Assembly (NCBI GenBank): GCA_903853895.1
Contig: CAINUX010000197.1
Coordinates: forward strand, 1 to 64,000
Direction of reading: 5' to 3'
DNA length: 64,000 nt
Origin: an uncultured beta proteobacterium
Lineage (GTDB): Bacteria > Pseudomonadota > Gammaproteobacteria > Burkholderiales > Burkholderiaceae_C
Positions 1-64,000 of this stretch are shown here, in pieces (within the stretch, counting starts at the first letter, position 1; every line of letters begins with the position of its first letter). The position numbers and the translations under genes are program-made. Below the pieces are notes generated by a model that worked only from the letters and a program-made list of their open reading frames with translations, did not search any database and was not told the origin of the DNA.

Positions 1-3
1 AGT

Positions 4-279
4 ATGAAAGAAGGCATTCACCCCAATTACCGTGAAGTGTGCTTTATGGACATGTCCAACAACTTCAAGTTTGTGACACGTTCTTGCGCCAACACCAAAG
101 AAATGATTGATATGGAAGACGGCCGCAAGCTGCCTCTGTACAAGCTGGACACCACCAGCGAATCGCACCCCTTCTACACCGGCACACAAAAATCCGTGGA
201 CAACATGGGTGGCCGCGTGGAGCGCTTCCGCAACCGTTTCGGAAAAGGCAAGGCGGCGGCGCCTGCAGCAGCCGAATAA
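4..279 (+). CDS. rpmE2: 50S ribosomal protein L31 type B
   Basis: A 91-residue protein of the L31 family, a component of the large ribosomal subunit. It begins [16 protein letters not shown] and carries the [17 protein letters not shown] segment typical of the C-terminal half of L31. It lacks the zinc-binding CxxC pairs of the zinc-type (C+) L31, which marks it as the type B paralogue; such paralogues often replace the zinc form during zinc limitation. The alanine-rich tail ([12 protein letters not shown]) is poorly conserved in the family. The start lies three bases from the window edge, so its ribosome-binding site and promoter cannot be seen. A strong terminator follows, so it is probably transcribed alone or as the last gene of an operon. 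Confidence 0.95.
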
Positions 280-311
280 ACCGGATTCAGGTTTTGGCCT
301 GAACCGTCTCC

Positions 312-344
312 AAAAAGCAGCCCGGTTTTCCGCGCTGCTTTTTT
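312..344 (+). terminator. Rho-independent terminator of rpmE2
   Basis: A perfect inverted repeat (AAAAAGCAGC ... GCTGCTTTTT) with a 12-base loop is followed by a run of T. It lies 33 bases after the rpmE2 stop and just ahead of the next gene. Confidence 0.85.
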
Positions 345-360
345 CATTGCACCCTACTAA

Positions 361-2067
361 GTGAATATTCCTACCCCCGCCATCGTCACGCAAGCAGGCG
401 CCCGACGCTTTCCGCGCTGGGCGTTGCTGCTGCTGTGCGTTGCCTATGTTTTGCCAGGCTTCGTTGGTCGCGAGGCATGGAAGAGCGAAGACATGGCTGC
501 GCTCGGGTTCATGGCCGAGTTGGTGCAAGGCAGCTCGCATTGGTTGTCGCCCACTTTAATGGGCATCCCCACTGAGAACCCCGCAGTCTTGCCCTATTGG
601 CTGGGCGCATGGGCCATGCAGCTCGCGCCCGCCTGGGTCGGCGCGGACTTCGTGGTGCGGATCCCCTTTGCATTGCTGATGGCATTGGCCATGGTTGCCA
701 CGTGGTATGGCACCTACTACCTCGCGCGCAACCCCTTGGCCCAACCGGTGGCCTTTGCCTTTGGCGGTGAGGCATTGCCTGCAGACTACGCCCGTGCTAT
801 GGCCGACGGCGGCTTGCTCGCCTTCATTGCCTGCCTGGGCTTGGCGCAGCTGTCACATGAAACGACACCGGCCTTGGCCCAATTGGGATTTGCAGCGCTC
901 TTTTTCTATGCCATGGGTGCACTGCCCTATCGTCGCCATGGCCCGGCAATGGCCGCAGCATTGGGTCTGACAGGCCTGTCACTGTCTGGTGCGCCCAGCT
1001 TGGCAATCCTGTTTGGCCTCGGCAGTACGGTGTTGCACTTTGCAGATCGTCCAGCGGACCAGCAGGACACCGCGCGCAACCGCCGGATTGCCAGAGAGAG
1101 CGTCGGCCTGTTAATGGTGACCCTGCTAACGGGAGTGTTGGCTTGGACACTTGACTTGCTGCGCTGGAAGCTCATGCTGCCGCGTGCGGACTGGTCTGAC
1201 TGGAATGGATTTATCCAGTTGCTAGTCTGGTTTACCTGGCCGGCTTGGCCCTTGGCGCTGTGGACACTGTGGCGATGGCGCCATCAACTGTTCAACCGAC
1301 GTATCAGCCGACACATTGCGCTGCCAACCTGGTTCGTGACGGTTTGCGTTGTGGCCACCTGGGCAACTGGGTCCTCCGACCGCACCTTACTACTTGCTCT
1401 ACCTGCGTTGGCGACTCTGGCCGCATTCGCGTTACCGACGCTGAAACGCCAGGTCTCGGCGCTAATTGACTGGTTCACACTGCTGTTTTTTTCAGGCTGC
1501 GCGTTCACCATCTGGGTGGTCTGGATCGCCATGCAAACCGGTTATCCGGCTCAACCTGCTGCCAACGTGGCACGTCTGGCACCAGGCTTTGTGTCCAGCT
1601 TTTCGCTATTCACCTATGCGGTCGCCATGGCGGCCACCGTGGCATGGGCCGGATTGGTCAGGTGGCGCGTCGGACGTCACCGTGCAGCGATCTGGAAGAG
1701 CCTGGTCCTGCCAGCAGGCGGCGCCACACTGAGCTGGTTGTTGCTGATGACCCTTTGGATGCCCTTGCTCAACTATGCGCAAAGCTATTCCGTGTTGGTA
1801 CAGCGAACCAAACTGCAACTGGCGACGTCATCCGGCTGCGTCGAAACACTCGGTCTTGGGCTGGGTCAGATCGCTGCATTCCAGTTCTATGGAAACCTGC
1901 AACTAAAGACCCTGCAAGAGACTCCAACCTGTCCCTGGCTTCTAGTTGAACCGCTACCCGACATGTCTGCGCCTGCGGGTATAGACACAAACGTATGGAC
2001 ACAACAGGATGTGATCCAGCACCCCGCCAACAGCGGAGAGTCCGTCTTGCTGTTCAAGCAGAAGTAG
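361..2067 (+). CDS. membrane glycosyltransferase, GT39/ArnT-like
   Basis: A 568-residue polytopic inner-membrane protein with about ten or more hydrophobic segments (the first at about residues 20-35). The pattern resembles the GT39/ArnT-like family, which transfers sugars from polyprenyl-phosphate donors to lipid A or proteins. The first periplasmic loop has acidic residues (KSEDMAALG, about residues 41-49) where the family keeps its catalytic acidic residue. A soluble C-terminal part of about 90 residues follows the last helix. The start is GTG with no clear Shine-Dalgarno sequence, so the N-terminus is uncertain. Its last 14 bases overlap the 3' end of phoR on the opposite strand. The substrate cannot be read from the sequence. 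Confidence 0.7.
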   Translation: MNIPTPAIVTQAGARRFPRWALLLLCVAYVLPGFVGREAWKSEDMAALGFMAELVQGSSHWLSPTLMGIPTENPAVLPYWLGAWAMQLAPAWVGADFVVRIPFALLMALAMVATWYGTYYLARNPLAQPVAFAFGGEALPADYARAMADGGLLAFIACLGLAQLSHETTPALAQLGFAALFFYAMGALPYRRHGPAMAAALGLTGLSLSGAPSLAILFGLGSTVLHFADRPADQQDTARNRRIARESVGLLMVTLLTGVLAWTLDLLRWKLMLPRADWSDWNGFIQLLVWFTWPAWPLALWTLWRWRHQLFNRRISRHIALPTWFVTVCVVATWATGSSDRTLLLALPALATLAAFALPTLKRQVSALIDWFTLLFFSGCAFTIWVVWIAMQTGYPAQPAANVARLAPGFVSSFSLFTYAVAMAATVAWAGLVRWRVGRHRAAIWKSLVLPAGGATLSWLLLMTLWMPLLNYAQSYSVLVQRTKLQLATSSGCVETLGLGLGQIAAFQFYGNLQLKTLQETPTCPWLLVEPLPDMSAPAGIDTNVWTQQDVIQHPANSGESVLLFKQK

Positions 2068-3418
2068 TCGGTACTGCGCGGTTCATCGGACCATCCATGG
2101 CGTAGCGCACCCGGTGGGATGGAAACGTCACGGAGAACGTCGAGCCTTTGCCTGGGGTACTGTCGATGGTCAGTTCCGCACCGTGGCGCTGTGCCACATG
2201 CTTGACAATTGCAAGACCCAGGCCCGTGCCGCCGGTATCACGCGAGCGGCTCCGATCCACTCGGTAGAAACGCTCAGTCAGGCGCGGAAGATGCTCTTGC
2301 GCTATACCATGCCCTTGGTCTCTAACAAAAAAAACGGCGCCACCGTCCGGCAATCGTTTGAATTCGACATCTATGCGCCGCTGCGATGGCGTGTAGCGAA
2401 TCGCGTTTCCAATCAGGTTGGACATTGCGCTATGCAACTCAACAACAGAACCTGCAATTTCACAGCCTTCGGAGTGCTCGAAATGCAAGTCATGCGACTG
2501 CGTCCACAACACATGCGAGAGGTCATGGGCATCCTGCGCGCATTGCTGCATCAGCACATCACAGGACACCCACTCATGCGTTGATGGCAAGGGGCTCCCT
2601 TCCAGGCGGGACAAGGTGAGTAAATCACTGACAAGCGTTTGCATGCGCTGGGCCTGCTGAGACATCAGCCCCAGGTAGCGCTGGCGCTCCTGATCGTCCA
2701 ATGGCAACGTCTGCAGTGTTTCGACAAAGCCTGCAAGCACTGTCAACGGCGTGCGTATTTCATGGGAAACGTTGGCGACAAAATCACGTCGCATAGCTTC
2801 TGCCTGCTCAACGGCGGTAATGTCACGCGAAAGCAAGAGAAGACGACCATCACCATAGGGGTGTAGATTGACCGACAACGTAACCGGCTTTGCCGTACTG
2901 TTCTCTCGCCCGGGCATGGTTACATCGTGCAGAAAATCACGGGCACCCAGGTAGGCGGTAAACCCCGGGTCGCGCACCAGATTCCCAAAATGCTGGAGCA
3001 AATCACGCCGGACATCAAAACCGAAGTGGTCCGCAGCCGTCTGGTTGAACCACTCAATGCGGGTGTCGGAATCCAGCAGCACCACACCGTTGGGTGATGC
3101 CTGCAGTGCGGCCAGAAAGTCCTTCAGACGGCCTTCACTCTCCACCGTCAATCGGCTGCTGGCACGTAGACTGCGCCGCATGCGGTCGTACGCCTCACCC
3201 CACAAACCGTTGCCCAGCGACAGGTCCGTCAAAGAACCAGCACGCAGCCAACGCAGCAACCGCAAGCCGCGAACGCTGTCTACGACAAACCAGATATAGC
3301 CGCCGGCCAAGGTCATCGCCAGCGTCACCTGCCACTCTTCTGCAACCGGTGCCAGATACCAACCGACGCCAGCAGCGCTGGCCTGACACAGGACAAGGGT
3401 GACTAACCGCCAGAACAT
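2054..3418 (-). CDS. phoR: phosphate regulon sensor histidine kinase PhoR
   Basis: A 454-residue membrane-bound histidine kinase that senses phosphate supply through PstSCAB/PhoU and phosphorylates PhoB. Two hydrophobic segments lie within residues 4-50, a PAS domain at about 100-200, the dimerisation/phosphoacceptor helix with SHEIRTPLTVL (His219), then an HATPase domain with N box (NLIGNAIRYTP) and the GTGLGLAIV glycine motif. This is the usual PhoR layout and length. It lies 18 bases downstream of phoB and is the last gene of the pst-pho operon. Its stop codon sits inside the end of the convergent glycosyltransferase gene. Confidence 0.95.
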   Translation of the reverse strand: MFWRLVTLVLCQASAAGVGWYLAPVAEEWQVTLAMTLAGGYIWFVVDSVRGLRLLRWLRAGSLTDLSLGNGLWGEAYDRMRRSLRASSRLTVESEGRLKDFLAALQASPNGVVLLDSDTRIEWFNQTAADHFGFDVRRDLLQHFGNLVRDPGFTAYLGARDFLHDVTMPGRENSTAKPVTLSVNLHPYGDGRLLLLSRDITAVEQAEAMRRDFVANVSHEIRTPLTVLAGFVETLQTLPLDDQERQRYLGLMSQQAQRMQTLVSDLLTLSRLEGSPLPSTHEWVSCDVLMQQCAQDAHDLSHVLWTQSHDLHFEHSEGCEIAGSVVELHSAMSNLIGNAIRYTPSQRRIDVEFKRLPDGGAVFFVRDQGHGIAQEHLPRLTERFYRVDRSRSRDTGGTGLGLAIVKHVAQRHGAELTIDSTPGKGSTFSVTFPSHRVRYAMDGPMNRAVPTTSA

Positions 3419-3436
3419 GCGAAAGGGTAACCCGTT

Positions 3437-4168
3437 CTATAGCCCGGCTTTATCCGCGACCGCGACCGCCACGACTACCGCAGGGGTAGCCGTAAGGCGA
3501 TAGCCCGCACCACGCACGGTCTCCACCATATTGCCGGCCTGCAACAGCGCCTCACGCAATCGTTTGACATGCACATCTACGGTACGTTCCTCAATATACA
3601 CATGGTCACCCCACACTTTGTCGAGCAGCTGAGCACGGCTATGCACCCGTTCTGCATGGCCCATCAGGTAATGCAGTAACTTGAACTCGGTAGGACCCAA
3701 CTTCAAGGGACGTTCTTCGAATGAAACGCGGTGGGTTGCCGGATCCAACACCAGAGCGCCAACGGTCAGCGCATCGCCCGCCTGCTCCGGTGTCCTACGG
3801 CGAAGCACAGCCCGTATGCGCGCAAGCAGCTCTTTCGTCGAGAAGGGTTTGGCAATATAGTCGTCTGCACCTGCATCCAGTCCCGCAACGCGATCGGCCT
3901 CGTCACCGCGCGCCGTCAACATGATCAATGGTACGGACTGGGTCCGCGGGTCAGCTCGCCACCGCTTGGCCAAGACCAGGCCACTTTCGCCCGGCAGCAT
4001 CCAGTCCAACAGGATCAGATCCGGCAGGCCCGCATCCAGATCTTTTTGGGCGGTGACGCTGTCCATGGCCCAGATGGGGCGAAACCCGTTGTGCCGCAGG
4101 TTGACAGCAATGAGTTCCGCAATGGCTGACTCATCCTCCACCACCAAGACTGAAGGCATGTTTCTCAT
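3437..4168 (-). CDS. phoB: phosphate regulon response regulator PhoB
   Basis: A 243-residue OmpR-family response regulator. The receiver domain (about residues 5-120) has the acidic pair ED at 11-12, the phospho-acceptor Asp55 in LLDWMLPG and the conserved Lys in YIAKPF. The C-terminal winged helix contains the recognition part with ERTVDVHVKRLR. Phosphorylated PhoB binds Pho boxes, several of which are visible in this window. The ATG overlaps the phoU stop (ATGA), indicating translational coupling. An internal ATG three codons later is an alternative start. The last 15 or so residues, valine- and alanine-rich, extend past the normal end of the family. Confidence 0.96.
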   Translation of the reverse strand: MRNMPSVLVVEDESAIAELIAVNLRHNGFRPIWAMDSVTAQKDLDAGLPDLILLDWMLPGESGLVLAKRWRADPRTQSVPLIMLTARGDEADRVAGLDAGADDYIAKPFSTKELLARIRAVLRRRTPEQAGDALTVGALVLDPATHRVSFEERPLKLGPTEFKLLHYLMGHAERVHSRAQLLDKVWGDHVYIEERTVDVHVKRLREALLQAGNMVETVRGAGYRLTATPAVVVAVAVADKAGL

Positions 4169-4866
4169 CTGATGACCGACTCAATCTTTTCTATCGAGGT
4201 GTGACGCACGTCCTCACCCTTGACTACATAGATGATGAACTCGGCAATGTTCTTGGCGTGGTCGCCAATGCGTTCAATGGCTTTAGCCAAAAACAGCAAG
4301 TCCAGGCTCGGCGAAATCATGCGAGGATCTTCCATCATGTAGGTGATGAGCTTGCGCACGAAGCCGTCAAACTCCGCATCAATCAGGTCATCTTCCTTCA
4401 AGATCGCCACAGCCGCAGTGATGTCCAGGCGCGCAAAGGCATCCAATGCCTTGTTGAGCAGACCGGACGCCAGATCTGCTGCCACCCGCAGTTCCAATGA
4501 CGGCAATGCCCTTGGTGTGCCACTTTGAATGATGGAGCGCACCATGCGGGCGATCTTCTCAGCTTCATCACCGACACGCTCCAGGTTGGCGGTGGTCTTG
4601 GAAATGGCGATCAGCAGGCGCAAATCACGTGCAGTGGGCTGGCGCCGGGCAATGATGGACGACAGGTCGCGGTCAATCTCGATTTCCATGGCATTCACGC
4701 GTGCTTCATTGGCGGACACCTCGTTGGCGACCTCCACGCTGAACTGCGACAGCGCGAAGATCGCTCGCCGGATTTGGGACTCCACCAAGCCACCAAGTTC
4801 CATCACTTGCGATGACACAGAGGTCAGCTCACTGTCAAACTGCGTCGATAAGTGTTTGTCGGGCAT
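4165..4866 (-). CDS. phoU: phosphate transport regulator PhoU
   Basis: A 233-residue all-helical cytoplasmic protein with the two PhoU repeats, each with its metal-binding signature (ERVGDEAEKIAR in the first, ERIGDHAKNIAE in the second). PhoU links the PstSCAB transporter to PhoR and represses the regulon when phosphate is plentiful. I chose the ATG at 4866 because AGAGGAAA lies seven bases before it; an upstream in-frame TTG would overlap that site. It follows pstB and overlaps phoB by four bases. Confidence 0.95.
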   Translation of the reverse strand: MPDKHLSTQFDSELTSVSSQVMELGGLVESQIRRAIFALSQFSVEVANEVSANEARVNAMEIEIDRDLSSIIARRQPTARDLRLLIAISKTTANLERVGDEAEKIARMVRSIIQSGTPRALPSLELRVAADLASGLLNKALDAFARLDITAAVAILKEDDLIDAEFDGFVRKLITYMMEDPRMISPSLDLLFLAKAIERIGDHAKNIAEFIIYVVKGEDVRHTSIEKIESVIR

Positions 4867-4920
4867 AAATTTCCTCTTTGTCAAAAGCTAACCGGGTGTC
4901 TGCTGCAAATCGTGCTGGTT

Positions 4921-5700
4921 TCAGCCGAACCGGCCGGTAATGTAATCTTCCGTCTCCTTGCGAGTTGGCTTGAAGAACATTTGTTCTGTTGAGCCAAACT
5001 CGACCAGATCACCCAGATACATGTAGGCCGTGTAGTCGCTACAACGGGCTGCTTGCTGCATGTTGTGGGTCACAATGACCACGGTGTAATCGTTCTTCAA
5101 TTCAACGATCAGTTCCTCGACCTTGGCTGTGGAGATCGGATCAAGTGCCGAGCAGGGTTCATCGAGCAGCAGTACCTCTGGCTTGATCGCAATGCCACGT
5201 GCAATGCACAAGCGCTGCTGTTGCCCGCCCGACAGACTGGAGCCGCTCTGTTGCAACTTGTCTTTGACTTCAGTCCACAACGCAGATTTGCGCAACGCCC
5301 ACTCCACACGCTCTTCCATATCCGTTGTATTGAGGGACTCAAACAACTTCACGCCAAATGCAATGTTGTCAAAAATGGACATTGGGAACGGTGTTGGCTT
5401 CTGGAACACCATGCCAACCTTGGCACGCAACAGGGCGACATCTTCCTTGCTGGTCAGCAGGTTCTCGCCGTCCAGCATGATGTGGCCCTCGGCACGCTGC
5501 TCAGGGTACAACTCAAACATGCGATTGAAGACGCGCAAGAGGGTGGATTTGCCACAGCCCGAAGGCCCAATGAAGGCAGTTACCTTGTTCTCGGGGATTT
5601 CCAGATTGATGCTCTTGAGCGCATGGAACTTTCCGTAGTAGAAATTCAGGTCCTTGACCGAAATCTTGGTTTTTTCAGGTGCAGTAGAGGTGTTCAACAT
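4921..5700 (-). CDS. pstB: phosphate ABC transporter ATP-binding protein PstB
   Basis: A 259-residue ATPase of the high-affinity phosphate importer. Walker A is GPSGCGKS (residues 45-52), the signature is [14 protein letters not shown], Walker B is VLLLDEP followed by CSALDP, and the switch histidine is in VIVTHNM. Length and motifs are standard for PstB. The reading frame is open further upstream into pstA, but the family N-terminus ([15 protein letters not shown]) and operon spacing favour the ATG at 5700; no strong Shine-Dalgarno is visible there. Confidence 0.96.
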
Positions 5701-5735
5701 AATGGGTTTGTTCGGAATAGTGGAAACAGTCGCAC

Positions 5736-6596
5736 TTAAATCTTCGATCGGGTCAGTACACGCGCCAGAATGTTCAACCCCAGAACCGCCGCTGTAATGA
5801 TGAAGACACCGGCCCAAGCCAGCTTCTGCCAATTCTCGTAAGGGCTCATCGCAAACTTGAAGATGGTCACCGGCAAACTGGCCATCGGCTCGCTCAGGCT
5901 ACTGGTCCAGAACTGGTTGCTCAACGCGGTGAATAGCAATGGAGCCGTCTCACCGGCAATCCGTGCCACCGCCAGCAAGACGCCAGTAATGACACCCGTT
6001 CTGGCCGCCTTGAGGGTAATGCTCAAAATGACTTTCCACTTGGGCGCCCCCAATGCATAAGCTGCCTCGCGCAGGCCAGGTGGCACCAACTGCAACATGT
6101 TCTCGGTGGTACGGATAACCACCGGTATCACCAACAGTGACAACGCCAGTACACCCGCATAGCCCGAGAACGATTTGAACCGGGAGACGACCACCGCGTA
6201 CACAAACAGGCCGATCACAATCGATGGCGCCGACAACAGGATGTCGTTGACGAAGCGTGTTGTCGAAGCCAGCCAGCTCTTGGTGTCGAACTCCGCCAGA
6301 TAGATACCTGCCATGACGCCGATAGGCGTACCCAGCCCGGTAGCCAACACAACCATGACGAACGATCCGTAAATGGCGTTCGCCAGTCCACCTTCATCGT
6401 TGGGCGGCGGCGTCATTTGTGTAAATGTGGCCACGGACATGCCACCAAGGCCTAGCAGCAAAGTCTCCCACAAAATCCAGAACAGCCAGAACAGGCCAAA
6501 TGACATGGCGGCCAGTGCCATGCCGGTTGCAAGCTGGTTCACCCGTTTGCGATGCGCAAACTTGGCGAGCTTCATTTGATGTGCCGTCGCGCTCAT
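5736..6596 (-). CDS. pstA: phosphate ABC transporter permease PstA
   Basis: A 286-residue inner-membrane permease with six predicted helices. The cytoplasmic EAA loop that docks PstB is visible ([15 protein letters not shown]), followed by [12 protein letters not shown]. It forms the channel with PstC. Its ATG overlaps the pstC stop codon (ATGA), so the two subunits are translationally coupled. Confidence 0.95.
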
Positions 6597-7624
6597 GTCT
6601 TGGCTCCTTCATTTTTCCGCAACTGGGCGAGCAGAATCTTGGACAGCGACAGGATTACAAACGTAATAAAGAAGAGAACCAAACCCAGATACATCAGAGA
6701 CGCCTGGTGCAGCCCTTCGCCAGCCTCGGCAAACTCATTCGCCAAAGCCGATGTGATACTGTTGGCCGCCTGGAACAGGCTCAATGTGTCGAGCTGGTTG
6801 AAATTGCCGATGACGAAGGTAACGGCCATGGTCTCACCAATGGCGCGCCCCAACCCCAACATGATGCCGCCAATCACACCCGACTTGGTGTACGGAAGAA
6901 CTACTTTGGTGACAACTTCCCAGGTGGTAGCGCCCAGCCCATAGGCCGATTCCTTCAACAGGGGCGGAGTCACCTCAAAGACGTCGCGCATCACCGCCGC
7001 AATGAACGGAATGATCATGATCGCCAAAATAATGCCCGCTGACAAAATACCAATGCCCACTGGTGGGCCGGAGACAAAAGCGCCCAGATAGGGAATCCCG
7101 GAAAACGCAGCCTGCAAGGGTTGCTGAACGTAGGTCGCCAATACCGGCCCAAACACCAGCAACCCCCACATGCCGTAGACGATAGACGGAACCGCAGCCA
7201 ACAGTTCAATGGCAGTTCCCAGCGGCCGCTTGAGCCACGCGGGAGACAGCTCCGTTAGGAACAGGGCGATGCCAAAACTGACGGGAACCGCAATCAGAAG
7301 TGCAATGAAAGACGTGGCCAACGTGCCATAAATCATGACCAAACCACCGAACTCCTCCTTGACGGGGTCCCACGTGGTGTTGGTCAAAAATCCCAGGCCG
7401 TATTTGTCGATAGCGGGCCAGGCGCTGATCGTCAAAGACGCCAGAATTGCCACCAACATGCCCAACGTGACAAAGGCTGCCGCCTTGGCCAACAACCCAA
7501 AAACGCGGTCAGCCCAGGGGCCCGACCGGGCCTTCTTCACAGGAGGAGGTAGATTCATTGCGCGAACCGTCTGAGTTGCAGAAGAGTTAGACGGTATACC
7601 GCCCGCCGCCAGTGTAGTTGACAT
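6593..7624 (-). CDS. pstC: phosphate ABC transporter permease PstC
   Basis: A 343-residue inner-membrane permease, partner of PstA. A cytoplasmic N-terminal stretch of about 40 residues precedes the first helix. Six hydrophobic segments and the EAA loop ([15 protein letters not shown]) followed by [10 protein letters not shown] match PstC. It lies 42 bases downstream of pstS, in the same operon. Confidence 0.95.
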
Positions 7625-7666
7625 GATTGGTATTCCGTACCCGCTCGTGACCTTGCTAGGCCCCGA

Positions 7667-8710
7667 TTACTTGAATGCCACAGGCTTGCCAGCGGCGTCC
7701 TTGATTTCACCCCAAGATTTTTCGATCGCAGCGATCACCGGCTTGGGCATAGGCACGTAGTCCAGGTCCGCGGCAATCTTGTCGCCGTTCTGGTACGCCC
7801 AGCTGAAGAACTTCAACACCTGTGTCGCATTGGCAGGTTTGTCCTGTTTGGTGTGCATCAGGATAAAAGTGGCGCCAGAGATGGGCCAAGCGTCCTTGCC
7901 AGGCTGATTGGTCAAGATCTGATAAAAAGACTTCGCCCAATCGGCACCAGCGGCGGCAGCCTTGAAGGTGTCATCCTCAGGTTTGATAAAGTTGCCTGCG
8001 GAGTTCTGCACAACGGCGTAGGCCATCTTGTTCTGCTTGACATAGGAATACTCCACGTAGCCCATGGAGTTGGGCAGGCGCGATACAAAAGCAGCAACGC
8101 CTTCATTGCCCTTGCCGCCCGCACCGACCGGCCAGTTGACCGCGGTACCCTCACCAACCTTGGCTTTCCAATCTGCGCTCACCTTGCTCAAATAGTTGGT
8201 GAAAATGAAGGTGGTGCCAGAGCCATCAGCGCGACGAACCTGGGCAATCGCGGCATCTGGCAACGCCAAGGTTGGATTCAGCGCTTTCAATGCTGGATCA
8301 TTCCAACGCGCAATCTTGCCAAGGTAGATATCAGCCAGAACGGGACCAGTCAATTTGAGCTGTCCTGGCTCAATCCCCTTGACATTGATGACAGGGACAA
8401 CACCGCCCATCACCGTTGGAAATTGCATTTGCCCCTTTGTCTTCAGAACTTCGTCCGTCAAAGGCATGTCGGATGCGCCGAAATCGACCGTTTTGGAGTC
8501 AATCTGCTTGATGCCACCACCAGATCCGATGGACTGGTAATTCACCTTGACGCCCGTGGCTTTGTTGTAGTCAGCGGCCCACTTGGAGTAGATCGGTGCT
8601 GGGAACGTGGCACCAGCGCCCGTGATTTCCTGAGCACTCACGGCACCGGCAAAACCAAACGCGGTGGCTACAGCCAGGGACAAAAGCGGCAATTTGAAAG
8701 CGATTTGCAT
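7667..8710 (-). CDS. pstS: periplasmic phosphate-binding protein PstS
   Basis: A 347-residue phosphate-binding protein that delivers phosphate to PstCAB. The signal peptide covers residues 1 to about 24 and ends in VSA-QE. The phosphate-binding regions are visible: GAGATFPAPIYSKW, SIGSGGGIKQI, DFGASDMPL and RRADGSGTTFIF. The open frame extends 23 codons further upstream but that stretch covers the Pho box and promoter, so I chose the ATG at 8710. First gene of the pst-pho operon and expected to be strongly induced by low phosphate through the box at 8762-8779. Confidence 0.96.
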   Translation of the reverse strand: MQIAFKLPLLSLAVATAFGFAGAVSAQEITGAGATFPAPIYSKWAADYNKATGVKVNYQSIGSGGGIKQIDSKTVDFGASDMPLTDEVLKTKGQMQFPTVMGGVVPVINVKGIEPGQLKLTGPVLADIYLGKIARWNDPALKALNPTLALPDAAIAQVRRADGSGTTFIFTNYLSKVSADWKAKVGEGTAVNWPVGAGGKGNEGVAAFVSRLPNSMGYVEYSYVKQNKMAYAVVQNSAGNFIKPEDDTFKAAAAGADWAKSFYQILTNQPGKDAWPISGATFILMHTKQDKPANATQVLKFFSWAYQNGDKIAADLDYVPMPKPVIAAIEKSWGEIKDAAGKPVAFK

Positions 8711-8745
8711 AAGTAACCCTATTCGGTTGATTGAGGAATGGAAGG

Positions 8746-8779
8746 ACTTTAAGAAAGTTTTGTGACAGAGCGGTGACAT
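8746..8779 (-). promoter_or_regulatory. Pho box and -10 of pstS
   Basis: On the minus strand, ATGTCAC-CGCT-CTGTCAC (8779-8762) gives two half-sites 11 bases apart, close to the Pho box consensus of two CTGTCAT repeats with a 4-base spacer. Ten bases further is TAAAGT (8751-8746), a plausible -10 at the spacing typical of PhoB-activated promoters, with no -35 needed. Confidence 0.85.
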
Positions 8780-8848
8780 TCACGCCAATATTGCGCGATT
8801 CTTGTGTGTTTTTCAGTTCCGCGCAAATCGGAGCAAGCATTCACGAAT

Positions 8849-8882
8849 TTGTCACATGGTTGTCATGAGAGTTTTTTACGCT
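8849..8882 (+). promoter_or_regulatory. Pho box upstream of the FAS1 lipoprotein
   Basis: On the plus strand, TTGTCAC-ATGG-TTGTCAT (8849-8866) is a near-perfect Pho box. Ten bases downstream is TACGCT (8877-8882), in the -10 position. The start codon of the divergent gene is at 8914. The site points away from pstS, so it should serve the FAS1 gene. Confidence 0.75.
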
Positions 8883-8913
8883 AGCGCTTTTCAACCAACC
8901 GATGGAATGCACC

Positions 8914-9414
8914 ATGTCACAGTTCAACGTCTTCGCACTTTCACGCCGCACCGCCTTGCTGGCAAGCCTTACGCTGGCCATGGCCGGCTGCGCGACCCCA
9001 TCCGGCCCGGTCAATCTGGCCGACAGCATTGCCGCCAATCCCGCATTGAGCACCTTGAACACACTGGTGGCGCAAGCTGGTCTGACCGAAACCTTGAAGT
9101 CGGGTGGGCCATTTACCGTATTCGCTCCCACGAACGAAGCATTCAAGGCAGTACCTGCTGCTACGCTGGCTGATTTGGGCAAGAACCCGGGAAAATTGAA
9201 GGAAGTTCTGACTTACCACGTCATTCCAGGCAAGGTGATGGCTGCCGACGTCAAGAACAGCAATGTCAAGACCGTCAATGGCGCCAATGTGGCGCTGTCG
9301 AAGGCAGGTGACTTTGTAACGGTAGAAAGCGGAGCAGTGGTCACGGCCAACTTGGTCGCGACCAATGGTGTCATCCACACGGTCGACACGGTATTGATGC
9401 CTCCCAAGAAATAA
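8914..9414 (+). CDS. FAS1 (fasciclin) domain lipoprotein
   Basis: A 166-residue exported protein. The N-terminus has SRRTALLASLTLAMAGC, a lipobox (LAMAGC, Cys26) preceded by twin arginines, so it may be a Tat-exported lipoprotein. One FAS1 domain follows, with the family's H1 block (GPFTVFAPTNEAF), the YH motif in LTYHVIPGK and the H2 block NGVIHTVDTVLMP. FAS1 domains mediate adhesion or matrix binding; the ligand here is unknown. I took the ATG at 8914 because GGA lies before it, rather than the ATG four codons earlier. It is divergent from pstS and has its own Pho box, which suggests induction by phosphate starvation. Confidence 0.85.
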   Translation: MSQFNVFALSRRTALLASLTLAMAGCATPSGPVNLADSIAANPALSTLNTLVAQAGLTETLKSGGPFTVFAPTNEAFKAVPAATLADLGKNPGKLKEVLTYHVIPGKVMAADVKNSNVKTVNGANVALSKAGDFVTVESGAVVTANLVATNGVIHTVDTVLMPPKK

Positions 9415-9435
9415 ATCTATATAAGAAATTTAGCG

Positions 9436-9478
9436 CTAGCCCTCGCAGATATTGGGCTAGCAGCTATCATATTCATAG
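9436..9478 (+). repeat. 43-bp dispersed repeat, copy A
   Basis: Pattern CTAGCCCTC-N18-GCTATCA-N5-ATAG, exactly 43 bases, shared with copies at 25056-25098 and 42746-42788. This copy also forms a hairpin (GCTAGCCC at 9435-9442 with GGGCTAGC at 9454-9461) and a second small stem GCTAT/ATAGC. It lies between the FAS1 and binding-protein genes and could act as a weak terminator. Confidence 0.75.
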
Positions 9479-9532
9479 CGTATCGGGTGTTGGCCCGCTA
9501 CCGCCTCTCCAACCAGGCCAAGGAACCCAGCC

Positions 9533-10678
9533 ATGACCTACCCAGACAACCCAAGCCGCCGCCGAGCGGTACGCACACTGGCAAGCCTTACGCTTGCCAG
9601 CGCAATTCCGATCTGGGCTCAACCGTCCCACGCGGCGCAAGGTTCACGTACCACCACTGTCGCCCAGATCGTCGACATGTCAACTAGCCAGATCGATGTA
9701 TCCAAGGACTTTCTGGTGGGCTCCCGTACCGCGTGGCAAGAAATCAACGCACGTGGTGGCCTGCAAGGTAGTGCGGTCAAGCATTTGGTACTTGAAGTCG
9801 ATGGCACAGCTGCCAGCTTGCGCTCCGCAGTGGATTCACTCAAGTCCGTTTCCCAATGCGTTGCCGTTTTTGGCACCGCAGGAGACCGCGCGGCATCCCA
9901 ACTCGCCGGAATGCTCAATCGTGAGTTGCCAGATATTGCCCACGTCGCACCCTGGTTGCAAAACGTCGAAGCCGCCACATCGGCCAATACATTTCCGATT
10001 TTCGCGTCACGCCAGGAACAGATTGCCCATGCCATCAAGTCTCTATCTGTCATGGGGATCACCCAGGTCGGCGCGGTCTATGGCTCAGCCGCGGAACACA
10101 CAGCGTACCGTCAGGACCTGGAACAAATAGCGAAAGCACTCAAACTCGCCATCGTCTCCTACCACACGAACGGGGATTTGCGGGACCTGGCACAGTCACT
10201 TACGCCAGACAGCCCCCGCGTCTTGCTGTTCGTCGGCGGCACGCCCGAGCTGGTGCGCTTCTCGCAAGGCATTGAAAAGCAGGCGGCCCAGCGTTACATC
10301 GTCGCCATGTCGGACGTCAACCTGCAGAGCATCCAGCAAATGGGCATGTCACGCTTCACGCCGATGATTGCCACGCAAGTGGTGCCGATGGTGAACTCCA
10401 GCCTTCCAATTGTCAAAGCATTCCGCACGTCTCTGGGTCGCCTTTTCGACGAGCCAGCCACGCCGCTAAGCCTGGCAGGCTACGTGGCGGCACGCTATAC
10501 ACACGAGGTGCTGCAGGGCCTGGATGGGCCGGTAACCCGCGCCAGCGCGATGCAGGCGTTCGCGCGCCGCAGCACTGTTGACCTGGGCGGCTTTCGGATT
10601 GCCCCGGACACACGAAACCAGGGCACTGCATACGTCACGCAGAGCATGATTGCTGCCGATGGTCGCCTTGTCGGTTAA
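9533..10678 (+). CDS. orphan periplasmic binding protein, branched-chain amino acid type
   Basis: A 381-residue type I periplasmic binding protein of the Leu/Ile/Val (Peripla_BP_6) class. Residues 1 to about 35 form an export signal with SRRRAVRTLASLTLA, resembling a Tat signal, ending near SHAAQG. The mature part shows the two-lobed fold signatures, such as TAWQEINARGGLQG and the VAVFGTAGD segment. No permease or ATPase gene lies nearby, so it either serves a transporter encoded elsewhere or works in sensing. The ligand cannot be predicted. It has an in-frame ATG after GGAACCCAGCC, and is probably transcribed from its own promoter. Confidence 0.75.
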   Translation: MTYPDNPSRRRAVRTLASLTLASAIPIWAQPSHAAQGSRTTTVAQIVDMSTSQIDVSKDFLVGSRTAWQEINARGGLQGSAVKHLVLEVDGTAASLRSAVDSLKSVSQCVAVFGTAGDRAASQLAGMLNRELPDIAHVAPWLQNVEAATSANTFPIFASRQEQIAHAIKSLSVMGITQVGAVYGSAAEHTAYRQDLEQIAKALKLAIVSYHTNGDLRDLAQSLTPDSPRVLLFVGGTPELVRFSQGIEKQAAQRYIVAMSDVNLQSIQQMGMSRFTPMIATQVVPMVNSSLPIVKAFRTSLGRLFDEPATPLSLAGYVAARYTHEVLQGLDGPVTRASAMQAFARRSTVDLGGFRIAPDTRNQGTAYVTQSMIAADGRLVG

Positions 10679-10757
10679 GGCCCATCGCAGCCGTGCCGTT
10701 CGCTCGAAGCCGGTGCTATGCTCGCAGAGTCAGAACATCCAGAATAGAACAACAGCA

Positions 10758-12266
10758 ATGCAAACGGGAAATCGCCTGGCCGCGGTAGATTTGGGGTCCA
10801 ACAGTTTTCGTCTCGAAATTGGGCGCTTCGAGCATGGCGGTTTCCAACGAACCGAGTACTTGAAGGAGACCGTACGTCAGGGTGGTGGGCTGGACGAAGA
10901 CCGCAACCTTACGCCACAAGCCATGCAGGCTGGGTGGGACTGCCTGGCCCGGTTTGGTGAACGACTGGCCGGCTTCAAACCGTCTGAAGTCCGAGCAGTG
11001 GCGACGCAAACCCTGCGGGAGGCGCGCAACCGTGATGAATTTCTGCAGCGTGCCAATACCATTCTGGGCTTCCCCATCAACGTCATATCGGGTCGCGAAG
11101 AGGCTCGCCTGATCTACCAGGGTGTCGCCCAGATGCTGCCCCAGACAGATGAGCGCCGCCTGGTACTCGACATCGGTGGCCGTTCAACTGAGCTCATTTT
11201 GGGCCATGGCACCACGCCCCAAGTCATGGAGTCGTTCCGGGTGGGTAGCATCGCCTGGTCCAACCGCTATTTCACCGATGGGCAGTTTTCCAAAAAATCA
11301 TTTGCCATTGCCGAAATTGCAGCCAAGGCGGTGCTGGACGAAGCCCTTGACGCTTACCACCCCAGCCGCTGGGATATGGCCTATGGTTCGGCGGGCACGG
11401 TGGGGGCCATCGCCGACGTGCTGGTGGCCTCCGGGTGGCCGGCAGGAACAGTGACCCAGGAAGGGCTGGACTGGCTGCAGGACAAGCTGGTATCGGCCCA
11501 GAGCGCCGACCGCTTGAAGCTGGCCGGCATGCGCGAGGATCGCAAGGCCATCATTGGTGGTGGCGTCAGCATTGTTAGAGCACTCTTTAGCCTTCTGGGC
11601 ATCCACACCCTCCAGCAGGCAGCGGGCGGTCTGCGCCATGGACTGATTTGCGACCTCATTGGTGCTACCGATAGCGAGGACGACCTGCGTGTCAAGACGG
11701 TGCAGCGCCTGGCCAGTAAATTCGGCGTAGACACGGTCCACGGTGAGCGCGTGGGAAAGGTAGCGACTCAATTGTTTGCACAGTTGATGACGGGGCCGGG
11801 CAGCGAGCCAATGCCCGATGGGGATAGGCACCTGCGCAAGCTGCGCTGGGCATCCCAATTGCACGAGATCGGTAGCCACATTTCTCACAGCGACTATCAC
11901 AAGCACGGCGCCTACATTCTGGACAATGCCGACGCCATGGGCTTTTCGCTCTCCGAGATGCACCGGCTCAGTTTGCTGGTACTGGGGCACCGCGGCAAAT
12001 TGCGCAAGCTGGAAGCCGCCCTGTCTGACTCCGATCTGGTCGCGCAGTTGATCGCACTGCGCCTCGCCGTCATCTTGTGCCATGCCAGGAAAGACCCCGA
12101 CCTGCAAGGCATGGCCTTGGAGCGCCAAGGCGCACAGGGCCTTAGCATGCAATTGCGATGCCGTCCTGGCTGGGCTGAAGCCTTTCCGCAGTCTGCCTAC
12201 CTGTTGCGCGAGGAATCCCAGGCCTGGCAAAAAACCCCTTGGCCCTTGCACGTGCTGGGCTGCTGA
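10758..12266 (+). CDS. ppx: exopolyphosphatase Ppx/GppA
   Basis: A 502-residue enzyme that releases phosphate from the ends of inorganic polyphosphate. The actin-like fold motifs are visible: AAVDLGSNSFRLEIGRF (residues 8-24) and LDIGGRSTELILG, followed by a C-terminal HD-like domain with HEIGSHISHSDYHKHG. Length equals the usual Ppx/GppA size; assignment to Ppx rather than GppA (pppGpp phosphatase) rests on the family's behaviour in betaproteobacteria and on ppk and the pst operon nearby. The frame is open another 36 codons upstream, but the ATG at 10758 matches the family N-terminus. No Pho box was seen in front of it. Confidence 0.9.
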   Translation: MQTGNRLAAVDLGSNSFRLEIGRFEHGGFQRTEYLKETVRQGGGLDEDRNLTPQAMQAGWDCLARFGERLAGFKPSEVRAVATQTLREARNRDEFLQRANTILGFPINVISGREEARLIYQGVAQMLPQTDERRLVLDIGGRSTELILGHGTTPQVMESFRVGSIAWSNRYFTDGQFSKKSFAIAEIAAKAVLDEALDAYHPSRWDMAYGSAGTVGAIADVLVASGWPAGTVTQEGLDWLQDKLVSAQSADRLKLAGMREDRKAIIGGGVSIVRALFSLLGIHTLQQAAGGLRHGLICDLIGATDSEDDLRVKTVQRLASKFGVDTVHGERVGKVATQLFAQLMTGPGSEPMPDGDRHLRKLRWASQLHEIGSHISHSDYHKHGAYILDNADAMGFSLSEMHRLSLLVLGHRGKLRKLEAALSDSDLVAQLIALRLAVILCHARKDPDLQGMALERQGAQGLSMQLRCRPGWAEAFPQSAYLLREESQAWQKTPWPLHVLGC

Positions 12267-12314
12267 TACCCGCCGCGTGCTGGAGATAGCACGGCCGCCC
12301 GCTATGATGGGAGC

Positions 12315-13136
12315 ATGTCTGTAACGGTACTCATGCAGCGGTGGCTGGCGCAATCCGCCAGAGGAATCCGTCTCGCATTTTTTGAATGGCTGCAGTTGCT
12401 GCAGTTGGGTGCCAGTCTGTTGGTTCTCACCCTCTCGCCTGCTAGCTACAGCCCGTCCAATAGGGTCCTGTTGGCACGACACCTGTACGTCAACACGGCC
12501 CCCATACTCCTGGGTTTTTCCGTAGTCTGCGCCCTGGTGACGGTGGTGCTCACGCGCATTGTTCTGGTGACGGCACACAGTTACGGGCTGACCCAATACG
12601 CGCTGCAGATCGTCATCCGCGTACTGATTCTCGAATTGATTCCGCTGACCGCAACCCTGTTTGTTGCTTTGCGCTGCACCATTCCCGACGGTGCCGAGTT
12701 GTTGGCCATGCATGCCAATGGCGAATTCGATGCAAGAGCCACAGAGGAAACGGATGCGATGCAGAAAGAAGTGCTGCCACGTGTTGTTGCCGGCCTGTTT
12801 TCAGGCGTCACTTTGGCTGCCCTGAGTAGCGTCGTGGTGCTGACCATGGCCTATTTGACCGGCTATGGTTTCACGGTGTCAGGACTCGCAAGCTTCACAC
12901 GGTTGTTTGGACAGGTCTTCAGTCCCGCGGTATCCCTTATTTTTACCGTGAAAACTCTGCTCTTTTGCCTGACGGTCTCGCTCATTCCCATGGCATCTGC
13001 ACTCTACGCCATCCGCGGTGATCGCACAGTTCGTGAGACGACCGTGCGCACCAGCGCCGAAATTCGCGGCCTGGTGCGGATGTTTACCGTGATACTGTTG
13101 ATCGAAATGGCCTCTCTGGTGGGTAACTACTATTGA
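12315..13136 (+). CDS. MlaE-family lipid ABC permease
   Basis: A 273-residue membrane protein with about five or six hydrophobic segments, resembling the MlaE/YrbE permease family that moves phospholipids between the membranes together with MCE proteins. The central TATLFVALRCTIPDGAELLAM segment (read in two parts) resembles the conserved coupling helix region. The gene is followed 19 bases later by an MCE-domain gene, which supports the assignment. No ATP-binding subunit is encoded beside it. A TATGAT element at 12303 lies just before the start. The ATG at 12315 has GGGAG one base upstream, which is too close, so the in-frame ATG at 12333 is an alternative. Confidence 0.75.
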   Translation: MSVTVLMQRWLAQSARGIRLAFFEWLQLLQLGASLLVLTLSPASYSPSNRVLLARHLYVNTAPILLGFSVVCALVTVVLTRIVLVTAHSYGLTQYALQIVIRVLILELIPLTATLFVALRCTIPDGAELLAMHANGEFDARATEETDAMQKEVLPRVVAGLFSGVTLAALSSVVVLTMAYLTGYGFTVSGLASFTRLFGQVFSPAVSLIFTVKTLLFCLTVSLIPMASALYAIRGDRTVRETTVRTSAEIRGLVRMFTVILLIEMASLVGNYY

Positions 13137-13155
13137 CCATGAAACCCGTAACGCC

Positions 13156-14115
13156 ATGAACGCCCCCGATCTGTCCCCGCCTCTGCCCGACGCCAAACTG
13201 GAAGCCAGAGCCCGGCTGTTGATCCTCTTCATGTTGGTCCTGGTTGCCAGTTCCGTGCTGTTTGTGTTGTTCGCCCGCGGTGCCTTCGACGCCACGCAAA
13301 AACTGGTGTTGATGGCGGATGACTCGGAAGGAGTTGTGATCGGGATGGACCTCACGTTTTCAGGGTTCCCGATCGGCCGGGTGCAGCGCATTGAACTGGC
13401 GGAAACCGGCAAGGTTCGCATCGTCGTCGATGTGGCGCAGAAGGATGCCCACTGGTTGCGCACCAGCAGCGTTTTCACCTTGGTGCGTGGCGTTGTTGGC
13501 AGCCCCAATATTCGCGCCTACACCGGGGTACTCGACGACCCCGCCCTGCCCGACGGCGCCGTGCGCACCGTGCTGCAAGGCGACCTGAGCGCAGAGTTGC
13601 CCAAGGTCATCGCATCCACCCGCGAACTGATTGACAACCTCAATTCGCTGACCGGCCCCAATGGTTCGGTGGGATCCACGCTCAACCATCTGCAAGCCCT
13701 GACCGCCCGCCTCAACGGCCCGGGGGGTGTACTAGCGGTTCTCCTCGGAAACGAGCAGGACGCGAAGAAGATAATCACTACACTGGACCGGACCAACAGT
13801 CTGCTGTCACGGCTCGACGGCTTGGCCGCAAAAACCGATACCCAGATTTTCGGTGACAAAGGCGTGTTGCCGGAAACACGCGCAACCGTGGTGCAACTCA
13901 ATGCATTGCTCGGTGACGCCCGCGAAAGCCTGAAGAAAGTTGACACCGTTTTGCAGGACGCCCAGGCCATCAGCAGCAACGCCCGTGGTGCAACGGCCGA
14001 TTTGGGTGTACTGCGGGCCGACGTGGATGCCAACCTGCGCAAGATTGATGGACTGGTCAATGAGATCAACCGGAAATGGCCCTTTGCCCGCAACACCGAT
14101 ATTCAGCTGCCATGA
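13156..14115 (+). CDS. MlaD-like MCE-domain protein
   Basis: A 319-residue protein anchored by one N-terminal helix (about residues 21-42), with a single MCE domain at about residues 50-135 (GVVIGMDLTFSGFPIGRVQ and the RVVGSPNIRAYTG-like segment VRGVVGSPNIRAYTG). The C-terminal 150 residues look helical and may extend across the periplasm. MCE proteins form hexamers that channel lipids. It sits between the MlaE-like permease and a lipoprotein gene that overlaps its stop, giving a three-gene unit. Confidence 0.85.
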   Translation: MNAPDLSPPLPDAKLEARARLLILFMLVLVASSVLFVLFARGAFDATQKLVLMADDSEGVVIGMDLTFSGFPIGRVQRIELAETGKVRIVVDVAQKDAHWLRTSSVFTLVRGVVGSPNIRAYTGVLDDPALPDGAVRTVLQGDLSAELPKVIASTRELIDNLNSLTGPNGSVGSTLNHLQALTARLNGPGGVLAVLLGNEQDAKKIITTLDRTNSLLSRLDGLAAKTDTQIFGDKGVLPETRATVVQLNALLGDARESLKKVDTVLQDAQAISSNARGATADLGVLRADVDANLRKIDGLVNEINRKWPFARNTDIQLP

Positions 14116-14828
14116 ACTCCATCCCACAGGCTCCAACCCGCAATGCGTCCTGTAACAGCGTGGCGTTCGCGTCCAGCGCTGTGTTGTTGGCTGCGGTGCT
14201 GGCCAGCAGTTGCGCCAATGCACCCAAGATACCCGACTGGCAGATCGAGGCGAAAGGTGCCATGGATCGTGCAGTGGCGGCCTATCTGGAGGGTAATACC
14301 CGCGTTGAACTGGCCGAAATATCCCGTGCGCGACGGCAACTTGCCAGCACGGGCCGGGCTGACCTGGTGGCGTCGGCAGAGTTGACACGCTGCGCGACCC
14401 GCGTGGCCAGTCTGGTATTCGAGCCTTGCTCCAGTTTTGAAGCGCTGAGACCGGATGCCACTGAGGCGCAACGCGCCTACGCCGACTACCTGCGCGGTCA
14501 GTTGGTACCTGCACAGATCCCGCTCTTGCCCGCTACGCAGCGCGCTGGAGTAGCCCGAGTGGCTGGTGACGACCTGCCGTTGCAAGGGATTGGCGACCCT
14601 TTATCCCTGCTGGTCGCAGCCGGCGTGTTGCTGGAGTCCGGCAAAGCCAGTCCGGCCATCATCGCGCAAGCGATTGACACGGCGTCCCGCCAAGGTTGGC
14701 GTCGCCCCTTGCTGGCGTGGCTGGAAGTGCAGGCGCAGCGCGCCACCCATGCGGGCCAGTCCGCCGAGGCTACACGACTGTTGCGGCGCATAGAACTCAT
14801 CCAAAACGAAGCTGCACCCGCGCCCTAA
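14112..14828 (+). CDS. putative lipoprotein of the MCE cluster
   Basis: A 238-residue exported protein of unknown family. The signal sequence contains SAVLLAAVLASSCAN, a possible lipobox with Cys34. The remainder is alanine- and arginine-rich and mostly helical; it does not obviously resemble the PqiC auxiliary lipoprotein usually found with MCE genes. The ATG overlaps the stop of the MCE gene (ATGA), so the two are translationally coupled, and a role in the same lipid-transport complex is inferred. It ends 22 bases before the convergent EAL-domain gene. Confidence 0.65.
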   Translation: MNSIPQAPTRNASCNSVAFASSAVLLAAVLASSCANAPKIPDWQIEAKGAMDRAVAAYLEGNTRVELAEISRARRQLASTGRADLVASAELTRCATRVASLVFEPCSSFEALRPDATEAQRAYADYLRGQLVPAQIPLLPATQRAGVARVAGDDLPLQGIGDPLSLLVAAGVLLESGKASPAIIAQAIDTASRQGWRRPLLAWLEVQAQRATHAGQSAEATRLLRRIELIQNEAAPAP

Positions 14829-14849
14829 TGGGCCAGCGGTGCGCGTGAC

Positions 14850-16703
14850 CTACGCACCGCGCTCCAACAGGCCGGCGCCAGCCCGCTTGGCATCGTGCTT
14901 GGCCAGAGCCGCCAAATTGGCAACATCCTCAGCCCGTGAGAATTGGCTGCCATCAATAGCGATTGCGCCAATGGACACGGTTGTGCAGGGGAAGAACCGT
15001 AAAACTCCCTGACGATCTTCCGCTTCGATTCCACCCGCATTGCGCGCAGCATCGTCAAAAAGGGATTGCGCTTGGGTGTTGAATGCTTCGACCAGGCGCT
15101 CGCTGCGCTGACGCCAATCCGGGCTTTGGAACAACAGGATAAAGTCGTCGCCCCCCACGTGGCCCAAGAAATCGCGCTGGGAGTCACACTGCTCCATCGC
15201 CAGCCGTGCCAACAAGCGAATCATCTCATCGCCACGCCAATAACCGTAGTAGTCGTTGAAGGGTTTGAAATTGTTCAGATCGGCATAGCAGGCAACAAAG
15301 CAGACCTTCTTGCGGATCAACCGCTCGATATGCTGGCTGATGGGAATGTTGCCCGGCAAAAACGTCAACGGATTGGCGTGCCTTGCCGCCTCGATGCGGG
15401 TTTCGGTTACTGAACGCACCAACTGTTCCCCAGTGCCCAAGCCGACATAGCGACCATTGTCTGTGACGATGAATCCATCGTTCAAATAGCGCTGGTCCTG
15501 CGACGTCAAGATACCGATCAGTTCGTCCACACTGTGGTCGCGTTCAATCAAGCGCGGCTCCATGTTGGCATGGACCATGCACGATTTGCGCCCCCACACC
15601 TCGCGGTAGTAGAGCTTGCTGTACGCATTCATGAACTGCGACCGGTTGATCAACGCTACAGGTTTCTCCTTGTCCAGGACGGCCACGGCGTGCAGATTGG
15701 GCCACAGTGAGAAACACTCGGCCATTGCATCATTCGTCGTCACGGCGGTTACGGTCGGCGCAGGTATCAAAGAGATGTTGCGCAACAGGCCATTGGGTGT
15801 TGCTCGGCTCAACTCCGGAAACACGACAATTTGGCGCTCGGCCAAGACCCGTTGCGAATCGACTCCCACATATTGCACCGGAGTTGGATTGGGGTGCCCC
15901 AGAAAGTAGCCTTGGCCGTAGGCAATACCCAAATCCCTCAGCACCCGAAGATCTTCCTTGGTTTCAATGCCTTCTGCCACCAAGGATGTGCCGAAAATAT
16001 CGGCAATCTGCATCAGCGCTTGAATGGTCTTGAGTTTGTCACCATGTTGGCTGATGTCTTTGGTGAAGTACTTGTCGATCTTGACTACTTCGGGTTTCAA
16101 TTGCGACCATAGCCGCAGACTGGAGCGACCGTCGCCAAAATCGTCCAGTGCCAGTGACACGCCGGCCTCCCGCACCTGCGCAACCACTTCGGCCAATTCG
16201 TCCATGTCATCCACGCGCTCATGTTCCGTGATTTCCAGAACGAGCATGCGCGGCAAGATCCCCAAACCACCGATCAGCTTCAACAGTTCGTCGGGCCCAC
16301 GTGTGCGAATCAACTGCGTGAGCACCGCCGCACTCATATTGACAAACAGGCGGCCTGGCACGTCCATTTTTCCCCATGTCCGCAGAGCGGCAACTACACA
16401 GGCGTACTCAAACTCGTAGCCCAAACACTCGAGCGCCGCCGCCCGCAGCAAAGCGTCGGGCGTGTGCAAGTCTGTCCCCCTGGGACCTCTGATCAGGGCC
16501 TCGTGGGCATGTATGGAGGAATCCGCGAGATTGACGATAGGCTGGTACACCGGGTAGAGACTGCCCAGCTGCAATACTCTCTCCAGCGGACCCTGCCCGG
16601 CGATCGAGTGGACACTGGCAATGTGGAATTTACCATCGTTCACCGTCCGCATTTTTGTGTCAGCAAGAGGGAAAGACGGGTATTCTGCTATTGGGTACGG
16701 CAT
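14850..16703 (-). CDS. EAL-CBS-GGDEF c-di-GMP signalling protein
   Basis: A 617-residue cytoplasmic protein without membrane segments. The EAL phosphodiesterase domain (about residues 45-285) has the EAL motif (68-70), FVNMS, LEITEHE, LALDDFGDGRSS, VKIDKYF, AEGIET and GQGYFLG, so its metal-binding and catalytic residues look intact. A pair of CBS repeats follows (about 305-430) and may bind a nucleotide. The C-terminal GGDEF-like domain has GGDDF in place of GGDEF/GGEEF, so its cyclase activity is doubtful. It probably hydrolyses c-di-GMP under control of the CBS and GGDEF modules. The ATG at 16703 has no Shine-Dalgarno, and Met18 is a possible alternative. Confidence 0.85.
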   Translation of the reverse strand: MPYPIAEYPSFPLADTKMRTVNDGKFHIASVHSIAGQGPLERVLQLGSLYPVYQPIVNLADSSIHAHEALIRGPRGTDLHTPDALLRAAALECLGYEFEYACVVAALRTWGKMDVPGRLFVNMSAAVLTQLIRTRGPDELLKLIGGLGILPRMLVLEITEHERVDDMDELAEVVAQVREAGVSLALDDFGDGRSSLRLWSQLKPEVVKIDKYFTKDISQHGDKLKTIQALMQIADIFGTSLVAEGIETKEDLRVLRDLGIAYGQGYFLGHPNPTPVQYVGVDSQRVLAERQIVVFPELSRATPNGLLRNISLIPAPTVTAVTTNDAMAECFSLWPNLHAVAVLDKEKPVALINRSQFMNAYSKLYYREVWGRKSCMVHANMEPRLIERDHSVDELIGILTSQDQRYLNDGFIVTDNGRYVGLGTGEQLVRSVTETRIEAARHANPLTFLPGNIPISQHIERLIRKKVCFVACYADLNNFKPFNDYYGYWRGDEMIRLLARLAMEQCDSQRDFLGHVGGDDFILLFQSPDWRQRSERLVEAFNTQAQSLFDDAARNAGGIEAEDRQGVLRFFPCTTVSIGAIAIDGSQFSRAEDVANLAALAKHDAKRAGAGLLERGA

Positions 16704-16891
16704 AGGTGAGCCAGTCGAGTGTGACTAAAGACACCAATCTAGCAGGCACAGATTGCGCTTCTGTGACACCCTCGAGCCACTGAAGCATTGTCATCGTGCT
16801 GACGAAGCACTCTTTCCATTGACATTTTGGCACCCGGTTGGGCAAGCCTGAAAAGAGGCGGCAATCAATGGTGGCACTTACGGTGGCATTC

Positions 16892-18820
16892 CTATGACTG
16901 CTGGCTCGACAAATCTTTCCAGCTCCAGGAACGCAGTGCCCTGAGCAATGAACGCTTCTTCTCCTGGTGACCACCCATGCGTCGCAAGATGTCATCGAGC
17001 GTACGGATCGCGTCCCCAATGTAAGGGCCTTTGTTCAACATCACGCATTCGGCCCGCACGCCCAATCCGGCGTCGGATATCTCGGCCCGAGACGGAACGC
17101 CTGTCTTGGCCAATGTCTCGAGAACCTGGGTTGCCCAAATGACCGGCATATGCGCCGCCTCTGCACACCAGAGTATTTCCTCCTGAACTTCCGCAAGCCG
17201 CTCATATCCGCATTCAACTGCCAGGTCGCCCCGAGCAATCATGACACCTGCAGATGCCCCTGACATGGCTGCGAGCATGAGTTCGGGCAAGTTTTCGAAA
17301 CCCTTGAGTGTTTCAATCTTGAGAACGATGCCCATGTCAGCGCGACCCAGAAGGTCAAGGTGTTCCCGCAAGAGGTATACGTCATCGGTGCGCTGGACAA
17401 AGGACAGCCCGACCATGTCTGCCTCGCGCGCAACTGCGGCCAGGTCTTGCAGGTCCTTTTCCGTCAAGGCTGGCAAATCCAGTTCGCTGTCAGGCAGGTT
17501 GATCCCTTTGTCGCCAATCAGCTTTTCACCCCCATCACGCGCCTGGGTGATCTCAACCTCCAGCCAATTGCTGGTGACGTCCCGAATCACACCACCGATC
17601 TTTCCATCGTCAAACCACATGCGCTCGCCAATGCGAGCCTGATCGATAACCTGCGGCAACGTACAAGCGATGCGGGCAGGCTCCATGACGACACCATCTT
17701 CCCCGTCTTCAACGACTGCACCACTTCCGATTCCATCCCGTGTCACCCGAATGACGTCACCCAAGTGAAGATGAAGATTGCCCGGCAGGCTTTCGATCCG
17801 GCCCGCCAGCGTTGAGCGCCATTTCTTGCCATCAGCCCCGTGGATGGTCAGCAGTGTTTCTGGCGTCAGATAGGCAGTCTGCACACTTTCTGCAATGGCA
17901 CCGCGGTCATCGCAATGGACAACCAGCAAGTGGCGCTTGGCGCCACGCGCATCTGAAAAGTCGATTTGCGAGCCCGCCTTCAAATGGGCCAGCCACTTGT
18001 CTTCGACGCCTATGTAGCCGTCCGCATCCATCATGTCATGTGGCAGATTGCGGGAATGAATACGCAGACGGTATGGCTTGTGGGGGCGGCCATATTCGTC
18101 GCGTTGAGGGCGCATCCGCAAAACAGGGGGTCGCGGTGCAACTTCGCCCGTCCTGATTTTCGGGCCCCCAAGATCCATCAGTATTCGCACACTGCGTTGC
18201 ACAGACTTTGCCGCATGGCGAACATTCATCGCCATGACCTTCCAGTCTTCCGGGCTATCGTGTGCGCAGTTGATGCGTGCTATGTCCATGCCCGCCTCCA
18301 CCAACTCCCGCACGACGCTGTAGTCTGTCGCTGCGGTGGAGGGTAGCGTGACCATGATTCGCACCGGGCGCCCCTGGGGATGCTTGCCCAGCAGATCGAC
18401 TGCGTGCCCCTCCAGCAAACGGCGACTGCTCACACTGCCGGCGGGCTCCTCGGCGGATTTATCCATCCAATCCTGCTCCGTGAGGCAATGGAGGATTCCG
18501 AGCACCTTGTCCAGATTGGCCAGTACATGGGACTCCGAACGCCCGAGCGACGACAGTCCGAGCCACGCGAGTTGCTCTTGCACAGGCCTTAGGTCATGCA
18601 CGCGCAGCGCGAGGTAGTGAACCAGATTTCGCGCACTTTCCCGGTACTTTGGCGACACGCGCGAAAGCTCCGCCTGCATGGCAGCCTCCCGTGCGTGCAT
18701 GGAATGCCGCAGTTTCTGCAACTCTCCGATGAGTGACAGGCACACCTGTTCGCGCGTGGTAACGGCTACCGCCTTGAGCGAATGGGTGCGCGTGGAAACT
18801 GGCGTTTTACTCTGGATCAT
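16892..18820 (-). CDS. pyruvate kinase-like protein with N-terminal extension
   Basis: A 642-residue protein. An N-terminal extension of about 150 mostly helical residues precedes a pyruvate kinase barrel. Family landmarks can be aligned: AGMDIARINCAHDSPEDW, ILMDLGGPKIRTGE, IVLKIETLKGFENL, MIARGDLAVE and VIWATQVLETLAKTG with SRAEISDAGLG. Key Arg, Asn, Asp, Lys and Glu are kept, but the Ser of the NFSH motif is Ala and the VMLSGETA motif reads VMLNKGPY. The regulatory C-terminal domain of ordinary pyruvate kinase is missing. Whether it is a metabolic kinase is unsure. It lies 111 bases downstream of sixA on the same strand. Confidence 0.75.
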   Translation of the reverse strand: MIQSKTPVSTRTHSLKAVAVTTREQVCLSLIGELQKLRHSMHAREAAMQAELSRVSPKYRESARNLVHYLALRVHDLRPVQEQLAWLGLSSLGRSESHVLANLDKVLGILHCLTEQDWMDKSAEEPAGSVSSRRLLEGHAVDLLGKHPQGRPVRIMVTLPSTAATDYSVVRELVEAGMDIARINCAHDSPEDWKVMAMNVRHAAKSVQRSVRILMDLGGPKIRTGEVAPRPPVLRMRPQRDEYGRPHKPYRLRIHSRNLPHDMMDADGYIGVEDKWLAHLKAGSQIDFSDARGAKRHLLVVHCDDRGAIAESVQTAYLTPETLLTIHGADGKKWRSTLAGRIESLPGNLHLHLGDVIRVTRDGIGSGAVVEDGEDGVVMEPARIACTLPQVIDQARIGERMWFDDGKIGGVIRDVTSNWLEVEITQARDGGEKLIGDKGINLPDSELDLPALTEKDLQDLAAVAREADMVGLSFVQRTDDVYLLREHLDLLGRADMGIVLKIETLKGFENLPELMLAAMSGASAGVMIARGDLAVECGYERLAEVQEEILWCAEAAHMPVIWATQVLETLAKTGVPSRAEISDAGLGVRAECVMLNKGPYIGDAIRTLDDILRRMGGHQEKKRSLLRALRSWSWKDLSSQQS

Positions 18821-18931
18821 CGAACGATGATTGCATGGTCATGCTACGAATTTGTGACAACTCGGCGTCAAAAGGCAAGAAGCCAACTGTGCGTGCAACG
18901 CCAACCCAGCAACGCCAAAGCAGTCTGAAAA

Positions 18932-19393
18932 CTACAGGACTTCGGGTGACTGGACCGTGACAACAACGGTCTGGGCACCCGCCTCCCGTTCGCGGGAGCG
19001 CAACCACCACAGCGACCCTTTTTTCACAGAGCACTCGCTGGCGTTCAAACCCAACAGATTCGCAATCGTCTGCCCCAGGGTGGGCTGGTGCCCAATCACC
19101 AGCACGCAACCTTTTCCGTGGGGCCACTGCACCAGTTCCAGCAGTTGCTCACTGGTACCCAATGGCCCAAGCATGGGACTGAACCGGAACTTGCGTTCCA
19201 ACGCCTGCGCCGTTTGCTCGGTGCGCCGGGAAGGACTCACCCAGATGCGCGCGCTGTCGGGCAGTTGCCGGTCCAGCCATGCAGCCATGCGTGCGGCCTG
19301 TTTCTCACCGCGTGGGGTGAGCACACGGGCCATGTCGTCACCACCAGGTGCGACTTCCACTGCTTCGGCATGTCGCCACAAAATCAGGTCCAT
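18932..19393 (-). CDS. sixA: phosphohistidine phosphatase SixA
   Basis: A 153-residue histidine phosphatase. The catalytic motif is in MDLILWRHAEAVE (RHA with His8), the Arg/Ser segment is SPSRRTEQTAQAL and the second histidine is in VLVIGHQPTLGQ. SixA dephosphorylates phosphohistidine on HPt domains or on the nitrogen phosphotransferase protein NPr. The gene starts nine bases after the ppk stop with a good ribosome site (GAGGGG), so it is cotranscribed with ppk, an arrangement common in proteobacteria. Confidence 0.92.
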   Translation of the reverse strand: MDLILWRHAEAVEVAPGGDDMARVLTPRGEKQAARMAAWLDRQLPDSARIWVSPSRRTEQTAQALERKFRFSPMLGPLGTSEQLLELVQWPHGKGCVLVIGHQPTLGQTIANLLGLNASECSVKKGSLWWLRSREREAGAQTVVVTVQSPEVL

Positions 19394-19402
19394 GATTGCC
19401 CC

Positions 19403-21502
19403 TCAATCCTGGTCTTTGCCGGTGTCGGCATAGCGCGCCATCAGCGCTGCCTGCGCACCATACACGGCGGTTTTTCCATCGCCCTGGTAGCGGGTATAAG
19501 TGCCATCCGGTCCCAGGTCCCATGCATCCACGCCATCGTGCAAGTAGGCCACCAGGCACTCGTCGACCAGGCGTTGGCGCTGCACCGGATCGGTGACGGG
19601 CCAAGCCAGCTCCACACGGCGCACCATGTTGCGGTTCATCCAGTCTGCGCTGGACAGATACAGGTCCTCCACCTCGCCTTCCCTGAAATAGAAAACGCGT
19701 GAATGCTCCAGGAAACGCCCGATGATGGAGCGCACCCGGATGTTGTCGGTGTGCCCAGCGACTTGCGCTGGCAGCATGCAGGCACCCCGCACGATCAGGT
19801 CAATCTTGACACCCTTACGCCCGGCCCGCATCAGGCTGTGGATCAATGCTTCGTCCGTCAACGAATTCATCTTGGCCACAATACGCGTGGAGCGACCACG
19901 GGCAGCGGCCATTCCCAAAGCGTCAATCTTGTCGATCAAATTGCGATGCAAGTGAAACGGTGCAAACCACAGTTTGCGCAGCGGCGGCAGCCGACTCTGG
20001 CTGGCCAGGTGCACAAACACCTGCTCCATGTCGGTCGTGAGCGCCGTGTCGGCGGTGATGTGGCTGACATCGGTGTACAGGCGCGCGGTTCGGGGGTTGT
20101 AATTTCCAGTCGACAAGTGGCCGTAGCGTTTGAGCGTCTTGCCCTCGCGCCGGGTAATCAGCATCATCTTGGCGTGGGTCTTCAGGCCGACCACGCCATA
20201 CAAGACCTGGGCGCCGATCGACTCCAGCATCTCCGCCCAATTGATGTTCGCCTCTTCGTCAAAGCGGGCCTTGAGCTCCACCACCACCGTCACCTCTTTG
20301 CCCTGGCGCACCGCCTCGCGCAACAGGTCCATCAGTTCGGAATTGGGGCCGGTGCGGTAAATGGTCTGCTTGATCGCCAGCACCTGGGGATCATTGACCG
20401 CTTCCCGCAGAAACTCCAGCACGCCGTCAAAGCTTTCGAACGGCTGGTGAATCAATATGTCGCCCTGTTTGAGCTGATCAAAGACCGATAGCACCGTATC
20501 CATCTGGGCCGGGAACGACGCTTTGTACGGTGCAAAGCACAAGTCCGGACGGTCCACCAGATCGATCAGCTGCGTCAGACGAACCAGGTTCACCGGACCA
20601 GGCACCCGATACAGTGCTTTGGGCGGCAAGTCAAACTGCTGCAGCAAAAAGTCAGACAGGTATTCTGAACATCCCGCTGACACTTCCAACCGCACGGCTT
20701 GCCCATAGTGGCGGTGCACCAAGCCTTGACGCAGCGCCGTTCGCAAATTCTTGACATCGTCTTCGTCGACCGCCAAATCAGAATGCCGAGTCACCCGGAA
20801 CTGCGAGAACTGTCCCACATGCCGTCCGGCAAACAGCTCCGACAAATGCGCGCGGATCACGCTGGACAATGACACCAGCAGGGTGCGCGTGCCGGACACT
20901 TTTGCGGGCATGCGGATCAGGCGTGGCAAGACCCGTGGCACCTTCACAATCGCAATTTCATTCTCGCGACCGAACGCATCGCGTCCACCCAGGCGCACAA
21001 TGAAATTCAACGACTTGTTGGCAACCTGGGGAAAGGGATGGGACGGATCCAACCCGACAGGAATCAGCAACGGCCGAACTTCGCGCTCGAAATACTGCTT
21101 GACCCACTGGCGCTGGGCCGGATTGCGGTCTCCATGGGAAATGATCTTGATGCCCAAGCCTTCAAAGGCCGGCATCAACTTCTCGTTGTACAGCGCGTAC
21201 TGGCGACCTACGATGTCATGCAGGGACGCGGCCAGGCGTTCGAAAGACCCGACCGAGAACACCCCTTTGCGATCATTGGCCTGGTTGGCGATGAGATGGG
21301 GCTCGGCCCGCACCTCGAAAAACTCATCCAGATTGGATGACACGATGCACAAATAGCGCAGTCGCTCCAGCAGCGGCACATCGTCTCGCACTGCCCAATC
21401 CAGCACGCGCTCGTTGAAAGCCAATATGCTGTGATCGCGATCCAGCAGGGCGGGGCCCAGTAAGGGCGCCTGCAATTTTGGACTGCGAAGAAATGACAAC
21501 AT
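19403..21502 (-). CDS. ppk1: polyphosphate kinase 1
   Basis: A 699-residue enzyme that makes polyphosphate from ATP. It shows the PPK1 N domain (LERLRYLCIVSSNLDEFFEV), the autophosphorylated histidine in GLKTHAKMML (His443), YGHLSTGNYNPRTARLYTD, and the second histidine in FLEHSRVFYF. I chose the ATG at 21502, with AAGG eight bases before it; the GTG five codons upstream has no ribosome site. The promoter region carries two Pho boxes (21519-21570), the distal one lying inside the end of the preceding gene. It leads into sixA. Confidence 0.96.
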   Translation of the reverse strand: MLSFLRSPKLQAPLLGPALLDRDHSILAFNERVLDWAVRDDVPLLERLRYLCIVSSNLDEFFEVRAEPHLIANQANDRKGVFSVGSFERLAASLHDIVGRQYALYNEKLMPAFEGLGIKIISHGDRNPAQRQWVKQYFEREVRPLLIPVGLDPSHPFPQVANKSLNFIVRLGGRDAFGRENEIAIVKVPRVLPRLIRMPAKVSGTRTLLVSLSSVIRAHLSELFAGRHVGQFSQFRVTRHSDLAVDEDDVKNLRTALRQGLVHRHYGQAVRLEVSAGCSEYLSDFLLQQFDLPPKALYRVPGPVNLVRLTQLIDLVDRPDLCFAPYKASFPAQMDTVLSVFDQLKQGDILIHQPFESFDGVLEFLREAVNDPQVLAIKQTIYRTGPNSELMDLLREAVRQGKEVTVVVELKARFDEEANINWAEMLESIGAQVLYGVVGLKTHAKMMLITRREGKTLKRYGHLSTGNYNPRTARLYTDVSHITADTALTTDMEQVFVHLASQSRLPPLRKLWFAPFHLHRNLIDKIDALGMAAARGRSTRIVAKMNSLTDEALIHSLMRAGRKGVKIDLIVRGACMLPAQVAGHTDNIRVRSIIGRFLEHSRVFYFREGEVEDLYLSSADWMNRNMVRRVELAWPVTDPVQRQRLVDECLVAYLHDGVDAWDLGPDGTYTRYQGDGKTAVYGAQAALMARYADTGKDQD

Positions 21503-21518
21503 AGATTCAGCCTTCACT

Positions 21519-21570
21519 ATGACACAACAGTGACGGATTGTTTACGTATTTGATGACAATTTTGTGACAA
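21519..21570 (-). promoter_or_regulatory. two Pho boxes in front of ppk
   Basis: On the minus strand the first box reads TTGTCAC-AAAA-TTGTCAT (21570-21553), a near-consensus site encoded within the last codons of the glycosyltransferase gene. The second reads CCGTCAC-TGTT-GTGTCAT (21536-21519) with the same 11-base half-site spacing. The ppk ATG is at 21502. The first box leaves room for a promoter; the second is so close that it may act in cooperative binding. Confidence 0.8.
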
Positions 21571-22624
21571 CTCCGTGAGCACCCGATCCGCAATCGAGCG
21601 CGGTCCCGTTTCGGGCGGGTACCAAGTGCCGCACAAACAGTTGTGATGCGTAGGCCCAGCTAAAGCTCTGCGCTCGTGCTCTGGCTTCGTGGCGGGGAAT
21701 GGACAGAGCCTGGTACCAAGCACTGTCAAGATCCTGATTCAGAGCGCCCCCAAGCGCATTGACACCCACCACTTCCAGAGGGCCTTCTACCGGATACGCC
21801 GCAACGGGCGTTCCGCTGGCCATGGCCTCCAGCATCACCAAACCAAAGGTCTCGGACTTGCTGGGCATGACAAACACATCTGCGGCCCCGTAGACCCGTG
21901 CCAACACGTCGCGCGGCAGGACACCCAACCAGCGAACATGCGGGAAGCGCTCACGCAAGTCGGCCTCCAGGGGTCCGACGCCGCAAACGACCTTGGTACC
22001 CGGCACGTCCATGCGCAAGAATGCCTCGATATTCTTTTCGTAGGACACCCTGCCCACAAAGAGTGAAACCGGCCGGGCCAAGCCACCCAGCGGCGCATAG
22101 ACCTGAGGCACCTCCTGGTAATTGAAGAGCCGCATATCCACACCGTGCGTCCAGCCGCGAAGATTGCGAAACCCACGGGACTCCAGCATCCGCAACACAC
22201 TGGGGGTTGGCACCAACACGCCCGAAGACGGCTTGTGAAAGTGCCGAAACAGCCCGTACCCCAACCATAGAGGTATGTGAAGCGCCGCCTTCAGGATTTC
22301 TGGAAACCGGGTGTGAAAGGCAGTGGTGAATGACAGGCCGCGCCGCAGGCAATATCGTCTGGCGGCCCAGCCCAGTGGACCTTCGGTGGCAAGGTGGATG
22401 GCGTCGGCGTTCACAGCATCGAGTCGACGGGCCAACGCTTTGGCGGGCCGCACTGCCAGGTCAATACCGGCATAGCCAGGGCAAGGCCGGGTTCCAAACA
22501 AACCGGGGTGGATGACCTCCACCTGGTGGCCCAGACTCTCCATCTCACGCACCAATTCCACCAAGGTGGTGACGACGCCATTGACCTGAGGCTGCCACGC
22601 GTCAGTAATCAGCGCAAGCTTCAT
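21542..22624 (-). CDS. agt: Agt-like lipid glycosyltransferase, GT4
   Basis: A 360-residue GT-B glycosyltransferase. The N-terminal domain begins MKLALITDAWQPQVNGVVTT, a hallmark of diacylglycerol glucosyltransferases; the C-terminal domain has LFVGRVSYEKNIEAFL and the donor-site motif SKSETFGLVMLEAMASGTPV. Its start overlaps the stop of the PlcP-like gene (ATGA). Family knowledge: Agt next to PlcP makes glycolipids from the diacylglycerol that PlcP releases, replacing phospholipids when phosphate is short. The exact sugar is unknown. The 3' end holds a Pho box for ppk. Confidence 0.8.
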   Translation of the reverse strand: MKLALITDAWQPQVNGVVTTLVELVREMESLGHQVEVIHPGLFGTRPCPGYAGIDLAVRPAKALARRLDAVNADAIHLATEGPLGWAARRYCLRRGLSFTTAFHTRFPEILKAALHIPLWLGYGLFRHFHKPSSGVLVPTPSVLRMLESRGFRNLRGWTHGVDMRLFNYQEVPQVYAPLGGLARPVSLFVGRVSYEKNIEAFLRMDVPGTKVVCGVGPLEADLRERFPHVRWLGVLPRDVLARVYGAADVFVMPSKSETFGLVMLEAMASGTPVAAYPVEGPLEVVGVNALGGALNQDLDSAWYQALSIPRHEARARAQSFSWAYASQLFVRHLVPARNGTALDCGSGAHGVVTKLSSNT

Positions 22625-23484
22625 GCCGCTACCTCCTGCTGGGCATGGACGAGCGTGCTGCTGGTCTGCTCTTCATTCCAATAGACCAACTCCAGACGAC
22701 CATCCAGGTGCTCCACCAAAGCGCTGCGGCTTTCGACCCAGTCACCATCGTTGCAATACAGGGTGCCATTGATGTCGCGCATTTCGGCACGGTGGATGTG
22801 ACCACACACCACACCATCATGGCCAAGCGAGCGTGCTGCCTGGGCAACCGCAACCTCAAAGTCCGTGACATAGTTGAGTGCGGTCTTGACTTTCTGTTTG
22901 AGATACGCCGACAGTGACCAATACGGCAGCCCCAAGCGCGCCCGCAAACCGTTGAGGTAACGATTGAGCTTGAGCGTGAACTCATAGAGGTTGTCGCCCA
23001 GGAACGCCAGCCACTTGGCACACTGGATCACTCCATCAAAGTAGTCACCGTGGGTGATCCACAGCTTGCGGCCATCGGCGGTTGTGTGGACCGCATCTTC
23101 GCGCACCTCGATACCACCAAATTCGTGGCCCAGGAAGCCGCGCGCAAACTCGTCATGATTTCCCGGAATGAATACAACTTTGCAGCCCTTACGGGCCCGG
23201 CGCAGCAGCTTTTGCACCACGTCGTTGTGCGATTGCGGCCAGAACCAGCGCCGGCGCAATTGCCACCCGTCGACAATGTCGCCCACCAGGTACAGGTAGT
23301 CGCTTCGGTTCGCCTTGAGAAAGCCCAATAGCGCCTGCGCCTGGCAACCGGCCGTTCCCAGGTGAACGTCGGACACGAAAATGGCGCGGTAGCGGTGCGC
23401 CGGATGGTGATCATCGTCATCCGTGGATGCGCTATCCAGCATGCCCCGCATCAACGGAGCAAAGGCGTCGGGACCGGCCCGCAT
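22621..23484 (-). CDS. plcP: PlcP-like phospholipase C (metallophosphoesterase)
   Basis: A 287-residue calcineurin-type phosphoesterase of the UDP-2,3-diacylglucosamine hydrolase superfamily. Metal-binding motifs are FVSDVHLG, LVGDIVDGW, FIPGNHDEFARG, THGDYFDG and CGHIH. The WPQSHNDVVQKLLRRA segment and the pairing with an Agt-like gene match PlcP, which cleaves phosphatidylcholine or phosphatidylethanolamine to diacylglycerol during phosphate starvation, rather than the lipid A enzyme LpxH. The start overlaps the olsB stop (TGATG) after a G-rich ribosome site; the frame is open further upstream but within olsB. Confidence 0.82.
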   Translation of the reverse strand: MRAGPDAFAPLMRGMLDSASTDDDDHHPAHRYRAIFVSDVHLGTAGCQAQALLGFLKANRSDYLYLVGDIVDGWQLRRRWFWPQSHNDVVQKLLRRARKGCKVVFIPGNHDEFARGFLGHEFGGIEVREDAVHTTADGRKLWITHGDYFDGVIQCAKWLAFLGDNLYEFTLKLNRYLNGLRARLGLPYWSLSAYLKQKVKTALNYVTDFEVAVAQAARSLGHDGVVCGHIHRAEMRDINGTLYCNDGDWVESRSALVEHLDGRLELVYWNEEQTSSTLVHAQQEVAA

Positions 23485-24296
23485 CAAGCCCCCAGGAAAT
23501 GTTTGCGATAACGCTGGGGCAGATCGGCAATGCGCATCAGCATCGGCAAATCGGCGGAGTTGAAATCCGGGTCCCACGCTGGTGGCCCCAACACTTTTGC
23601 GCCACACCGCAGGTAGCCCTTGATCAGCGCAGGGGGTTCCACATCCAACGAGGCATCCAGCTGCTCAATGGGCAGCGGCAGTCGCGGGCGGACCTGGTAT
23701 TCGATCGGGGCCAGATGGGTGGCTTGTACCTGGCGCCAGATGCTGGCCGCTACATCACCGCAAACCACGCCGTTGTGCAGCATGGGGACACTTGCGCAAC
23801 CAATCATGGTGTCCAGCTGGTTGCGCACCATGAACGCCCCCAGCGCAGCCCACAGCGCCATGATGACACCGCCATGGCGGTAGTCCTTGTGCACACAACT
23901 GCGGCCCAATTCGACCATACGGTCTCGCAGACTGCGTAAGCGGGTGAGGTCGAACTCGGTATCACTGTATGTGCTGCCGATTCGCTGCGCCTGCACAGGC
24001 GTCAATACACGGTACGTCCCGATGACTTGCCCAGTGTCTTCATCACATACCAGCAGGTGTTCGCAAAAGTTGTCGAACAGATCAATGTCATGCCCCGCCA
24101 ACGTGGTGCTCAATCGGGCTCCCATCTCATTGGCGAACACGTCGTAGCGCAGCCGCTGTGCGGCACGTACTTCATCCAGGTGTGTAGCCCATGAGACCTT
24201 GATGCCAAACCGTTCTTTGGGTGCCATCGGTATTCCAGCCGAACGTTCGGCTTCCGAATATCCCTGAGGTGTGACAGCGTGCATCTGTTCCTTCAT
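23484..24296 (-). CDS. olsB: OlsB-like ornithine-lipid acyltransferase
   Basis: A 270-residue GNAT-fold protein matching the L-ornithine N-alpha-acyltransferase family (Acetyltransf_5). Visible motifs are LRYDVFANEMGA, NFCEHLLVCDEDTG, VIGTYRVL, MVELGRSCVHKDYR and PPALIKGYLRCGAKV, and the end RYRKHF. OlsB makes lyso-ornithine lipid, the first step toward a phosphorus-free membrane lipid; a second acyltransferase (OlsA) is not in this window. The ATG at 24296 is six bases after GGAGG; two ATGs close together make this choice clear. It is coupled to plcP by a one-base overlap. Confidence 0.8.
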   Translation of the reverse strand: MKEQMHAVTPQGYSEAERSAGIPMAPKERFGIKVSWATHLDEVRAAQRLRYDVFANEMGARLSTTLAGHDIDLFDNFCEHLLVCDEDTGQVIGTYRVLTPVQAQRIGSTYSDTEFDLTRLRSLRDRMVELGRSCVHKDYRHGGVIMALWAALGAFMVRNQLDTMIGCASVPMLHNGVVCGDVAASIWRQVQATHLAPIEYQVRPRLPLPIEQLDASLDVEPPALIKGYLRCGAKVLGPPAWDPDFNSADLPMLMRIADLPQRYRKHFLGA

Positions 24297-24298
24297 GA

Positions 24299-24529
24299 TC
24301 ATCCTCCGTGTTGAATTGCCATGGACAAATCTCCGCGCCGCTCGGAAAGCGCGTCCAGCCACGGACGGGTACCTGCCTTGAAACGCAAGCCACCGGGACT
24401 GTTTGCCAGCGCAAGGGCTGTGCAGCGCAAGATGCGCAGACACTGTTGCTCAAATTCATGTGCCGGGCCACAGGCAGACATCCCAATGGACTTGCCCAAT
24501 TCAACCGCAGCGCTCAAACGTGTTCCCAT
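24299..24529 (-). CDS. small protein leading the olsB operon
   Basis: A 76-residue open frame directly ahead of olsB, its stop two bases before the olsB start and containing the olsB ribosome site. It starts at an ATG preceded by GGAG six bases away; an in-frame ATG four codons earlier is possible. The sequence (ending DLSMAIQHGG) has two cysteines and no clear domain. I do not recognise the family. The tight spacing suggests translational coupling to olsB, and a small partner or leader peptide is possible. Confidence 0.5.
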   Translation of the reverse strand: MGTRLSAAVELGKSIGMSACGPAHEFEQQCLRILRCTALALANSPGGLRFKAGTRPWLDALSERRGDLSMAIQHGG

Positions 24530-24559
24530 CTCGTTCTCCATCGTGCTTGTTATGGCGAG

Positions 24560-24615
24560 ATTCTGAAATGCGCAGATGACGCGTTCGCGTCATTTCAATG
24601 GCAGTTTTGTGTCAT
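24560..24615 (-). promoter_or_regulatory. candidate Pho-box array of the olsB operon
   Basis: On the minus strand four imperfect half-sites follow at 11-base steps: ATGACAC, CTGCCAT, ATGACGC and GCGTCAT (24615-24576). The last pair forms an 18-base inverted repeat (ATGACGCG-AA-CGCGTCAT). Exactly ten bases later is CAGAAT (24565-24560), in the -10 position. Individual half-sites match the consensus only partly, so this is a weak call. The region can be read in the other direction as well (GTGTCAT at 24609-24615). Confidence 0.4.
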
Positions 24616-24656
24616 GCGCTCCCCCCTATTCAATTGCGATCTTTTGGCTGCGCCTC

Positions 24657-24685
24657 TTGCAAAATACAGGGTTAACCCTTATCTT
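24657..24685 (+). promoter_or_regulatory. promoter with palindromic operator ahead of the 91-residue gene
   Basis: TTGCAA (24657-24662), a 17-base spacer and TATCTT (24680-24685) resemble a sigma-70 promoter. The spacer contains the perfect palindrome AGGGTTAACCCT (24668-24679), lying directly against the -10, where a repressor would block RNA polymerase. Confidence 0.5.
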
Positions 24686-24716
24686 GTACATTGACTCGTT
24701 TCATTAAGGAATTGCC

Positions 24717-24992
24717 ATGCGCAAACCCCTGACAGCTTCTACCAATAGACCTGAGGCGCATTCGTTCGAGTGCGAAGCGAAGGTCTGCCCTGAAATGAAC
24801 CAATGTGTATTTGCCGCAACGGGCGTTACCATGGACGTCTTGGGCCTGCCTTTTGACATCGCACGAGCCCAGTACGCACGTGCGGTGCAGCTTGGCTTGA
24901 TTGAGCGTTCCATGCTCGCATCCCGAGATTTTTCACGCGTTCTGGGGTCGTTGGAGAAGTTAACGCTCGGGCCTTGGGCACGGCACGTATAG
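24717..24992 (+). CDS. hypothetical small cysteine-containing protein
   Basis: A 91-residue protein that I do not recognise. It starts with ATG after AAGGAATTGCC, a good ribosome site, behind a recognisable promoter. The N-terminal half has three cysteines (FECEAKVCPEMNQC), and the C-terminal half is predicted to be helical. No signal peptide or membrane segment is visible. It is divergent from the olsB operon and is followed by a terminator, so it is a one-gene unit. The intervening region holds the candidate Pho-box array, so low-phosphate control is possible. Confidence 0.6.
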   Translation: MRKPLTASTNRPEAHSFECEAKVCPEMNQCVFAATGVTMDVLGLPFDIARAQYARAVQLGLIERSMLASRDFSRVLGSLEKLTLGPWARHV

Positions 24993-24994
24993 CG

Positions 24995-25019
24995 AAACAA
25001 ACCCAAAATAGGTTTGTTT
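24995..25019 (+). terminator. terminator of the 91-residue gene
   Basis: A perfect nine-base inverted repeat (AAACAAACC / GGTTTGTTT) with a seven-base loop starts two bases after the stop codon. The stem is A/T-rich, so termination may be modest. Confidence 0.65.
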
Positions 25020-25055
25020 AAGCAGATTTGAACAAATTCCTTGCAAAAAAGGCCG

Positions 25056-25098
25056 CTAGCCCTCTGAATATAAGACTCATTAGCTATCAATAGTATAG
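25056..25098 (+). repeat. 43-bp dispersed repeat, copy B
   Basis: Same 43-base pattern as copy A (CTAGCCCTC-N18-GCTATCA-N5-ATAG). Here the end forms GCTAT-CAATAGT-ATAGC and runs on into TAGCTAGCTAG. Located in the gap between the 91-residue gene and the M14 peptidase. Confidence 0.7.
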
Positions 25099-25514
25099 CT
25101 AGCTAGCTGCCTGGCCCCACAGTAGCTACAGTCAGGTCCGCCAGCGCGCCGTTCGCAGCCGCGAACGCTGAAGTGCCAACAGTTCTACTACACCCCATAC
25201 AACGCTTCGCAATAGGTAGAGACGCGTCATGGCATCAGCCCTCGGACTGCACACGGCACGCAACGCTGGCGGTACCCGGCAACGCCCGCACACGGGCGGT
25301 GGACAGACCAAGTCTGACCCAGCCGTCGTCAAACAGCGCATCCAGTTTCTTCTGTAAACCCAGGAATTTCCAGATCATGGCCCACTCCAATCGATTCGAT
25401 GAATGAGTGGAAAGGTTATCGCGCCAGTGTGACGGTTTCGAGTCAATCACATTGACACTTTTGTTGCCATCGGGTGAAAAATCGGATCTTGCAGGCTATG
25501 CTCTCCACAGCGCT
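25099..25514. other. gene-poor gap before the M14 peptidase
   Basis: Apart from a possible short minus-strand gene at 25235-25378, I see no convincing coding region here. A TTGACA hexamer at about 25452 precedes the peptidase gene and could be a -35 element, but no matching -10 is clear. Short inverted repeats near 25141-25165 (GCCGTTCGC/GCGAACG) have no T tract. Confidence 0.5.
25235..25378 (-). CDS. possible 47-residue protein
   Basis: A short open frame beginning MIWKFLGLQKKLDALFDDGW. It has GGAG six bases before the ATG and a protein-like amphipathic start, unlike the arginine-rich shadow frames around it. No family is recognised and the C-terminal part (ARVRALPGTASVACRV) is unremarkable. 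It could be a chance frame. Confidence 0.3.
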   Translation of the reverse strand: MIWKFLGLQKKLDALFDDGWVRLGLSTARVRALPGTASVACRVQSEG

Positions 25515-26564
25515 ATGCCGCCAACCTCAACCGAGACAGACCCCATCGTGCAATCCAATTACTTACCGGAACTCCAGTCGTTGGAGAGAACTCTGGAACT
25601 CGGAGCGCGGCATCTCCAGACCAAAGTGCTGCATCAGGTATCAATGCCCTCGGGTTCGGCACTTCCCATCTATTCCATTGCCCTAGGCAACCCCAGCCCG
25701 GATGTGCCCGCCATCGGATTCTTTGGTGGTGTCCACGGACTTGAGCGCATTGGTGCCGAAGTGGTGATTGCCTTCTTGCACAACCTGGTCATGCGCCTGC
25801 AGTGGGACACTACCTTGCACCGGCAACTGGAATCGGTTCGGCTCCTGTTCATGCCCATCGTCAACCCTGGTGGCATGCTGATGGGCACACGTGCCAACCT
25901 CAGGGGCGTGGACTTGATGCGCAACGCGCCAGTGGAGGCCGTCGACAAAGTACCCCTTCTGGTGGGTGGCCAACGTATCAGCTCTGGGCTTCCCTGGTAC
26001 CGCGGCAAACTGGGCGATGCCATGGAAATCGAGAGTGAATTGCTGTGTGCCGAGGTTCGTACAGAACTACTGAGCCGCACCTTCAGCATGGCGCTGGATT
26101 GCCACTCGGGTTTCGGTGCCAGTGACCGCATCTGGTTTCCCTATGCCCACACCCGCAAGCCCATCGCCCACCTGGCCGAAATGCAGGCGCTCAAGGATGT
26201 GTTTCTGCAGACCTACAACCACCACGCGTATGTGTTTGAACCGCAGAGCCTGCAGTATCTGACCCATGGGGACCTTTGGGACCATTTGTATCTGGAATCT
26301 TGCAAGAACGAGGGTCGCGTCTTTCTGCCCTTGACGCTGGAAATGGGTTCTTGGCTGTGGATCCGCAAGAACCCGCGACAGATGTTTTCACTCAAGGGGA
26401 TCTTCAACCCGCTGATTGAGCACCGCCAGCATCGGGTGCTGCGCCGGCATTTGTCTTTGCTGGATTTTTTATCCCGGGCTGCCTGCAGCCATAGCCGGTG
26501 GACGCCTTCGCCTGATGCACGGGCCACGGTGCATGCCGAGGCACTCCAGCAGTGGTACAGCTAA
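25515..26564 (+). CDS. M14-family zinc carboxypeptidase-like protein
   Basis: A 349-residue protein of the M14 peptidase/succinylglutamate desuccinylase fold. The zinc ligands are visible in GGVHGLERIGAE (HxxE) and MALDCHSGFG, and the catalytic glutamate in LTLEMGSW. An internal NPGGM segment fits the substrate-binding region. There is no signal peptide with this start, so it is probably cytoplasmic. The frame is open from a GTG at 25407, but the ATG at 25515 looks better supported; no strong ribosome site is visible at either. Specificity is unknown. It converges on the GNAT gene 18 bases downstream. Confidence 0.75.
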   Translation: MPPTSTETDPIVQSNYLPELQSLERTLELGARHLQTKVLHQVSMPSGSALPIYSIALGNPSPDVPAIGFFGGVHGLERIGAEVVIAFLHNLVMRLQWDTTLHRQLESVRLLFMPIVNPGGMLMGTRANLRGVDLMRNAPVEAVDKVPLLVGGQRISSGLPWYRGKLGDAMEIESELLCAEVRTELLSRTFSMALDCHSGFGASDRIWFPYAHTRKPIAHLAEMQALKDVFLQTYNHHAYVFEPQSLQYLTHGDLWDHLYLESCKNEGRVFLPLTLEMGSWLWIRKNPRQMFSLKGIFNPLIEHRQHRVLRRHLSLLDFLSRAACSHSRWTPSPDARATVHAEALQQWYS

Positions 26565-26582
26565 GCAACGACGATCGACACC

Positions 26583-27110
26583 CTAATCCAACAACTTTTG
26601 CATGAACTGCGCCTGGCCCATTGCCGGATCCAGTTCATAGTTCGCAAAACCCAGACGCCGGTAGAGACGATCCGCACCCACATTGCCTTGCAAGACCTCC
26701 AGCGTGAGCTTGCAGGCGCCGCGCGCGATGGCAATGGACTCCGCCACGGCCAGCATCTTTTCGGCGACGCGCTGTCCGCGGTAACTGGCGACCACGGCCA
26801 CGTCATGCACATTGACCAGAGGACGGCAGGCGAATGTTGAGAAGCCCTCAATGCAATTCACCAGGCCGACGGGATTCTCCCCGTCGAACGCGAGCACACT
26901 GTAAGCCTGTGGGCGCGCGGCCAAGGACGCCACCAGATTTGCTTTGGCAAAGTCGCTCAGGGGATGGGCTCCACCCATGGGGTCCCGCGCGTAGGCGTCC
27001 AGCACATGAACCAGCGCGGCCGCATGCGAAGGATTAGCGTAGTCCGCAGGGCACACATGAAGGGCCGAGAAAAAGAGTGACGCTCCAGGAGTTGCGGTCG
27101 TGGTTGTCAT
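26583..27110 (-). CDS. GNAT-family N-acetyltransferase
   Basis: A 175-residue acetyltransferase. The acetyl-CoA binding motif A is visible as VVASYRGQRVAEKMLAVAE and the C-terminal motif B as GADRLYRRLGFANYEL. The substrate cannot be predicted; small-molecule amines are usual for this group. It starts 12 bases downstream of the glmM stop on the same strand and may be the last gene of the rlmE-ftsH-folP-glmM unit. Confidence 0.85.
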   Translation of the reverse strand: MTTTTATPGASLFFSALHVCPADYANPSHAAALVHVLDAYARDPMGGAHPLSDFAKANLVASLAARPQAYSVLAFDGENPVGLVNCIEGFSTFACRPLVNVHDVAVVASYRGQRVAEKMLAVAESIAIARGACKLTLEVLQGNVGADRLYRRLGFANYELDPAMGQAQFMQKLLD

Positions 27111-27122
27111 GCGTAAACGTCC

Positions 27123-28481
27123 TCAAACCGCCAGCGTATCGGCAATGCGCTGTGCGCAGGACTGGGCCTGGGCGGCGTCTCGCGCTTCAACCATCACGCG
27201 TACCAAGGGTTCGGTGCCACTGGCGCGGATCAGCACCCGGCCCGCATCGCCCAACTCAATTTCGACGGCGCGGGTTGCAGCGGTAAGGTGCTGATTGGTT
27301 TTCCAGTCCTGCCCGGGACTCAAACGAACATTGATCAGGACTTGCGGGAACAATGTGACGTCGGCGAGCAATTCGGCCAGGGTTTGGCCACTTCGCATGC
27401 ATGCCTGTAGCACCTGCAAGGCCGAGACGATGCCGTCGCCCGTGGTGTGTTTGTCCAAGGCCAACAAATGGCCAGAACCTTCTCCGCCCAAAAGCCAGCC
27501 GCGTTTCTCCAACTCTTCCAGCACGTAACGATCGCCCACCTTGGCACGGACCAGTTCCACCGCCTTGGATCTCAAGGCGATCTCGACTGCCATGTTGGTC
27601 ATGAGTGTTCCCACCACGCCAGGCACCGTTTCACCCATTCGCTTGCTCTCGAACGCACCGCCGCGCGACAGCCGCTCCTTCACCATCAAGTACAAAATCT
27701 CGTCGCCATTGAACAGGCGCCCGTCGGCATCAACCAGTTGCAGACGATCGGCATCACCATCGAGCGCCACTCCATAGTGCGCACCATGGGCCTTGACGGC
27801 CGCAACCAAGGCCTGTGGATGGGTGGCACCGACTTCATGGTTGATGTTCAGTCCGTCTGGCGCACATCCTATTGGGATCACCTCAGCGCCTAGCTCATGA
27901 AATACCTTCGGCGCGACCAAATAGGCTGCACCGTGTGCGCCATCCACCACGATCTTCACGCCCTTGAGCGTCAAGTCATTGGAGAACGTACTCTTGCAAA
28001 ACTCGATGTAGCGCCCGGAAGCGTCTTCCAGGCGACGTGATCGACCCAGATCGGCGGACGCGGACCATACCGGCGGCTGCTCCAGCGCCTCTTCCACCGC
28101 CAACTCCCACTCGTCTGAGAGCTTGGTCCCCTTGGCACTGAAGAATTTGATGCCGTTGTCTGCGAACGGGTTGTGGCTGGCGCTGATGACCACGCCCAGC
28201 GATGCGCGCTGCGCACGGGTCAGGTAGGCCACGCCCGGTGTGGGCAATGGCCCTAGCAGCACCACGTCCACCCCGGCCGAATTGAAGCCACTCTCCAGAG
28301 CACTTTCCAGCATATAGCCAGAAATGCGGGTGTCTTTGCCGATGAGCACCGTAGGCCTCGCTTCGGTGCGCCGCAACACGCGGCCAACCGCATGCGCCAG
28401 ACGCATGACGAAATCAGGGGTAATGGGGGCCTGGCCCACCGTGCCGCGGATGCCATCGGTACCAAAGTATTTTCTTGTCAT
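27123..28481 (-). CDS. glmM: phosphoglucosamine mutase GlmM
   Basis: A 452-residue enzyme that converts glucosamine-6-phosphate to glucosamine-1-phosphate for peptidoglycan and lipopolysaccharide synthesis. The N-terminus [13 protein letters not shown], the phosphoserine loop [13 protein letters not shown] (Ser102), the metal-binding DGDADRLQ and the C-terminal [12 protein letters not shown] are all present. Length is standard. It follows folP by 34 bases, in the conserved ftsH-folP-glmM order. Confidence 0.97.
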
Positions 28482-28515
28482 GTTGTTTTACCTCTCCTGA
28501 AAAATCATTTGAAAA

Positions 28516-29388
28516 CTAGCTGTTTTGCTTCATGGCACCAAGCACTTTCAGCGCCTGTACCGTCTCCTTCACATCGTGCACCCGCACGACATGGGCACCG
28601 TTTTGTACCGCCAACAAAGCAGCCGTCACACTGGGCACCAGCCGATCCCGTATGTCCAGCGTGGCCACGGTTGCCAGAGAACGCTGCGTCACTGCCGCGA
28701 GCGACGACTTGCGCGACCAACCTGCCAGCACCGCGTAACCCAAAGGCACCAATGCAGCCTGTTGCCGAAGCAGAGTGAAATTCTGCTCTACCGTCTTGCC
28801 AAACCCAATACCCGGATCAATGCAAATTCGCTCCTTATCCACTCCCAGCCGTCGCAGATCCTGGGCCATTCTCTCCAAAAACAATAGCACCTTTGGCATC
28901 ACATCGCCATCCATCGGTGCAACTTGCATGGTTTGCGGGTCACGGTGCATATGCATCAGGCACACGCCGCACCGGGGGTGGGTGGCCACAATGTCACGAC
29001 CCGATATGCTGCTCTCCCCATCCGTCCAGCGCAATGCCCAGACGTCGTTGATGATGTCGGCACCCAAATCCAGCACGGCCTCCATGACCTGGGGTTTGTA
29101 GGTATCCACCGACACCGGAACGCCCAATGTGACGGCGTGGCGAACGATGGGTAGCACACGAGCCAGCTCTTCGTCTACCGCGAGCTCGAGGGCGCCGGGT
29201 CGGGTCGACTCACCGCCGATATCGAGAATATCAGCGCCATCCCTGAGCAGTTTGTCGCAATGCGCCAACGCCGCATCCCGGCTGGCATGCAAACCCCCAT
29301 CGGAAAACGAATCGGGTGTGACGTTGACAATGCCCATCACCTTGGGCATCTGCAAATCAATGCGGAAACGGCTGGTTTGCAAAAACAT
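28516..29388 (-). CDS. folP: dihydropteroate synthase FolP
   Basis: A 290-residue enzyme that joins p-aminobenzoate to dihydropterin pyrophosphate in folate synthesis; it is the sulfonamide target. The family signatures MGIVNVTPDSFSDGG and ILDIGGESTRPGA are present, as is the C-terminal RVHDVKETVQA. I chose the ATG at 29388, six bases after GGGAG; the open frame reaches 14 codons further. A terminator-like hairpin lies between ftsH and this start. Confidence 0.96.
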   Translation of the reverse strand: MFLQTSRFRIDLQMPKVMGIVNVTPDSFSDGGLHASRDAALAHCDKLLRDGADILDIGGESTRPGALELAVDEELARVLPIVRHAVTLGVPVSVDTYKPQVMEAVLDLGADIINDVWALRWTDGESSISGRDIVATHPRCGVCLMHMHRDPQTMQVAPMDGDVMPKVLLFLERMAQDLRRLGVDKERICIDPGIGFGKTVEQNFTLLRQQAALVPLGYAVLAGWSRKSSLAAVTQRSLATVATLDIRDRLVPSVTAALLAVQNGAHVVRVHDVKETVQALKVLGAMKQNS

Positions 29389-29411
29389 CAAGTACTCCCG
29401 TGTGATCAGCA

Positions 29412-29438
29412 ATGAGAAAACGGGGCTCAAGGCCCCGT
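29412..29438 (-). terminator. hairpin between ftsH and folP
   Basis: On the minus strand ACGGGGC-CTTGA-GCCCCGT is followed by TTTCTCATT. This can act as a terminator or attenuator after ftsH, allowing partial read-through into folP-glmM. Confidence 0.65.
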
Positions 29439-29463
29439 CTAACTGTTTTCCAACGGTTCTTTG

Positions 29464-31383
29464 TCAGGCGACGGTGGGTGTGGGGTCAGCCGCTACAGCA
29501 GACGCGCCACCACTGCCGCCGCCACTGCCGGAACTGGGCGCACGAGGTGTCCAGTCTTTGGGTGGGCGTGGCTCCTTGCCACCCATGATGTCGTCGAGCT
29601 GGTCGCTGTCGATGGTTTCCCATTCCAGCAAGGCCTTGGCCATGGCGTGCATCTTGTCTTTGTTTTCCTCGATCAGCTTGCGCGCCTGGGCATATTGCTG
29701 ATCAATGATGCGGCGCACCTCGCCGTCCACCTTTTGCATGGTCTGCTCGCTCATATTGGTGGTCTTGGTGACCGAGCGGCCCAGAAACACTTCGCCTTCA
29801 TTCTCGGCATAGACCATGGGGCCTAGCGCATCGGTCATGCCGTAGCGGGTGACCATGTCACGGGCAAGGTGCGTCGCCCGCTCAAAATCGTTGCTGGCGC
29901 CAGTGGTCATCTGGTTCATGAATACTTCTTCGGCAATACGACCGCCAAACAGCATGCTGATCTGGCTGAGCATGTATTCGCTGTCGTAGCTGTAGCGGTC
30001 TTGCGCGGGCAGGCTCATAGTCACACCCAGGGCGCGGCCACGGGGAATGATGGTGACCTTGTGCACGGGATCGCACTTTGGCAGCATCTTGCCGATCAAT
30101 GCGTGGCCGGACTCGTGGTAGGCCGTGTTGCGGCGCTCTTCCTCGGGCATAACCATGCTCTTGCGCTCGGGGCCCATGAGGATCTTGTCCTTGGCCTTCT
30201 CAAAGTCCTGCATCTCGACCACACGGGCATTGCGGCGGGCAGCCATTAGCGCGGCCTCGTTGCACAAATTGGCCAGATCGGCACCGGACATGCCGGGCGT
30301 ACCGCGAGCAATCACGCCGGGGCTCACATCCTGGCCAAGGGGCACCTTGCGCATGTGCACATTCAGGATCTGTTCGCGACCACGGATATCGGGCAGCGTC
30401 ACATAGACTTGGCGGTCGAAACGGCCGGGGCGCAAGAGCGCGGCGTCCAGAATGTCGGGGCGATTGGTGGCAGCCACCACGATCACACCCACATTGGTCT
30501 CAAAACCGTCCATCTCGACCAGCATCTGGTTGAGGGTCTGCTCACGCTCGTCGTTACCACCGCCCAAACCGGCACCACGCTGGCGACCGACGGCGTCAAT
30601 TTCGTCGATGAAGATGATGCAGGGCGCATTTTTCTTGGCGTTGTCGAACATGTCGCGCACACGGGACGCGCCCACGCCAACAAACATCTCGACAAAGTCG
30701 GAGCCGGAGATGCTGAAAAACGGTACTTTGGCTTCACCGGCAATGGACTTTGCCAACAAGGTTTTACCGGTTCCAGGCGGGCCGACCAGCAGCAGGCCAC
30801 GGGGAATCCGCCCGCCCAGCTTCTGGAATTTGCTGGGATCTTTCAGGAAGTCGACAACCTCTTTGACTTCTTCCTTGGCTTCATCGCAACCTGCCACGTC
30901 GGCAAAGGTCACGGTATTGGTGTTCTCGTCCAGCAGGCGCGCCTTGCTCTTGCCAAAGCTGAACGCGCCGCCCTTGCCGCCGCCCTGCATCTGGCGCATG
31001 AAGTAAATCCAGACACCGACCAGCAGCAGCATAGGGCCCCAGCTAACCAACAGGGTCATCAGGAGCGAGCCTTCTTCGCGGGGTTTGACGTCGAACTTGA
31101 CGCCATTGCTGATCAAGTCCCCCACCAGGCCGCGGTCAAGGTAGGTCGCGGTGGTCCGCACTTTCCGGTCATCCGTGGTGACCGCCAAAATTTCGGTCCC
31201 GCCCTGGCCTTCCTGGATAAGGGCACTCTTGATGTGCTTGTTGCGCACTTCCTCAAGGAAGTCGGAATAGCCTACCAAGGTCGCACCGGCCGTGCCGCGT
31301 GTGTCAAATTGCTTGAACACCGTGAAGAGCACGAGCCCGATCACCAACCACACTGCAATTTTCGAAAACCACTGATTATTCAA
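29464..31383 (-). CDS. ftsH: ATP-dependent zinc metalloprotease FtsH
   Basis: A 639-residue inner-membrane AAA+ protease that degrades membrane and regulatory proteins. Two membrane helices (about residues 9-25 and 108-128) flank a periplasmic domain. Walker A is GPPGTGKT (201-208), Walker [12 protein letters not shown], and the zinc site HESGH (423-427). I chose the TTG at 31383, six bases after GGAG, giving the typical start [13 protein letters not shown]; a frame extension upstream does not match the family. The glycine/serine-rich tail ([13 protein letters not shown]) is low complexity. Confidence 0.96.
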
Positions 31384-31552
31384 GCGAAGCTCCAATAGGG
31401 GCACAAGTAGAAATACCATGCATATCTAAGTCGCATTTTAGGCGTTTCAAGGTGTGTGGCGCGGGTTTTTGCGGTTTTCTGCCACATATACCGCAAGGTT
31501 ATGTAACTCGCATGACGCCGGTCAACACCACGGTACCGGCCCCCGCGCTCCA

Positions 31553-31612
31553 CCGCTGCACGGGTCGCTGCCCCCCGAGGGGGTGCGTTTCCCCTTGGGG
31601 CGGCCCGGCGGG
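31553..31612. repeat. GC-rich intergenic element between rlmE and ftsH
   Basis: The stretch contains GCCCCCCGAGGGGG and CCCCTTGGGG, nested inverted repeats that could form hairpins on either strand. A related element lies at 33937-33992 (sharing GCCCCCnAGGGGG followed by GCGTTT/ACGCTTT). I recognise this style from Comamonadaceae intergenic regions. It lies a few bases past the rlmE stop; there is no T tract. Confidence 0.5.
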
Positions 31613-31616
31613 AAAA

Positions 31617-32288
31617 CTAGCGTTCCCCGGGCTGTCGCTTGAGCCCCAATCCAACCAAAAACGTCTCGGAAGAGCGGTCCCGGGAAGCCTTGGGCTTGAA
31701 CGGTTTGACGATGTCAAAGGCGGCCTTGAAACGCAACACCACGTCGTTGTAACTGCCACCGTGGAACACCTTGGCCACCAGCGCCCCTTGGGGTTTCATG
31801 TGGTTTTGGGCGAATTCGATCGCCAGTTCGACCAGATGCTCAATCCGCGCCGCGTCGGCCGACGAGATGCCGGACAGGTTGGGCGCCATGTCGGACACCA
31901 CCACATCCGCCTGACGCCCCTGCAACGTCTGCTCCAGTTGTGCGAGCACCTCGGCCTCCCGAAAATCCCCCTGGATAAATGTCACCCCCTCGATTGGCTC
32001 CATGGGCAGCAGATCCAAGCCAATGATCGTTCCATTGAGCTCGCCCACTGCGGCACCCGTGGGAGACATGCGCCTACGGGCGTACTGGCTCCATGCGCCA
32101 GGTGTGCAGCCTAGGTCCACCACCAGGTAGCCAGGCTTGATCAATCCGAATGTCTCGTCTATTTCCTTGAGTTTGTAGGCTGCGCGCGCGCGGTAGCCTT
32201 CCCTGCTCGCCAACTTGACGTAGGGGTCGTTAATATGGTCGTGCAACCAGGCCTTATTGACCTTTTTGTTGCCGGCTTTGGTTTTCAT
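31617..32288 (-). CDS. rlmE: 23S rRNA 2'-O-ribose methyltransferase RlmE
   Basis: A 223-residue methyltransferase that modifies U2552 of 23S rRNA. The N-terminal basic segment [18 protein letters not shown], the cofactor motif [14 protein letters not shown], and the catalytic Lys/Asp/Lys in [18 protein letters not shown] and [10 protein letters not shown] are present. I chose the ATG at 32288 after AGAAAG; a longer frame upstream does not fit the family. It heads the rlmE-ftsH-folP-glmM set and is divergent from the YhbY gene. Confidence 0.96.
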
Positions 32289-32347
32289 ACGTGCTTTCTG
32301 AGGGGGCGGCTCTACCGCCCTGTTTCCGTTCAACCGATAATACAGGT

Positions 32348-32824
32348 ATGCCCCTAATTCAACTGACCCCTGCCCAGCGCAAAGAACACCGTGCCGACGC
32401 GCACCACCTGGACCCTGTGGTCATGATCGGTAACGACGGCCTGACTGCCAACGTCAAAAAAGAGATCGACTCGGCCTTAAATGCCCACGGTCTGATCAAG
32501 GTCCGCGTCTTTTCGGACGACCGCGTGGCCCGCGAAGCGATGTTCCAGCTTCTGGCTGAAGAACTCTCTGCGGCGCCCATTCAGCACATCGGCAAACTGC
32601 TGGTGTTGTGGCGTCCCAAGGTCGACAAAGAAAAGACCGTCACCGAAGACCGCATGGCCGGACCACGCGAAGTCAAGGTGCTGAAATACAGCAAACGGGC
32701 TGGTCAGCGCCCTGAGGTCAAAACGCTCCGCGTATTGGGCAATCAACGTCTGACCGCCGGCGGAAATGTAAAGCGGGCCAAACCCAAGCCACAGGTCAGC
32801 GTAAAGAAACGTAGCCAAACCTGA
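32348..32824 (+). CDS. YhbY-family CRM-domain RNA-binding protein
   Basis: A 158-residue protein with one CRM domain (residues 1 to about 95: [43 protein letters not shown]). YhbY associates with pre-50S particles and helps ribosome assembly. A basic C-terminal tail ([17 protein letters not shown]) extends the usual family length of about 100 residues. Its divergent position next to rlmE is conserved in many proteobacteria. The ATG at 32348 fits the family start. Confidence 0.93.
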
Positions 32825-32830
32825 CATCCG

Positions 32831-32856
32831 AGCCTCCGCAATCTGGGGCTTTTTTT
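32831..32856 (+). terminator. probable terminator of the YhbY gene
   Basis: AGCC ... GGCT with a loop is followed by seven T. The stem is short (four to five base pairs), so the call is moderate. Confidence 0.55.
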
Positions 32857-32904
32857 GGTTCGCGATTCAGAAATGCTCGCAGGGCGCAGTTGGCGCAGGG
32901 AGGG

Positions 32905-33321
32905 CTATAGAACGCCGCGATGCACACTCAGCTTGCCAAACACCACGCCGGCGCAAACCCACTGCACCACGTACATTCCGGTTCCAATCCTATGCCACAG
33001 CGCCAGGTTGTCGCGGGCGATGATGTGTGGCGCCACCCCGAACTCCACCAGCAGCGCCAGCAATACCCCAAACACTACAAAAAGTGTAGCGCTCTGTGCA
33101 ATATCCACGTGGGCTATCGGCCTGTTTGATCGAAACAACATCAGCAGGACCATGCCACTGATGACCGAGATGGCCGTCTGAACCGTGAACAACCTGGCCG
33201 CCATGGCTCCGGCCATTGCGGGAGTTGGCAAGTGGGCGAACAGCATCGGAACGACGAAAAAACCCAAGGTCGTCAGGCTACCCCACCATACGGCGGCAAT
33301 CCACAGGGGCACACTGCGCAT
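32905..33321 (-). CDS. DUF4149 membrane protein
   Basis: A 138-residue inner-membrane protein with four hydrophobic segments; it begins MRSVPLWIAAVWWGSLTTLG, has a conserved HLPTP motif (residues 30-34) and ends in a fourth helix with TGMYVVQWVCAG. The pattern matches DUF4149, of unknown function. It lies 14 bases downstream of greA on the same strand, a conserved neighbour in Burkholderiales. A role cannot be derived. Confidence 0.8.
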   Translation of the reverse strand: MRSVPLWIAAVWWGSLTTLGFFVVPMLFAHLPTPAMAGAMAARLFTVQTAISVISGMVLLMLFRSNRPIAHVDIAQSATLFVVFGVLLALLVEFGVAPHIIARDNLALWHRIGTGMYVVQWVCAGVVFGKLSVHRGVL

Positions 33322-33335
33322 GTTACGGATGCCGG

Positions 33336-33812
33336 TCAGATGTATTGCACGGCAACGATTTCATAGGCCTTGATGCCACCCGGCGCCTGCACCTCGGCAG
33401 TATCGCCCTCGGCCTTGCCAATCAGGGCGCGGGCAATGGGAGAACCAATATTGATCCGGCCAAATTTCAGATCCGCTTCGTCTTCGCCCACGATCTGGTA
33501 GGTCACTCGCTCGCCACTCTCTTCTTCTTCCAGCTCGACCGTCGCGCCAAACACCACCTTGCCCCCGGCGTTCAATTCGGACGGATCAATAATCTGCGCG
33601 GCCGACAACTTACCTTCGACTTCCTGGATACGGCCCTCGATAAACCCCTGGCGATCTTTGGCAGACTCGTATTCGGCGTTTTCGCTCAAGTCGCCCTGCG
33701 CACGTGCCTCGGAAATCGCGTTGATTACCCAAGGCCGTTCAACTGTCTTGAGTTTGTGCAATTCGGCCTTGAGGATTTCAGCGCCGCGTTTGGTAATAGG
33801 AAGGGTTGCCAT
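33336..33812 (-). CDS. greA: transcription elongation factor GreA
   Basis: A 158-residue factor that stimulates transcript cleavage in backtracked RNA polymerase. The coiled-coil tip has ARAQGDLSENAEYESAKDRQ with the acidic residues (D, E) needed for cleavage, and the C-terminal FKBP-like domain includes GSPIARALIGK. Length is exactly typical. I chose the ATG at 33812; the frame is open upstream but the family N-terminus is MATLPITKRGAEIL. It lies downstream of carB, separated by a hairpin. Confidence 0.96.
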   Translation of the reverse strand: MATLPITKRGAEILKAELHKLKTVERPWVINAISEARAQGDLSENAEYESAKDRQGFIEGRIQEVEGKLSAAQIIDPSELNAGGKVVFGATVELEEEESGERVTYQIVGEDEADLKFGRINIGSPIARALIGKAEGDTAEVQAPGGIKAYEIVAVQYI

Positions 33813-33866
33813 AGATAAAACAGTGGGTCGGTGTGAACAATGGCCGAAACCGGCCGCCAAAATAAC

Positions 33867-33902
33867 AAGGACAGCGCTGCGTTTGCACGCTGCACTGTCC
33901 TT
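33867..33902 (-). terminator. hairpin between carB and greA
   Basis: AAGGACAG and CTGTCCTT form an eight-base stem around a 20-base loop that contains its own CAGCG/CGCTG pair. On the minus strand it is followed by GTTATTTTGG, only partly T-rich. It could end the car transcript. Confidence 0.5.
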
Positions 33903-33936
33903 TACAACTAGGCAGGATTATGCCAATGTTCTAGTA

Positions 33937-33992
33937 GCCCCCACGCTTGCCACTTCGTGTGTTGTGCAGGCCCCCAAGGGGGCACGCTTTTG
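33937..33992. repeat. GC-rich intergenic element downstream of carB
   Basis: It contains CCCCCACGCTTGCCACTTCGTG and GGCCCCCAAGGGGGC separated by a short spacer. It is related to the element at 31553-31612 and sits within five bases of the carB stop. Confidence 0.5.
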
Positions 33993-33996
33993 CCAC

Positions 33997-37272
<3,276 letters not shown>

Positions 37273-37313
37273 GTTGGAACTCGTAGCTTTTGGGGCTCTT
37301 TACTTTTCTTCAA

Positions 37314-37973
37314 TTAATTCAGGCTCGCGGTGGCCAGCTTGGCCCCAAACCACACAAACATTCCGCCCACCGCGCTAGACAGGCTGCTAGTCAGGCGCTT
37401 GCGGGCACGAAAGACCTGCGCCAGTCGCGCACCCGCAAATATCAGGGCGGACAAATACAGGGCGCTAAAGGCCATGACGATCGCGCTCAGTATCAAAAAC
37501 GGCACGGCAGGTGTCTCGTAAGTCGGGTCAATGAACTGCACAAAGAACGACAGCAAAAACAAGATCGCCTTGGGATTGAGCAGGCTGATGACCAGTGCCC
37601 GCTTGAACGGATGCGCCAGATTGGCCGGGGTCTCAGCAACTGCCTGCGCCTGGGACTCATCAGTGCTGCGCCACTTCTGGATGGCGGCCCAGACCAGGTT
37701 CACTCCCAACCAGGCTAGGTAAGCCGCACCGGCGTACTTCACCACCATGAACAGCGCCGGGTTGCTGCGCAGCAAACTGGCAGCCCCCAGAGCAGTCAGC
37801 ATCAGCAAAATGGTGTCGCCCACAAATACGCCGCAAGCGCCTTGGTAACCAGCCTTGATACCGCGCGAAGTGGCCACCGACAACACGAACAACGAATTGG
37901 GTCCCGGCAGCAAGATGATGCCAAACGCGCCAATCACATAGGTCCACAAATCGGTGACGCCGTAGAAACTCAT
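37314..37973 (-). CDS. leuE: LysE/RhtB-family amino acid exporter, LeuE-like
   Basis: A 219-residue inner-membrane exporter with about six hydrophobic segments. The N-terminal [18 protein letters not shown] and the central [20 protein letters not shown] are classical family motifs. The name LeuE rests on similarity of the start ([15 protein letters not shown]) and gene position. It starts within the carA stop codon (ATGA) and is followed 41 bases later by carB, so it is cotranscribed with both. The exported amino acid cannot be determined. Confidence 0.85.
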
Positions 37974-39148
37974 GCCCGCTGACCTTTCACGGTTTCCATC
38001 ATGCCGATGAAGCGGTCGAACAAGTAGCCAATATCGTGCGGGCCGGGCGAGGCTTCGGGGTGGCCCTGGAAGCAAAACGCCGGCTTGTCGGTACGCTCCA
38101 AGCCCTGCAGCGTGTTGTCAAACAGGCTGATGTGGGTGGGCCGCAGGTTGGCCGGCAGTGATCGTTCGTCCACCGCAAAACCGTGGTTCTGGCTAGTGAT
38201 GGACACGCGTCCGCTGTCCAGGTCCTTGACCGGATGGTTGGCGCCATGGTGGCCAAACTTCATCTTGAACGTCTTGGCTCCGGAAGCCAGCGCCATGATC
38301 TGGTGCCCCAGACAGATGCCAAAGGTTGGCGTGCCGGTTTCGATCAGCTCGGCGACAGCCTTGATGGCGTAGTCGCAGGGCTCGGGATCACCGGGGCCAT
38401 TGCTGAGGAAGATGCCGTCGGGCTGGTACGCGAGCACCGCGGCCGCCGGCGTTTGTGCTGGCACCACGGTGACTTTGCAACCACGCTGGGCCAGCATACG
38501 CAAAATGTTCTTCTTGACACCAAAGTCGTAGGCAATCACATGGAAGCGTGGAGCCGTTTGCTGGCCGTAGCCCGTGCCCAACGTCCATTCGGCTTCGGTC
38601 CACTGCGTGATTTCGCGCGCGGAGACCACCTTGGCCAGATCCAAACCCGACATCGCAGGCGCACCCATTGCAGCCGCAATCGCCTTCTCCACCAAGGCAG
38701 TGGTGACGGATTCACCCGCCCCCAACGCCAGGATGCAGCCATTTTGCGCGCCCTGGGTGCGCAACTGGCGGGTCAGCTGGCGGGTATCCAAGTTGGCAAT
38801 GGCCACCGTGCCGGCCTTGACCAGGTATTCGCTCAAGGTCGCGGTGCTGCGGAAATTGGAGGCCACCATAGGCAGATCACGAATGATCAAACCGGCGGCA
38901 TGGACCTTATCAGACTCGACGTCCTCGGGGTTGGTTCCGTAGTTGCCGATGTGGGGGTAAGTGAGGGTGACGATCTGCTGGCAATAGCTGGGATCGGTCA
39001 GGATCTCCTGGTAGCCGGTCATGGACGTGTTGAACACGACCTCGCCGACGGTGGAGCCTGGCGCTCCAATGGAATTGCCAATATAGACCGTGCCGTCTGC
39101 GAGCGCCAAAATAGCGGGGGGGGTGTTTCCCTTGAGAGACAAAAGCAC
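37970..39148 (-). CDS. carA: carbamoyl-phosphate synthase small subunit
   Basis: A 392-residue glutamine amidotransferase subunit that feeds ammonia to CarB. The N-terminal domain shows [18 protein letters not shown], and the class I amidotransferase triad is in [16 protein letters not shown] (Cys), with His and Glu near the end ([11 protein letters not shown]). I chose the GTG at 39148 because CGGAG lies six bases before it and the protein then starts [16 protein letters not shown]; a TTG 11 codons upstream has no ribosome site. A TATAAT element lies 125 bases upstream. Confidence 0.95.
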
Positions 39149-39271
39149 TGGGTTCTCCGACTGAGTTACGGGTACGCCCAAGCGTGCTCAAGAACAATTC
39201 TTGGCGGCTGTTGTTGGTTGGGAAAGGTGCTTGAACTGCGCTTGGGACGGCTGTTTTCTGGAAAGCCTCTC

Positions 39272-39277
39272 ATTATA
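39272..39277 (-). promoter_or_regulatory. -10 element of the carA operon
   Basis: A perfect TATAAT on the minus strand in CCGCTATAATGAGAGG. No good -35 is present at 17 bases, so activation may need a regulator. The leader of about 115 bases contains a small inverted repeat (CAAGAA-CAA-TTCTTG, 39189-39203). Confidence 0.5.
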
Positions 39278-39426
39278 GCGGCTAGGACTGTGCATCTTGC
39301 TCAACTGCGGTAGCGCACGCAACACATCGCTGACACGGGAAGACTCCAATAGAGCGGGCACATCGACTACTCCCAGAAAATGCGTTAGCCTATGTACCTG
39401 TCTACCTATGTATTGGCATACTCAAC

Positions 39427-40557
39427 ATGAACATGTCTCAAAAATTGGCTGCGCTTGCTTTGGTGTTTTCCACTTTTGCGGCACATGCTGAAAACGGTGT
39501 CACTGACCGGGAAATTGTGATTGGCCAGTTTGCGGCCATCAGCGGACCTTCGGCACAACTCGGACTGCGCATGCAGCTGGGCATGCAGGCCTATATCAGT
39601 GCCGTCAACGCACAAGGTGGGGTGAACGGGCGGGCGATCAGGCTTGTAACCCGCGATGACGGGTACGAACCCGAGAAAGCCGCGGTAGCGGTCAAGGCAC
39701 TGATTCAAGAGGACAAGGTGTTCGCACTGGCAGGTTCAGTCGGGACCCCAACCGGACTAGCCGCCTTGCCCATCCTGAGCGAGGAACAAGTACCATTGAT
39801 TGGCATGTTCACCGGCGCACAGGCACTACGCGAGCCGTTCAACCGTAACGTGTTTCATGTGCGGGCGAGCTACTTTGATGAGACCGAACGCATCGTGCAA
39901 CATCTCACAACATTGGGTATCAAAAAGATTGCGGTCTTTTACCAAAATGATGCCTATGGGAAAGCTGGCCTGGAAGGCGTTACACGTGCATTAAGCAAAC
40001 GCCAGCTCAAACCTGTGTCAACCGCCACTGTGGAACGCAACACCGTGGACGTCGCGGCCGCTATGGAAACGCTTGTCAAATCGGAACCGGAAGCCATCGT
40101 GCAAATCGGCGCTTACAAGGCCTGTGCAGCGTTGATCAAGCAGGCCCGGGCCAAGGGCTATGGCGGACAGTTTTTCAACGTTAGTTTTGTCGGGTCCCGC
40201 GCATTGGCGGACGAACTGGGTGACGCCGGCCAAGGCGTAGTGATCTCGCAGGTCGTGCCGTTTCCATTTTCACAAGGCATTCCCATCGTTCGGGAATACC
40301 AGTTGCGCATGACCGAAGCAGGTCAGAAAGACTTCGACTTTTCCAGCTTGGAAGGCTACCTCACGGCGCGCGTGCTGGTCGAGGGCATTCGCCGTGCAGG
40401 AAAGAACCTGTCGCGTGACGCGCTGATTGCCGGGCTCGAATCCATGCACGACGTCAACCTGGGTGGCTTCACCATCACCTATGGCGCCAAAGACCACCAA
40501 GGCTCCAATTTCACCGACCTGACCATCATTGGCCGCGGTGGCAAATTCATCCACTAA
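39427..40557 (+). CDS. orphan periplasmic binding protein, branched-chain amino acid type
   Basis: A 376-residue binding protein of the Leu/Ile/Val class. The signal peptide is MNMSQKLAALALVFSTFAAHA (about residues 1-21, written in the family's usual AHA-E cleavage pattern). The mature part has GVTDREIVIGQFAAISGPSA and the NAQGGVNGRAIRLVTRDDGY region typical of amide/amino-acid sensors. No transporter genes lie nearby. Two copies of CCTATGTA (39389-39396 and 39405-39412) stand just upstream. Its last 11 bases overlap the end of the convergent tautomerase gene. Confidence 0.78.
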   Translation: MNMSQKLAALALVFSTFAAHAENGVTDREIVIGQFAAISGPSAQLGLRMQLGMQAYISAVNAQGGVNGRAIRLVTRDDGYEPEKAAVAVKALIQEDKVFALAGSVGTPTGLAALPILSEEQVPLIGMFTGAQALREPFNRNVFHVRASYFDETERIVQHLTTLGIKKIAVFYQNDAYGKAGLEGVTRALSKRQLKPVSTATVERNTVDVAAAMETLVKSEPEAIVQIGAYKACAALIKQARAKGYGGQFFNVSFVGSRALADELGDAGQGVVISQVVPFPFSQGIPIVREYQLRMTEAGQKDFDFSSLEGYLTARVLVEGIRRAGKNLSRDALIAGLESMHDVNLGGFTITYGAKDHQGSNFTDLTIIGRGGKFIH

Positions 40558-40954
40558 CGGCCGATAGCTGCTGGCGCCGCGCCGCCTGGCTGATGCCTGA
40601 GTAGCCCCAATCGGTGCCAGCCACTTCGCGCACGATGACATAGCTGGCCTCTTCCAGCGGCTGGCCATGGCCCAGTTGCCTCTGCAACTCGGCAAAGGCA
40701 GCAGCGATGAACGCTTCCTTTTGTTCCACAGTGTTGGTGCCGGACGTGACGCTGACTTCCAACAGAGCCGTCGCCCGCTCGACAGCACGCCCGGCTATGT
40801 ACCAGCGGGCTGCTGGTAAATCGTCAATCACGACAGCCGTCACCGCTTCACGTTTACCCAGATGCAGCGCGGTCAGACGCGTCAACGCAAGAGCCAATGC
40901 ACGGTATTGCGGAGGATTCAGCAATGGCGCTACTTTGAGATTGAGGGTCGGCAT
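40547..40954 (-). CDS. tautomerase-superfamily protein
   Basis: A 135-residue protein starting MPTLNLKVAP, so that Pro would become the N-terminal catalytic residue of the tautomerase (4-oxalocrotonate tautomerase/MIF) fold once Met is removed. GTNTVEQKEAFIAAAFAELQ resembles the family's helix motif. I chose the ATG at 40954, seven bases after GGGAG. The gene is preceded, without a gap, by a 74-residue gene and both face a LysR regulator across a short promoter region, so control by that regulator is likely. The natural substrate is unknown. Confidence 0.7.
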   Translation of the reverse strand: MPTLNLKVAPLLNPPQYRALALALTRLTALHLGKREAVTAVVIDDLPAARWYIAGRAVERATALLEVSVTSGTNTVEQKEAFIAAAFAELQRQLGHGQPLEEASYVIVREVAGTDWGYSGISQAARRQQLSAVSG

Positions 40955-40956
40955 GG

Positions 40957-41181
40957 TCAGACTCCCGATGCAGTGCGGAACCGGCGCGCGACATGCGCCG
41001 TGCACTGCCTCAGTCCACCGACCAAGACACGGGTGAGCCCCTGGAATGCGGCAACACAGTAGAACGAAACATCGCTCCAGAAAATCTGTATGGCTTGGCT
41101 GCGCAAAACCTGGGCCTTGCTGCGCGCCAGCTCGTGGATCCGCGCGCGTTCGATACTGTCAAGTGGAATGGAGGGGTACAT
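40957..41181 (-). CDS. small hypothetical protein in the tautomerase operon
   Basis: A 74-residue protein of no recognised family, beginning MYPSIPLDSIERARIHELAR. It has a basic amphipathic N-terminal helix, a moderately hydrophobic middle (IFWSDVSFYCVAAF) and an arginine-rich end. Its stop codon lies two bases before the tautomerase start, whose ribosome site lies inside it, so they form an operon. GAGGA lies 9-10 bases before the ATG. Confidence 0.6.
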   Translation of the reverse strand: MYPSIPLDSIERARIHELARSKAQVLRSQAIQIFWSDVSFYCVAAFQGLTRVLVGGLRQCTAHVARRFRTASGV

Positions 41182-41261
41182 GGTTCTAATTCCTCAAAAA
41201 GTAGTGAGGACTGAACTTTATTGACTTATCCAACTAGCGGAAATAGCAACAAATCGTCTAC

Positions 41262-41284
41262 GGTTTTGCACTATTTGCAAAACC
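41262..41284. promoter_or_regulatory. LysR-type operator (perfect inverted repeat)
   Basis: GGTTTTGCA-CTATT-TGCAAAACC is a perfect nine-base inverted repeat containing the T-N11-A core of LysR-family sites. It ends nine bases before the LysR start. A second inverted repeat (TCCTCA...TGAGGA, 41191-41210) lies near the divergent small gene. Confidence 0.65.
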
Positions 41285-41292
41285 AACCCACA

Positions 41293-42207
41293 ATGATGGC
41301 TATGCAACTCCAACTCGATGACGTCGCCCTCTTCACCCGGATTGTCGAACTCGGCACACTTTCGGCCGCCGCACGGGAACGTGACGTGCCGGTCAGCCAG
41401 GTCACACGTGCCTTGGCGCGGCTGGAGACCGCCTGTGGCGTGCGCCTGCTACACCGCACCACGCATGGTTTGAGCCTGACCGACGAGGGCGATACCTTTT
41501 TGACGCATGGCAAGCGCCTGCTGGACACCACCGCAGAGCTCGACAGCGCACTGTCCGGCAAGATCAGCGGACCCAGCGGCTGGGTGCGGGTGAGTACCAG
41601 CCCGCTGATGGCCGAATGCATCGTGGCGCCCAGTCTGTGTGGCCTGTACCAGCGCTACCCCCAACTGCACCTGGACATCAGCGCCGACGACCGTATGGCC
41701 GATATGGCGCGCGATGGTTTTGATATTGCGATTCGCAGTGGCACACCCAATAGCGACACAGTGGTGGCACGCCAGATCGGGGTGCACGGGCGCACGCTGT
41801 GCGCGTCACCCGACTACCTGCAGAAATTCGGTACTCCGCACCATCCGCAGGACCTGGCCCACCACCGGCTGATTGCCAGCAGCGTCAGCCCGGCTCTGAA
41901 CCGTTGGACGCTGAGCGATCCCAAAGGACCACCCGACCTGCCGGTCAAAGGCCACACCCGCACCGACAACACCTCATTGCTATTGAGCATGGTGCTAAAC
42001 GGTGTAGGAATTGCACGTATCAACGATTTGTATGCCAGCCCACTGATCCGCCAGGGGCGCCTGGTGCCGGTCTTGCAGGAGCACTTCACCAGCCCGCCTA
42101 TACCGATCTACGCGGTGATGCTGCAAGAACGTCACCGCCTGCCCAAGATCCGCGCCTGCATTGACCACTGGGCACAGTGGATTGCGAATATGACAAAAGG
42201 AGACTAG
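41293..42207 (+). CDS. LysR-family transcriptional regulator
   Basis: A 304-residue regulator with an N-terminal winged helix (ALFTRIVELGTLSAAARERD, residues about 11-30, then QVTRALARLETACGVRLLHR) and a C-terminal inducer-binding domain. Three close ATGs (41293, 41296, 41302) are possible starts; the frame upstream from a TTG is unlikely. It faces the tautomerase operon and its own promoter contains the palindrome at 41262-41284, so it probably controls both. Its stop shares the bases CTAG with the stop of the convergent methyltransferase gene. Confidence 0.85.
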   Translation: MMAMQLQLDDVALFTRIVELGTLSAAARERDVPVSQVTRALARLETACGVRLLHRTTHGLSLTDEGDTFLTHGKRLLDTTAELDSALSGKISGPSGWVRVSTSPLMAECIVAPSLCGLYQRYPQLHLDISADDRMADMARDGFDIAIRSGTPNSDTVVARQIGVHGRTLCASPDYLQKFGTPHHPQDLAHHRLIASSVSPALNRWTLSDPKGPPDLPVKGHTRTDNTSLLLSMVLNGVGIARINDLYASPLIRQGRLVPVLQEHFTSPPIPIYAVMLQERHRLPKIRACIDHWAQWIANMTKGD

Positions 42208-42977
42208 TCGCGCGTAACCAGACTGCTCGCGTGCAGACAAATGGCCGCCGCCGCCGCAACGTTGAGAGACTCCTCGCCACCGGGTTGCCCGATCCGGGCG
42301 AAAAGTTGCGCGCGATCCATCAACTCGGAACACACGCCCTGCCCTTCGTGGCCCATAACCCAGGCGCAGGGCTGCGGCAACCGCAGGTCTTGAATCCACG
42401 CTCCCCGGTGCGAACTGGTCACAACGATTGGCACCCGCAGCGTATCCATCATCGACAGCTCGACCCCTTCCAGCAGGTGCAGGCCGAAATGCGCACCCAT
42501 GCCGGCGCGCAAGACTTTGGGCGACCACAATGCGGCGGTACCCTTGAGCGCGACCACCTGTCTGAAGCCAAAGGCCGCGGCGCTGCGCAGGATGGAGCCC
42601 ACATTGCCGGCGTCTTGCACGCGGTCCAGAATCACGGTGGCAGCCAGAGGTTGCAGTTGCGAATCTCCCGGCAAATCCAGTACAAAGCCGACGCCAGCTG
42701 GTGATTCCAGTCCACTGAATTCGCGGAACAACTCCTCGGTGACCACTATGTTTTTGATAGCGGACTGTGCATATTCTGCGAGGGCTAGAGGCCAATAGTG
42801 TTCAGTGAAGACTGCTACAGCAGGCTTCAGACCGCGGTGCAGGGCCGCACTGCACAGATGGTCCCCCTCGATCCAGAAGCGTCCGGCCTTGCGGTAGGCC
42901 GTATTGTCTTGTGCGACTTTGCGCAACTCCTTGAGCAGCGGGTTCTCGCGCGAGGTGATGAATACTGGCGAGTTCAT
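42204..42977 (-). CDS. TrmH/SpoU-family RNA 2'-O-methyltransferase
   Basis: A 257-residue knotted (SPOUT) methyltransferase. The N-terminal substrate-binding domain shows [15 protein letters not shown]; the catalytic domain has [30 protein letters not shown] and the cofactor-binding end [15 protein letters not shown]. The target is probably a ribose in rRNA or tRNA; which one is not clear. The ATG overlaps the rnhB stop (ATGA). Residues about 63-78 ([15 protein letters not shown]) are encoded by a copy of the window's 43-bp repeat, an unusual insertion between the two domains. Confidence 0.85.
42746..42788 (-). repeat. 43-bp dispersed repeat, copy C (inside a coding sequence)
   Basis: On the minus strand the segment reads CTAGCCCTC-N18-GCTATCA-N5-ATAG, same length and anchors as the two intergenic copies. 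It lies in frame within the RNA methyltransferase gene and keeps the reading frame open. Confidence 0.65.
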
Positions 42978-43591
42978 GCCAACACCCTGGCCACCGGACT
43001 GAAGGTCTTGCGATGCTGCGGGCACGCTCCGTGGGTTTGCAGTGCCTGCAGGTGCTCGGCCGTGCCGTAGCCCTTGTGGCCGGCAAAGCCGTATTGCGGA
43101 TACTGCGCGTCCAGCTCGGCGCACCAGCGATCTCGGGTGACCTTGGCCAAAATCGAGGCGGCCGAAATGGCCGGCACCTTGCTATCGCCTTTGACAATGG
43201 CTTCTGCCAGAATGTCCAGCACCGGCAAACGGTTGCCATCGACAAGCACCAGTGCGGGTTTGAGCCGCAAGCCCTCCACCGCCCGGCGCATGGCCAGCAG
43301 CGTGGCCTGCAGGATGTTGATCTGGTCAATCTCTTCTACGCTGGCCTGGGCGATGGAACAGCACAGGGCCTTGGCGCGGATTTCGTCAAACAGCTGCTCC
43401 CGACGACGCGCGGTCAACACCTTGGAATCCGCCAAACCCAGGATCGGGTTACGCGCATCCAGAATCACGGCGGCGGCCACGACCGGCCCTGCCAGTGGGC
43501 CACGTCCGGCCTCGTCCACACCTGCAACCAAGCCGGGCGTATCCCAGGAAAGCGCCACTTGCTCAGCGCGCAAGAATTTTTTCGATCGCAT
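42974..43591 (-). CDS. rnhB: ribonuclease HII
   Basis: A 205-residue nuclease that removes ribonucleotides and RNA primers from DNA. The catalytic acidic residues are seen in [16 protein letters not shown] and in [20 protein letters not shown] and the end region [20 protein letters not shown] chose the ATG at 43591, which overlaps the lpxB stop by 29 bases; a shorter GTG start at 43558 is possible. Part of the lpx-rnhB tail of the envelope operon. Confidence 0.94.
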
Positions 43592-44753
43592 CAGTCGCCA
43601 ACGTGGAAGTGTCGCGCCGCAAACTGTGGTGCAGCGCGACGAATTGTTGTTGCAGAGTCGCCATTTTCGCAGGCTGGTGGTCCAGGTCATCCAGCCACTG
43701 CAGCACAGCGTCTGCCAAGGCCCGCGGGTTGGCCCGGTCCTGTAGCAGCTCGGGCACAATGAAGTCACGGCTCAGGATATTGGGCAGGCCGACCCAGGGC
43801 TGCAACTGCTTGCGCCGCATGATCTGCCACGACAGCCAGCCCATGCGGTAGGCGATCACCATGGGGCGTTTGTACAGCGCAGCTTCGAGCGTAGCGGTAC
43901 CGCTGGCGATCAGCGTCACGTCACAGGCCGCCAGCACGGCATGCGACTGGCCATTGACGATCTGAACCTGATCCTGCATACCCGCCTGGGCAGCCGCGTG
44001 CTCAATCGCGCCGCGCAAGGCAGGAACCGCAGGGACTATCAATTTGATACCGGGATGTGCTTGCTTGACGAGGGCTGCAGCCTGAAAGAAGCCAAAGGCA
44101 AGGTGTTTGATCTCGGACACTCGGCTGCCGGGTAGCAGGGCCAGCACCCGGTCGTGGACATCCAGGCCCAGCGCCGCGCGGGCAACAGCCCTGTCCGCTA
44201 CCAGCGGGATAACGTTGGCCAACGGGTGGCCCACGTAGGTGGCGCTGATGCCGCGGCTGGCCAGCAGCTCCGGCTCGAACGGAAAAATACACAGCACATG
44301 GTCCACGCTGGCGCGGATCTTCTCCACCCGCTCCGGCCGCCAGGCCCAGATCGAGGGGCAAACGAAATGCACGGTCTTGATGCCCGCACCGCGCAGATTG
44401 CGCTCCAGGTCCAGGTTGAAGTCCGGCGCATCAACGCCAATGAATACGTCCGGGCGCTGTTCCAGCAATCGGGCTTGTAGCTGTTTGCGGATGCCGACGA
44501 TCTCGCTGTAGCGGCGCAGCACCTCCCAGCCAAAGCCATGCACCGAGAGCTTGTGGTGCGGCCACCAGGCGTCAAAGCCGTGGCGCGCCATCTGCGGGCC
44601 GCCGATGCCTGCAGACGTCAGCTGCGGCCAGCGCTGGTGCAACCCCTCCAGCAGAAGACCGGCCAGCAGATCACCGGATGCTTCGCCGGCGACCATGGCT
44701 ACATGTGTGGCCCTCGCGCCTTGGAATGGCCCGGTGGCGCTCAATTCACTCAT
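43563..44753 (-). CDS. lpxB: lipid-A-disaccharide synthase
   Basis: A 396-residue GT19 glycosyltransferase that joins UDP-diacylglucosamine and lipid X into the lipid A disaccharide. [20 protein letters not shown] at residues about 19-38 and the [17 protein letters not shown] motif are typical. A C-terminal [12 protein letters not shown] membrane-association segment is present. It follows lpxA by five bases in the lpxD-fabZ-lpxA-lpxB order. Confidence 0.96.
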
Positions 44754-44758
44754 CGGCC

Positions 44759-45553
44759 TTAGCGGACGATGCCCCGTTGGGGGGAGGTCTGGTCCAGAAA
44801 GGACAGCATCATGGCCACGTCGACCGCGGTTTCCGGCTGGCTTGACGCCATTGCGGAGATACGGACTTTCGCTTGCTCCAGCGTGAGGTCATCGCGGTAC
44901 AAGGTCTTGTGCATAGTCTTGACTCCGCTAATGCGCTCGGGCGTCCAGCCCCGGCGGCGCAGACCTTCGAAGTTCATAGAGCGTGCCGCAGCGGGTTGGC
45001 CCTGGCACATCACAAACGGCGGCACATCGGCAACCAGCATGGAGCACAAGGCAGTCATGCAATGCGCGCCCATCCGTACAAACTGGTGCACCACCGTAAA
45101 ACCGCCCAGAATGGCCCAGTCTCCCACGTGCACATGACCGGCAAGTTGTGAGTTATTGGCAAAAATGGTGTTGTTGCCAACCTGGCAATCATGTGCCAGG
45201 TGCACGTAGGCCATGATCCAGTTGTCGTTGCCAAGCTGGGTGACACCTGAGTCACCAGGCGAGCCGATGTTGAAGGTGCAAAACTCACGGATGGTATTGC
45301 GATCGCCGATGCGCAGCTCACACGGTTCACCTGCATATTTCTTGTCCTGCGGAATGGCGCCCAGTGAATTGAACTGGAAGATGCGGTTGTCGCGGCCAAT
45401 GGTCGTGTGGCCTTCGATGACGCAATGCGGACCTACTGCGGTACCGGCTGCAATGCGGACATTGGGTCCGATGACGGTATAGGGTCCGACGGTCACGGAG
45501 CTATCCAGCTCGGCAGCCGGATCAACAATAGCGCTGGGGTGAATGTGTGTCAC
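44759..45553 (-). CDS. lpxA: UDP-N-acetylglucosamine acyltransferase
   Basis: A 264-residue left-handed beta-helix acyltransferase, the first step of lipid A synthesis. Hexapeptide repeats run from residue 4 to about 190, the active-site His is within [15 protein letters not shown], and the C-terminal helical domain includes [14 protein letters not shown]. Length is typical. It lies 18 bases downstream of fabZ. Confidence 0.97.
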
Positions 45554-45571
45554 GGCAAGCTACGCTATGCG

Positions 45572-46012
45572 TCAGGCAACGGTGCGCATTGTGCACATCA
45601 GTTCGGCTTCACAGACCACGTTGCCGTCCACACGGGTCACGCCCTTGAACTTGAAAATCCCGGATTTCACGCGTAGCAACTCCACATCCATGATCAATTG
45701 GTCACCGGGTTCAACCGGGCGCTTGAATCGAGCTGCATCAATGCCTGCAAAGTAGTACACCGTTTTGTCGTCCGGTCTTTGCCCAATCGTGTCAAAGGCC
45801 AAAAGGGCTGCTGCCTGCGCCATGGCTTCGAGCATCAACACCCCCGGCATCACCGGACGGTGCGGAAAATGTCCGTTGAAAAAAGGTTCGTTGATGGATA
45901 CGTTTTTCAACGCTTGAATACATTTGCCTTTTTCCATCGATACAACGCGATCCACCATGAGGAACGGGTATCTGTGGGGCAATTGCTTGAGAATCTCGTG
46001 GATATCCATCAT
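45572..46012 (-). CDS. fabZ: 3-hydroxyacyl-ACP dehydratase FabZ
   Basis: A 146-residue hot-dog-fold dehydratase of fatty-acid synthesis. The start [20 protein letters not shown] and the active-site His in [20 protein letters not shown] (with Glu) are visible. Its start overlaps the lpxD stop; either of two adjacent ATGs (46012 or 46009) may serve. FabZ competes with LpxA for the same hydroxyacyl-ACP, which explains their grouping. Confidence 0.96.
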
Positions 46013-46983
46013 TTTTTTGTCTCTTGTTCTAAAGTCTTGATCCGGTTGCGCAAGCTGTGCAACTGCTTGAGCGAGGCCGCATTGCGCTCCCATGTGGCGT
46101 TGTCGTCGATGGGAAATATTCCAGTGTAGTGGCCAGGCTTCAATATCGACTTACTGACCAAGGTTCCGGCAGAGATATTGACATGGGGGCCAATCGTCAA
46201 ATGACCCAGAATAATGGCACCACCACCCACCGTGCAATGTGCCCCAATTGTCGCACTGCCCGCCACCCCCACACAACCGGCCATGGCCGTATTGCGCCCC
46301 ACCCGCACGTTGTGCCCAATCTGGATCAGGTTGTCGAGCTTGACGCCATCCTCGATAACGGTGTCCTGCAAGGCGCCCCGGTCAATACAGGTATTGGCCC
46401 CAATCTCTACATCATTGCCAATCTGTACAGCGCCGAGCTGTTCAATCTTTTCCCAAGCATCGCCACTCGGTGCAAATCCGAATCCGTCGGCTCCGATGAC
46501 CACACCCGAATGAATGATGCACCGCTCGCCTACCACGCAATCTTCGCCCACAGTCACGCGTGACTTCAATATGGTGTCAGCACCGATACGGGCGCCGCGC
46601 TCCACCACACACAAAGGACCAATGGATGCCAAGGGATGCACCTCCGCCAGCGGATCCACCATGGCACTGGGGTGCACGGTTGCTGGCGTGTTCTGCTTCA
46701 GCCCACGCTTCCACAATTGAGTGAGTTTGGCAAAGTACAAATACGGTTGGTCCGTGATGATGCACGCACCTCGCAGGACCGCAGGCTCTTTCATCTGCGA
46801 AGCCACAATGACACAACCCGCTTTGGAAGCCAGCAATTGTTGCTGGTACCTGGGGTTGCTCAAGAAACCTATCTGCTGTGGCGTGGCCGACTCAAGTGGA
46901 GCCAAGCCCGTGATGACTGCAGTGGAATCGCCGTACAACTCACCCCCCAGCGCTGCCACAATGGAACCCAGTTCGAGCTGCAT
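46009..46983 (-). CDS. lpxD: UDP-3-O-acylglucosamine N-acyltransferase
   Basis: A 324-residue beta-helix acyltransferase, third step of lipid A synthesis. The N-terminal uridine-binding domain has [20 protein letters not shown], hexapeptide repeats run through residues about 105-290, and the catalytic His lies in [13 protein letters not shown]-terminal helix ([20 protein letters not shown]) follows. It lies 25 bases downstream of skp. Confidence 0.96.
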
Positions 46984-47008
46984 ACCCCAGTCCTCTGGCG
47001 CCCGAAAC

Positions 47009-47518
47009 TTACTTTGAACCAGCGTTAAGGATCTTGAGGACCTTGTCGGTGATGTCGTGCTTGGTGTTGACGTAGACCACTTCCTGCAAGACCATGTCGT
47101 ACTTTTCAGCGTCGGCTACTTGCTTAACGGCCTTGGTGGCACGGTCTAGAACCTGTTGCAGTTCCTCGTTGCGGCGCCCATTCAGGTCTTCCTGAAACTC
47201 GCGCTGGCGGCGTTGCAAATCTCGACCCAGTTCTGCGCCTTCCTTTTGACGGGCACTGCGCTGACTCTCGCTGAGTGTGGGGGCGTCGCGCTCAAATTTT
47301 TCGCCAAACGACTTCAAAGCAGTCTGTTGATCAACCAGCTCTTTCTGTCGCTTGGAGAACTCCTGCTCCAACTTGGCCTGTGCGGCTTTGGCTGGATTGG
47401 ACTGGGTCGTAATCATCTGCGTATTGATGTATCCAACTTTGAAGTCCTGCGCGGCAGCACCGACACCAAAGCCCAATAGCAGCACCGATAGCAAGCAACG
47501 TAGTTTTAAAGTGTTCAT
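47009..47518 (-). CDS. skp: periplasmic chaperone Skp/OmpH
   Basis: A 169-residue periplasmic chaperone. A signal peptide covers residues 1 to about 23 (ending GAAAQ), followed by the [12 protein letters not shown] strand and a long coiled-coil region ([20 protein letters not shown] onward) that forms the tentacles gripping unfolded outer-membrane proteins. It starts at the bamA stop (one base shared), consistent with a joint role in barrel assembly. Confidence 0.93.
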
Positions 47519-49815
47519 TAGAAGGAACTTCCGATCTGGAATTGCAGTGCCTGTATTTTATCGCCATCAAACTGCTTGATCGGTTTCGAGAAGGCAAGCC
47601 GCAACGGCCCCACAGGAGATATCCAGCTGATTCCGACCCCGTAGGAACTGCGCATATCACTCAATTGAAGTCCCTCGTCAGGCCCATAGATCCCACCAGC
47701 GTCTAGAAATGTGTAGACCCGCAAAGTTCGATCCTTGCCTCCTCCCGGCAGTGGTGACAGCAACTCTGCATTGAAATTGATCTTCTTGGTGCCGCCGGTC
47801 GCCGTCAGGCCTAACGCGCGTTGGCTAGCGGTTGTCAAACTACCCTGCTCGAAGCCACGTACGGAACCCAAACCGCCAGAGTAGAAATTCTTGAAAATGG
47901 GATATGTCGAATCTCCAGTCGAGGAACCAACCGATACCTCAGCATTCAAGGCGGCGGTGATCTTGTTAGTGACCGGTATGAACTGTTGGTATACCGCTGT
48001 TCCACGGGCATACTTCAGCTCGCCCGCAATGCTCCACTCACCTGAAGCCTTGATCACTTTACCAATGGTTGGTACCAGCGCACTGTCCCGGGTGTCACGG
48101 CCCCAGCCGACCGTAAGCGGAACGGCATTGCTGGTGAAGCCAAACTTGTTGGCAAAATCCTGGTAAACCACAGGCAAGAACGAGCCGGGAACGATGGTTG
48201 TCTGATCTATTCCAAGACCAAAGAACACCGTGTCATAGTCGGTAAAAGGCACACCAAAACGGATACTTCCACCGGTCGTCTCAATCGCATAGCTGTTGAC
48301 ATCCACGTAGGGCTTGGAGTTTCGTTGGTACACGTCCAGGGTTCGGGATACACCGTCTTCCGTAAAGTACGGATTGGTCGTATTGAAAACCAGTGTACGG
48401 TTCTGCTTGCTGGTGTTCAATTCAATACCCAGTGAATTGCCGGACCCAAATGCATTGTCCTGTTTGAAACCAAACGACACACCAAAACCGTCGGCACTTG
48501 AAATACCGGCACCCAAACTGATACTGCCAGTGGGTTTTTCAGCCACCGTAATGGTCAAATCCACCTGGTCTTGAGAACCGGGCACCTCTGATGTGTCCAT
48601 GGTGACTTCCTTGAAGTAGCCCAGCCGGTCCACACGGTTGCGGGATTGCTTGATCTTCTCCCCGTCGTACCACGAAGCTTCAAACTGGCGAAACTCACGA
48701 CGGATCACTTCGTCTCGGGTGCGGTCATTGCCTGCTACGTTGACGCGACGCACGTAAACACGCCGCGAAGGGTCCACCTGCAATGTAATCTCCACGCGAT
48801 TGGTCGTCCTGTCGATCACCGTACGCGGTTCAACCCTGGAAAAGGCGTACCCAAAATTCCCAAAATAGTCTGTGAATGCTTTGCCCGTGACGGCCACTTG
48901 GTCCGCGTTATAGGGCTGACCAACCTGAATTCCAACCAGGGACTTGAACTCGCTTTCCTTTCCCAGGAAATTACCCGCTAGGTTGACCTTGGAAACCACG
49001 AATTGATCGCCCTCCACCACATTGATGGTGATGCCGATATCCTGTTTGTTCGGCGAAATGGCGACTTGCGTGGACTCGACCTTGAACTCCAGGTAGCCAC
49101 GCGCCAAATAGTACGACCGCAAGGCCTCAAGATCGGCGTTCAGCTTGGCGCGTGCATAGCGATCGGATTTGGTGTACCAGCTCAGCCACCCTCCCGAGTC
49201 AAGATCAAACAGACCTCGCAACGTGGACTCGGAAAAAACCTTGTTGCCAACAATTCGAATATCGCTGATCTTGGCGGGCTCACCTTCTTGCACCGAAAAA
49301 CTCAGGTTCACACGGTTTCTTTCAACTGGCGTCACCGTCGTAATCACTTCTGACGCGTACATACTGCGGTTGATGTACTGGCGTTTCAGCTCCTGCTCAG
49401 CCCTGTCCACCAGTGCCTTGTCAAACGGCCGGCCATCAGCCAAGCCAATCTGCAGCAATGCCTTTTTCAATACATCTTTGTCAAATTCCTTGGTGCCCAA
49501 AAAGTCGATCTCGGCGATGGTTGGGCGCTCTTCGACGATGACTACCAGTACGCCATCGTTGACGTCGATACGTACGTCCTTGAACAGCCCGAGACCGAAC
49601 AGCGCCTTGATCGACGCCGCCGCTTTGTCATCACTATAGGTATCTCCCACCCGCACCGGCAGCGACGCGAAGATGGTTCCAGCCTCGGCCCGTTGAAGTC
49701 CTTCAACGCGAATGTCCTTGACAGTAAATGGCTCCACTGCCATCGCGACCTGCAAAACAAACAGGGATACAGACACGGCGGACGCGCGGCGCAAGAAATT
49801 TCGATTGAATTGCAT
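47518..49815 (-). CDS. bamA: outer membrane assembly factor BamA
   Basis: A 765-residue Omp85 protein that inserts beta-barrels. A signal peptide (residues 1 to about 27, ending AMA-VE) is followed by five POTRA repeats (first: FTVKDIRVEGLQRAEAGTIF) and a 16-strand barrel with the conserved loop-6 motif VRGFEQGSL and the terminal aromatic strand ALQFQIGSSF. I chose the ATG at 49815; a TTG three codons earlier is possible. Order rseP-bamA-skp-lpxD is conserved. Confidence 0.97.
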   Translation of the reverse strand: MQFNRNFLRRASAVSVSLFVLQVAMAVEPFTVKDIRVEGLQRAEAGTIFASLPVRVGDTYSDDKAAASIKALFGLGLFKDVRIDVNDGVLVVIVEERPTIAEIDFLGTKEFDKDVLKKALLQIGLADGRPFDKALVDRAEQELKRQYINRSMYASEVITTVTPVERNRVNLSFSVQEGEPAKISDIRIVGNKVFSESTLRGLFDLDSGGWLSWYTKSDRYARAKLNADLEALRSYYLARGYLEFKVESTQVAISPNKQDIGITINVVEGDQFVVSKVNLAGNFLGKESEFKSLVGIQVGQPYNADQVAVTGKAFTDYFGNFGYAFSRVEPRTVIDRTTNRVEITLQVDPSRRVYVRRVNVAGNDRTRDEVIRREFRQFEASWYDGEKIKQSRNRVDRLGYFKEVTMDTSEVPGSQDQVDLTITVAEKPTGSISLGAGISSADGFGVSFGFKQDNAFGSGNSLGIELNTSKQNRTLVFNTTNPYFTEDGVSRTLDVYQRNSKPYVDVNSYAIETTGGSIRFGVPFTDYDTVFFGLGIDQTTIVPGSFLPVVYQDFANKFGFTSNAVPLTVGWGRDTRDSALVPTIGKVIKASGEWSIAGELKYARGTAVYQQFIPVTNKITAALNAEVSVGSSTGDSTYPIFKNFYSGGLGSVRGFEQGSLTTASQRALGLTATGGTKKINFNAELLSPLPGGGKDRTLRVYTFLDAGGIYGPDEGLQLSDMRSSYGVGISWISPVGPLRLAFSKPIKQFDGDKIQALQFQIGSSF

Positions 49816-49857
49816 TTTTATCAATTTAAGTATTCCGGAAATTTGAGGACGGCCCGG

Positions 49858-51219
49858 TTACCGCAGCAAACGCGTCACATCGTTCACAATAGCCACTGAC
49901 ATCATCATCAGCAAAACAACCAACCCAAATTTTTGCAGCCGTTCGGTCCACGACTGCGACACAGGCTTACCGGAAATCGCCTCCCAAAGATAATACATCA
50001 GGTGCCCTCCATCGAGGATAGGCAACGGCAGCAGGTTGAGAACCCCCAGACTGACACTCATCAGCGCAAGGAATACGAGAAACTGTGTCAGGCCCATCGC
50101 AGCAGACTTTCCCGCATAGTCGGCAATGGTGATGGGGCCGCTCAGGTTATCTAGCGACGCGATGCCCGTCACAATCTGCCCCAATACCCGCAAGGTCAAA
50201 GCAGAGGTTTCCCAGGTCCGCACTACGGCCCTTTCCATCCCTTCCCAAAGACCATAGCGCACCATCGCCATGGCGGGCGGTGCACCAATCATGGCACCGA
50301 CCCGGCCGATTGATTCTTTGCCGTCATGCTCCAGCTTGGGAGACACGGTGACGGAAAGGCGAGTGCCAGAGCGATCCACCAGCCAGGCCTGCTTTCCTGG
50401 GGTGCCACTTTGGCCGGACGATCGAATCAAGGCGCGTAACTGCCCAGCGTCGACAATATCCGCCTGATCTACCCGCAACACCAGGTCATTCGTCTGTAGC
50501 TGCGCTTGGGCCGCCGCTCCATCGGGCAATACAGAACCCAGTCGCGCCGGGGAAAAAGGTGCCACGATGCCAATTTGCTGAAACAATTGGGCATCTGCGC
50601 TGCGTGCGTCAACACCCCTCAACTTCAAAAGGACGGATTGCGGGCGGGATTCACGCGACGTCGTAAAGACCAGCTGCACATTGTGCTGCTCTATGGCACC
50701 CCGCGCCAGCCACCAGCGCAAACCCTCAAAAGACTGAACCTCTTCAAGTGGTTCTCCCTCAAAGCCGGCCCGCTGAACGTGCTCGCCACCCGAGAAACCT
50801 GCTGCTGCGAGGACAGAGTCAGTTGCTGGCGTACCGACAATGGCTTGAGGCAGCTCCATGCCGGTCCAATGGACGCTGCTGTACAGGGCGACGGCCAGGA
50901 TGAGGTTGGCAAGTGGGCCGGCAAGAACAATCGCAGCTTTGCCCCGCAGTGGCTGGGCGTCAAACGCCGCGGCGAGCTCATGCGGTTCGACTGGAACTTC
51001 GCGCGCATCCAGCATCTTTACATATCCTCCCAAGGGAATCATGCCCAACACAAATTCCGTTCCAGACCTCGTCGATGTCCAGCCCCACAGCCGCGGACCA
51101 AATCCCACCGAAAAGCGCAAGACCTTGACACCGTACAAACGCGCCACAAAAAAATGCCCAAGCTCGTGCACAGCGACCAGCACGGCAATGGCGACAACAA
51201 AGGCAACCAGCGTCAGCAT
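49858..51219 (-). CDS. rseP: site-2 metalloprotease RseP
   Basis: A 453-residue membrane zinc protease that cleaves anti-sigma factor RseA and remnant signal peptides. The HELGH motif is at residues 18-22 in the first helix, two PDZ-type regions lie at about 120-300, and the LDG motif is in NLLPLPILDGGHLMYY. I chose the ATG at 51219, which has AGGG eight bases upstream. Confidence 0.95.
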   Translation of the reverse strand: MLTLVAFVVAIAVLVAVHELGHFFVARLYGVKVLRFSVGFGPRLWGWTSTRSGTEFVLGMIPLGGYVKMLDAREVPVEPHELAAAFDAQPLRGKAAIVLAGPLANLILAVALYSSVHWTGMELPQAIVGTPATDSVLAAAGFSGGEHVQRAGFEGEPLEEVQSFEGLRWWLARGAIEQHNVQLVFTTSRESRPQSVLLKLRGVDARSADAQLFQQIGIVAPFSPARLGSVLPDGAAAQAQLQTNDLVLRVDQADIVDAGQLRALIRSSGQSGTPGKQAWLVDRSGTRLSVTVSPKLEHDGKESIGRVGAMIGAPPAMAMVRYGLWEGMERAVVRTWETSALTLRVLGQIVTGIASLDNLSGPITIADYAGKSAAMGLTQFLVFLALMSVSLGVLNLLPLPILDGGHLMYYLWEAISGKPVSQSWTERLQKFGLVVLLMMMSVAIVNDVTRLLR

Positions 51220-51240
51220 GCAGAAACCCTGCCGCAATAA

Positions 51241-52440
51241 TTAAGCATGCAAATGCGAAATCGCGACTTCTGCAGCCTGCCGAGACTGCAGATCCAACGC
51301 CAATAAATCGTCCAACGAACCCGGAGGTTGTGGCGCTATGGAATTCAAGGTTTGCGTATTGACGTGGTGAATCTGGTCATACCGGATTTTGCGTGCCAAG
51401 AATGCCGCGACGGCCACCTCGTTTGCGGCATTCAACACGGCCGTCGTCCCCGGGGGTGCCTTTAGAACGACCCAGGCCAGGTCAATACCGGGAAAGCGTT
51501 TCCTGTGGTCGTCAGTTGCCAGAGATTCAAAGGTCAATCCCGTCATCGTAGAGAAATCCAGCGCGGCTGCGCCAGAGCTGATGCGCTCTGGCCACGACAG
51601 GCCGTAGGCTATGGGGCCCCGCATGTCCGGTGTGCCCAATTGCGCTACAACGGAATGGTCCACATACTGGACCATAGAATGGATGACACTTTGCGGGTGA
51701 ACAACCACCTGAATCTGCTCAGGTGCAACGCCAAACAGAAACTTGGCCTCGATGACCTCCAGGGCCTTGTTCATCATGGTTGCGGAATCCACCGAGATTT
51801 TGCGTCCCATGACCCAGTTGGGATGGGCGCAAGCCTCTTCAGGAGTCACGCCTCGCAATGTCATTGGATCCCGGGTTCGAAATGGACCACCGGATGCGGT
51901 GAGTATGATTTTGTCAATGCGCGTGCCCCAATCCTTCGGGTCCTGAGGAAGGGACTGAAAGACCGCGGAATGCTCACTGTCAATGGGCAACAAGGTGGCA
52001 CCACCCGCTGCCACCGTATCCATGAACAGTTGCCCACCCACTACCAGGGCCTCTTTGTTGGCCAACAAAAGACGCTTGCCAGACTGCGCTGCCGCAAGGC
52101 ACGGCGCAAGCCCCGCGGCGCCCACAATAGCCGCCATGACCGTGTCCGCCAGTTCGTGCCCAGCCACCATGGCAATAGCGCTACTGCCCCACAAAACCCG
52201 GGTGGACAGCCCGGCGCTACTACACGCCTGCTGAAGCTGCAACCCATGCGGTTCGCTGGCCATCACGGCAAAAACGGGCTTGTGCAGCGCGCACTGGGCC
52301 AGCATGGTCTTCACACTGGTGGCTGCGGTCAGGGCGAACACTTCAAAACGCTGCGGATGATGCGTTATGACATCAAGGGTATTGACGCCAATCGAGCCGG
52401 TCGACCCCAGGACGACTACGCGGGACTTCGCTGCATTCAT
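51241..52440 (-). CDS. dxr: 1-deoxy-D-xylulose 5-phosphate reductoisomerase
   Basis: A 399-residue enzyme of the non-mevalonate isoprenoid pathway. NADPH-binding VVLGSTGSIGVNTLDVI, metal-binding LLPIDSEHSAVFQSL and the substrate region SATMMNKALEVIEAKFLF are intact. Its ATG overlaps the cdsA stop by four bases. It supplies the isoprenoid units that UppS, two genes upstream, elongates. Confidence 0.97.
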   Translation of the reverse strand: MNAAKSRVVVLGSTGSIGVNTLDVITHHPQRFEVFALTAATSVKTMLAQCALHKPVFAVMASEPHGLQLQQACSSAGLSTRVLWGSSAIAMVAGHELADTVMAAIVGAAGLAPCLAAAQSGKRLLLANKEALVVGGQLFMDTVAAGGATLLPIDSEHSAVFQSLPQDPKDWGTRIDKIILTASGGPFRTRDPMTLRGVTPEEACAHPNWVMGRKISVDSATMMNKALEVIEAKFLFGVAPEQIQVVVHPQSVIHSMVQYVDHSVVAQLGTPDMRGPIAYGLSWPERISSGAAALDFSTMTGLTFESLATDDHRKRFPGIDLAWVVLKAPPGTTAVLNAANEVAVAAFLARKIRYDQIHHVNTQTLNSIAPQPPGSLDDLLALDLQSRQAAEVAISHLHA

Positions 52441-53282
52441 AGCGTACCCAACATCATCGCCAGCGGAAGTATCGGAAGCAACGCATCCACCCGATCCAGC
52501 ACACCGCCATGCCCAGGCAACAGACCACTGCTGTCCTTGACACCGGCGCTGCGCTTAAAGAGAGACTCAACCAAGTCGCCAACGATACTCATCGCGGAGA
52601 GAAACAAAACGGCCAGCACCATGAACGCCAGGTTCACGTTACCCAGGCGCGTATAGACGCTGGCAACACCCATAAACATAGAAACATCCAGGCTACGCCA
52701 CACAAAGGCGCAGACTATGACGCCCATCATTCCGCCCAAGGCCCCCTCCCACGTTTTACCGGGACTAATAGATGGTGCCAACTTGCGGGAAAAGAATCTT
52801 CCGCCCAATGCCCTACCAAAAAAATAGGCAAATATGTCGGCAACCCACACCAGCACCAATACGGAAAAGAGAAAATTTACCCCAATCATCCGAGCCTGGG
52901 TCACCGCTACCCAGGCTGCCCAGAGAGCGCCCAGGCCGCCTGCCAGGCGCAAGGATCGGGGCACATTGGACCAGACCCCGACGCCACCATACAAAAGCCA
53001 CGCGCCCAAAATGACCCACGCGCCGCCGACAATCACCCAGAGCGTGTGCAAAGGCATGGAGAGGAGCCCCGCATACCACGACAGAACGCACAACAGCGCA
53101 CAGAAGCCGCCCACCATGAGCGAGACCAACGGACCACACTGGTTCAAGCGCGCCCACTCCCAGGCTGCCGCTGCAATTAGGACCAGCGCCACCACGGCGA
53201 AGACCTCTGAACGGTGGTAGAAAACTGCGGGCAGCAAAACCGCCAGCATCAAGAGTGCAGTGATAACGCGTTGCTTCAGCAT
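52437..53282 (-). CDS. cdsA: phosphatidate cytidylyltransferase CdsA
   Basis: A 281-residue inner-membrane enzyme that makes CDP-diacylglycerol for phospholipids. About eight hydrophobic segments are present, and the family signature SLFKRSAGVKDSSGLLPGHG (with the adjacent DR) stands near the C-terminus. It starts 21 bases after uppS. Confidence 0.95.
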   Translation of the reverse strand: MLKQRVITALLMLAVLLPAVFYHRSEVFAVVALVLIAAAAWEWARLNQCGPLVSLMVGGFCALLCVLSWYAGLLSMPLHTLWVIVGGAWVILGAWLLYGGVGVWSNVPRSLRLAGGLGALWAAWVAVTQARMIGVNFLFSVLVLVWVADIFAYFFGRALGGRFFSRKLAPSISPGKTWEGALGGMMGVIVCAFVWRSLDVSMFMGVASVYTRLGNVNLAFMVLAVLFLSAMSIVGDLVESLFKRSAGVKDSSGLLPGHGGVLDRVDALLPILPLAMMLGTL

Positions 53283-53303
53283 GGGATGTCCTCTTTAGGC
53301 GCG

Positions 53304-54020
53304 CTAAGCAGCCGGGTCTGAAAGCTGGTCAGAGGTCTTGCCAAATCGACGCTCTCGTCTTCCATACTCCAGCAAAGCGACGTCCAATGCGGCCTCGTCA
53401 AAGTCGGGCCAGAGTAGTTCACTGAAATAAAGCTCAGAGTACGCCGCCTGCCACAACAGAAAGTTACTCAGACGCATCTCATTGCCGGTCCGAATCAACA
53501 AGTCCGGGTCCGCACAGTGGGCCAATGACAACGCTCCCGACAGCGATTGTTCGGTAATGGGCTCGCCAGTTGCAGCCAGACGCGCCGCCGCCGATGCAAT
53601 GTCCCAACGCCCTCCATAATTGAAGCAGACATTGAGAGTCAGCTCTGTGTTGCTCGCGGTTGCCGCCTCGGCTTCTTCCAGCCCCCGTCTAACCCGCACA
53701 GACAGATTTTCACGCGCGCCCACAAACCGCAAGCGAACACCATCGCGTTGTAGCTTCGGGACTTCTCTGGACAAGGCCATTGCCAGAATATCCATCAAGC
53801 CCGAAACCTCTTCAGCTGGACGATTCCAGTTTTCAGAGGAGAACGCAAAGACTGTCAACGCCTCAATGCCGCGCTCCGGGCACGCTCTGACGATGCGCTT
53901 GAGGGTATCCACACCCTGCTTATGGCCTGCGATACGAGGCATAAAACGCCTGGAAGCCCATCTGCCATTTCCGTCCATGACAATGGCGATATGGCGTGGC
54001 ACGGAAACCTGTTCTGCCAT
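53304..54020 (-). CDS. uppS: undecaprenyl diphosphate synthase
   Basis: A 238-residue cis-prenyltransferase that makes the lipid carrier of cell-wall synthesis. HIAIVMDGNGRWASRR (catalytic Asp) and the C-terminal RTGNEMRLSNFLLWQAAYSE region with TELYF-type SELYFSELLWPDF are present. Length is typical. It follows frr by 31 bases. Confidence 0.96.
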   Translation of the reverse strand: MAEQVSVPRHIAIVMDGNGRWASRRFMPRIAGHKQGVDTLKRIVRACPERGIEALTVFAFSSENWNRPAEEVSGLMDILAMALSREVPKLQRDGVRLRFVGARENLSVRVRRGLEEAEAATASNTELTLNVCFNYGGRWDIASAAARLAATGEPITEQSLSGALSLAHCADPDLLIRTGNEMRLSNFLLWQAAYSELYFSELLWPDFDEAALDVALLEYGRRERRFGKTSDQLSDPAA

Positions 54021-54051
54021 AAGGGGCCGCTCAATTCAGATATGGGGTTAA

Positions 54052-54612
54052 TCAAACCGCCATGATGTCGTGTTCTTTGGAAGCAATCAGACGATCGACT
54101 TCCACAATGTGCCGATCAGTCAACTTCTGGATTTCCGCCTCTGATCGTTTTTGATCGTCTTCGGACGCCATTTTTTCCTTCACCAATTTCTTCACGGCTT
54201 CATTGGCGTCGCGCCGCAAATTGCGCACCGCGATCTTTGCATTTTCACCTTCTCCGCGAACGACCTTGGTCAACTCGCGCCGGCGCTCTTCTGTCATCAC
54301 CGGCATGGGTACACGAATCAGATCCCCCATGCTCGATGGGTTGAGCCCCAGATCACTATCGCGAATGGCCTTTTCAATTTTGGCGCCCATGCCTTTTTCC
54401 CACGGCTGCACGCTGATGGTGCGGGCATCGAGCAGGGAAAGATTGGCAACCTGACTCAGGGGCAACATGGCCCCATAGTAGTCAACATGAACGGTATCCA
54501 GCAAGGCCGGATTGGCACGCCCCGTGCGAATTTTTGTCAAGTTATGCTTGAAAGCCTCGATGGACTGATCCATTTTGCCATCCAGCGTCCTTTTGATCTC
54601 TTCAATTGCCAT
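54052..54612 (-). CDS. frr: ribosome recycling factor
   Basis: A 186-residue two-domain factor that splits post-termination ribosomes with [21 protein letters not shown] and the C-terminal three-helix bundle ending in HDIMAV are typical. It lies 46 bases downstream of pyrH. Confidence 0.97.
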
Positions 54613-54658
54613 CGTTCATTCTCCGCTCGTCAAACCCATAGAAAAAACAGTAAGGCAC

Positions 54659-55381
54659 TCAGACGTGGACTAGCGTGCCTTCGTCTTCACCCATGACGAC
54701 GCGTTTCAGCGCACCATGTTTGAAGATCGAAAACACCTTGATGGGAAGCTTCTGGTCCCGGCACAGTGCAAAAGCAGCGGCATCCATGATTCCAAGATTT
54801 TGTGACATCGCATCATTGAATGTAATCTTGGAATAACGGGTGGCTTGGGGATCTTTCTTGGGGTCCGCGGTATAGACGCCATCCACCTTGGTCGCCTTGA
54901 GGACGATTTCTGCCCCGATTTCCGCTCCGCGCAATGCTGCTGCAGTATCCGTTGTAAAGAACGGGTTGCCCGTACCCGCTGCAAAGATTACAACCTTGCC
55001 CTCTTCCAGATACTGCAAGGCCTTGGGGCGCACGTATGGCTCGACAACCTGCTCAATTCCAATGGCTGACATCACCCGGGCGATCAACCCAGCCTTGTTC
55101 ATGGTATCGCCCAACGCCAGCGCATTCATCACCGTGGCCAGCATGCCCATGTAGTCCGCCGTGGCACGGTCCATTCCGACAGAGCCACCGGCCACCCCAC
55201 GAAAAATGTTCCCTCCACCAATGACCACCGCAACCTCCACACCCAAACGGGTCACCTCAGCAATTTCATCGACCATCCGCACGATGGTGTCGCGATTTAT
55301 GCCGAATTGGTCGTCACCCATCAAGGCCTCTCCCGACAACTTCAGCAATATGCGTTTGTAGGCAGGCTTATCTTGGCTCAT
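54659..55381 (-). CDS. pyrH: uridylate kinase
   Basis: A 240-residue UMP kinase of the amino-acid kinase fold. [27 protein letters not shown] and the [16 protein letters not shown] segment are conserved. I chose the ATG at 55381; the frame extends seven codons further upstream without family similarity. It follows tsf by 51 bases in the conserved rpsB-tsf-pyrH-frr order. Confidence 0.97.
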
Positions 55382-55432
55382 GGGTGACTCCGTGTATTGC
55401 AAGTGGACAGTATGGTGCCGTGAAGCCGCAGA

Positions 55433-56356
55433 TCAGCCGGCTTGCTGAGCAGCCGCGACTTGCGCTGCAACCTCTGCAGCAAAGTCATCGACTTTTTTCT
55501 CAATGCCTTCACCGACTACGTACATGGTGAATGCCTTCACGGTGGTTCCTGCGCCTTTCAGCATCTGCTCTACGGTTTGCTTGTCGTTCTTGACAAACGT
55601 CTGGTTGAACAGCGAGACCTCTTTAAGGTACTTCTGCACGCCGCCGTCAATACGCTTGGCAACGATTTCAGCTGACTGTACCGGCTTGCCAGCAGCAGTG
55701 GCAACAGCGGCGTCTTCAGCGGCCTTGGCGGCAGCCACCGAACGCTCGCGCTCCACCAACTCAGCAGGCACGTCGTTGCTGGTCAACGCAACAGGCTTCA
55801 TAGCGGCAACATGCATGGCAACGTCCTTGGCGGCAACAGCATCACCTTCAAACTCAACCACTACACCGATACGAGTACCGTGCAGGTAAGACGCCAACTG
55901 TGATCCAGTTGCAAAACGCTTGAAACGACGGAAGGTCATGTTTTCACCGATCTTGCCGATCAGGCCCTTGCGCACATCTTCCAGTGTGGGGCCGAATCCG
56001 TCTTGCTCATAGGCCAGCAGCCCCAGTGCAGCCACGTCCGTGGGGTTGTGTTTGGCAACCAGGCCAACGGCCGCGTTAGCCAGACCCAGGAAGCTGTCAT
56101 TCTTGGTCACGAAGTCGGTTTCGCAGTTGACTTCGAGCATGGCACCCACGGTACCATCCATGCAGCTCACCACAACACCTTCGGCGGTGATACGGGCCGC
56201 TGCTTTGCCAGCCTTGCTACCCAGTTTGACGCGCAACAACTCTTCAGCCTTGACCATATCGCCTTCGGCTTCGGTCAACGCCCTCTTGCACTCCATCATG
56301 GGAGCATCAGTTTTTCCACGCAGTTCAGCAACCATGCTTGCGGTAATTGCAGCCAT
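55433..56356 (-). CDS. tsf: translation elongation factor Ts
   Basis: A 307-residue nucleotide-exchange factor for EF-Tu. The N-terminal UBA-like domain has [20 protein letters not shown], the core contains [14 protein letters not shown], and an elongated C-terminal part follows. It is separated from rpsB by a hairpin that may attenuate. Confidence 0.97.
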
Positions 56357-56397
56357 TTTGTTTCTCCGTTATCAGTTCAATAGTTTAATAAAAGGCT

Positions 56398-56428
56398 AAA
56401 AAAAAGGGGCAACGAAGCCCCCTTTTTC
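56398..56428 (-). terminator. terminator or attenuator between rpsB and tsf
   Basis: On the minus strand an A/G-rich arm, a TTCG-containing loop and GCCCC followed by eight T form a strong terminator-like hairpin. It stands in the short rpsB-tsf gap, so it probably lets part of the transcripts continue, lowering tsf relative to rpsB. Confidence 0.75.
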
Positions 56429-56441
56429 GGGCAAAAAAACT

Positions 56442-57194
56442 TCACGCAGAAGCTTCATTCACCTCAACAAACTCGTCGCCAGTCTCGGCTGCAACAGCCT
56501 TAACCACATCGTCCATGGCGTTCGCACGGCCTTCGAGAATGGCGTCTGCAATGCCGCGGGCATACAAAGTAACTGCCTTGGAAGAGTCATCATTGCCAGG
56601 AATAACGTAGTCAATACCTTCTGGCGAGTGGTTGGAGTCAACCACACCGATCAAAGGAATGCCCAGTTTGCGTGCTTCAGCAATGGCAATCTTGTGATAG
56701 CCAACATCGATCACAAAAATCGCGTCTGGCAGGGTTGCCATATCCTGAATGCCACCAATGTCTTTTTCCAGCTTGGCCAGCTCACGAGCGAACATCAACT
56801 GCTCTTTCTTACTCATGCTGTCCAGACCGGTTTCTTGCTGGGCTTTCATCTCTTTCAGGCGCTTGATAGACGTCTTGACCGTCTTGAAATTTGTCAACAT
56901 GCCGCCCAACCAACGCTGATCCACAAAAGGAACACCCGCGCGTTTTGCCTCTTCAGCCACAGTCTCGCGTGCCTGGCGCTTGGTGCCAACCATCAAAATG
57001 GTGCCGCGCTTGGCCGATAATTGGCGGACAAATTTGGCCGCGTCCTGGAACATCGGCAAAGACTTTTCCAGGTTGATAATGTGGATTTTGTTGCGATGGC
57101 CGAAAATAAACGGGGCCATCTTGGGGTTCCAGAAGCGGGTTTGATGTCCAAAATGAACGCCGGCTTCCAGCATTTCGCGCATTGTTACTGCCAT
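56442..57194 (-). CDS. rpsB: 30S ribosomal protein S2
   Basis: A 250-residue protein of the small ribosomal subunit. [20 protein letters not shown], the coiled-coil region and [19 protein letters not shown] plus [20 protein letters not shown] are family signatures. It is the first gene of the long rpsB to rnhB cluster. In several proteobacteria S2 autoregulates the rpsB-tsf transcript through its leader. Confidence 0.97.
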
Positions 57195-57496
57195 AAATTA
57201 CTCCAAAGGTTAGGTCTAAAATCCTGTCCCCTTATCGCCACCCATGAGCAATAGCCATATGGATAGAAACACCTTGACGGGACGGATTTGCGATTTACTC
57301 GCCAACAGGCAAATGCACCATTAGCAAAGCCGTTCAAGTATAACATGGCAGCCGACCACCTCCTTACTGTGGTGGAGACGCCGATTCAAGCGTGTTTTCC
57401 GCTGACAATGCGCTTGCATAAGTACTGGGGCACCACCCATCACTTAGTCGGATTGGGTTCGACGCCAAATTGTGTAGTGCGCAGGAAGGAGTTGCC
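57195..57496. promoter_or_regulatory. divergent promoter region and rpsB leader
   Basis: About 300 bases without a gene. On the minus strand TGT-TATACT, an extended -10 (hexamer 57342-57337), should drive rpsB with a leader of about 135 bases before the start codon. No good -35 was found, and the opposite strand shows no clear promoter for the MBL-fold gene, whose ribosome site (AAGGAG) is at 57486-57491. Confidence 0.55.
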
Positions 57497-58384
57497 ATGA
57501 AGGTCAGATTCTGGGGGGTTCGCGGATCCATAGCCTCGCCTGGCCCCAAAACCGTTCGCTACGGAGGCAATACGACCTGCATCGAAATTCGTACCGACAA
57601 CAACGAGCTCATTATTTTGGATGCCGGTACGGGTATTTTTCCCCTGTCGCAGACATTGCTTGCCGAATTGCCCGTAACAGCCAACGTCCTGATTACCCAC
57701 TCACACTGGGATCACATCCAAGGCCTGCCCTTCTTCATCCCCAACTTCATTCCCGGCAATACCTTGCGTCTGCACGGGGGTTTCGACCCTGTCTCAGGCA
57801 AGGGAATCGAACAGGTTATGTCGGTTCAACTCCAATACAGCTACTTCCCGGTCCGCGAAGCAGAGATGAAGGCACGCATTGAATACGTCACATTGGTTCC
57901 GGGAGAGTCGGTACAAATCGGCTCGGCCACCGTAACCCCCTGCATGCTCAACCATCCGGTGATCGACTTCGGATACCGTATTGAATGCAACGGCAAGTCC
58001 GTGTTTTTTACCGGTGATCACGAACCCCCATACAACATTTATGCACCTGGCGACGAAGGGTTTGACGAGTACCAAGAGTTTGTCGACGACAAGAATGCAA
58101 TGATTCACGAGGCCATCCGCGGCGTGGACGTATTCATCGCGGACAGCTCCTACACCGACACCGAATACCCGGCAAAGAAAGGATGGGGCCACGGCACGTT
58201 CAGCTCCAGCATTGCGAGCGCCTACCAAACCAAGGCAAAGGTTTTGTATTGCACCCACCATGAACCCACACGCAGTGATGACGCATTGGAAGAGGCCTTC
58301 CAGGCCGCACTCGCGACCAACGCTGCCATCGCTACGGGCATGGACATCCGGCTGGCGCGCGAAGGAGAAACCTACGAATTCTGA
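57497..58384 (+). CDS. metallo-beta-lactamase-fold hydrolase
   Basis: A 295-residue protein starting MKVRFWGVRGSIASPG, a start shared by a widespread MBL subfamily related to phosphodiesterases. The metal-binding motif is ITHSHWDHIQG (residues 66-76), with further ligands in FTGDHEPPYN and THHEPTRSDD. The ATG at 57497 is five bases after AAGGAG. It overlaps the beginning of nnr. Substrate unknown; a cyclic-nucleotide or phosphoester role is possible but unproved. Confidence 0.8.
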   Translation: MKVRFWGVRGSIASPGPKTVRYGGNTTCIEIRTDNNELIILDAGTGIFPLSQTLLAELPVTANVLITHSHWDHIQGLPFFIPNFIPGNTLRLHGGFDPVSGKGIEQVMSVQLQYSYFPVREAEMKARIEYVTLVPGESVQIGSATVTPCMLNHPVIDFGYRIECNGKSVFFTGDHEPPYNIYAPGDEGFDEYQEFVDDKNAMIHEAIRGVDVFIADSSYTDTEYPAKKGWGHGTFSSSIASAYQTKAKVLYCTHHEPTRSDDALEEAFQAALATNAAIATGMDIRLAREGETYEF

Positions 58385-59825
58385 ACGCATCCTAGAAATC
58401 CGCCACAACGGGTCTGCTGGTGCCAGGCTGCTTCACGACTGCGCAGCAACCAGGGAACTGGAGGCATCCTTTGCGGAATCGTTCCGGCCGCACGCTTTGA
58501 TGGAACGAGCAGGACTTGCCGTCGCGAAGCTCGCAATGGCGGTGGCACCGCATGCGCAAGTTGTCTGGATCCCTTGCGGCCCAGGAAACAATGGCGGCGA
58601 CGGATACGAGACTGCAAAGCAGCTCAAACATTGGGGGAAAACCCCGATCGTGACCCGTCTCCAGAACTCCAAAGAACTCCCGAACGACGCCGCCATCGCC
58701 TACCGGGAGGCTGTGACTGCCGGTGTTGTATTTTCCGACACAGTGCCCGAACAGTACGATCTGTGTATTGACGCATTGTTTGGAATCGGCCAGGTCAGGC
58801 ACTTTGATGCCCAGTGCAACGCCTGGATCCAACAGATCAACTCGCGCGTTGCGCCGGTAGTTGCCGTCGACATACCATCCGGACTGGACGCTGATACCGG
58901 AACGGGTGCCCCTCTCTACGTCAGGGCCCATTACACGCTGAGTCTGCTGACACTAAAACCAGGTTTATTCACGGCCGATGGTCGTGGCGCCTGTGGAGAC
59001 ATCTGGTTCAACTCTCTAGGAACCGAGGCTCCCGCACACGCGTGTGCCCAATTGAACCGCCCGTCACACCCTGTTGACCGCGCCCACAATACCCATAAAG
59101 GCAGCTACGGCGATGTTTGTGTCATCGGAGGCAGTTCGAGCATGACCGGTGCGGCTCTGCTGGCGGCACGCGCGGCCCTGCATGGAGGTGCCGGGCGCGT
59201 GTATGTCGGCTTGTTAGCCCCCACCACTACCCATCTGGATAGCGGCCAACCTGAACTGATGTTTCGCGACCCATTGACACTTGCTATTGAATCCATGGCG
59301 GTGGTTGCGGGATGTGGCGGTGGCGATGCCATTCATACGCATTTACCCCGCGTTCTGGCCCAGGCCAAACGCTTGGTGCTAGACGCGGATGCTCTGAATG
59401 CAATTGCCCAAGATGCAACGCTACAAGACCTGTTGGCCGCACGCGCCGCAAACACAACGGTATTGACGCCCCACCCGCTGGAAGCCGCGCGCCTGATGAA
59501 CATGGGCAGCAAAGACATCCAGTCGGATCGGCTCAATCTAGCGCAGACCATGGCAGACCGCTTTGCATGCACGGTGGTACTCAAAGGCTCCGGCACCATC
59601 ATCACCGCACCTGACAAGCTTGCACGCATCAACACAACAGGCAATGCACGATTGGCAACCGCCGGAACTGGTGACGTATTGGCCGGTCTGATAGGTGCTC
59701 GCCTCGCCGCTGGCTCTGGTGCTTTTTCGAGCGCCTGTGAATCGGTCTTTCTGCATGGACAGGTTGCCGATGCGTGGGACTCCAACGCAACCATGACGGC
59801 CCAGGATCTGATTCTGGCAGTCTAA
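58278..59825 (+). CDS. nnr: bifunctional NAD(P)HX epimerase/dehydratase Nnr
   Basis: A repair enzyme for hydrated NAD(P)H. The N-terminal epimerase domain has PCGPGNNGGDGYETAK and VDIPSGLDADTG; the C-terminal ADP-dependent dehydratase has GDVCVIGGSSSMTGAALLAA, LTPHPLEAARL and TAGTGDVLAGLIGA. The start is uncertain. Similarity seems to begin at about 58416 (ARLLHDCAATRELE), but the nearest upstream ATG is at 58278, deep inside the MBL gene, and no GTG or TTG lies between; the next ATG (58500) would remove part of the domain. The stop directly abuts the stop of the convergent RNase R gene. Confidence 0.88.
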   Translation: MTHWKRPSRPHSRPTLPSLRAWTSGWRAKEKPTNSERILEIRHNGSAGARLLHDCAATRELEASFAESFRPHALMERAGLAVAKLAMAVAPHAQVVWIPCGPGNNGGDGYETAKQLKHWGKTPIVTRLQNSKELPNDAAIAYREAVTAGVVFSDTVPEQYDLCIDALFGIGQVRHFDAQCNAWIQQINSRVAPVVAVDIPSGLDADTGTGAPLYVRAHYTLSLLTLKPGLFTADGRGACGDIWFNSLGTEAPAHACAQLNRPSHPVDRAHNTHKGSYGDVCVIGGSSSMTGAALLAARAALHGGAGRVYVGLLAPTTTHLDSGQPELMFRDPLTLAIESMAVVAGCGGGDAIHTHLPRVLAQAKRLVLDADALNAIAQDATLQDLLAARAANTTVLTPHPLEAARLMNMGSKDIQSDRLNLAQTMADRFACTVVLKGSGTIITAPDKLARINTTGNARLATAGTGDVLAGLIGARLAAGSGAFSSACESVFLHGQVADAWDSNATMTAQDLILAV

Positions 59826-62108
59826 TCAGCGGCGCTTGCGGGGCGTCTTCTTTTGCGATGCGGTTCCCTTGTCCAGAGATTTGGATGCCTTCGCTGGTTT
59901 GCCAGTGGAACGCTGGCGTGTCTCGTCCTTGAACGATAGGGGCCGCACGCCGGCTACCGCTTCGGCGCGATCACCCTTGGAGGAGCGGGACTTCACATCG
60001 CGGCCAAAACCTTTGTCTGCCATCGCACGCGACACCAGGGCCTCGCCATCCTGCAGCAAACGGAAGTCGATCTTGCGGCCATCCAGATCAACCCGACTGA
60101 CCTGAATGCGTACCCTTGTTCCGATGGCATAGCGGGTGCCTGTGCGCTCGCCACGCAGTTCTTGACGTGCCTCATCAAACCGGAAGTACTCACCGCCCAG
60201 TTCGGTGATGTGCACCAAGCCCTCCACGTACATCGCGTCCAGCGTGACAAAGACCCCAAAACTCGTAGCGGCGGTCACGACGCCACCGTATTCTTCGCCC
60301 AAATGCTCCTTCATGTACTTGCATTTCAACCAGGCTTCCACATCCCGGCTGGCCTCGTCTGCGCGGCGCTCGTTGGCACTGCAATGCAAGCCGGCCGCCA
60401 ACCAAGCCATGCCTTCTGCATTGGTCTTCTTGGGCGTTTGCTTGGGTTGCGCCACGCGTGAAGCCAGACCTTTCTCCAGCCGGCGGGCCAGTTTTGCATG
60501 CGCCTCCCCGGGCGTCGGCAAAACGGGCAACTGGTAACGGCTCTTTTCCAGAATGGCCTTGATCACTCGGTGCACTAGCAAATCGGGATAGCGCCGAATC
60601 GGACTGGTGAAGTGGGTATATGCGCCATACGCCAAGCCAAAGTGTCCGCTGTTGGCAGGCGTGTAAATGGCCTGCTGCATGGAGCGCAGCAACATCGAGT
60701 GGATCTGCTGGGCGTCGGGGCGGTCTTTCGTGGCCACCGCAATCGCTTGAAATTCACCGGGCGACGGATCATCACTGATCGTCATGCCTAAGCCGGTCAC
60801 CTTCAGATAGTTCTGCAATATCTCCTTCTTCTCGGGAGTCGGGCCTTCGTGCACCCGAAACAGCCCAGGGTGCTTGCTTTGTGCAATGTAGTCCGCGCTG
60901 CAGACATTGGCTGCCAGCATGGCCTCTTCGATGACGCGGTGCGCAACATTGCGGGTCCGAGGTACGATTTTTTCGATGCGCCCGTTTTCGTCGCACACAA
61001 TTTGCGTCTCAGTGGTCTCAAAATCAACCGCACCACGTTTTTGTCTCGACTTGAGAAGCGCCTGGTAAACACCATGCAGATTGAGCAGATCTCCAACGCG
61101 TTCCTTGCGCTTGATGGCCTCGGGTCCGCGTGTATTGCCCAAGATGGCCGCCACTTCGGTATAGGTAAACCGCGCATGGCTCCACATCAGGGCCGGGTAG
61201 AACTGGTATGCGTTGACCTCACCGTCTTCGGTCACAAACATGTCGCACACCATGCACAGGCGCTCAACCTCGGGATTCAGGGAACACAAACCGTTTGACA
61301 ACTTCTCCGGCAACATCGGGATAACCCGGCGCGGAAAATACACACTGGTCGCGCGATCGTAGGCGTCCACATCAATGGCCGAACCGGTATCCACGTAGTG
61401 GCTGACGTCGGCAATCGCCACCAGCAATCGCCAGCCCTTGATAGCTGTCTTCCCGCGCCCTTTGGTTGCAGCCTCGCAATACACTGCATCATCAAAGTCG
61501 CGTGCGTCTTCGCCGTCAATTGTCACCAAGGGCACGTCTGTCAAGTCAATCCGCTCCAGTCGGTCTTGGGGACGAACCTTATCTGGCAGCGTGCGCGCCA
61601 AAGCGATACAGGCCTCCGAAAACTCATATGGCACGCTGAACTTGCGCACGGCGATCTCTATCTCCATGCCAGGGTCATCGACTTCACCCAACACCTCCTT
61701 GATGCGACCAACAGGCTGTCCAAACAAGGCCGGAGGTTCCATCAGTTCAACCACCACGACCTGCCCCACCTTGGCAACGCTGGTGGCCCCCTTGGGAATC
61801 AATACGTCCTGACCGTAACGTTTGTCTTCGGGTGCAACCAGCCAGACGCCACTTTCTTGCAGCAAGCGGCCAATGATGGGTTGCTTCGACCGCTCCAGAA
61901 TCTCAACGACGCGACCCTCCGGACGCCCCTTGCGGTCACTGCGCACAATGCGAACCTTGACCCGGTCTTTGTGCAGAACTGCACGCATCTCATTGGGTGG
62001 TAAGTAGATGTCAGGAGCACCATCGTCACGGGACACAAATCCGTGCCCGTCGCGGTGACCTTGCACTATTCCTTCAACTTCGTCCAGCAAGCCGCTGGTT
62101 TGGCTCAT
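59826..62108 (-). CDS. rnr: ribonuclease R
   Basis: A 760-residue 3'-5' exoribonuclease that degrades structured RNA. A cold-shock domain at the start (GIVQGHRDGHGFVSRDDG), the RNB catalytic domain with GEDARDFDDAVYCEA (aspartates), SPIRRYPDLLVHR, a C-terminal S1 domain (GVFVTLDAMYVEGLVHI) and a lysine/arginine-rich tail (KTPRKRR) are in the expected order. Its start lies 33 bases from the divergent tRNA gene. Confidence 0.95.
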   Translation of the reverse strand: MSQTSGLLDEVEGIVQGHRDGHGFVSRDDGAPDIYLPPNEMRAVLHKDRVKVRIVRSDRKGRPEGRVVEILERSKQPIIGRLLQESGVWLVAPEDKRYGQDVLIPKGATSVAKVGQVVVVELMEPPALFGQPVGRIKEVLGEVDDPGMEIEIAVRKFSVPYEFSEACIALARTLPDKVRPQDRLERIDLTDVPLVTIDGEDARDFDDAVYCEAATKGRGKTAIKGWRLLVAIADVSHYVDTGSAIDVDAYDRATSVYFPRRVIPMLPEKLSNGLCSLNPEVERLCMVCDMFVTEDGEVNAYQFYPALMWSHARFTYTEVAAILGNTRGPEAIKRKERVGDLLNLHGVYQALLKSRQKRGAVDFETTETQIVCDENGRIEKIVPRTRNVAHRVIEEAMLAANVCSADYIAQSKHPGLFRVHEGPTPEKKEILQNYLKVTGLGMTISDDPSPGEFQAIAVATKDRPDAQQIHSMLLRSMQQAIYTPANSGHFGLAYGAYTHFTSPIRRYPDLLVHRVIKAILEKSRYQLPVLPTPGEAHAKLARRLEKGLASRVAQPKQTPKKTNAEGMAWLAAGLHCSANERRADEASRDVEAWLKCKYMKEHLGEEYGGVVTAATSFGVFVTLDAMYVEGLVHITELGGEYFRFDEARQELRGERTGTRYAIGTRVRIQVSRVDLDGRKIDFRLLQDGEALVSRAMADKGFGRDVKSRSSKGDRAEAVAGVRPLSFKDETRQRSTGKPAKASKSLDKGTASQKKTPRKRR

Positions 62109-62140
62109 ATTTTTGATACAATAATCCTCTTATCTGAAAT

Positions 62141-62225
<85 letters not shown>

Positions 62226-62248
62226 ACTATGGTAATGTAGTTAATGAA

Positions 62249-62277
62249 AGCCGCTTCAATTGAAGCGGCTTTTTTTT
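62249..62277 (+). terminator. terminator of tRNA-Leu
   Basis: AGCCGCTTCA/TGAAGCGGCT is a perfect palindromic stem (with AT in the centre) followed by seven or more T, 24 bases after the tRNA. It also stands after rimO on the other strand but without a T tract there. Confidence 0.9.
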
Positions 62278-62307
62278 GTTCTGAAATCGGTTGATGCTGG
62301 GCCATCA

Positions 62308-63702
62308 TTAAATGGGCATGGCGACCAGATCATGTCCCTGCGCGGCCACAATGCGGGCCTTGGTAAATTCCCCCACTTTCAAAGTTTTGCTGATTTTCTC
62401 GGGCGGCAATAGACGCACCACACCATCAATTTCGGGGGCGTCCGCGTAACTTCTGCCAAGGCCGCCTTTCTTGCCCATGCCGGGCGCAGAATCCACCAGG
62501 ATTTGCATGGTGGAGCCCACCCGCCGCTGCAGTTTGGCTATCGACACCGCTTCAGCCACTGCCATAAAGCGCGCACGGCGTTCTTCGCGCAATTCAACCG
62601 GCAGCATGCCGGGTAGCGCATTGGCTGTGGCGCCATTCACTGCGCTGTAGGCAAAGCAACCCGCACGGTCAATGTCCGCCTCACGGATGAAATCCAGCAA
62701 GTGCTCAAACTCCTCTTCCGTCTCGCCTGGAAAACCGGCAATAAAGGTGCTACGAATCACGATCTCCGGGCAGGCCTCGCGCCACTTCAGCAAACGCTCC
62801 AGATTCTTCTCCCCACTGGCGGGACGCTTCATGCGGCGCAACACATCCGGATGGCTGTGCTGCAATGGAACATCAAGGTACGGCAGGACTTGGCCTGACG
62901 CCATTAGCGGAAGAATGTCATCCACACTGGGATACGGATACACATAGTGCAACCGAACCCACGCGCCATACGGCTCCGCAATTTCACCCAGGGTCTGCAC
63001 CAGCTCCAGCATGCGCGTCTTGACCGGCTTGCCATCCCAGAAACCGGTACGGTACTTCACATCAACGCCATAGGCCGATGTGTCCTGGCTGATAACCAGC
63101 AACTCTTTGACCCCACCGGCAAACAAAGCCCTCGCCTCCGTCAGTACATCACCGATCGGACGTGACACCAGGTCACCACGCATGGACGGAATGATGCAAA
63201 ACGTACAGCGGTGGTTGCAGCCTTCGCTGATTTTCAGGTACGCGTAATGCCGGGGTGTTAGCTTGATTCCCGCCACACCGAAAGAGTTGGGCACCAGATC
63301 CACAAAGGGATCATGGGGTTTTGGCAAATTGACATGCACCGCGTCCATCACTTCTTGCGTGGCGTGCGGACCAGTGACCGCCAACACCTTGGGGTGCATC
63401 TGGCGCACCATGTTGTCACCGTTGTCGGCGGTTTTGGCGCCCAGACAACCGGTCACGATCACGCGGCCATTCTCTGCCAAGGCTTCGCCAATGGTGTCCA
63501 GGCTTTCCTTGATCGCATCGTCAATGAAGCCACACGTGTTAACGATCACCAGGTCGGCACCCTGGAAGGTCTTGGACGTCTGGTAGCCCTCAGCACTCAA
63601 CTGGGTCAGGATCAGTTCGGAATCGGTCAGCGCCTTGGGGCAGCCTAGGCTGACAAAACCAACGGTTGGAACACGGGTGGGGGGGGAAAGTACGTCACTC
63701 AT
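62308..63702 (-). CDS. rimO: ribosomal protein S12 methylthiotransferase RimO
   Basis: A 464-residue radical SAM enzyme that methylthiolates Asp of ribosomal protein S12. The N-terminal MTTase domain carries three cysteines (Cys21, Cys57, Cys86), the radical SAM cluster cysteines are in GCNHRCTFC (162, 166, 169), and a C-terminal TRAM domain is present. I chose the ATG at 63702 ([10 protein letters not shown]), as the nine codons upstream are not conserved in the family. Confidence 0.95.
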
Positions 63703-63756
63703 GCTGCGATTGTCGCCGCAATTACGCAATCACCCACCCGAAACAGGGGCGTTGAC

Positions 63757-64000
63757 CTATCGCTTCAGACCAAAGGTACCCAAAAGCTGTTCGGTTTGCT
63801 TTTGCATTTGCTCCTGCATCTGCTGGAACAAATTGTTGCCCATGGTTCCCTGCACTAATGGGGCCTGCATTTCCATCAACGCCTGCATGTTTTTCTCAAG
63901 ATAACCGCCCATCAGCCCCTGCATGGCATGCCCATAAAACCGGATCACATTGGCCAGCACTGCCGCGGTAAACATGGGCGTGCCGTTGGCCTCTTCTTCG
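63757..64000 (-). CDS. phaR: polyhydroxyalkanoate synthesis repressor PhaR (3' part)
   Basis: Only the C-terminal part lies in the window; the frame stays open to its edge (EEEANGTPMFTAAVLANVIR), so the gene continues beyond. The segment VIRFYGHAMQGLMGGYLEKN and the glutamine-rich end QEQMQKQTEQLLGTFGL match the C-terminal region of PhaR, which represses phasin and polyester synthesis genes. This indicates that the organism makes polyhydroxyalkanoate granules. Confidence 0.8.
   Translation of the reverse strand, partial: EEEANGTPMFTAAVLANVIRFYGHAMQGLMGGYLEKNMQALMEMQAPLVQGTMGNNLFQQMQEQMQKQTEQLLGTFGLKR

Follow-up and report, generated by a model that had tools for sequence, protein, structure and literature searches.

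The operon described here lies on the minus strand of a 64,000-nucleotide stretch of DNA from an uncultured, Rhodoferax-like beta proteobacterium, the whole of which is called the window below. Three enzyme genes are packed closely in it: an olsB-like N-acyltransferase gene (23484..24296, ATG to TGA, 270 aa), a plcP-like metallophosphoesterase gene of the phospholipase C type (22621..23484, ATG to TGA, 287 aa) and an agt-like GT4 glycosyltransferase gene (21542..22624, ATG to TAA, 360 aa). OlsB and plcP overlap by one base (TGATG) and plcP and agt by four (ATGA), and with stop and start codons shared in this way translation of the enzymes would be coupled. Next on the same strand are ppk1, encoding polyphosphate kinase (19403..21502, ATG start at 21502 and an in-frame GTG at 21517; PP_kinase Pfam domains, 1054.6 bits vs a cut-off of 691), and a sixA-like phosphohistidine phosphatase gene (18932..19393; Pfam His_Phos_1, 72.1 bits, slightly under the cut-off of 74.5). 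The gap from agt to the ATG of ppk is 39 bases, with no overlap. An earlier note on this DNA had described olsB, plcP and agt as joined by overlaps of one to four bases with ppk-sixA next, and these coordinates, order and overlaps hold. Its span of 21542..24296 is right for the three enzyme genes but misses the start of the operon, since a 76-aa gene (24529..24299, minus strand), which the three-gene reading overlooked, comes first. This small gene, conserved among relatives and of unassigned family, ends 2 bases from the olsB start, the stop codon sharing bases with the probable ribosome-binding site of olsB.

The assignment of the products as OlsB-, PlcP- and Agt-like agrees with Pfam domains and with identities to homologues, less firmly for OlsB. 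The PlcP-like protein matches PF00149 and PF12850 at 45-46 bits and shares 55% identity with a P. aeruginosa homologue (242 aa aligned) and 51% with an S. meliloti homologue (241 aa aligned), vs 25% with the LpxH of the same genome (121 aa aligned). Both references are homologues from sequence records, equated with the characterised genes through identity and gene order and not through a label. The metal-ligand motifs of metallophosphoesterases (SDxH, GDxxD, GNHD, HGD and GHxH) are present in the window protein, and all five are found in 135 of 142 PlcP-like loci of relatives. That the enzyme is an LpxH paralogue of lipid A synthesis, in an envelope cluster unconnected with phosphate, could be argued from public records, which label its homologues UDP-2,3-diacylglucosamine diphosphatase, and from a weak match to the LpxH model (45.3 bits vs a cut-off of 134). 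Against this, the protein falls below both curated LpxH cut-offs (its second score being 37.4 vs 190.35), the genome carries a separate LpxH gene elsewhere (221 bits), the identities to PlcP homologues are high, and GNHD, as in the window protein, is read in 140 of the 142 PlcP-like loci where all 20 LpxH compared have GNRD, the Arg of which is described as confined to LpxH (PMC5016852). A tree of 62 sampled sequences placed the 42 PlcP-like proteins on one branch apart from the 20 LpxH (support 0.75), so the grouping with LpxH that the earlier note had named as fatal to its reading was not found. An LpxH identity is contradicted by sequence on all these counts and was rejected as highly improbable; by its sequence features the phosphoesterase is PlcP-like, and plcP is mis-labelled as lpxH in public records.

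The Agt-like protein carries GT4 domains (Pfam, 68-69 bits) and shares 47% identity (332 aa aligned) with the P. aeruginosa glycosyltransferase that adjoins plcP. Among the features named for Agt in PMC8231724 are the catalytic pair His104-Asp256, the motifs GRVAxEKN and FPSxTDTFG and further residues. The window protein keeps His104, Gly16/82/85, Arg192, Lys197, Thr259-Phe260-Gly261, Glu266, Trp323 and Thr159, and its motifs read GRVSYEKN and MPSKSETFG. It departs from the SAR11 Agt at two of the residues named there, Asp256 being Glu258 and Arg163 being His160; at the positions of Thr162-Arg163 the P. aeruginosa homologue reads Arg-Lys.

OlsB is the weakest of the three enzyme assignments made from sequence. 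The protein contains the acyltransferase domain PF13444 (125.2 bits, cut-off 22.4) and is 34% identical to the Sinorhizobium OlsB. Its two best NCBIfam matches are the two OlsB models, but it misses both curated cut-offs (156.5 vs 350 and 147.4 vs 320). Missing a cut-off may say little, as the S. meliloti OlsB homologue, at 511 bits well above the cut-off of 320, also falls short of the Rhodobacter-type one (242 vs 350). The low scores would also fit an enzyme whose product is a different amino-acid lipid, for example one with lysine or glutamine, or else a signal of the N-acyl amino acid type, and the N-acyltransferase family is reported to comprise OlsB, GluB and GlsB (PMC11631085), while lysine lipids of A. 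baumannii are reported to need OlsB as well (PMC11828411). Such a product is unlikely in our judgement, as the OlsB models outscore OlsF (48.0 bits), the homoserine-lactone models (24-25) and GlsB (19.9). For the second step of ornithine lipid synthesis, the best OlsA candidate lies on another contig (G000:C1:8506-9156) and reaches 132.3 bits vs a cut-off of 300.

The small protein at the head of the operon had no match in Pfam, NCBIfam, PHROGs or PDB. Its alignment holds 18 invariant columns across 15 sequences, and comparison with the nearest relative gave a dN of 0.04 and a dS of 0.58. A search of 299 genomes of the family returned eight matches, of which five were strong (E 2.8e-28 or better) and all lay before olsB in the same orientation; the other three were weak (E 1.7e-4 to 8.0e-4) and were taken as chance. 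AlphaFold drew three helices, with only residues 22-43 confident (mean pLDDT 63.4, pTM 0.34), a model too weak to build on. A similar short frame was seen upstream of olsB in two further loci (L120 and L122). In other relatives the slot before olsB is occupied by phoX in place of the small gene, namely in 17 of 75 named-organism loci with olsB and 8 of 57 loci of a second set, these 25 loci including some counted twice as the two sets share genomes. The identity of phoX was confirmed in one of them by PF05787 (590 bits, L140). Beyond phoX and the small-protein family, the eight largest clusters of frames upstream of olsB looked antisense, out-of-frame or part of a neighbouring gene. It is conceivable, though we hold it only tentatively, that the small protein represents a new family of PhoB-induced proteins dedicated to lipid replacement, which may for example tune OlsB, PlcP or Agt and so govern how much ornithine lipid is made relative to glycolipid.

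The gene-neighbourhood comparison proposed in the earlier note showed that the arrangement is no one-off. In a sample of 200 genomes of the family, window included, olsB-plcP-agt was found in the window's order at no fewer than 40 of 148 plcP places, and the order is beyond chance because it recurs so often. The three genes are not inseparable, since at 67 of the 148 places neither olsB nor agt adjoined plcP among the matches listed. Among 80 named-organism loci, which had been selected by similarity to Agt, 74 carried the triad. The arrangement recurs in Rhodoferax, Polaromonas, Curvibacter, Ramlibacter and others, and the isolates with the operon include Polaromonas sp. JS666 (L163), where the small gene comes first, and Curvibacter delicatus (L140), where phoX does.

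A link to phosphate starvation, as proposed earlier, is supported by Pho-box-like sites at the operon head, at ppk and at pstS (8779..8751), and by a pstSCAB-phoU-phoB-phoR run in the same window (2054..8779, minus strand), the nearest edge of which is 13 kb from agt. This run encodes the presumed sensor and regulator (PhoB 327.7 bits, cut-off 296.2; PstS 460.8, cut-off 339; the other genes were named by eye from translation). The site at the operon head, ATGACACAAAACTGCCAT (24598..24615, minus strand), precedes the small gene by about 70 bases and, with a score of 13.4, is a modest match by sequence. Eight sites in the window scored 13 or more, vs 0 or 1 in each of five resampled windows. Where relatives carry the small gene, the top-scoring site before olsB reached 13 at 15 of 21 loci (0 of 105 resamplings); scores stayed below 13 in the stretch scanned in the other 6 and in 81 of 110 loci without the small gene. 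Where phoX heads the operon, its promoter scored at least 13 in 15 of 24 cases (0 of 120 resamplings).

The best site of the whole window, TTGTCACAAAATTGTCAT (21553..21570, minus strand), lies within agt, at its 3' end, and precedes the ppk ATG by about 50 bases; its score of 28.3 is not independent, the matrix having been trained on the ppk sites of relatives. A second, weaker site follows at 21519..21536 (minus strand, score 13.5). Sequences upstream of ppk matched at least 11 of 14 Pho consensus letters in 64 of 72 named-organism loci (2 of 216 resamplings) and in 28 of 46 loci of the second set (1 of 138); the consensus test shows some background, as 6 of 50 regions before agt in the second set matched as well (4 of 150 resamplings). 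Because the best Pho-box match of the window sits directly before ppk, over the end of agt, PhoB probably drives ppk from a separate promoter. The earlier wording, in which one message leads from the lipid genes into polyphosphate synthesis, is not supported in that form given this strong site. One long message through ppk-sixA, with or without an extra ppk promoter, would make lipid replacement and polyphosphate one regulatory unit, and the shared strand and the short gap speak for it. No terminator-like site was listed between agt and ppk, in a scan that, like that for promoters, did no better than on shuffled sequence. Furthermore, ppk is the next gene in 66 of the 74 named-organism triads, and it still adjoins plcP where agt (L095, L100), olsB (L113) or both (Mitsuaria, L243) are lacking. 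However, the conserved site before ppk makes a long message unnecessary, and in seven named-organism triads with more than 400 bases of room each ppk is not next; we regard the long message as possible but the less probable course.

Taken together, we consider it very probable from these sequence comparisons that the small gene, olsB, plcP and agt form a four-gene, PhoB-controlled operon for lipid replacement under phosphate starvation, alongside ppk-sixA, which carries a separate PhoB site. When phosphate runs short, both the lipid operon and ppk-sixA would be turned on by PhoR-PhoB, whose genes lie in this window. PlcP would strip the head groups of phospholipids, yielding diacylglycerol and phosphate esters, and Agt would add a sugar to the diacylglycerol, giving a glycolipid free of phosphorus. 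Synthesis of an amino-acid lipid, with ornithine as the probable amino acid, would begin with OlsB and be finished by an O-acyltransferase encoded elsewhere, possibly the OlsA candidate above. Phosphate freed in this way may flow to polyphosphate. In the named isolates one can test how the two lipids are balanced and whether polyphosphate is linked to them, and the operon brings a conserved, unstudied small protein to light.

Each enzyme is of a known type. Our literature searches, in keeping with the earlier remark, returned no description of their combination behind the small protein or of the exact arrangement, and no report of lipid replacement in the genera around Rhodoferax and Polaromonas. 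Parts of the arrangement do have counterparts. In P. aeruginosa, plcP-agt operons with Pho boxes are reported to make glycolipids, and the plcP-agt1 operon (PA3219-PA3218) resembles the window in having plcP, then agt and a Pho box in front (PMC8528852). A P. aeruginosa plasmid record shows the same plcP-agt order with a 4-base overlap (PlcP 55% and Agt 47% identical), but olsB, the small gene and ppk are all absent from the 6.7 kb examined. Agt is likewise reported to follow plcP in SAR11 and others, as in the marine plcP neighbourhood type 2, and Pho boxes occur in plcP clusters; unlike the window, none of the six types given in the plcP-context section is named with olsB or ppk (PMC4796936). 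On a plasmid of Mitsuaria sp. 7, plcP (PlcP 66% identical) stands directly before ppk1, where the window has agt in between, and neither olsB nor agt lies between or beside the two within the 6.8 kb examined. As in the window, olsB goes together with a Pho box in Acinetobacter and Burkholderia sensu lato; it is reported to be under PhoR control in A. baumannii, where olsA also lies at another place than olsB (PMC11828411), and olsB Pho boxes were predicted in 21 of 43 Burkholderia sensu lato genomes (PMC7814305). The main texts of these two papers are without plcP, whereas the window olsB is part of a plcP-agt operon. In the literature that we found, plcP-agt for glycolipid and olsB for ornithine lipid appear as separate loci; here they stand in one operon next to polyphosphate kinase.

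The coordinates confirmed the unit claimed in the earlier note and place it on the minus strand: olsB (24296..23484) shares 1 base with plcP (23484..22621), which shares 4 bases with agt (22624..21542), and ppk, with its ATG at 21502, starts 39 bases past agt on the same strand and is followed by sixA. The three named genes stood, while a frame of 76 aa at the operon head (24529..24299, minus strand), which ends 2 bases before the olsB start, had been overlooked. The stop codon of this small gene overlaps a GGAGG, a candidate ribosome-binding site of olsB. The genome assembly of the window comprises 4.69 Mb in 292 contigs. Relatives' loci around plcP-agt were collected in two sets, named and unnamed, and the closest Agt among the named records was that of a Rhodoferax assembly (L171, 91% identity), on which basis the window is assigned to Rhodoferax or a near relative. 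A pyruvate kinase frame of 642 aa lies downstream of sixA (16892-18820, minus strand; PRK14725 model, 777 bits, cut-off 642). A 91-aa frame (24717-24992, plus strand), divergent from the operon here and in the named loci L118, L119, L124, L129 and L171, had no match in Pfam, NCBIfam or PHROGs.

The identification of the phosphoesterase as PlcP and not LpxH held by motif, model score, the presence of a separate LpxH gene, identity to PlcP homologues and phylogeny. The domain search placed the protein among calcineurin-like phosphoesterases, and it scored 45 bits with the LpxH model (cut-off 134), against 221 for a second gene in this genome (G000:C186). According to the available part of PMC5016852, LpxH alone carries Arg where other metallophosphoesterases carry His; GNRD was present in all 20 LpxH sequences fetched, and GNHD in the window PlcP and 140 of 142 PlcP-like loci. 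The window PlcP shared 55% identity (242 aa aligned) with a P. aeruginosa homologue, whose gene has a 4-base overlap with a glycosyltransferase gene, and 51% (241 aa) with one from S. meliloti, compared with 25% (121 aa) with the LpxH of its own genome. Judging from identity and gene order, these reference homologues would be the experimentally studied plcP genes. In a 62-sequence tree, one branch (length 2.35, support 0.75) held all 42 PlcP-like sequences. The tree sampled one in six of the 142 family loci and one in two of 29 order-level loci with the motifs, and added the window, three references and 20 LpxH. Public records (e.g., L240, L242 and L243) label plcP homologues UDP-2,3-diacylglucosamine diphosphatase (LpxH), and such labels can conceal the pathway in annotation-based surveys. 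The record CP090106.1 (L240, L241), titled S. meliloti pSymB and 3.72 Mb long, is probably a wrongly titled chromosome because it carries rpoN, lptB, mutS and other chromosomal-type genes.

The window Agt and the P. aeruginosa glycosyltransferase shared 47% identity across 332 aa. Among the positions listed in the available part of PMC8231724, the catalytic His104, the three glycines and the Trp are conserved in the window Agt and both sugar-nucleotide motifs are mostly retained, but Asp256 is replaced by Glu and Arg163 by His. The OlsB-like call was borne out in part: the protein has the PF13444 domain and its top two NCBIfam matches are OlsB models, but it fell under the cut-off of each. Identity to S. 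meliloti OlsB, which itself falls under one of the two cut-offs, was 34% across 243 columns. An OlsA candidate on another contig of the genome scored 132 bits against a cut-off of 300.

A tblastn search detected the frame of the small gene in 25 of the 80 named loci and 2 of the 62 unnamed ones, two sets with genomes in common; a stricter rule on position gave 21 of the 132 loci that have olsB. Eighteen invariant columns were common to 15 of the protein sequences. Since dN was well under dS against the nearest relative (0.04 and 0.58) and the next (0.16 and 1.07), the small gene is judged to encode a real protein under selection. The protein had no match in Pfam, NCBIfam, PHROGs or PDB. Strong matches were found in 5 of 299 family genomes picked independently of the small gene, and in all five the match lay on the olsB strand, a short way upstream of that gene; the search of family genomes found none in another two genomes belonging to the window's own genus. 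Of the loci that have olsB, 17 of the 75 named and 8 of the 57 unnamed ones carry phoX directly upstream of it (identified by PF05787 for L140 and L138, by tblastn for the rest), and 15 of 24 phoX promoters had a Pho-box-like site scoring at least 13 (0 of 120 resamplings). In L120 and L122, a similar short frame (MSRQF...RRFNEFKDR...GEDDPLVSQWRTE...) just upstream of olsB is possibly another small protein in this slot.

A Pho matrix trained on 51 distinct sites that precede ppk in the named loci gave 8 matches scoring at least 13 in the window, whereas none of five resampled windows gave more than 1. The best match (21570..21553, minus strand), within the last codons of agt before ppk, scored 28.3, a value that is not independent as ppk sites trained the matrix. 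The second best (8849-8866, plus strand, 24.1) precedes a fasciclin-domain protein gene (PF02469; 8902-9414, plus strand) divergent from pstS, which suggests that this gene is part of the Pho regulon. Two overlapping sites at pstS scored 15.7 each, and the operon-head site (24615..24598, minus strand) was among the lesser matches at 13.4. Another match (56700-56683, minus strand, 13.6) lies apparently within a reading frame and may be due to chance. At the operon head, 15 of the 21 loci that carry the small gene had a match of at least 13 (resamplings 0), as did 29 of the 110 that lack it (0.7%). The plain consensus CTGTCATNNNNCTGTCAT, at 11 or more of 14 letters, was found upstream of ppk in 64 of 72 named (resamplings 2/216) and 28 of 46 unnamed loci (1/138), and in the 500 bases before olsB in 24 of 71 (5/213) and 23 of 53 (9/159). 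Before sixA it was absent from 64 named and 44 unnamed loci, and before agt it occurred in 1 of 80 named (5/240) and 6 of 50 unnamed loci (4/150), the latter somewhat above chance. In E. coli, ppk is a member of the Pho regulon.

Most likely, PhoB would switch on PlcP, Agt and OlsB together; PlcP would cut phospholipid to diacylglycerol, and glycolipid and an ornithine-type lipid would take over from phospholipid. The ppk gene would be induced in parallel from its own Pho site, and we infer only that lipid-derived phosphate may end up in polyphosphate.

The earlier note knew of no description of the arrangement; our neighbourhood comparison showed that it recurs and is not confined to the window. 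Of 200 family genomes, 147 had a match to PlcP (E 1e-20), 163 to OlsB (E 1e-15) and 75 to Agt (E 1e-40). At least 40 of 148 plcP places, the window included, were flanked within 400 bases by olsB on the upstream side and agt on the downstream side; among the matches listed, at least 18 others had olsB only, at least 1 had olsB downstream, 22 had agt only and 67 had neither neighbour, adjacency to olsB in this sample being a lower bound. The triad was present in 74 of the 80 named loci, which are those closest to Agt and hence biased towards plcP-agt, with titles including Rhodoferax, Polaromonas, Curvibacter, Ramlibacter, Caenimonas, Hylemonella and unclassified Comamonadaceae. In 66 of the 74, ppk came next; 7 of the other 8 had more than 400 bases of room. 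In the order-wide sample (29 loci with 1.5-kb flanks, taken as the top scorers from 107 genomes that have PlcP, two of the loci from the window's family), agt was beside plcP in 15 and olsB in 1; therefore plcP-agt is widespread and its joining to olsB looks mostly a trait of the window's family.

No account of olsB joined to plcP-agt, or of the olsB-plcP-agt block in Comamonadaceae, turned up in a search of open-licence literature, which is not proof of novelty. In the available parts of the sources, Pho-regulated olsB is on record (PMC11828411, PMC7814305), and PMC11631085 treats aminolipid families, with plcP absent from its main text. The plcP-agt pair with a Pho box is likewise on record in the available parts of PMC8528852, PMC4796936 and PMC9239053. 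The plcP-context section of PMC4796936 mentions neither olsB nor ppk, both of which lie beside plcP-agt in the window.
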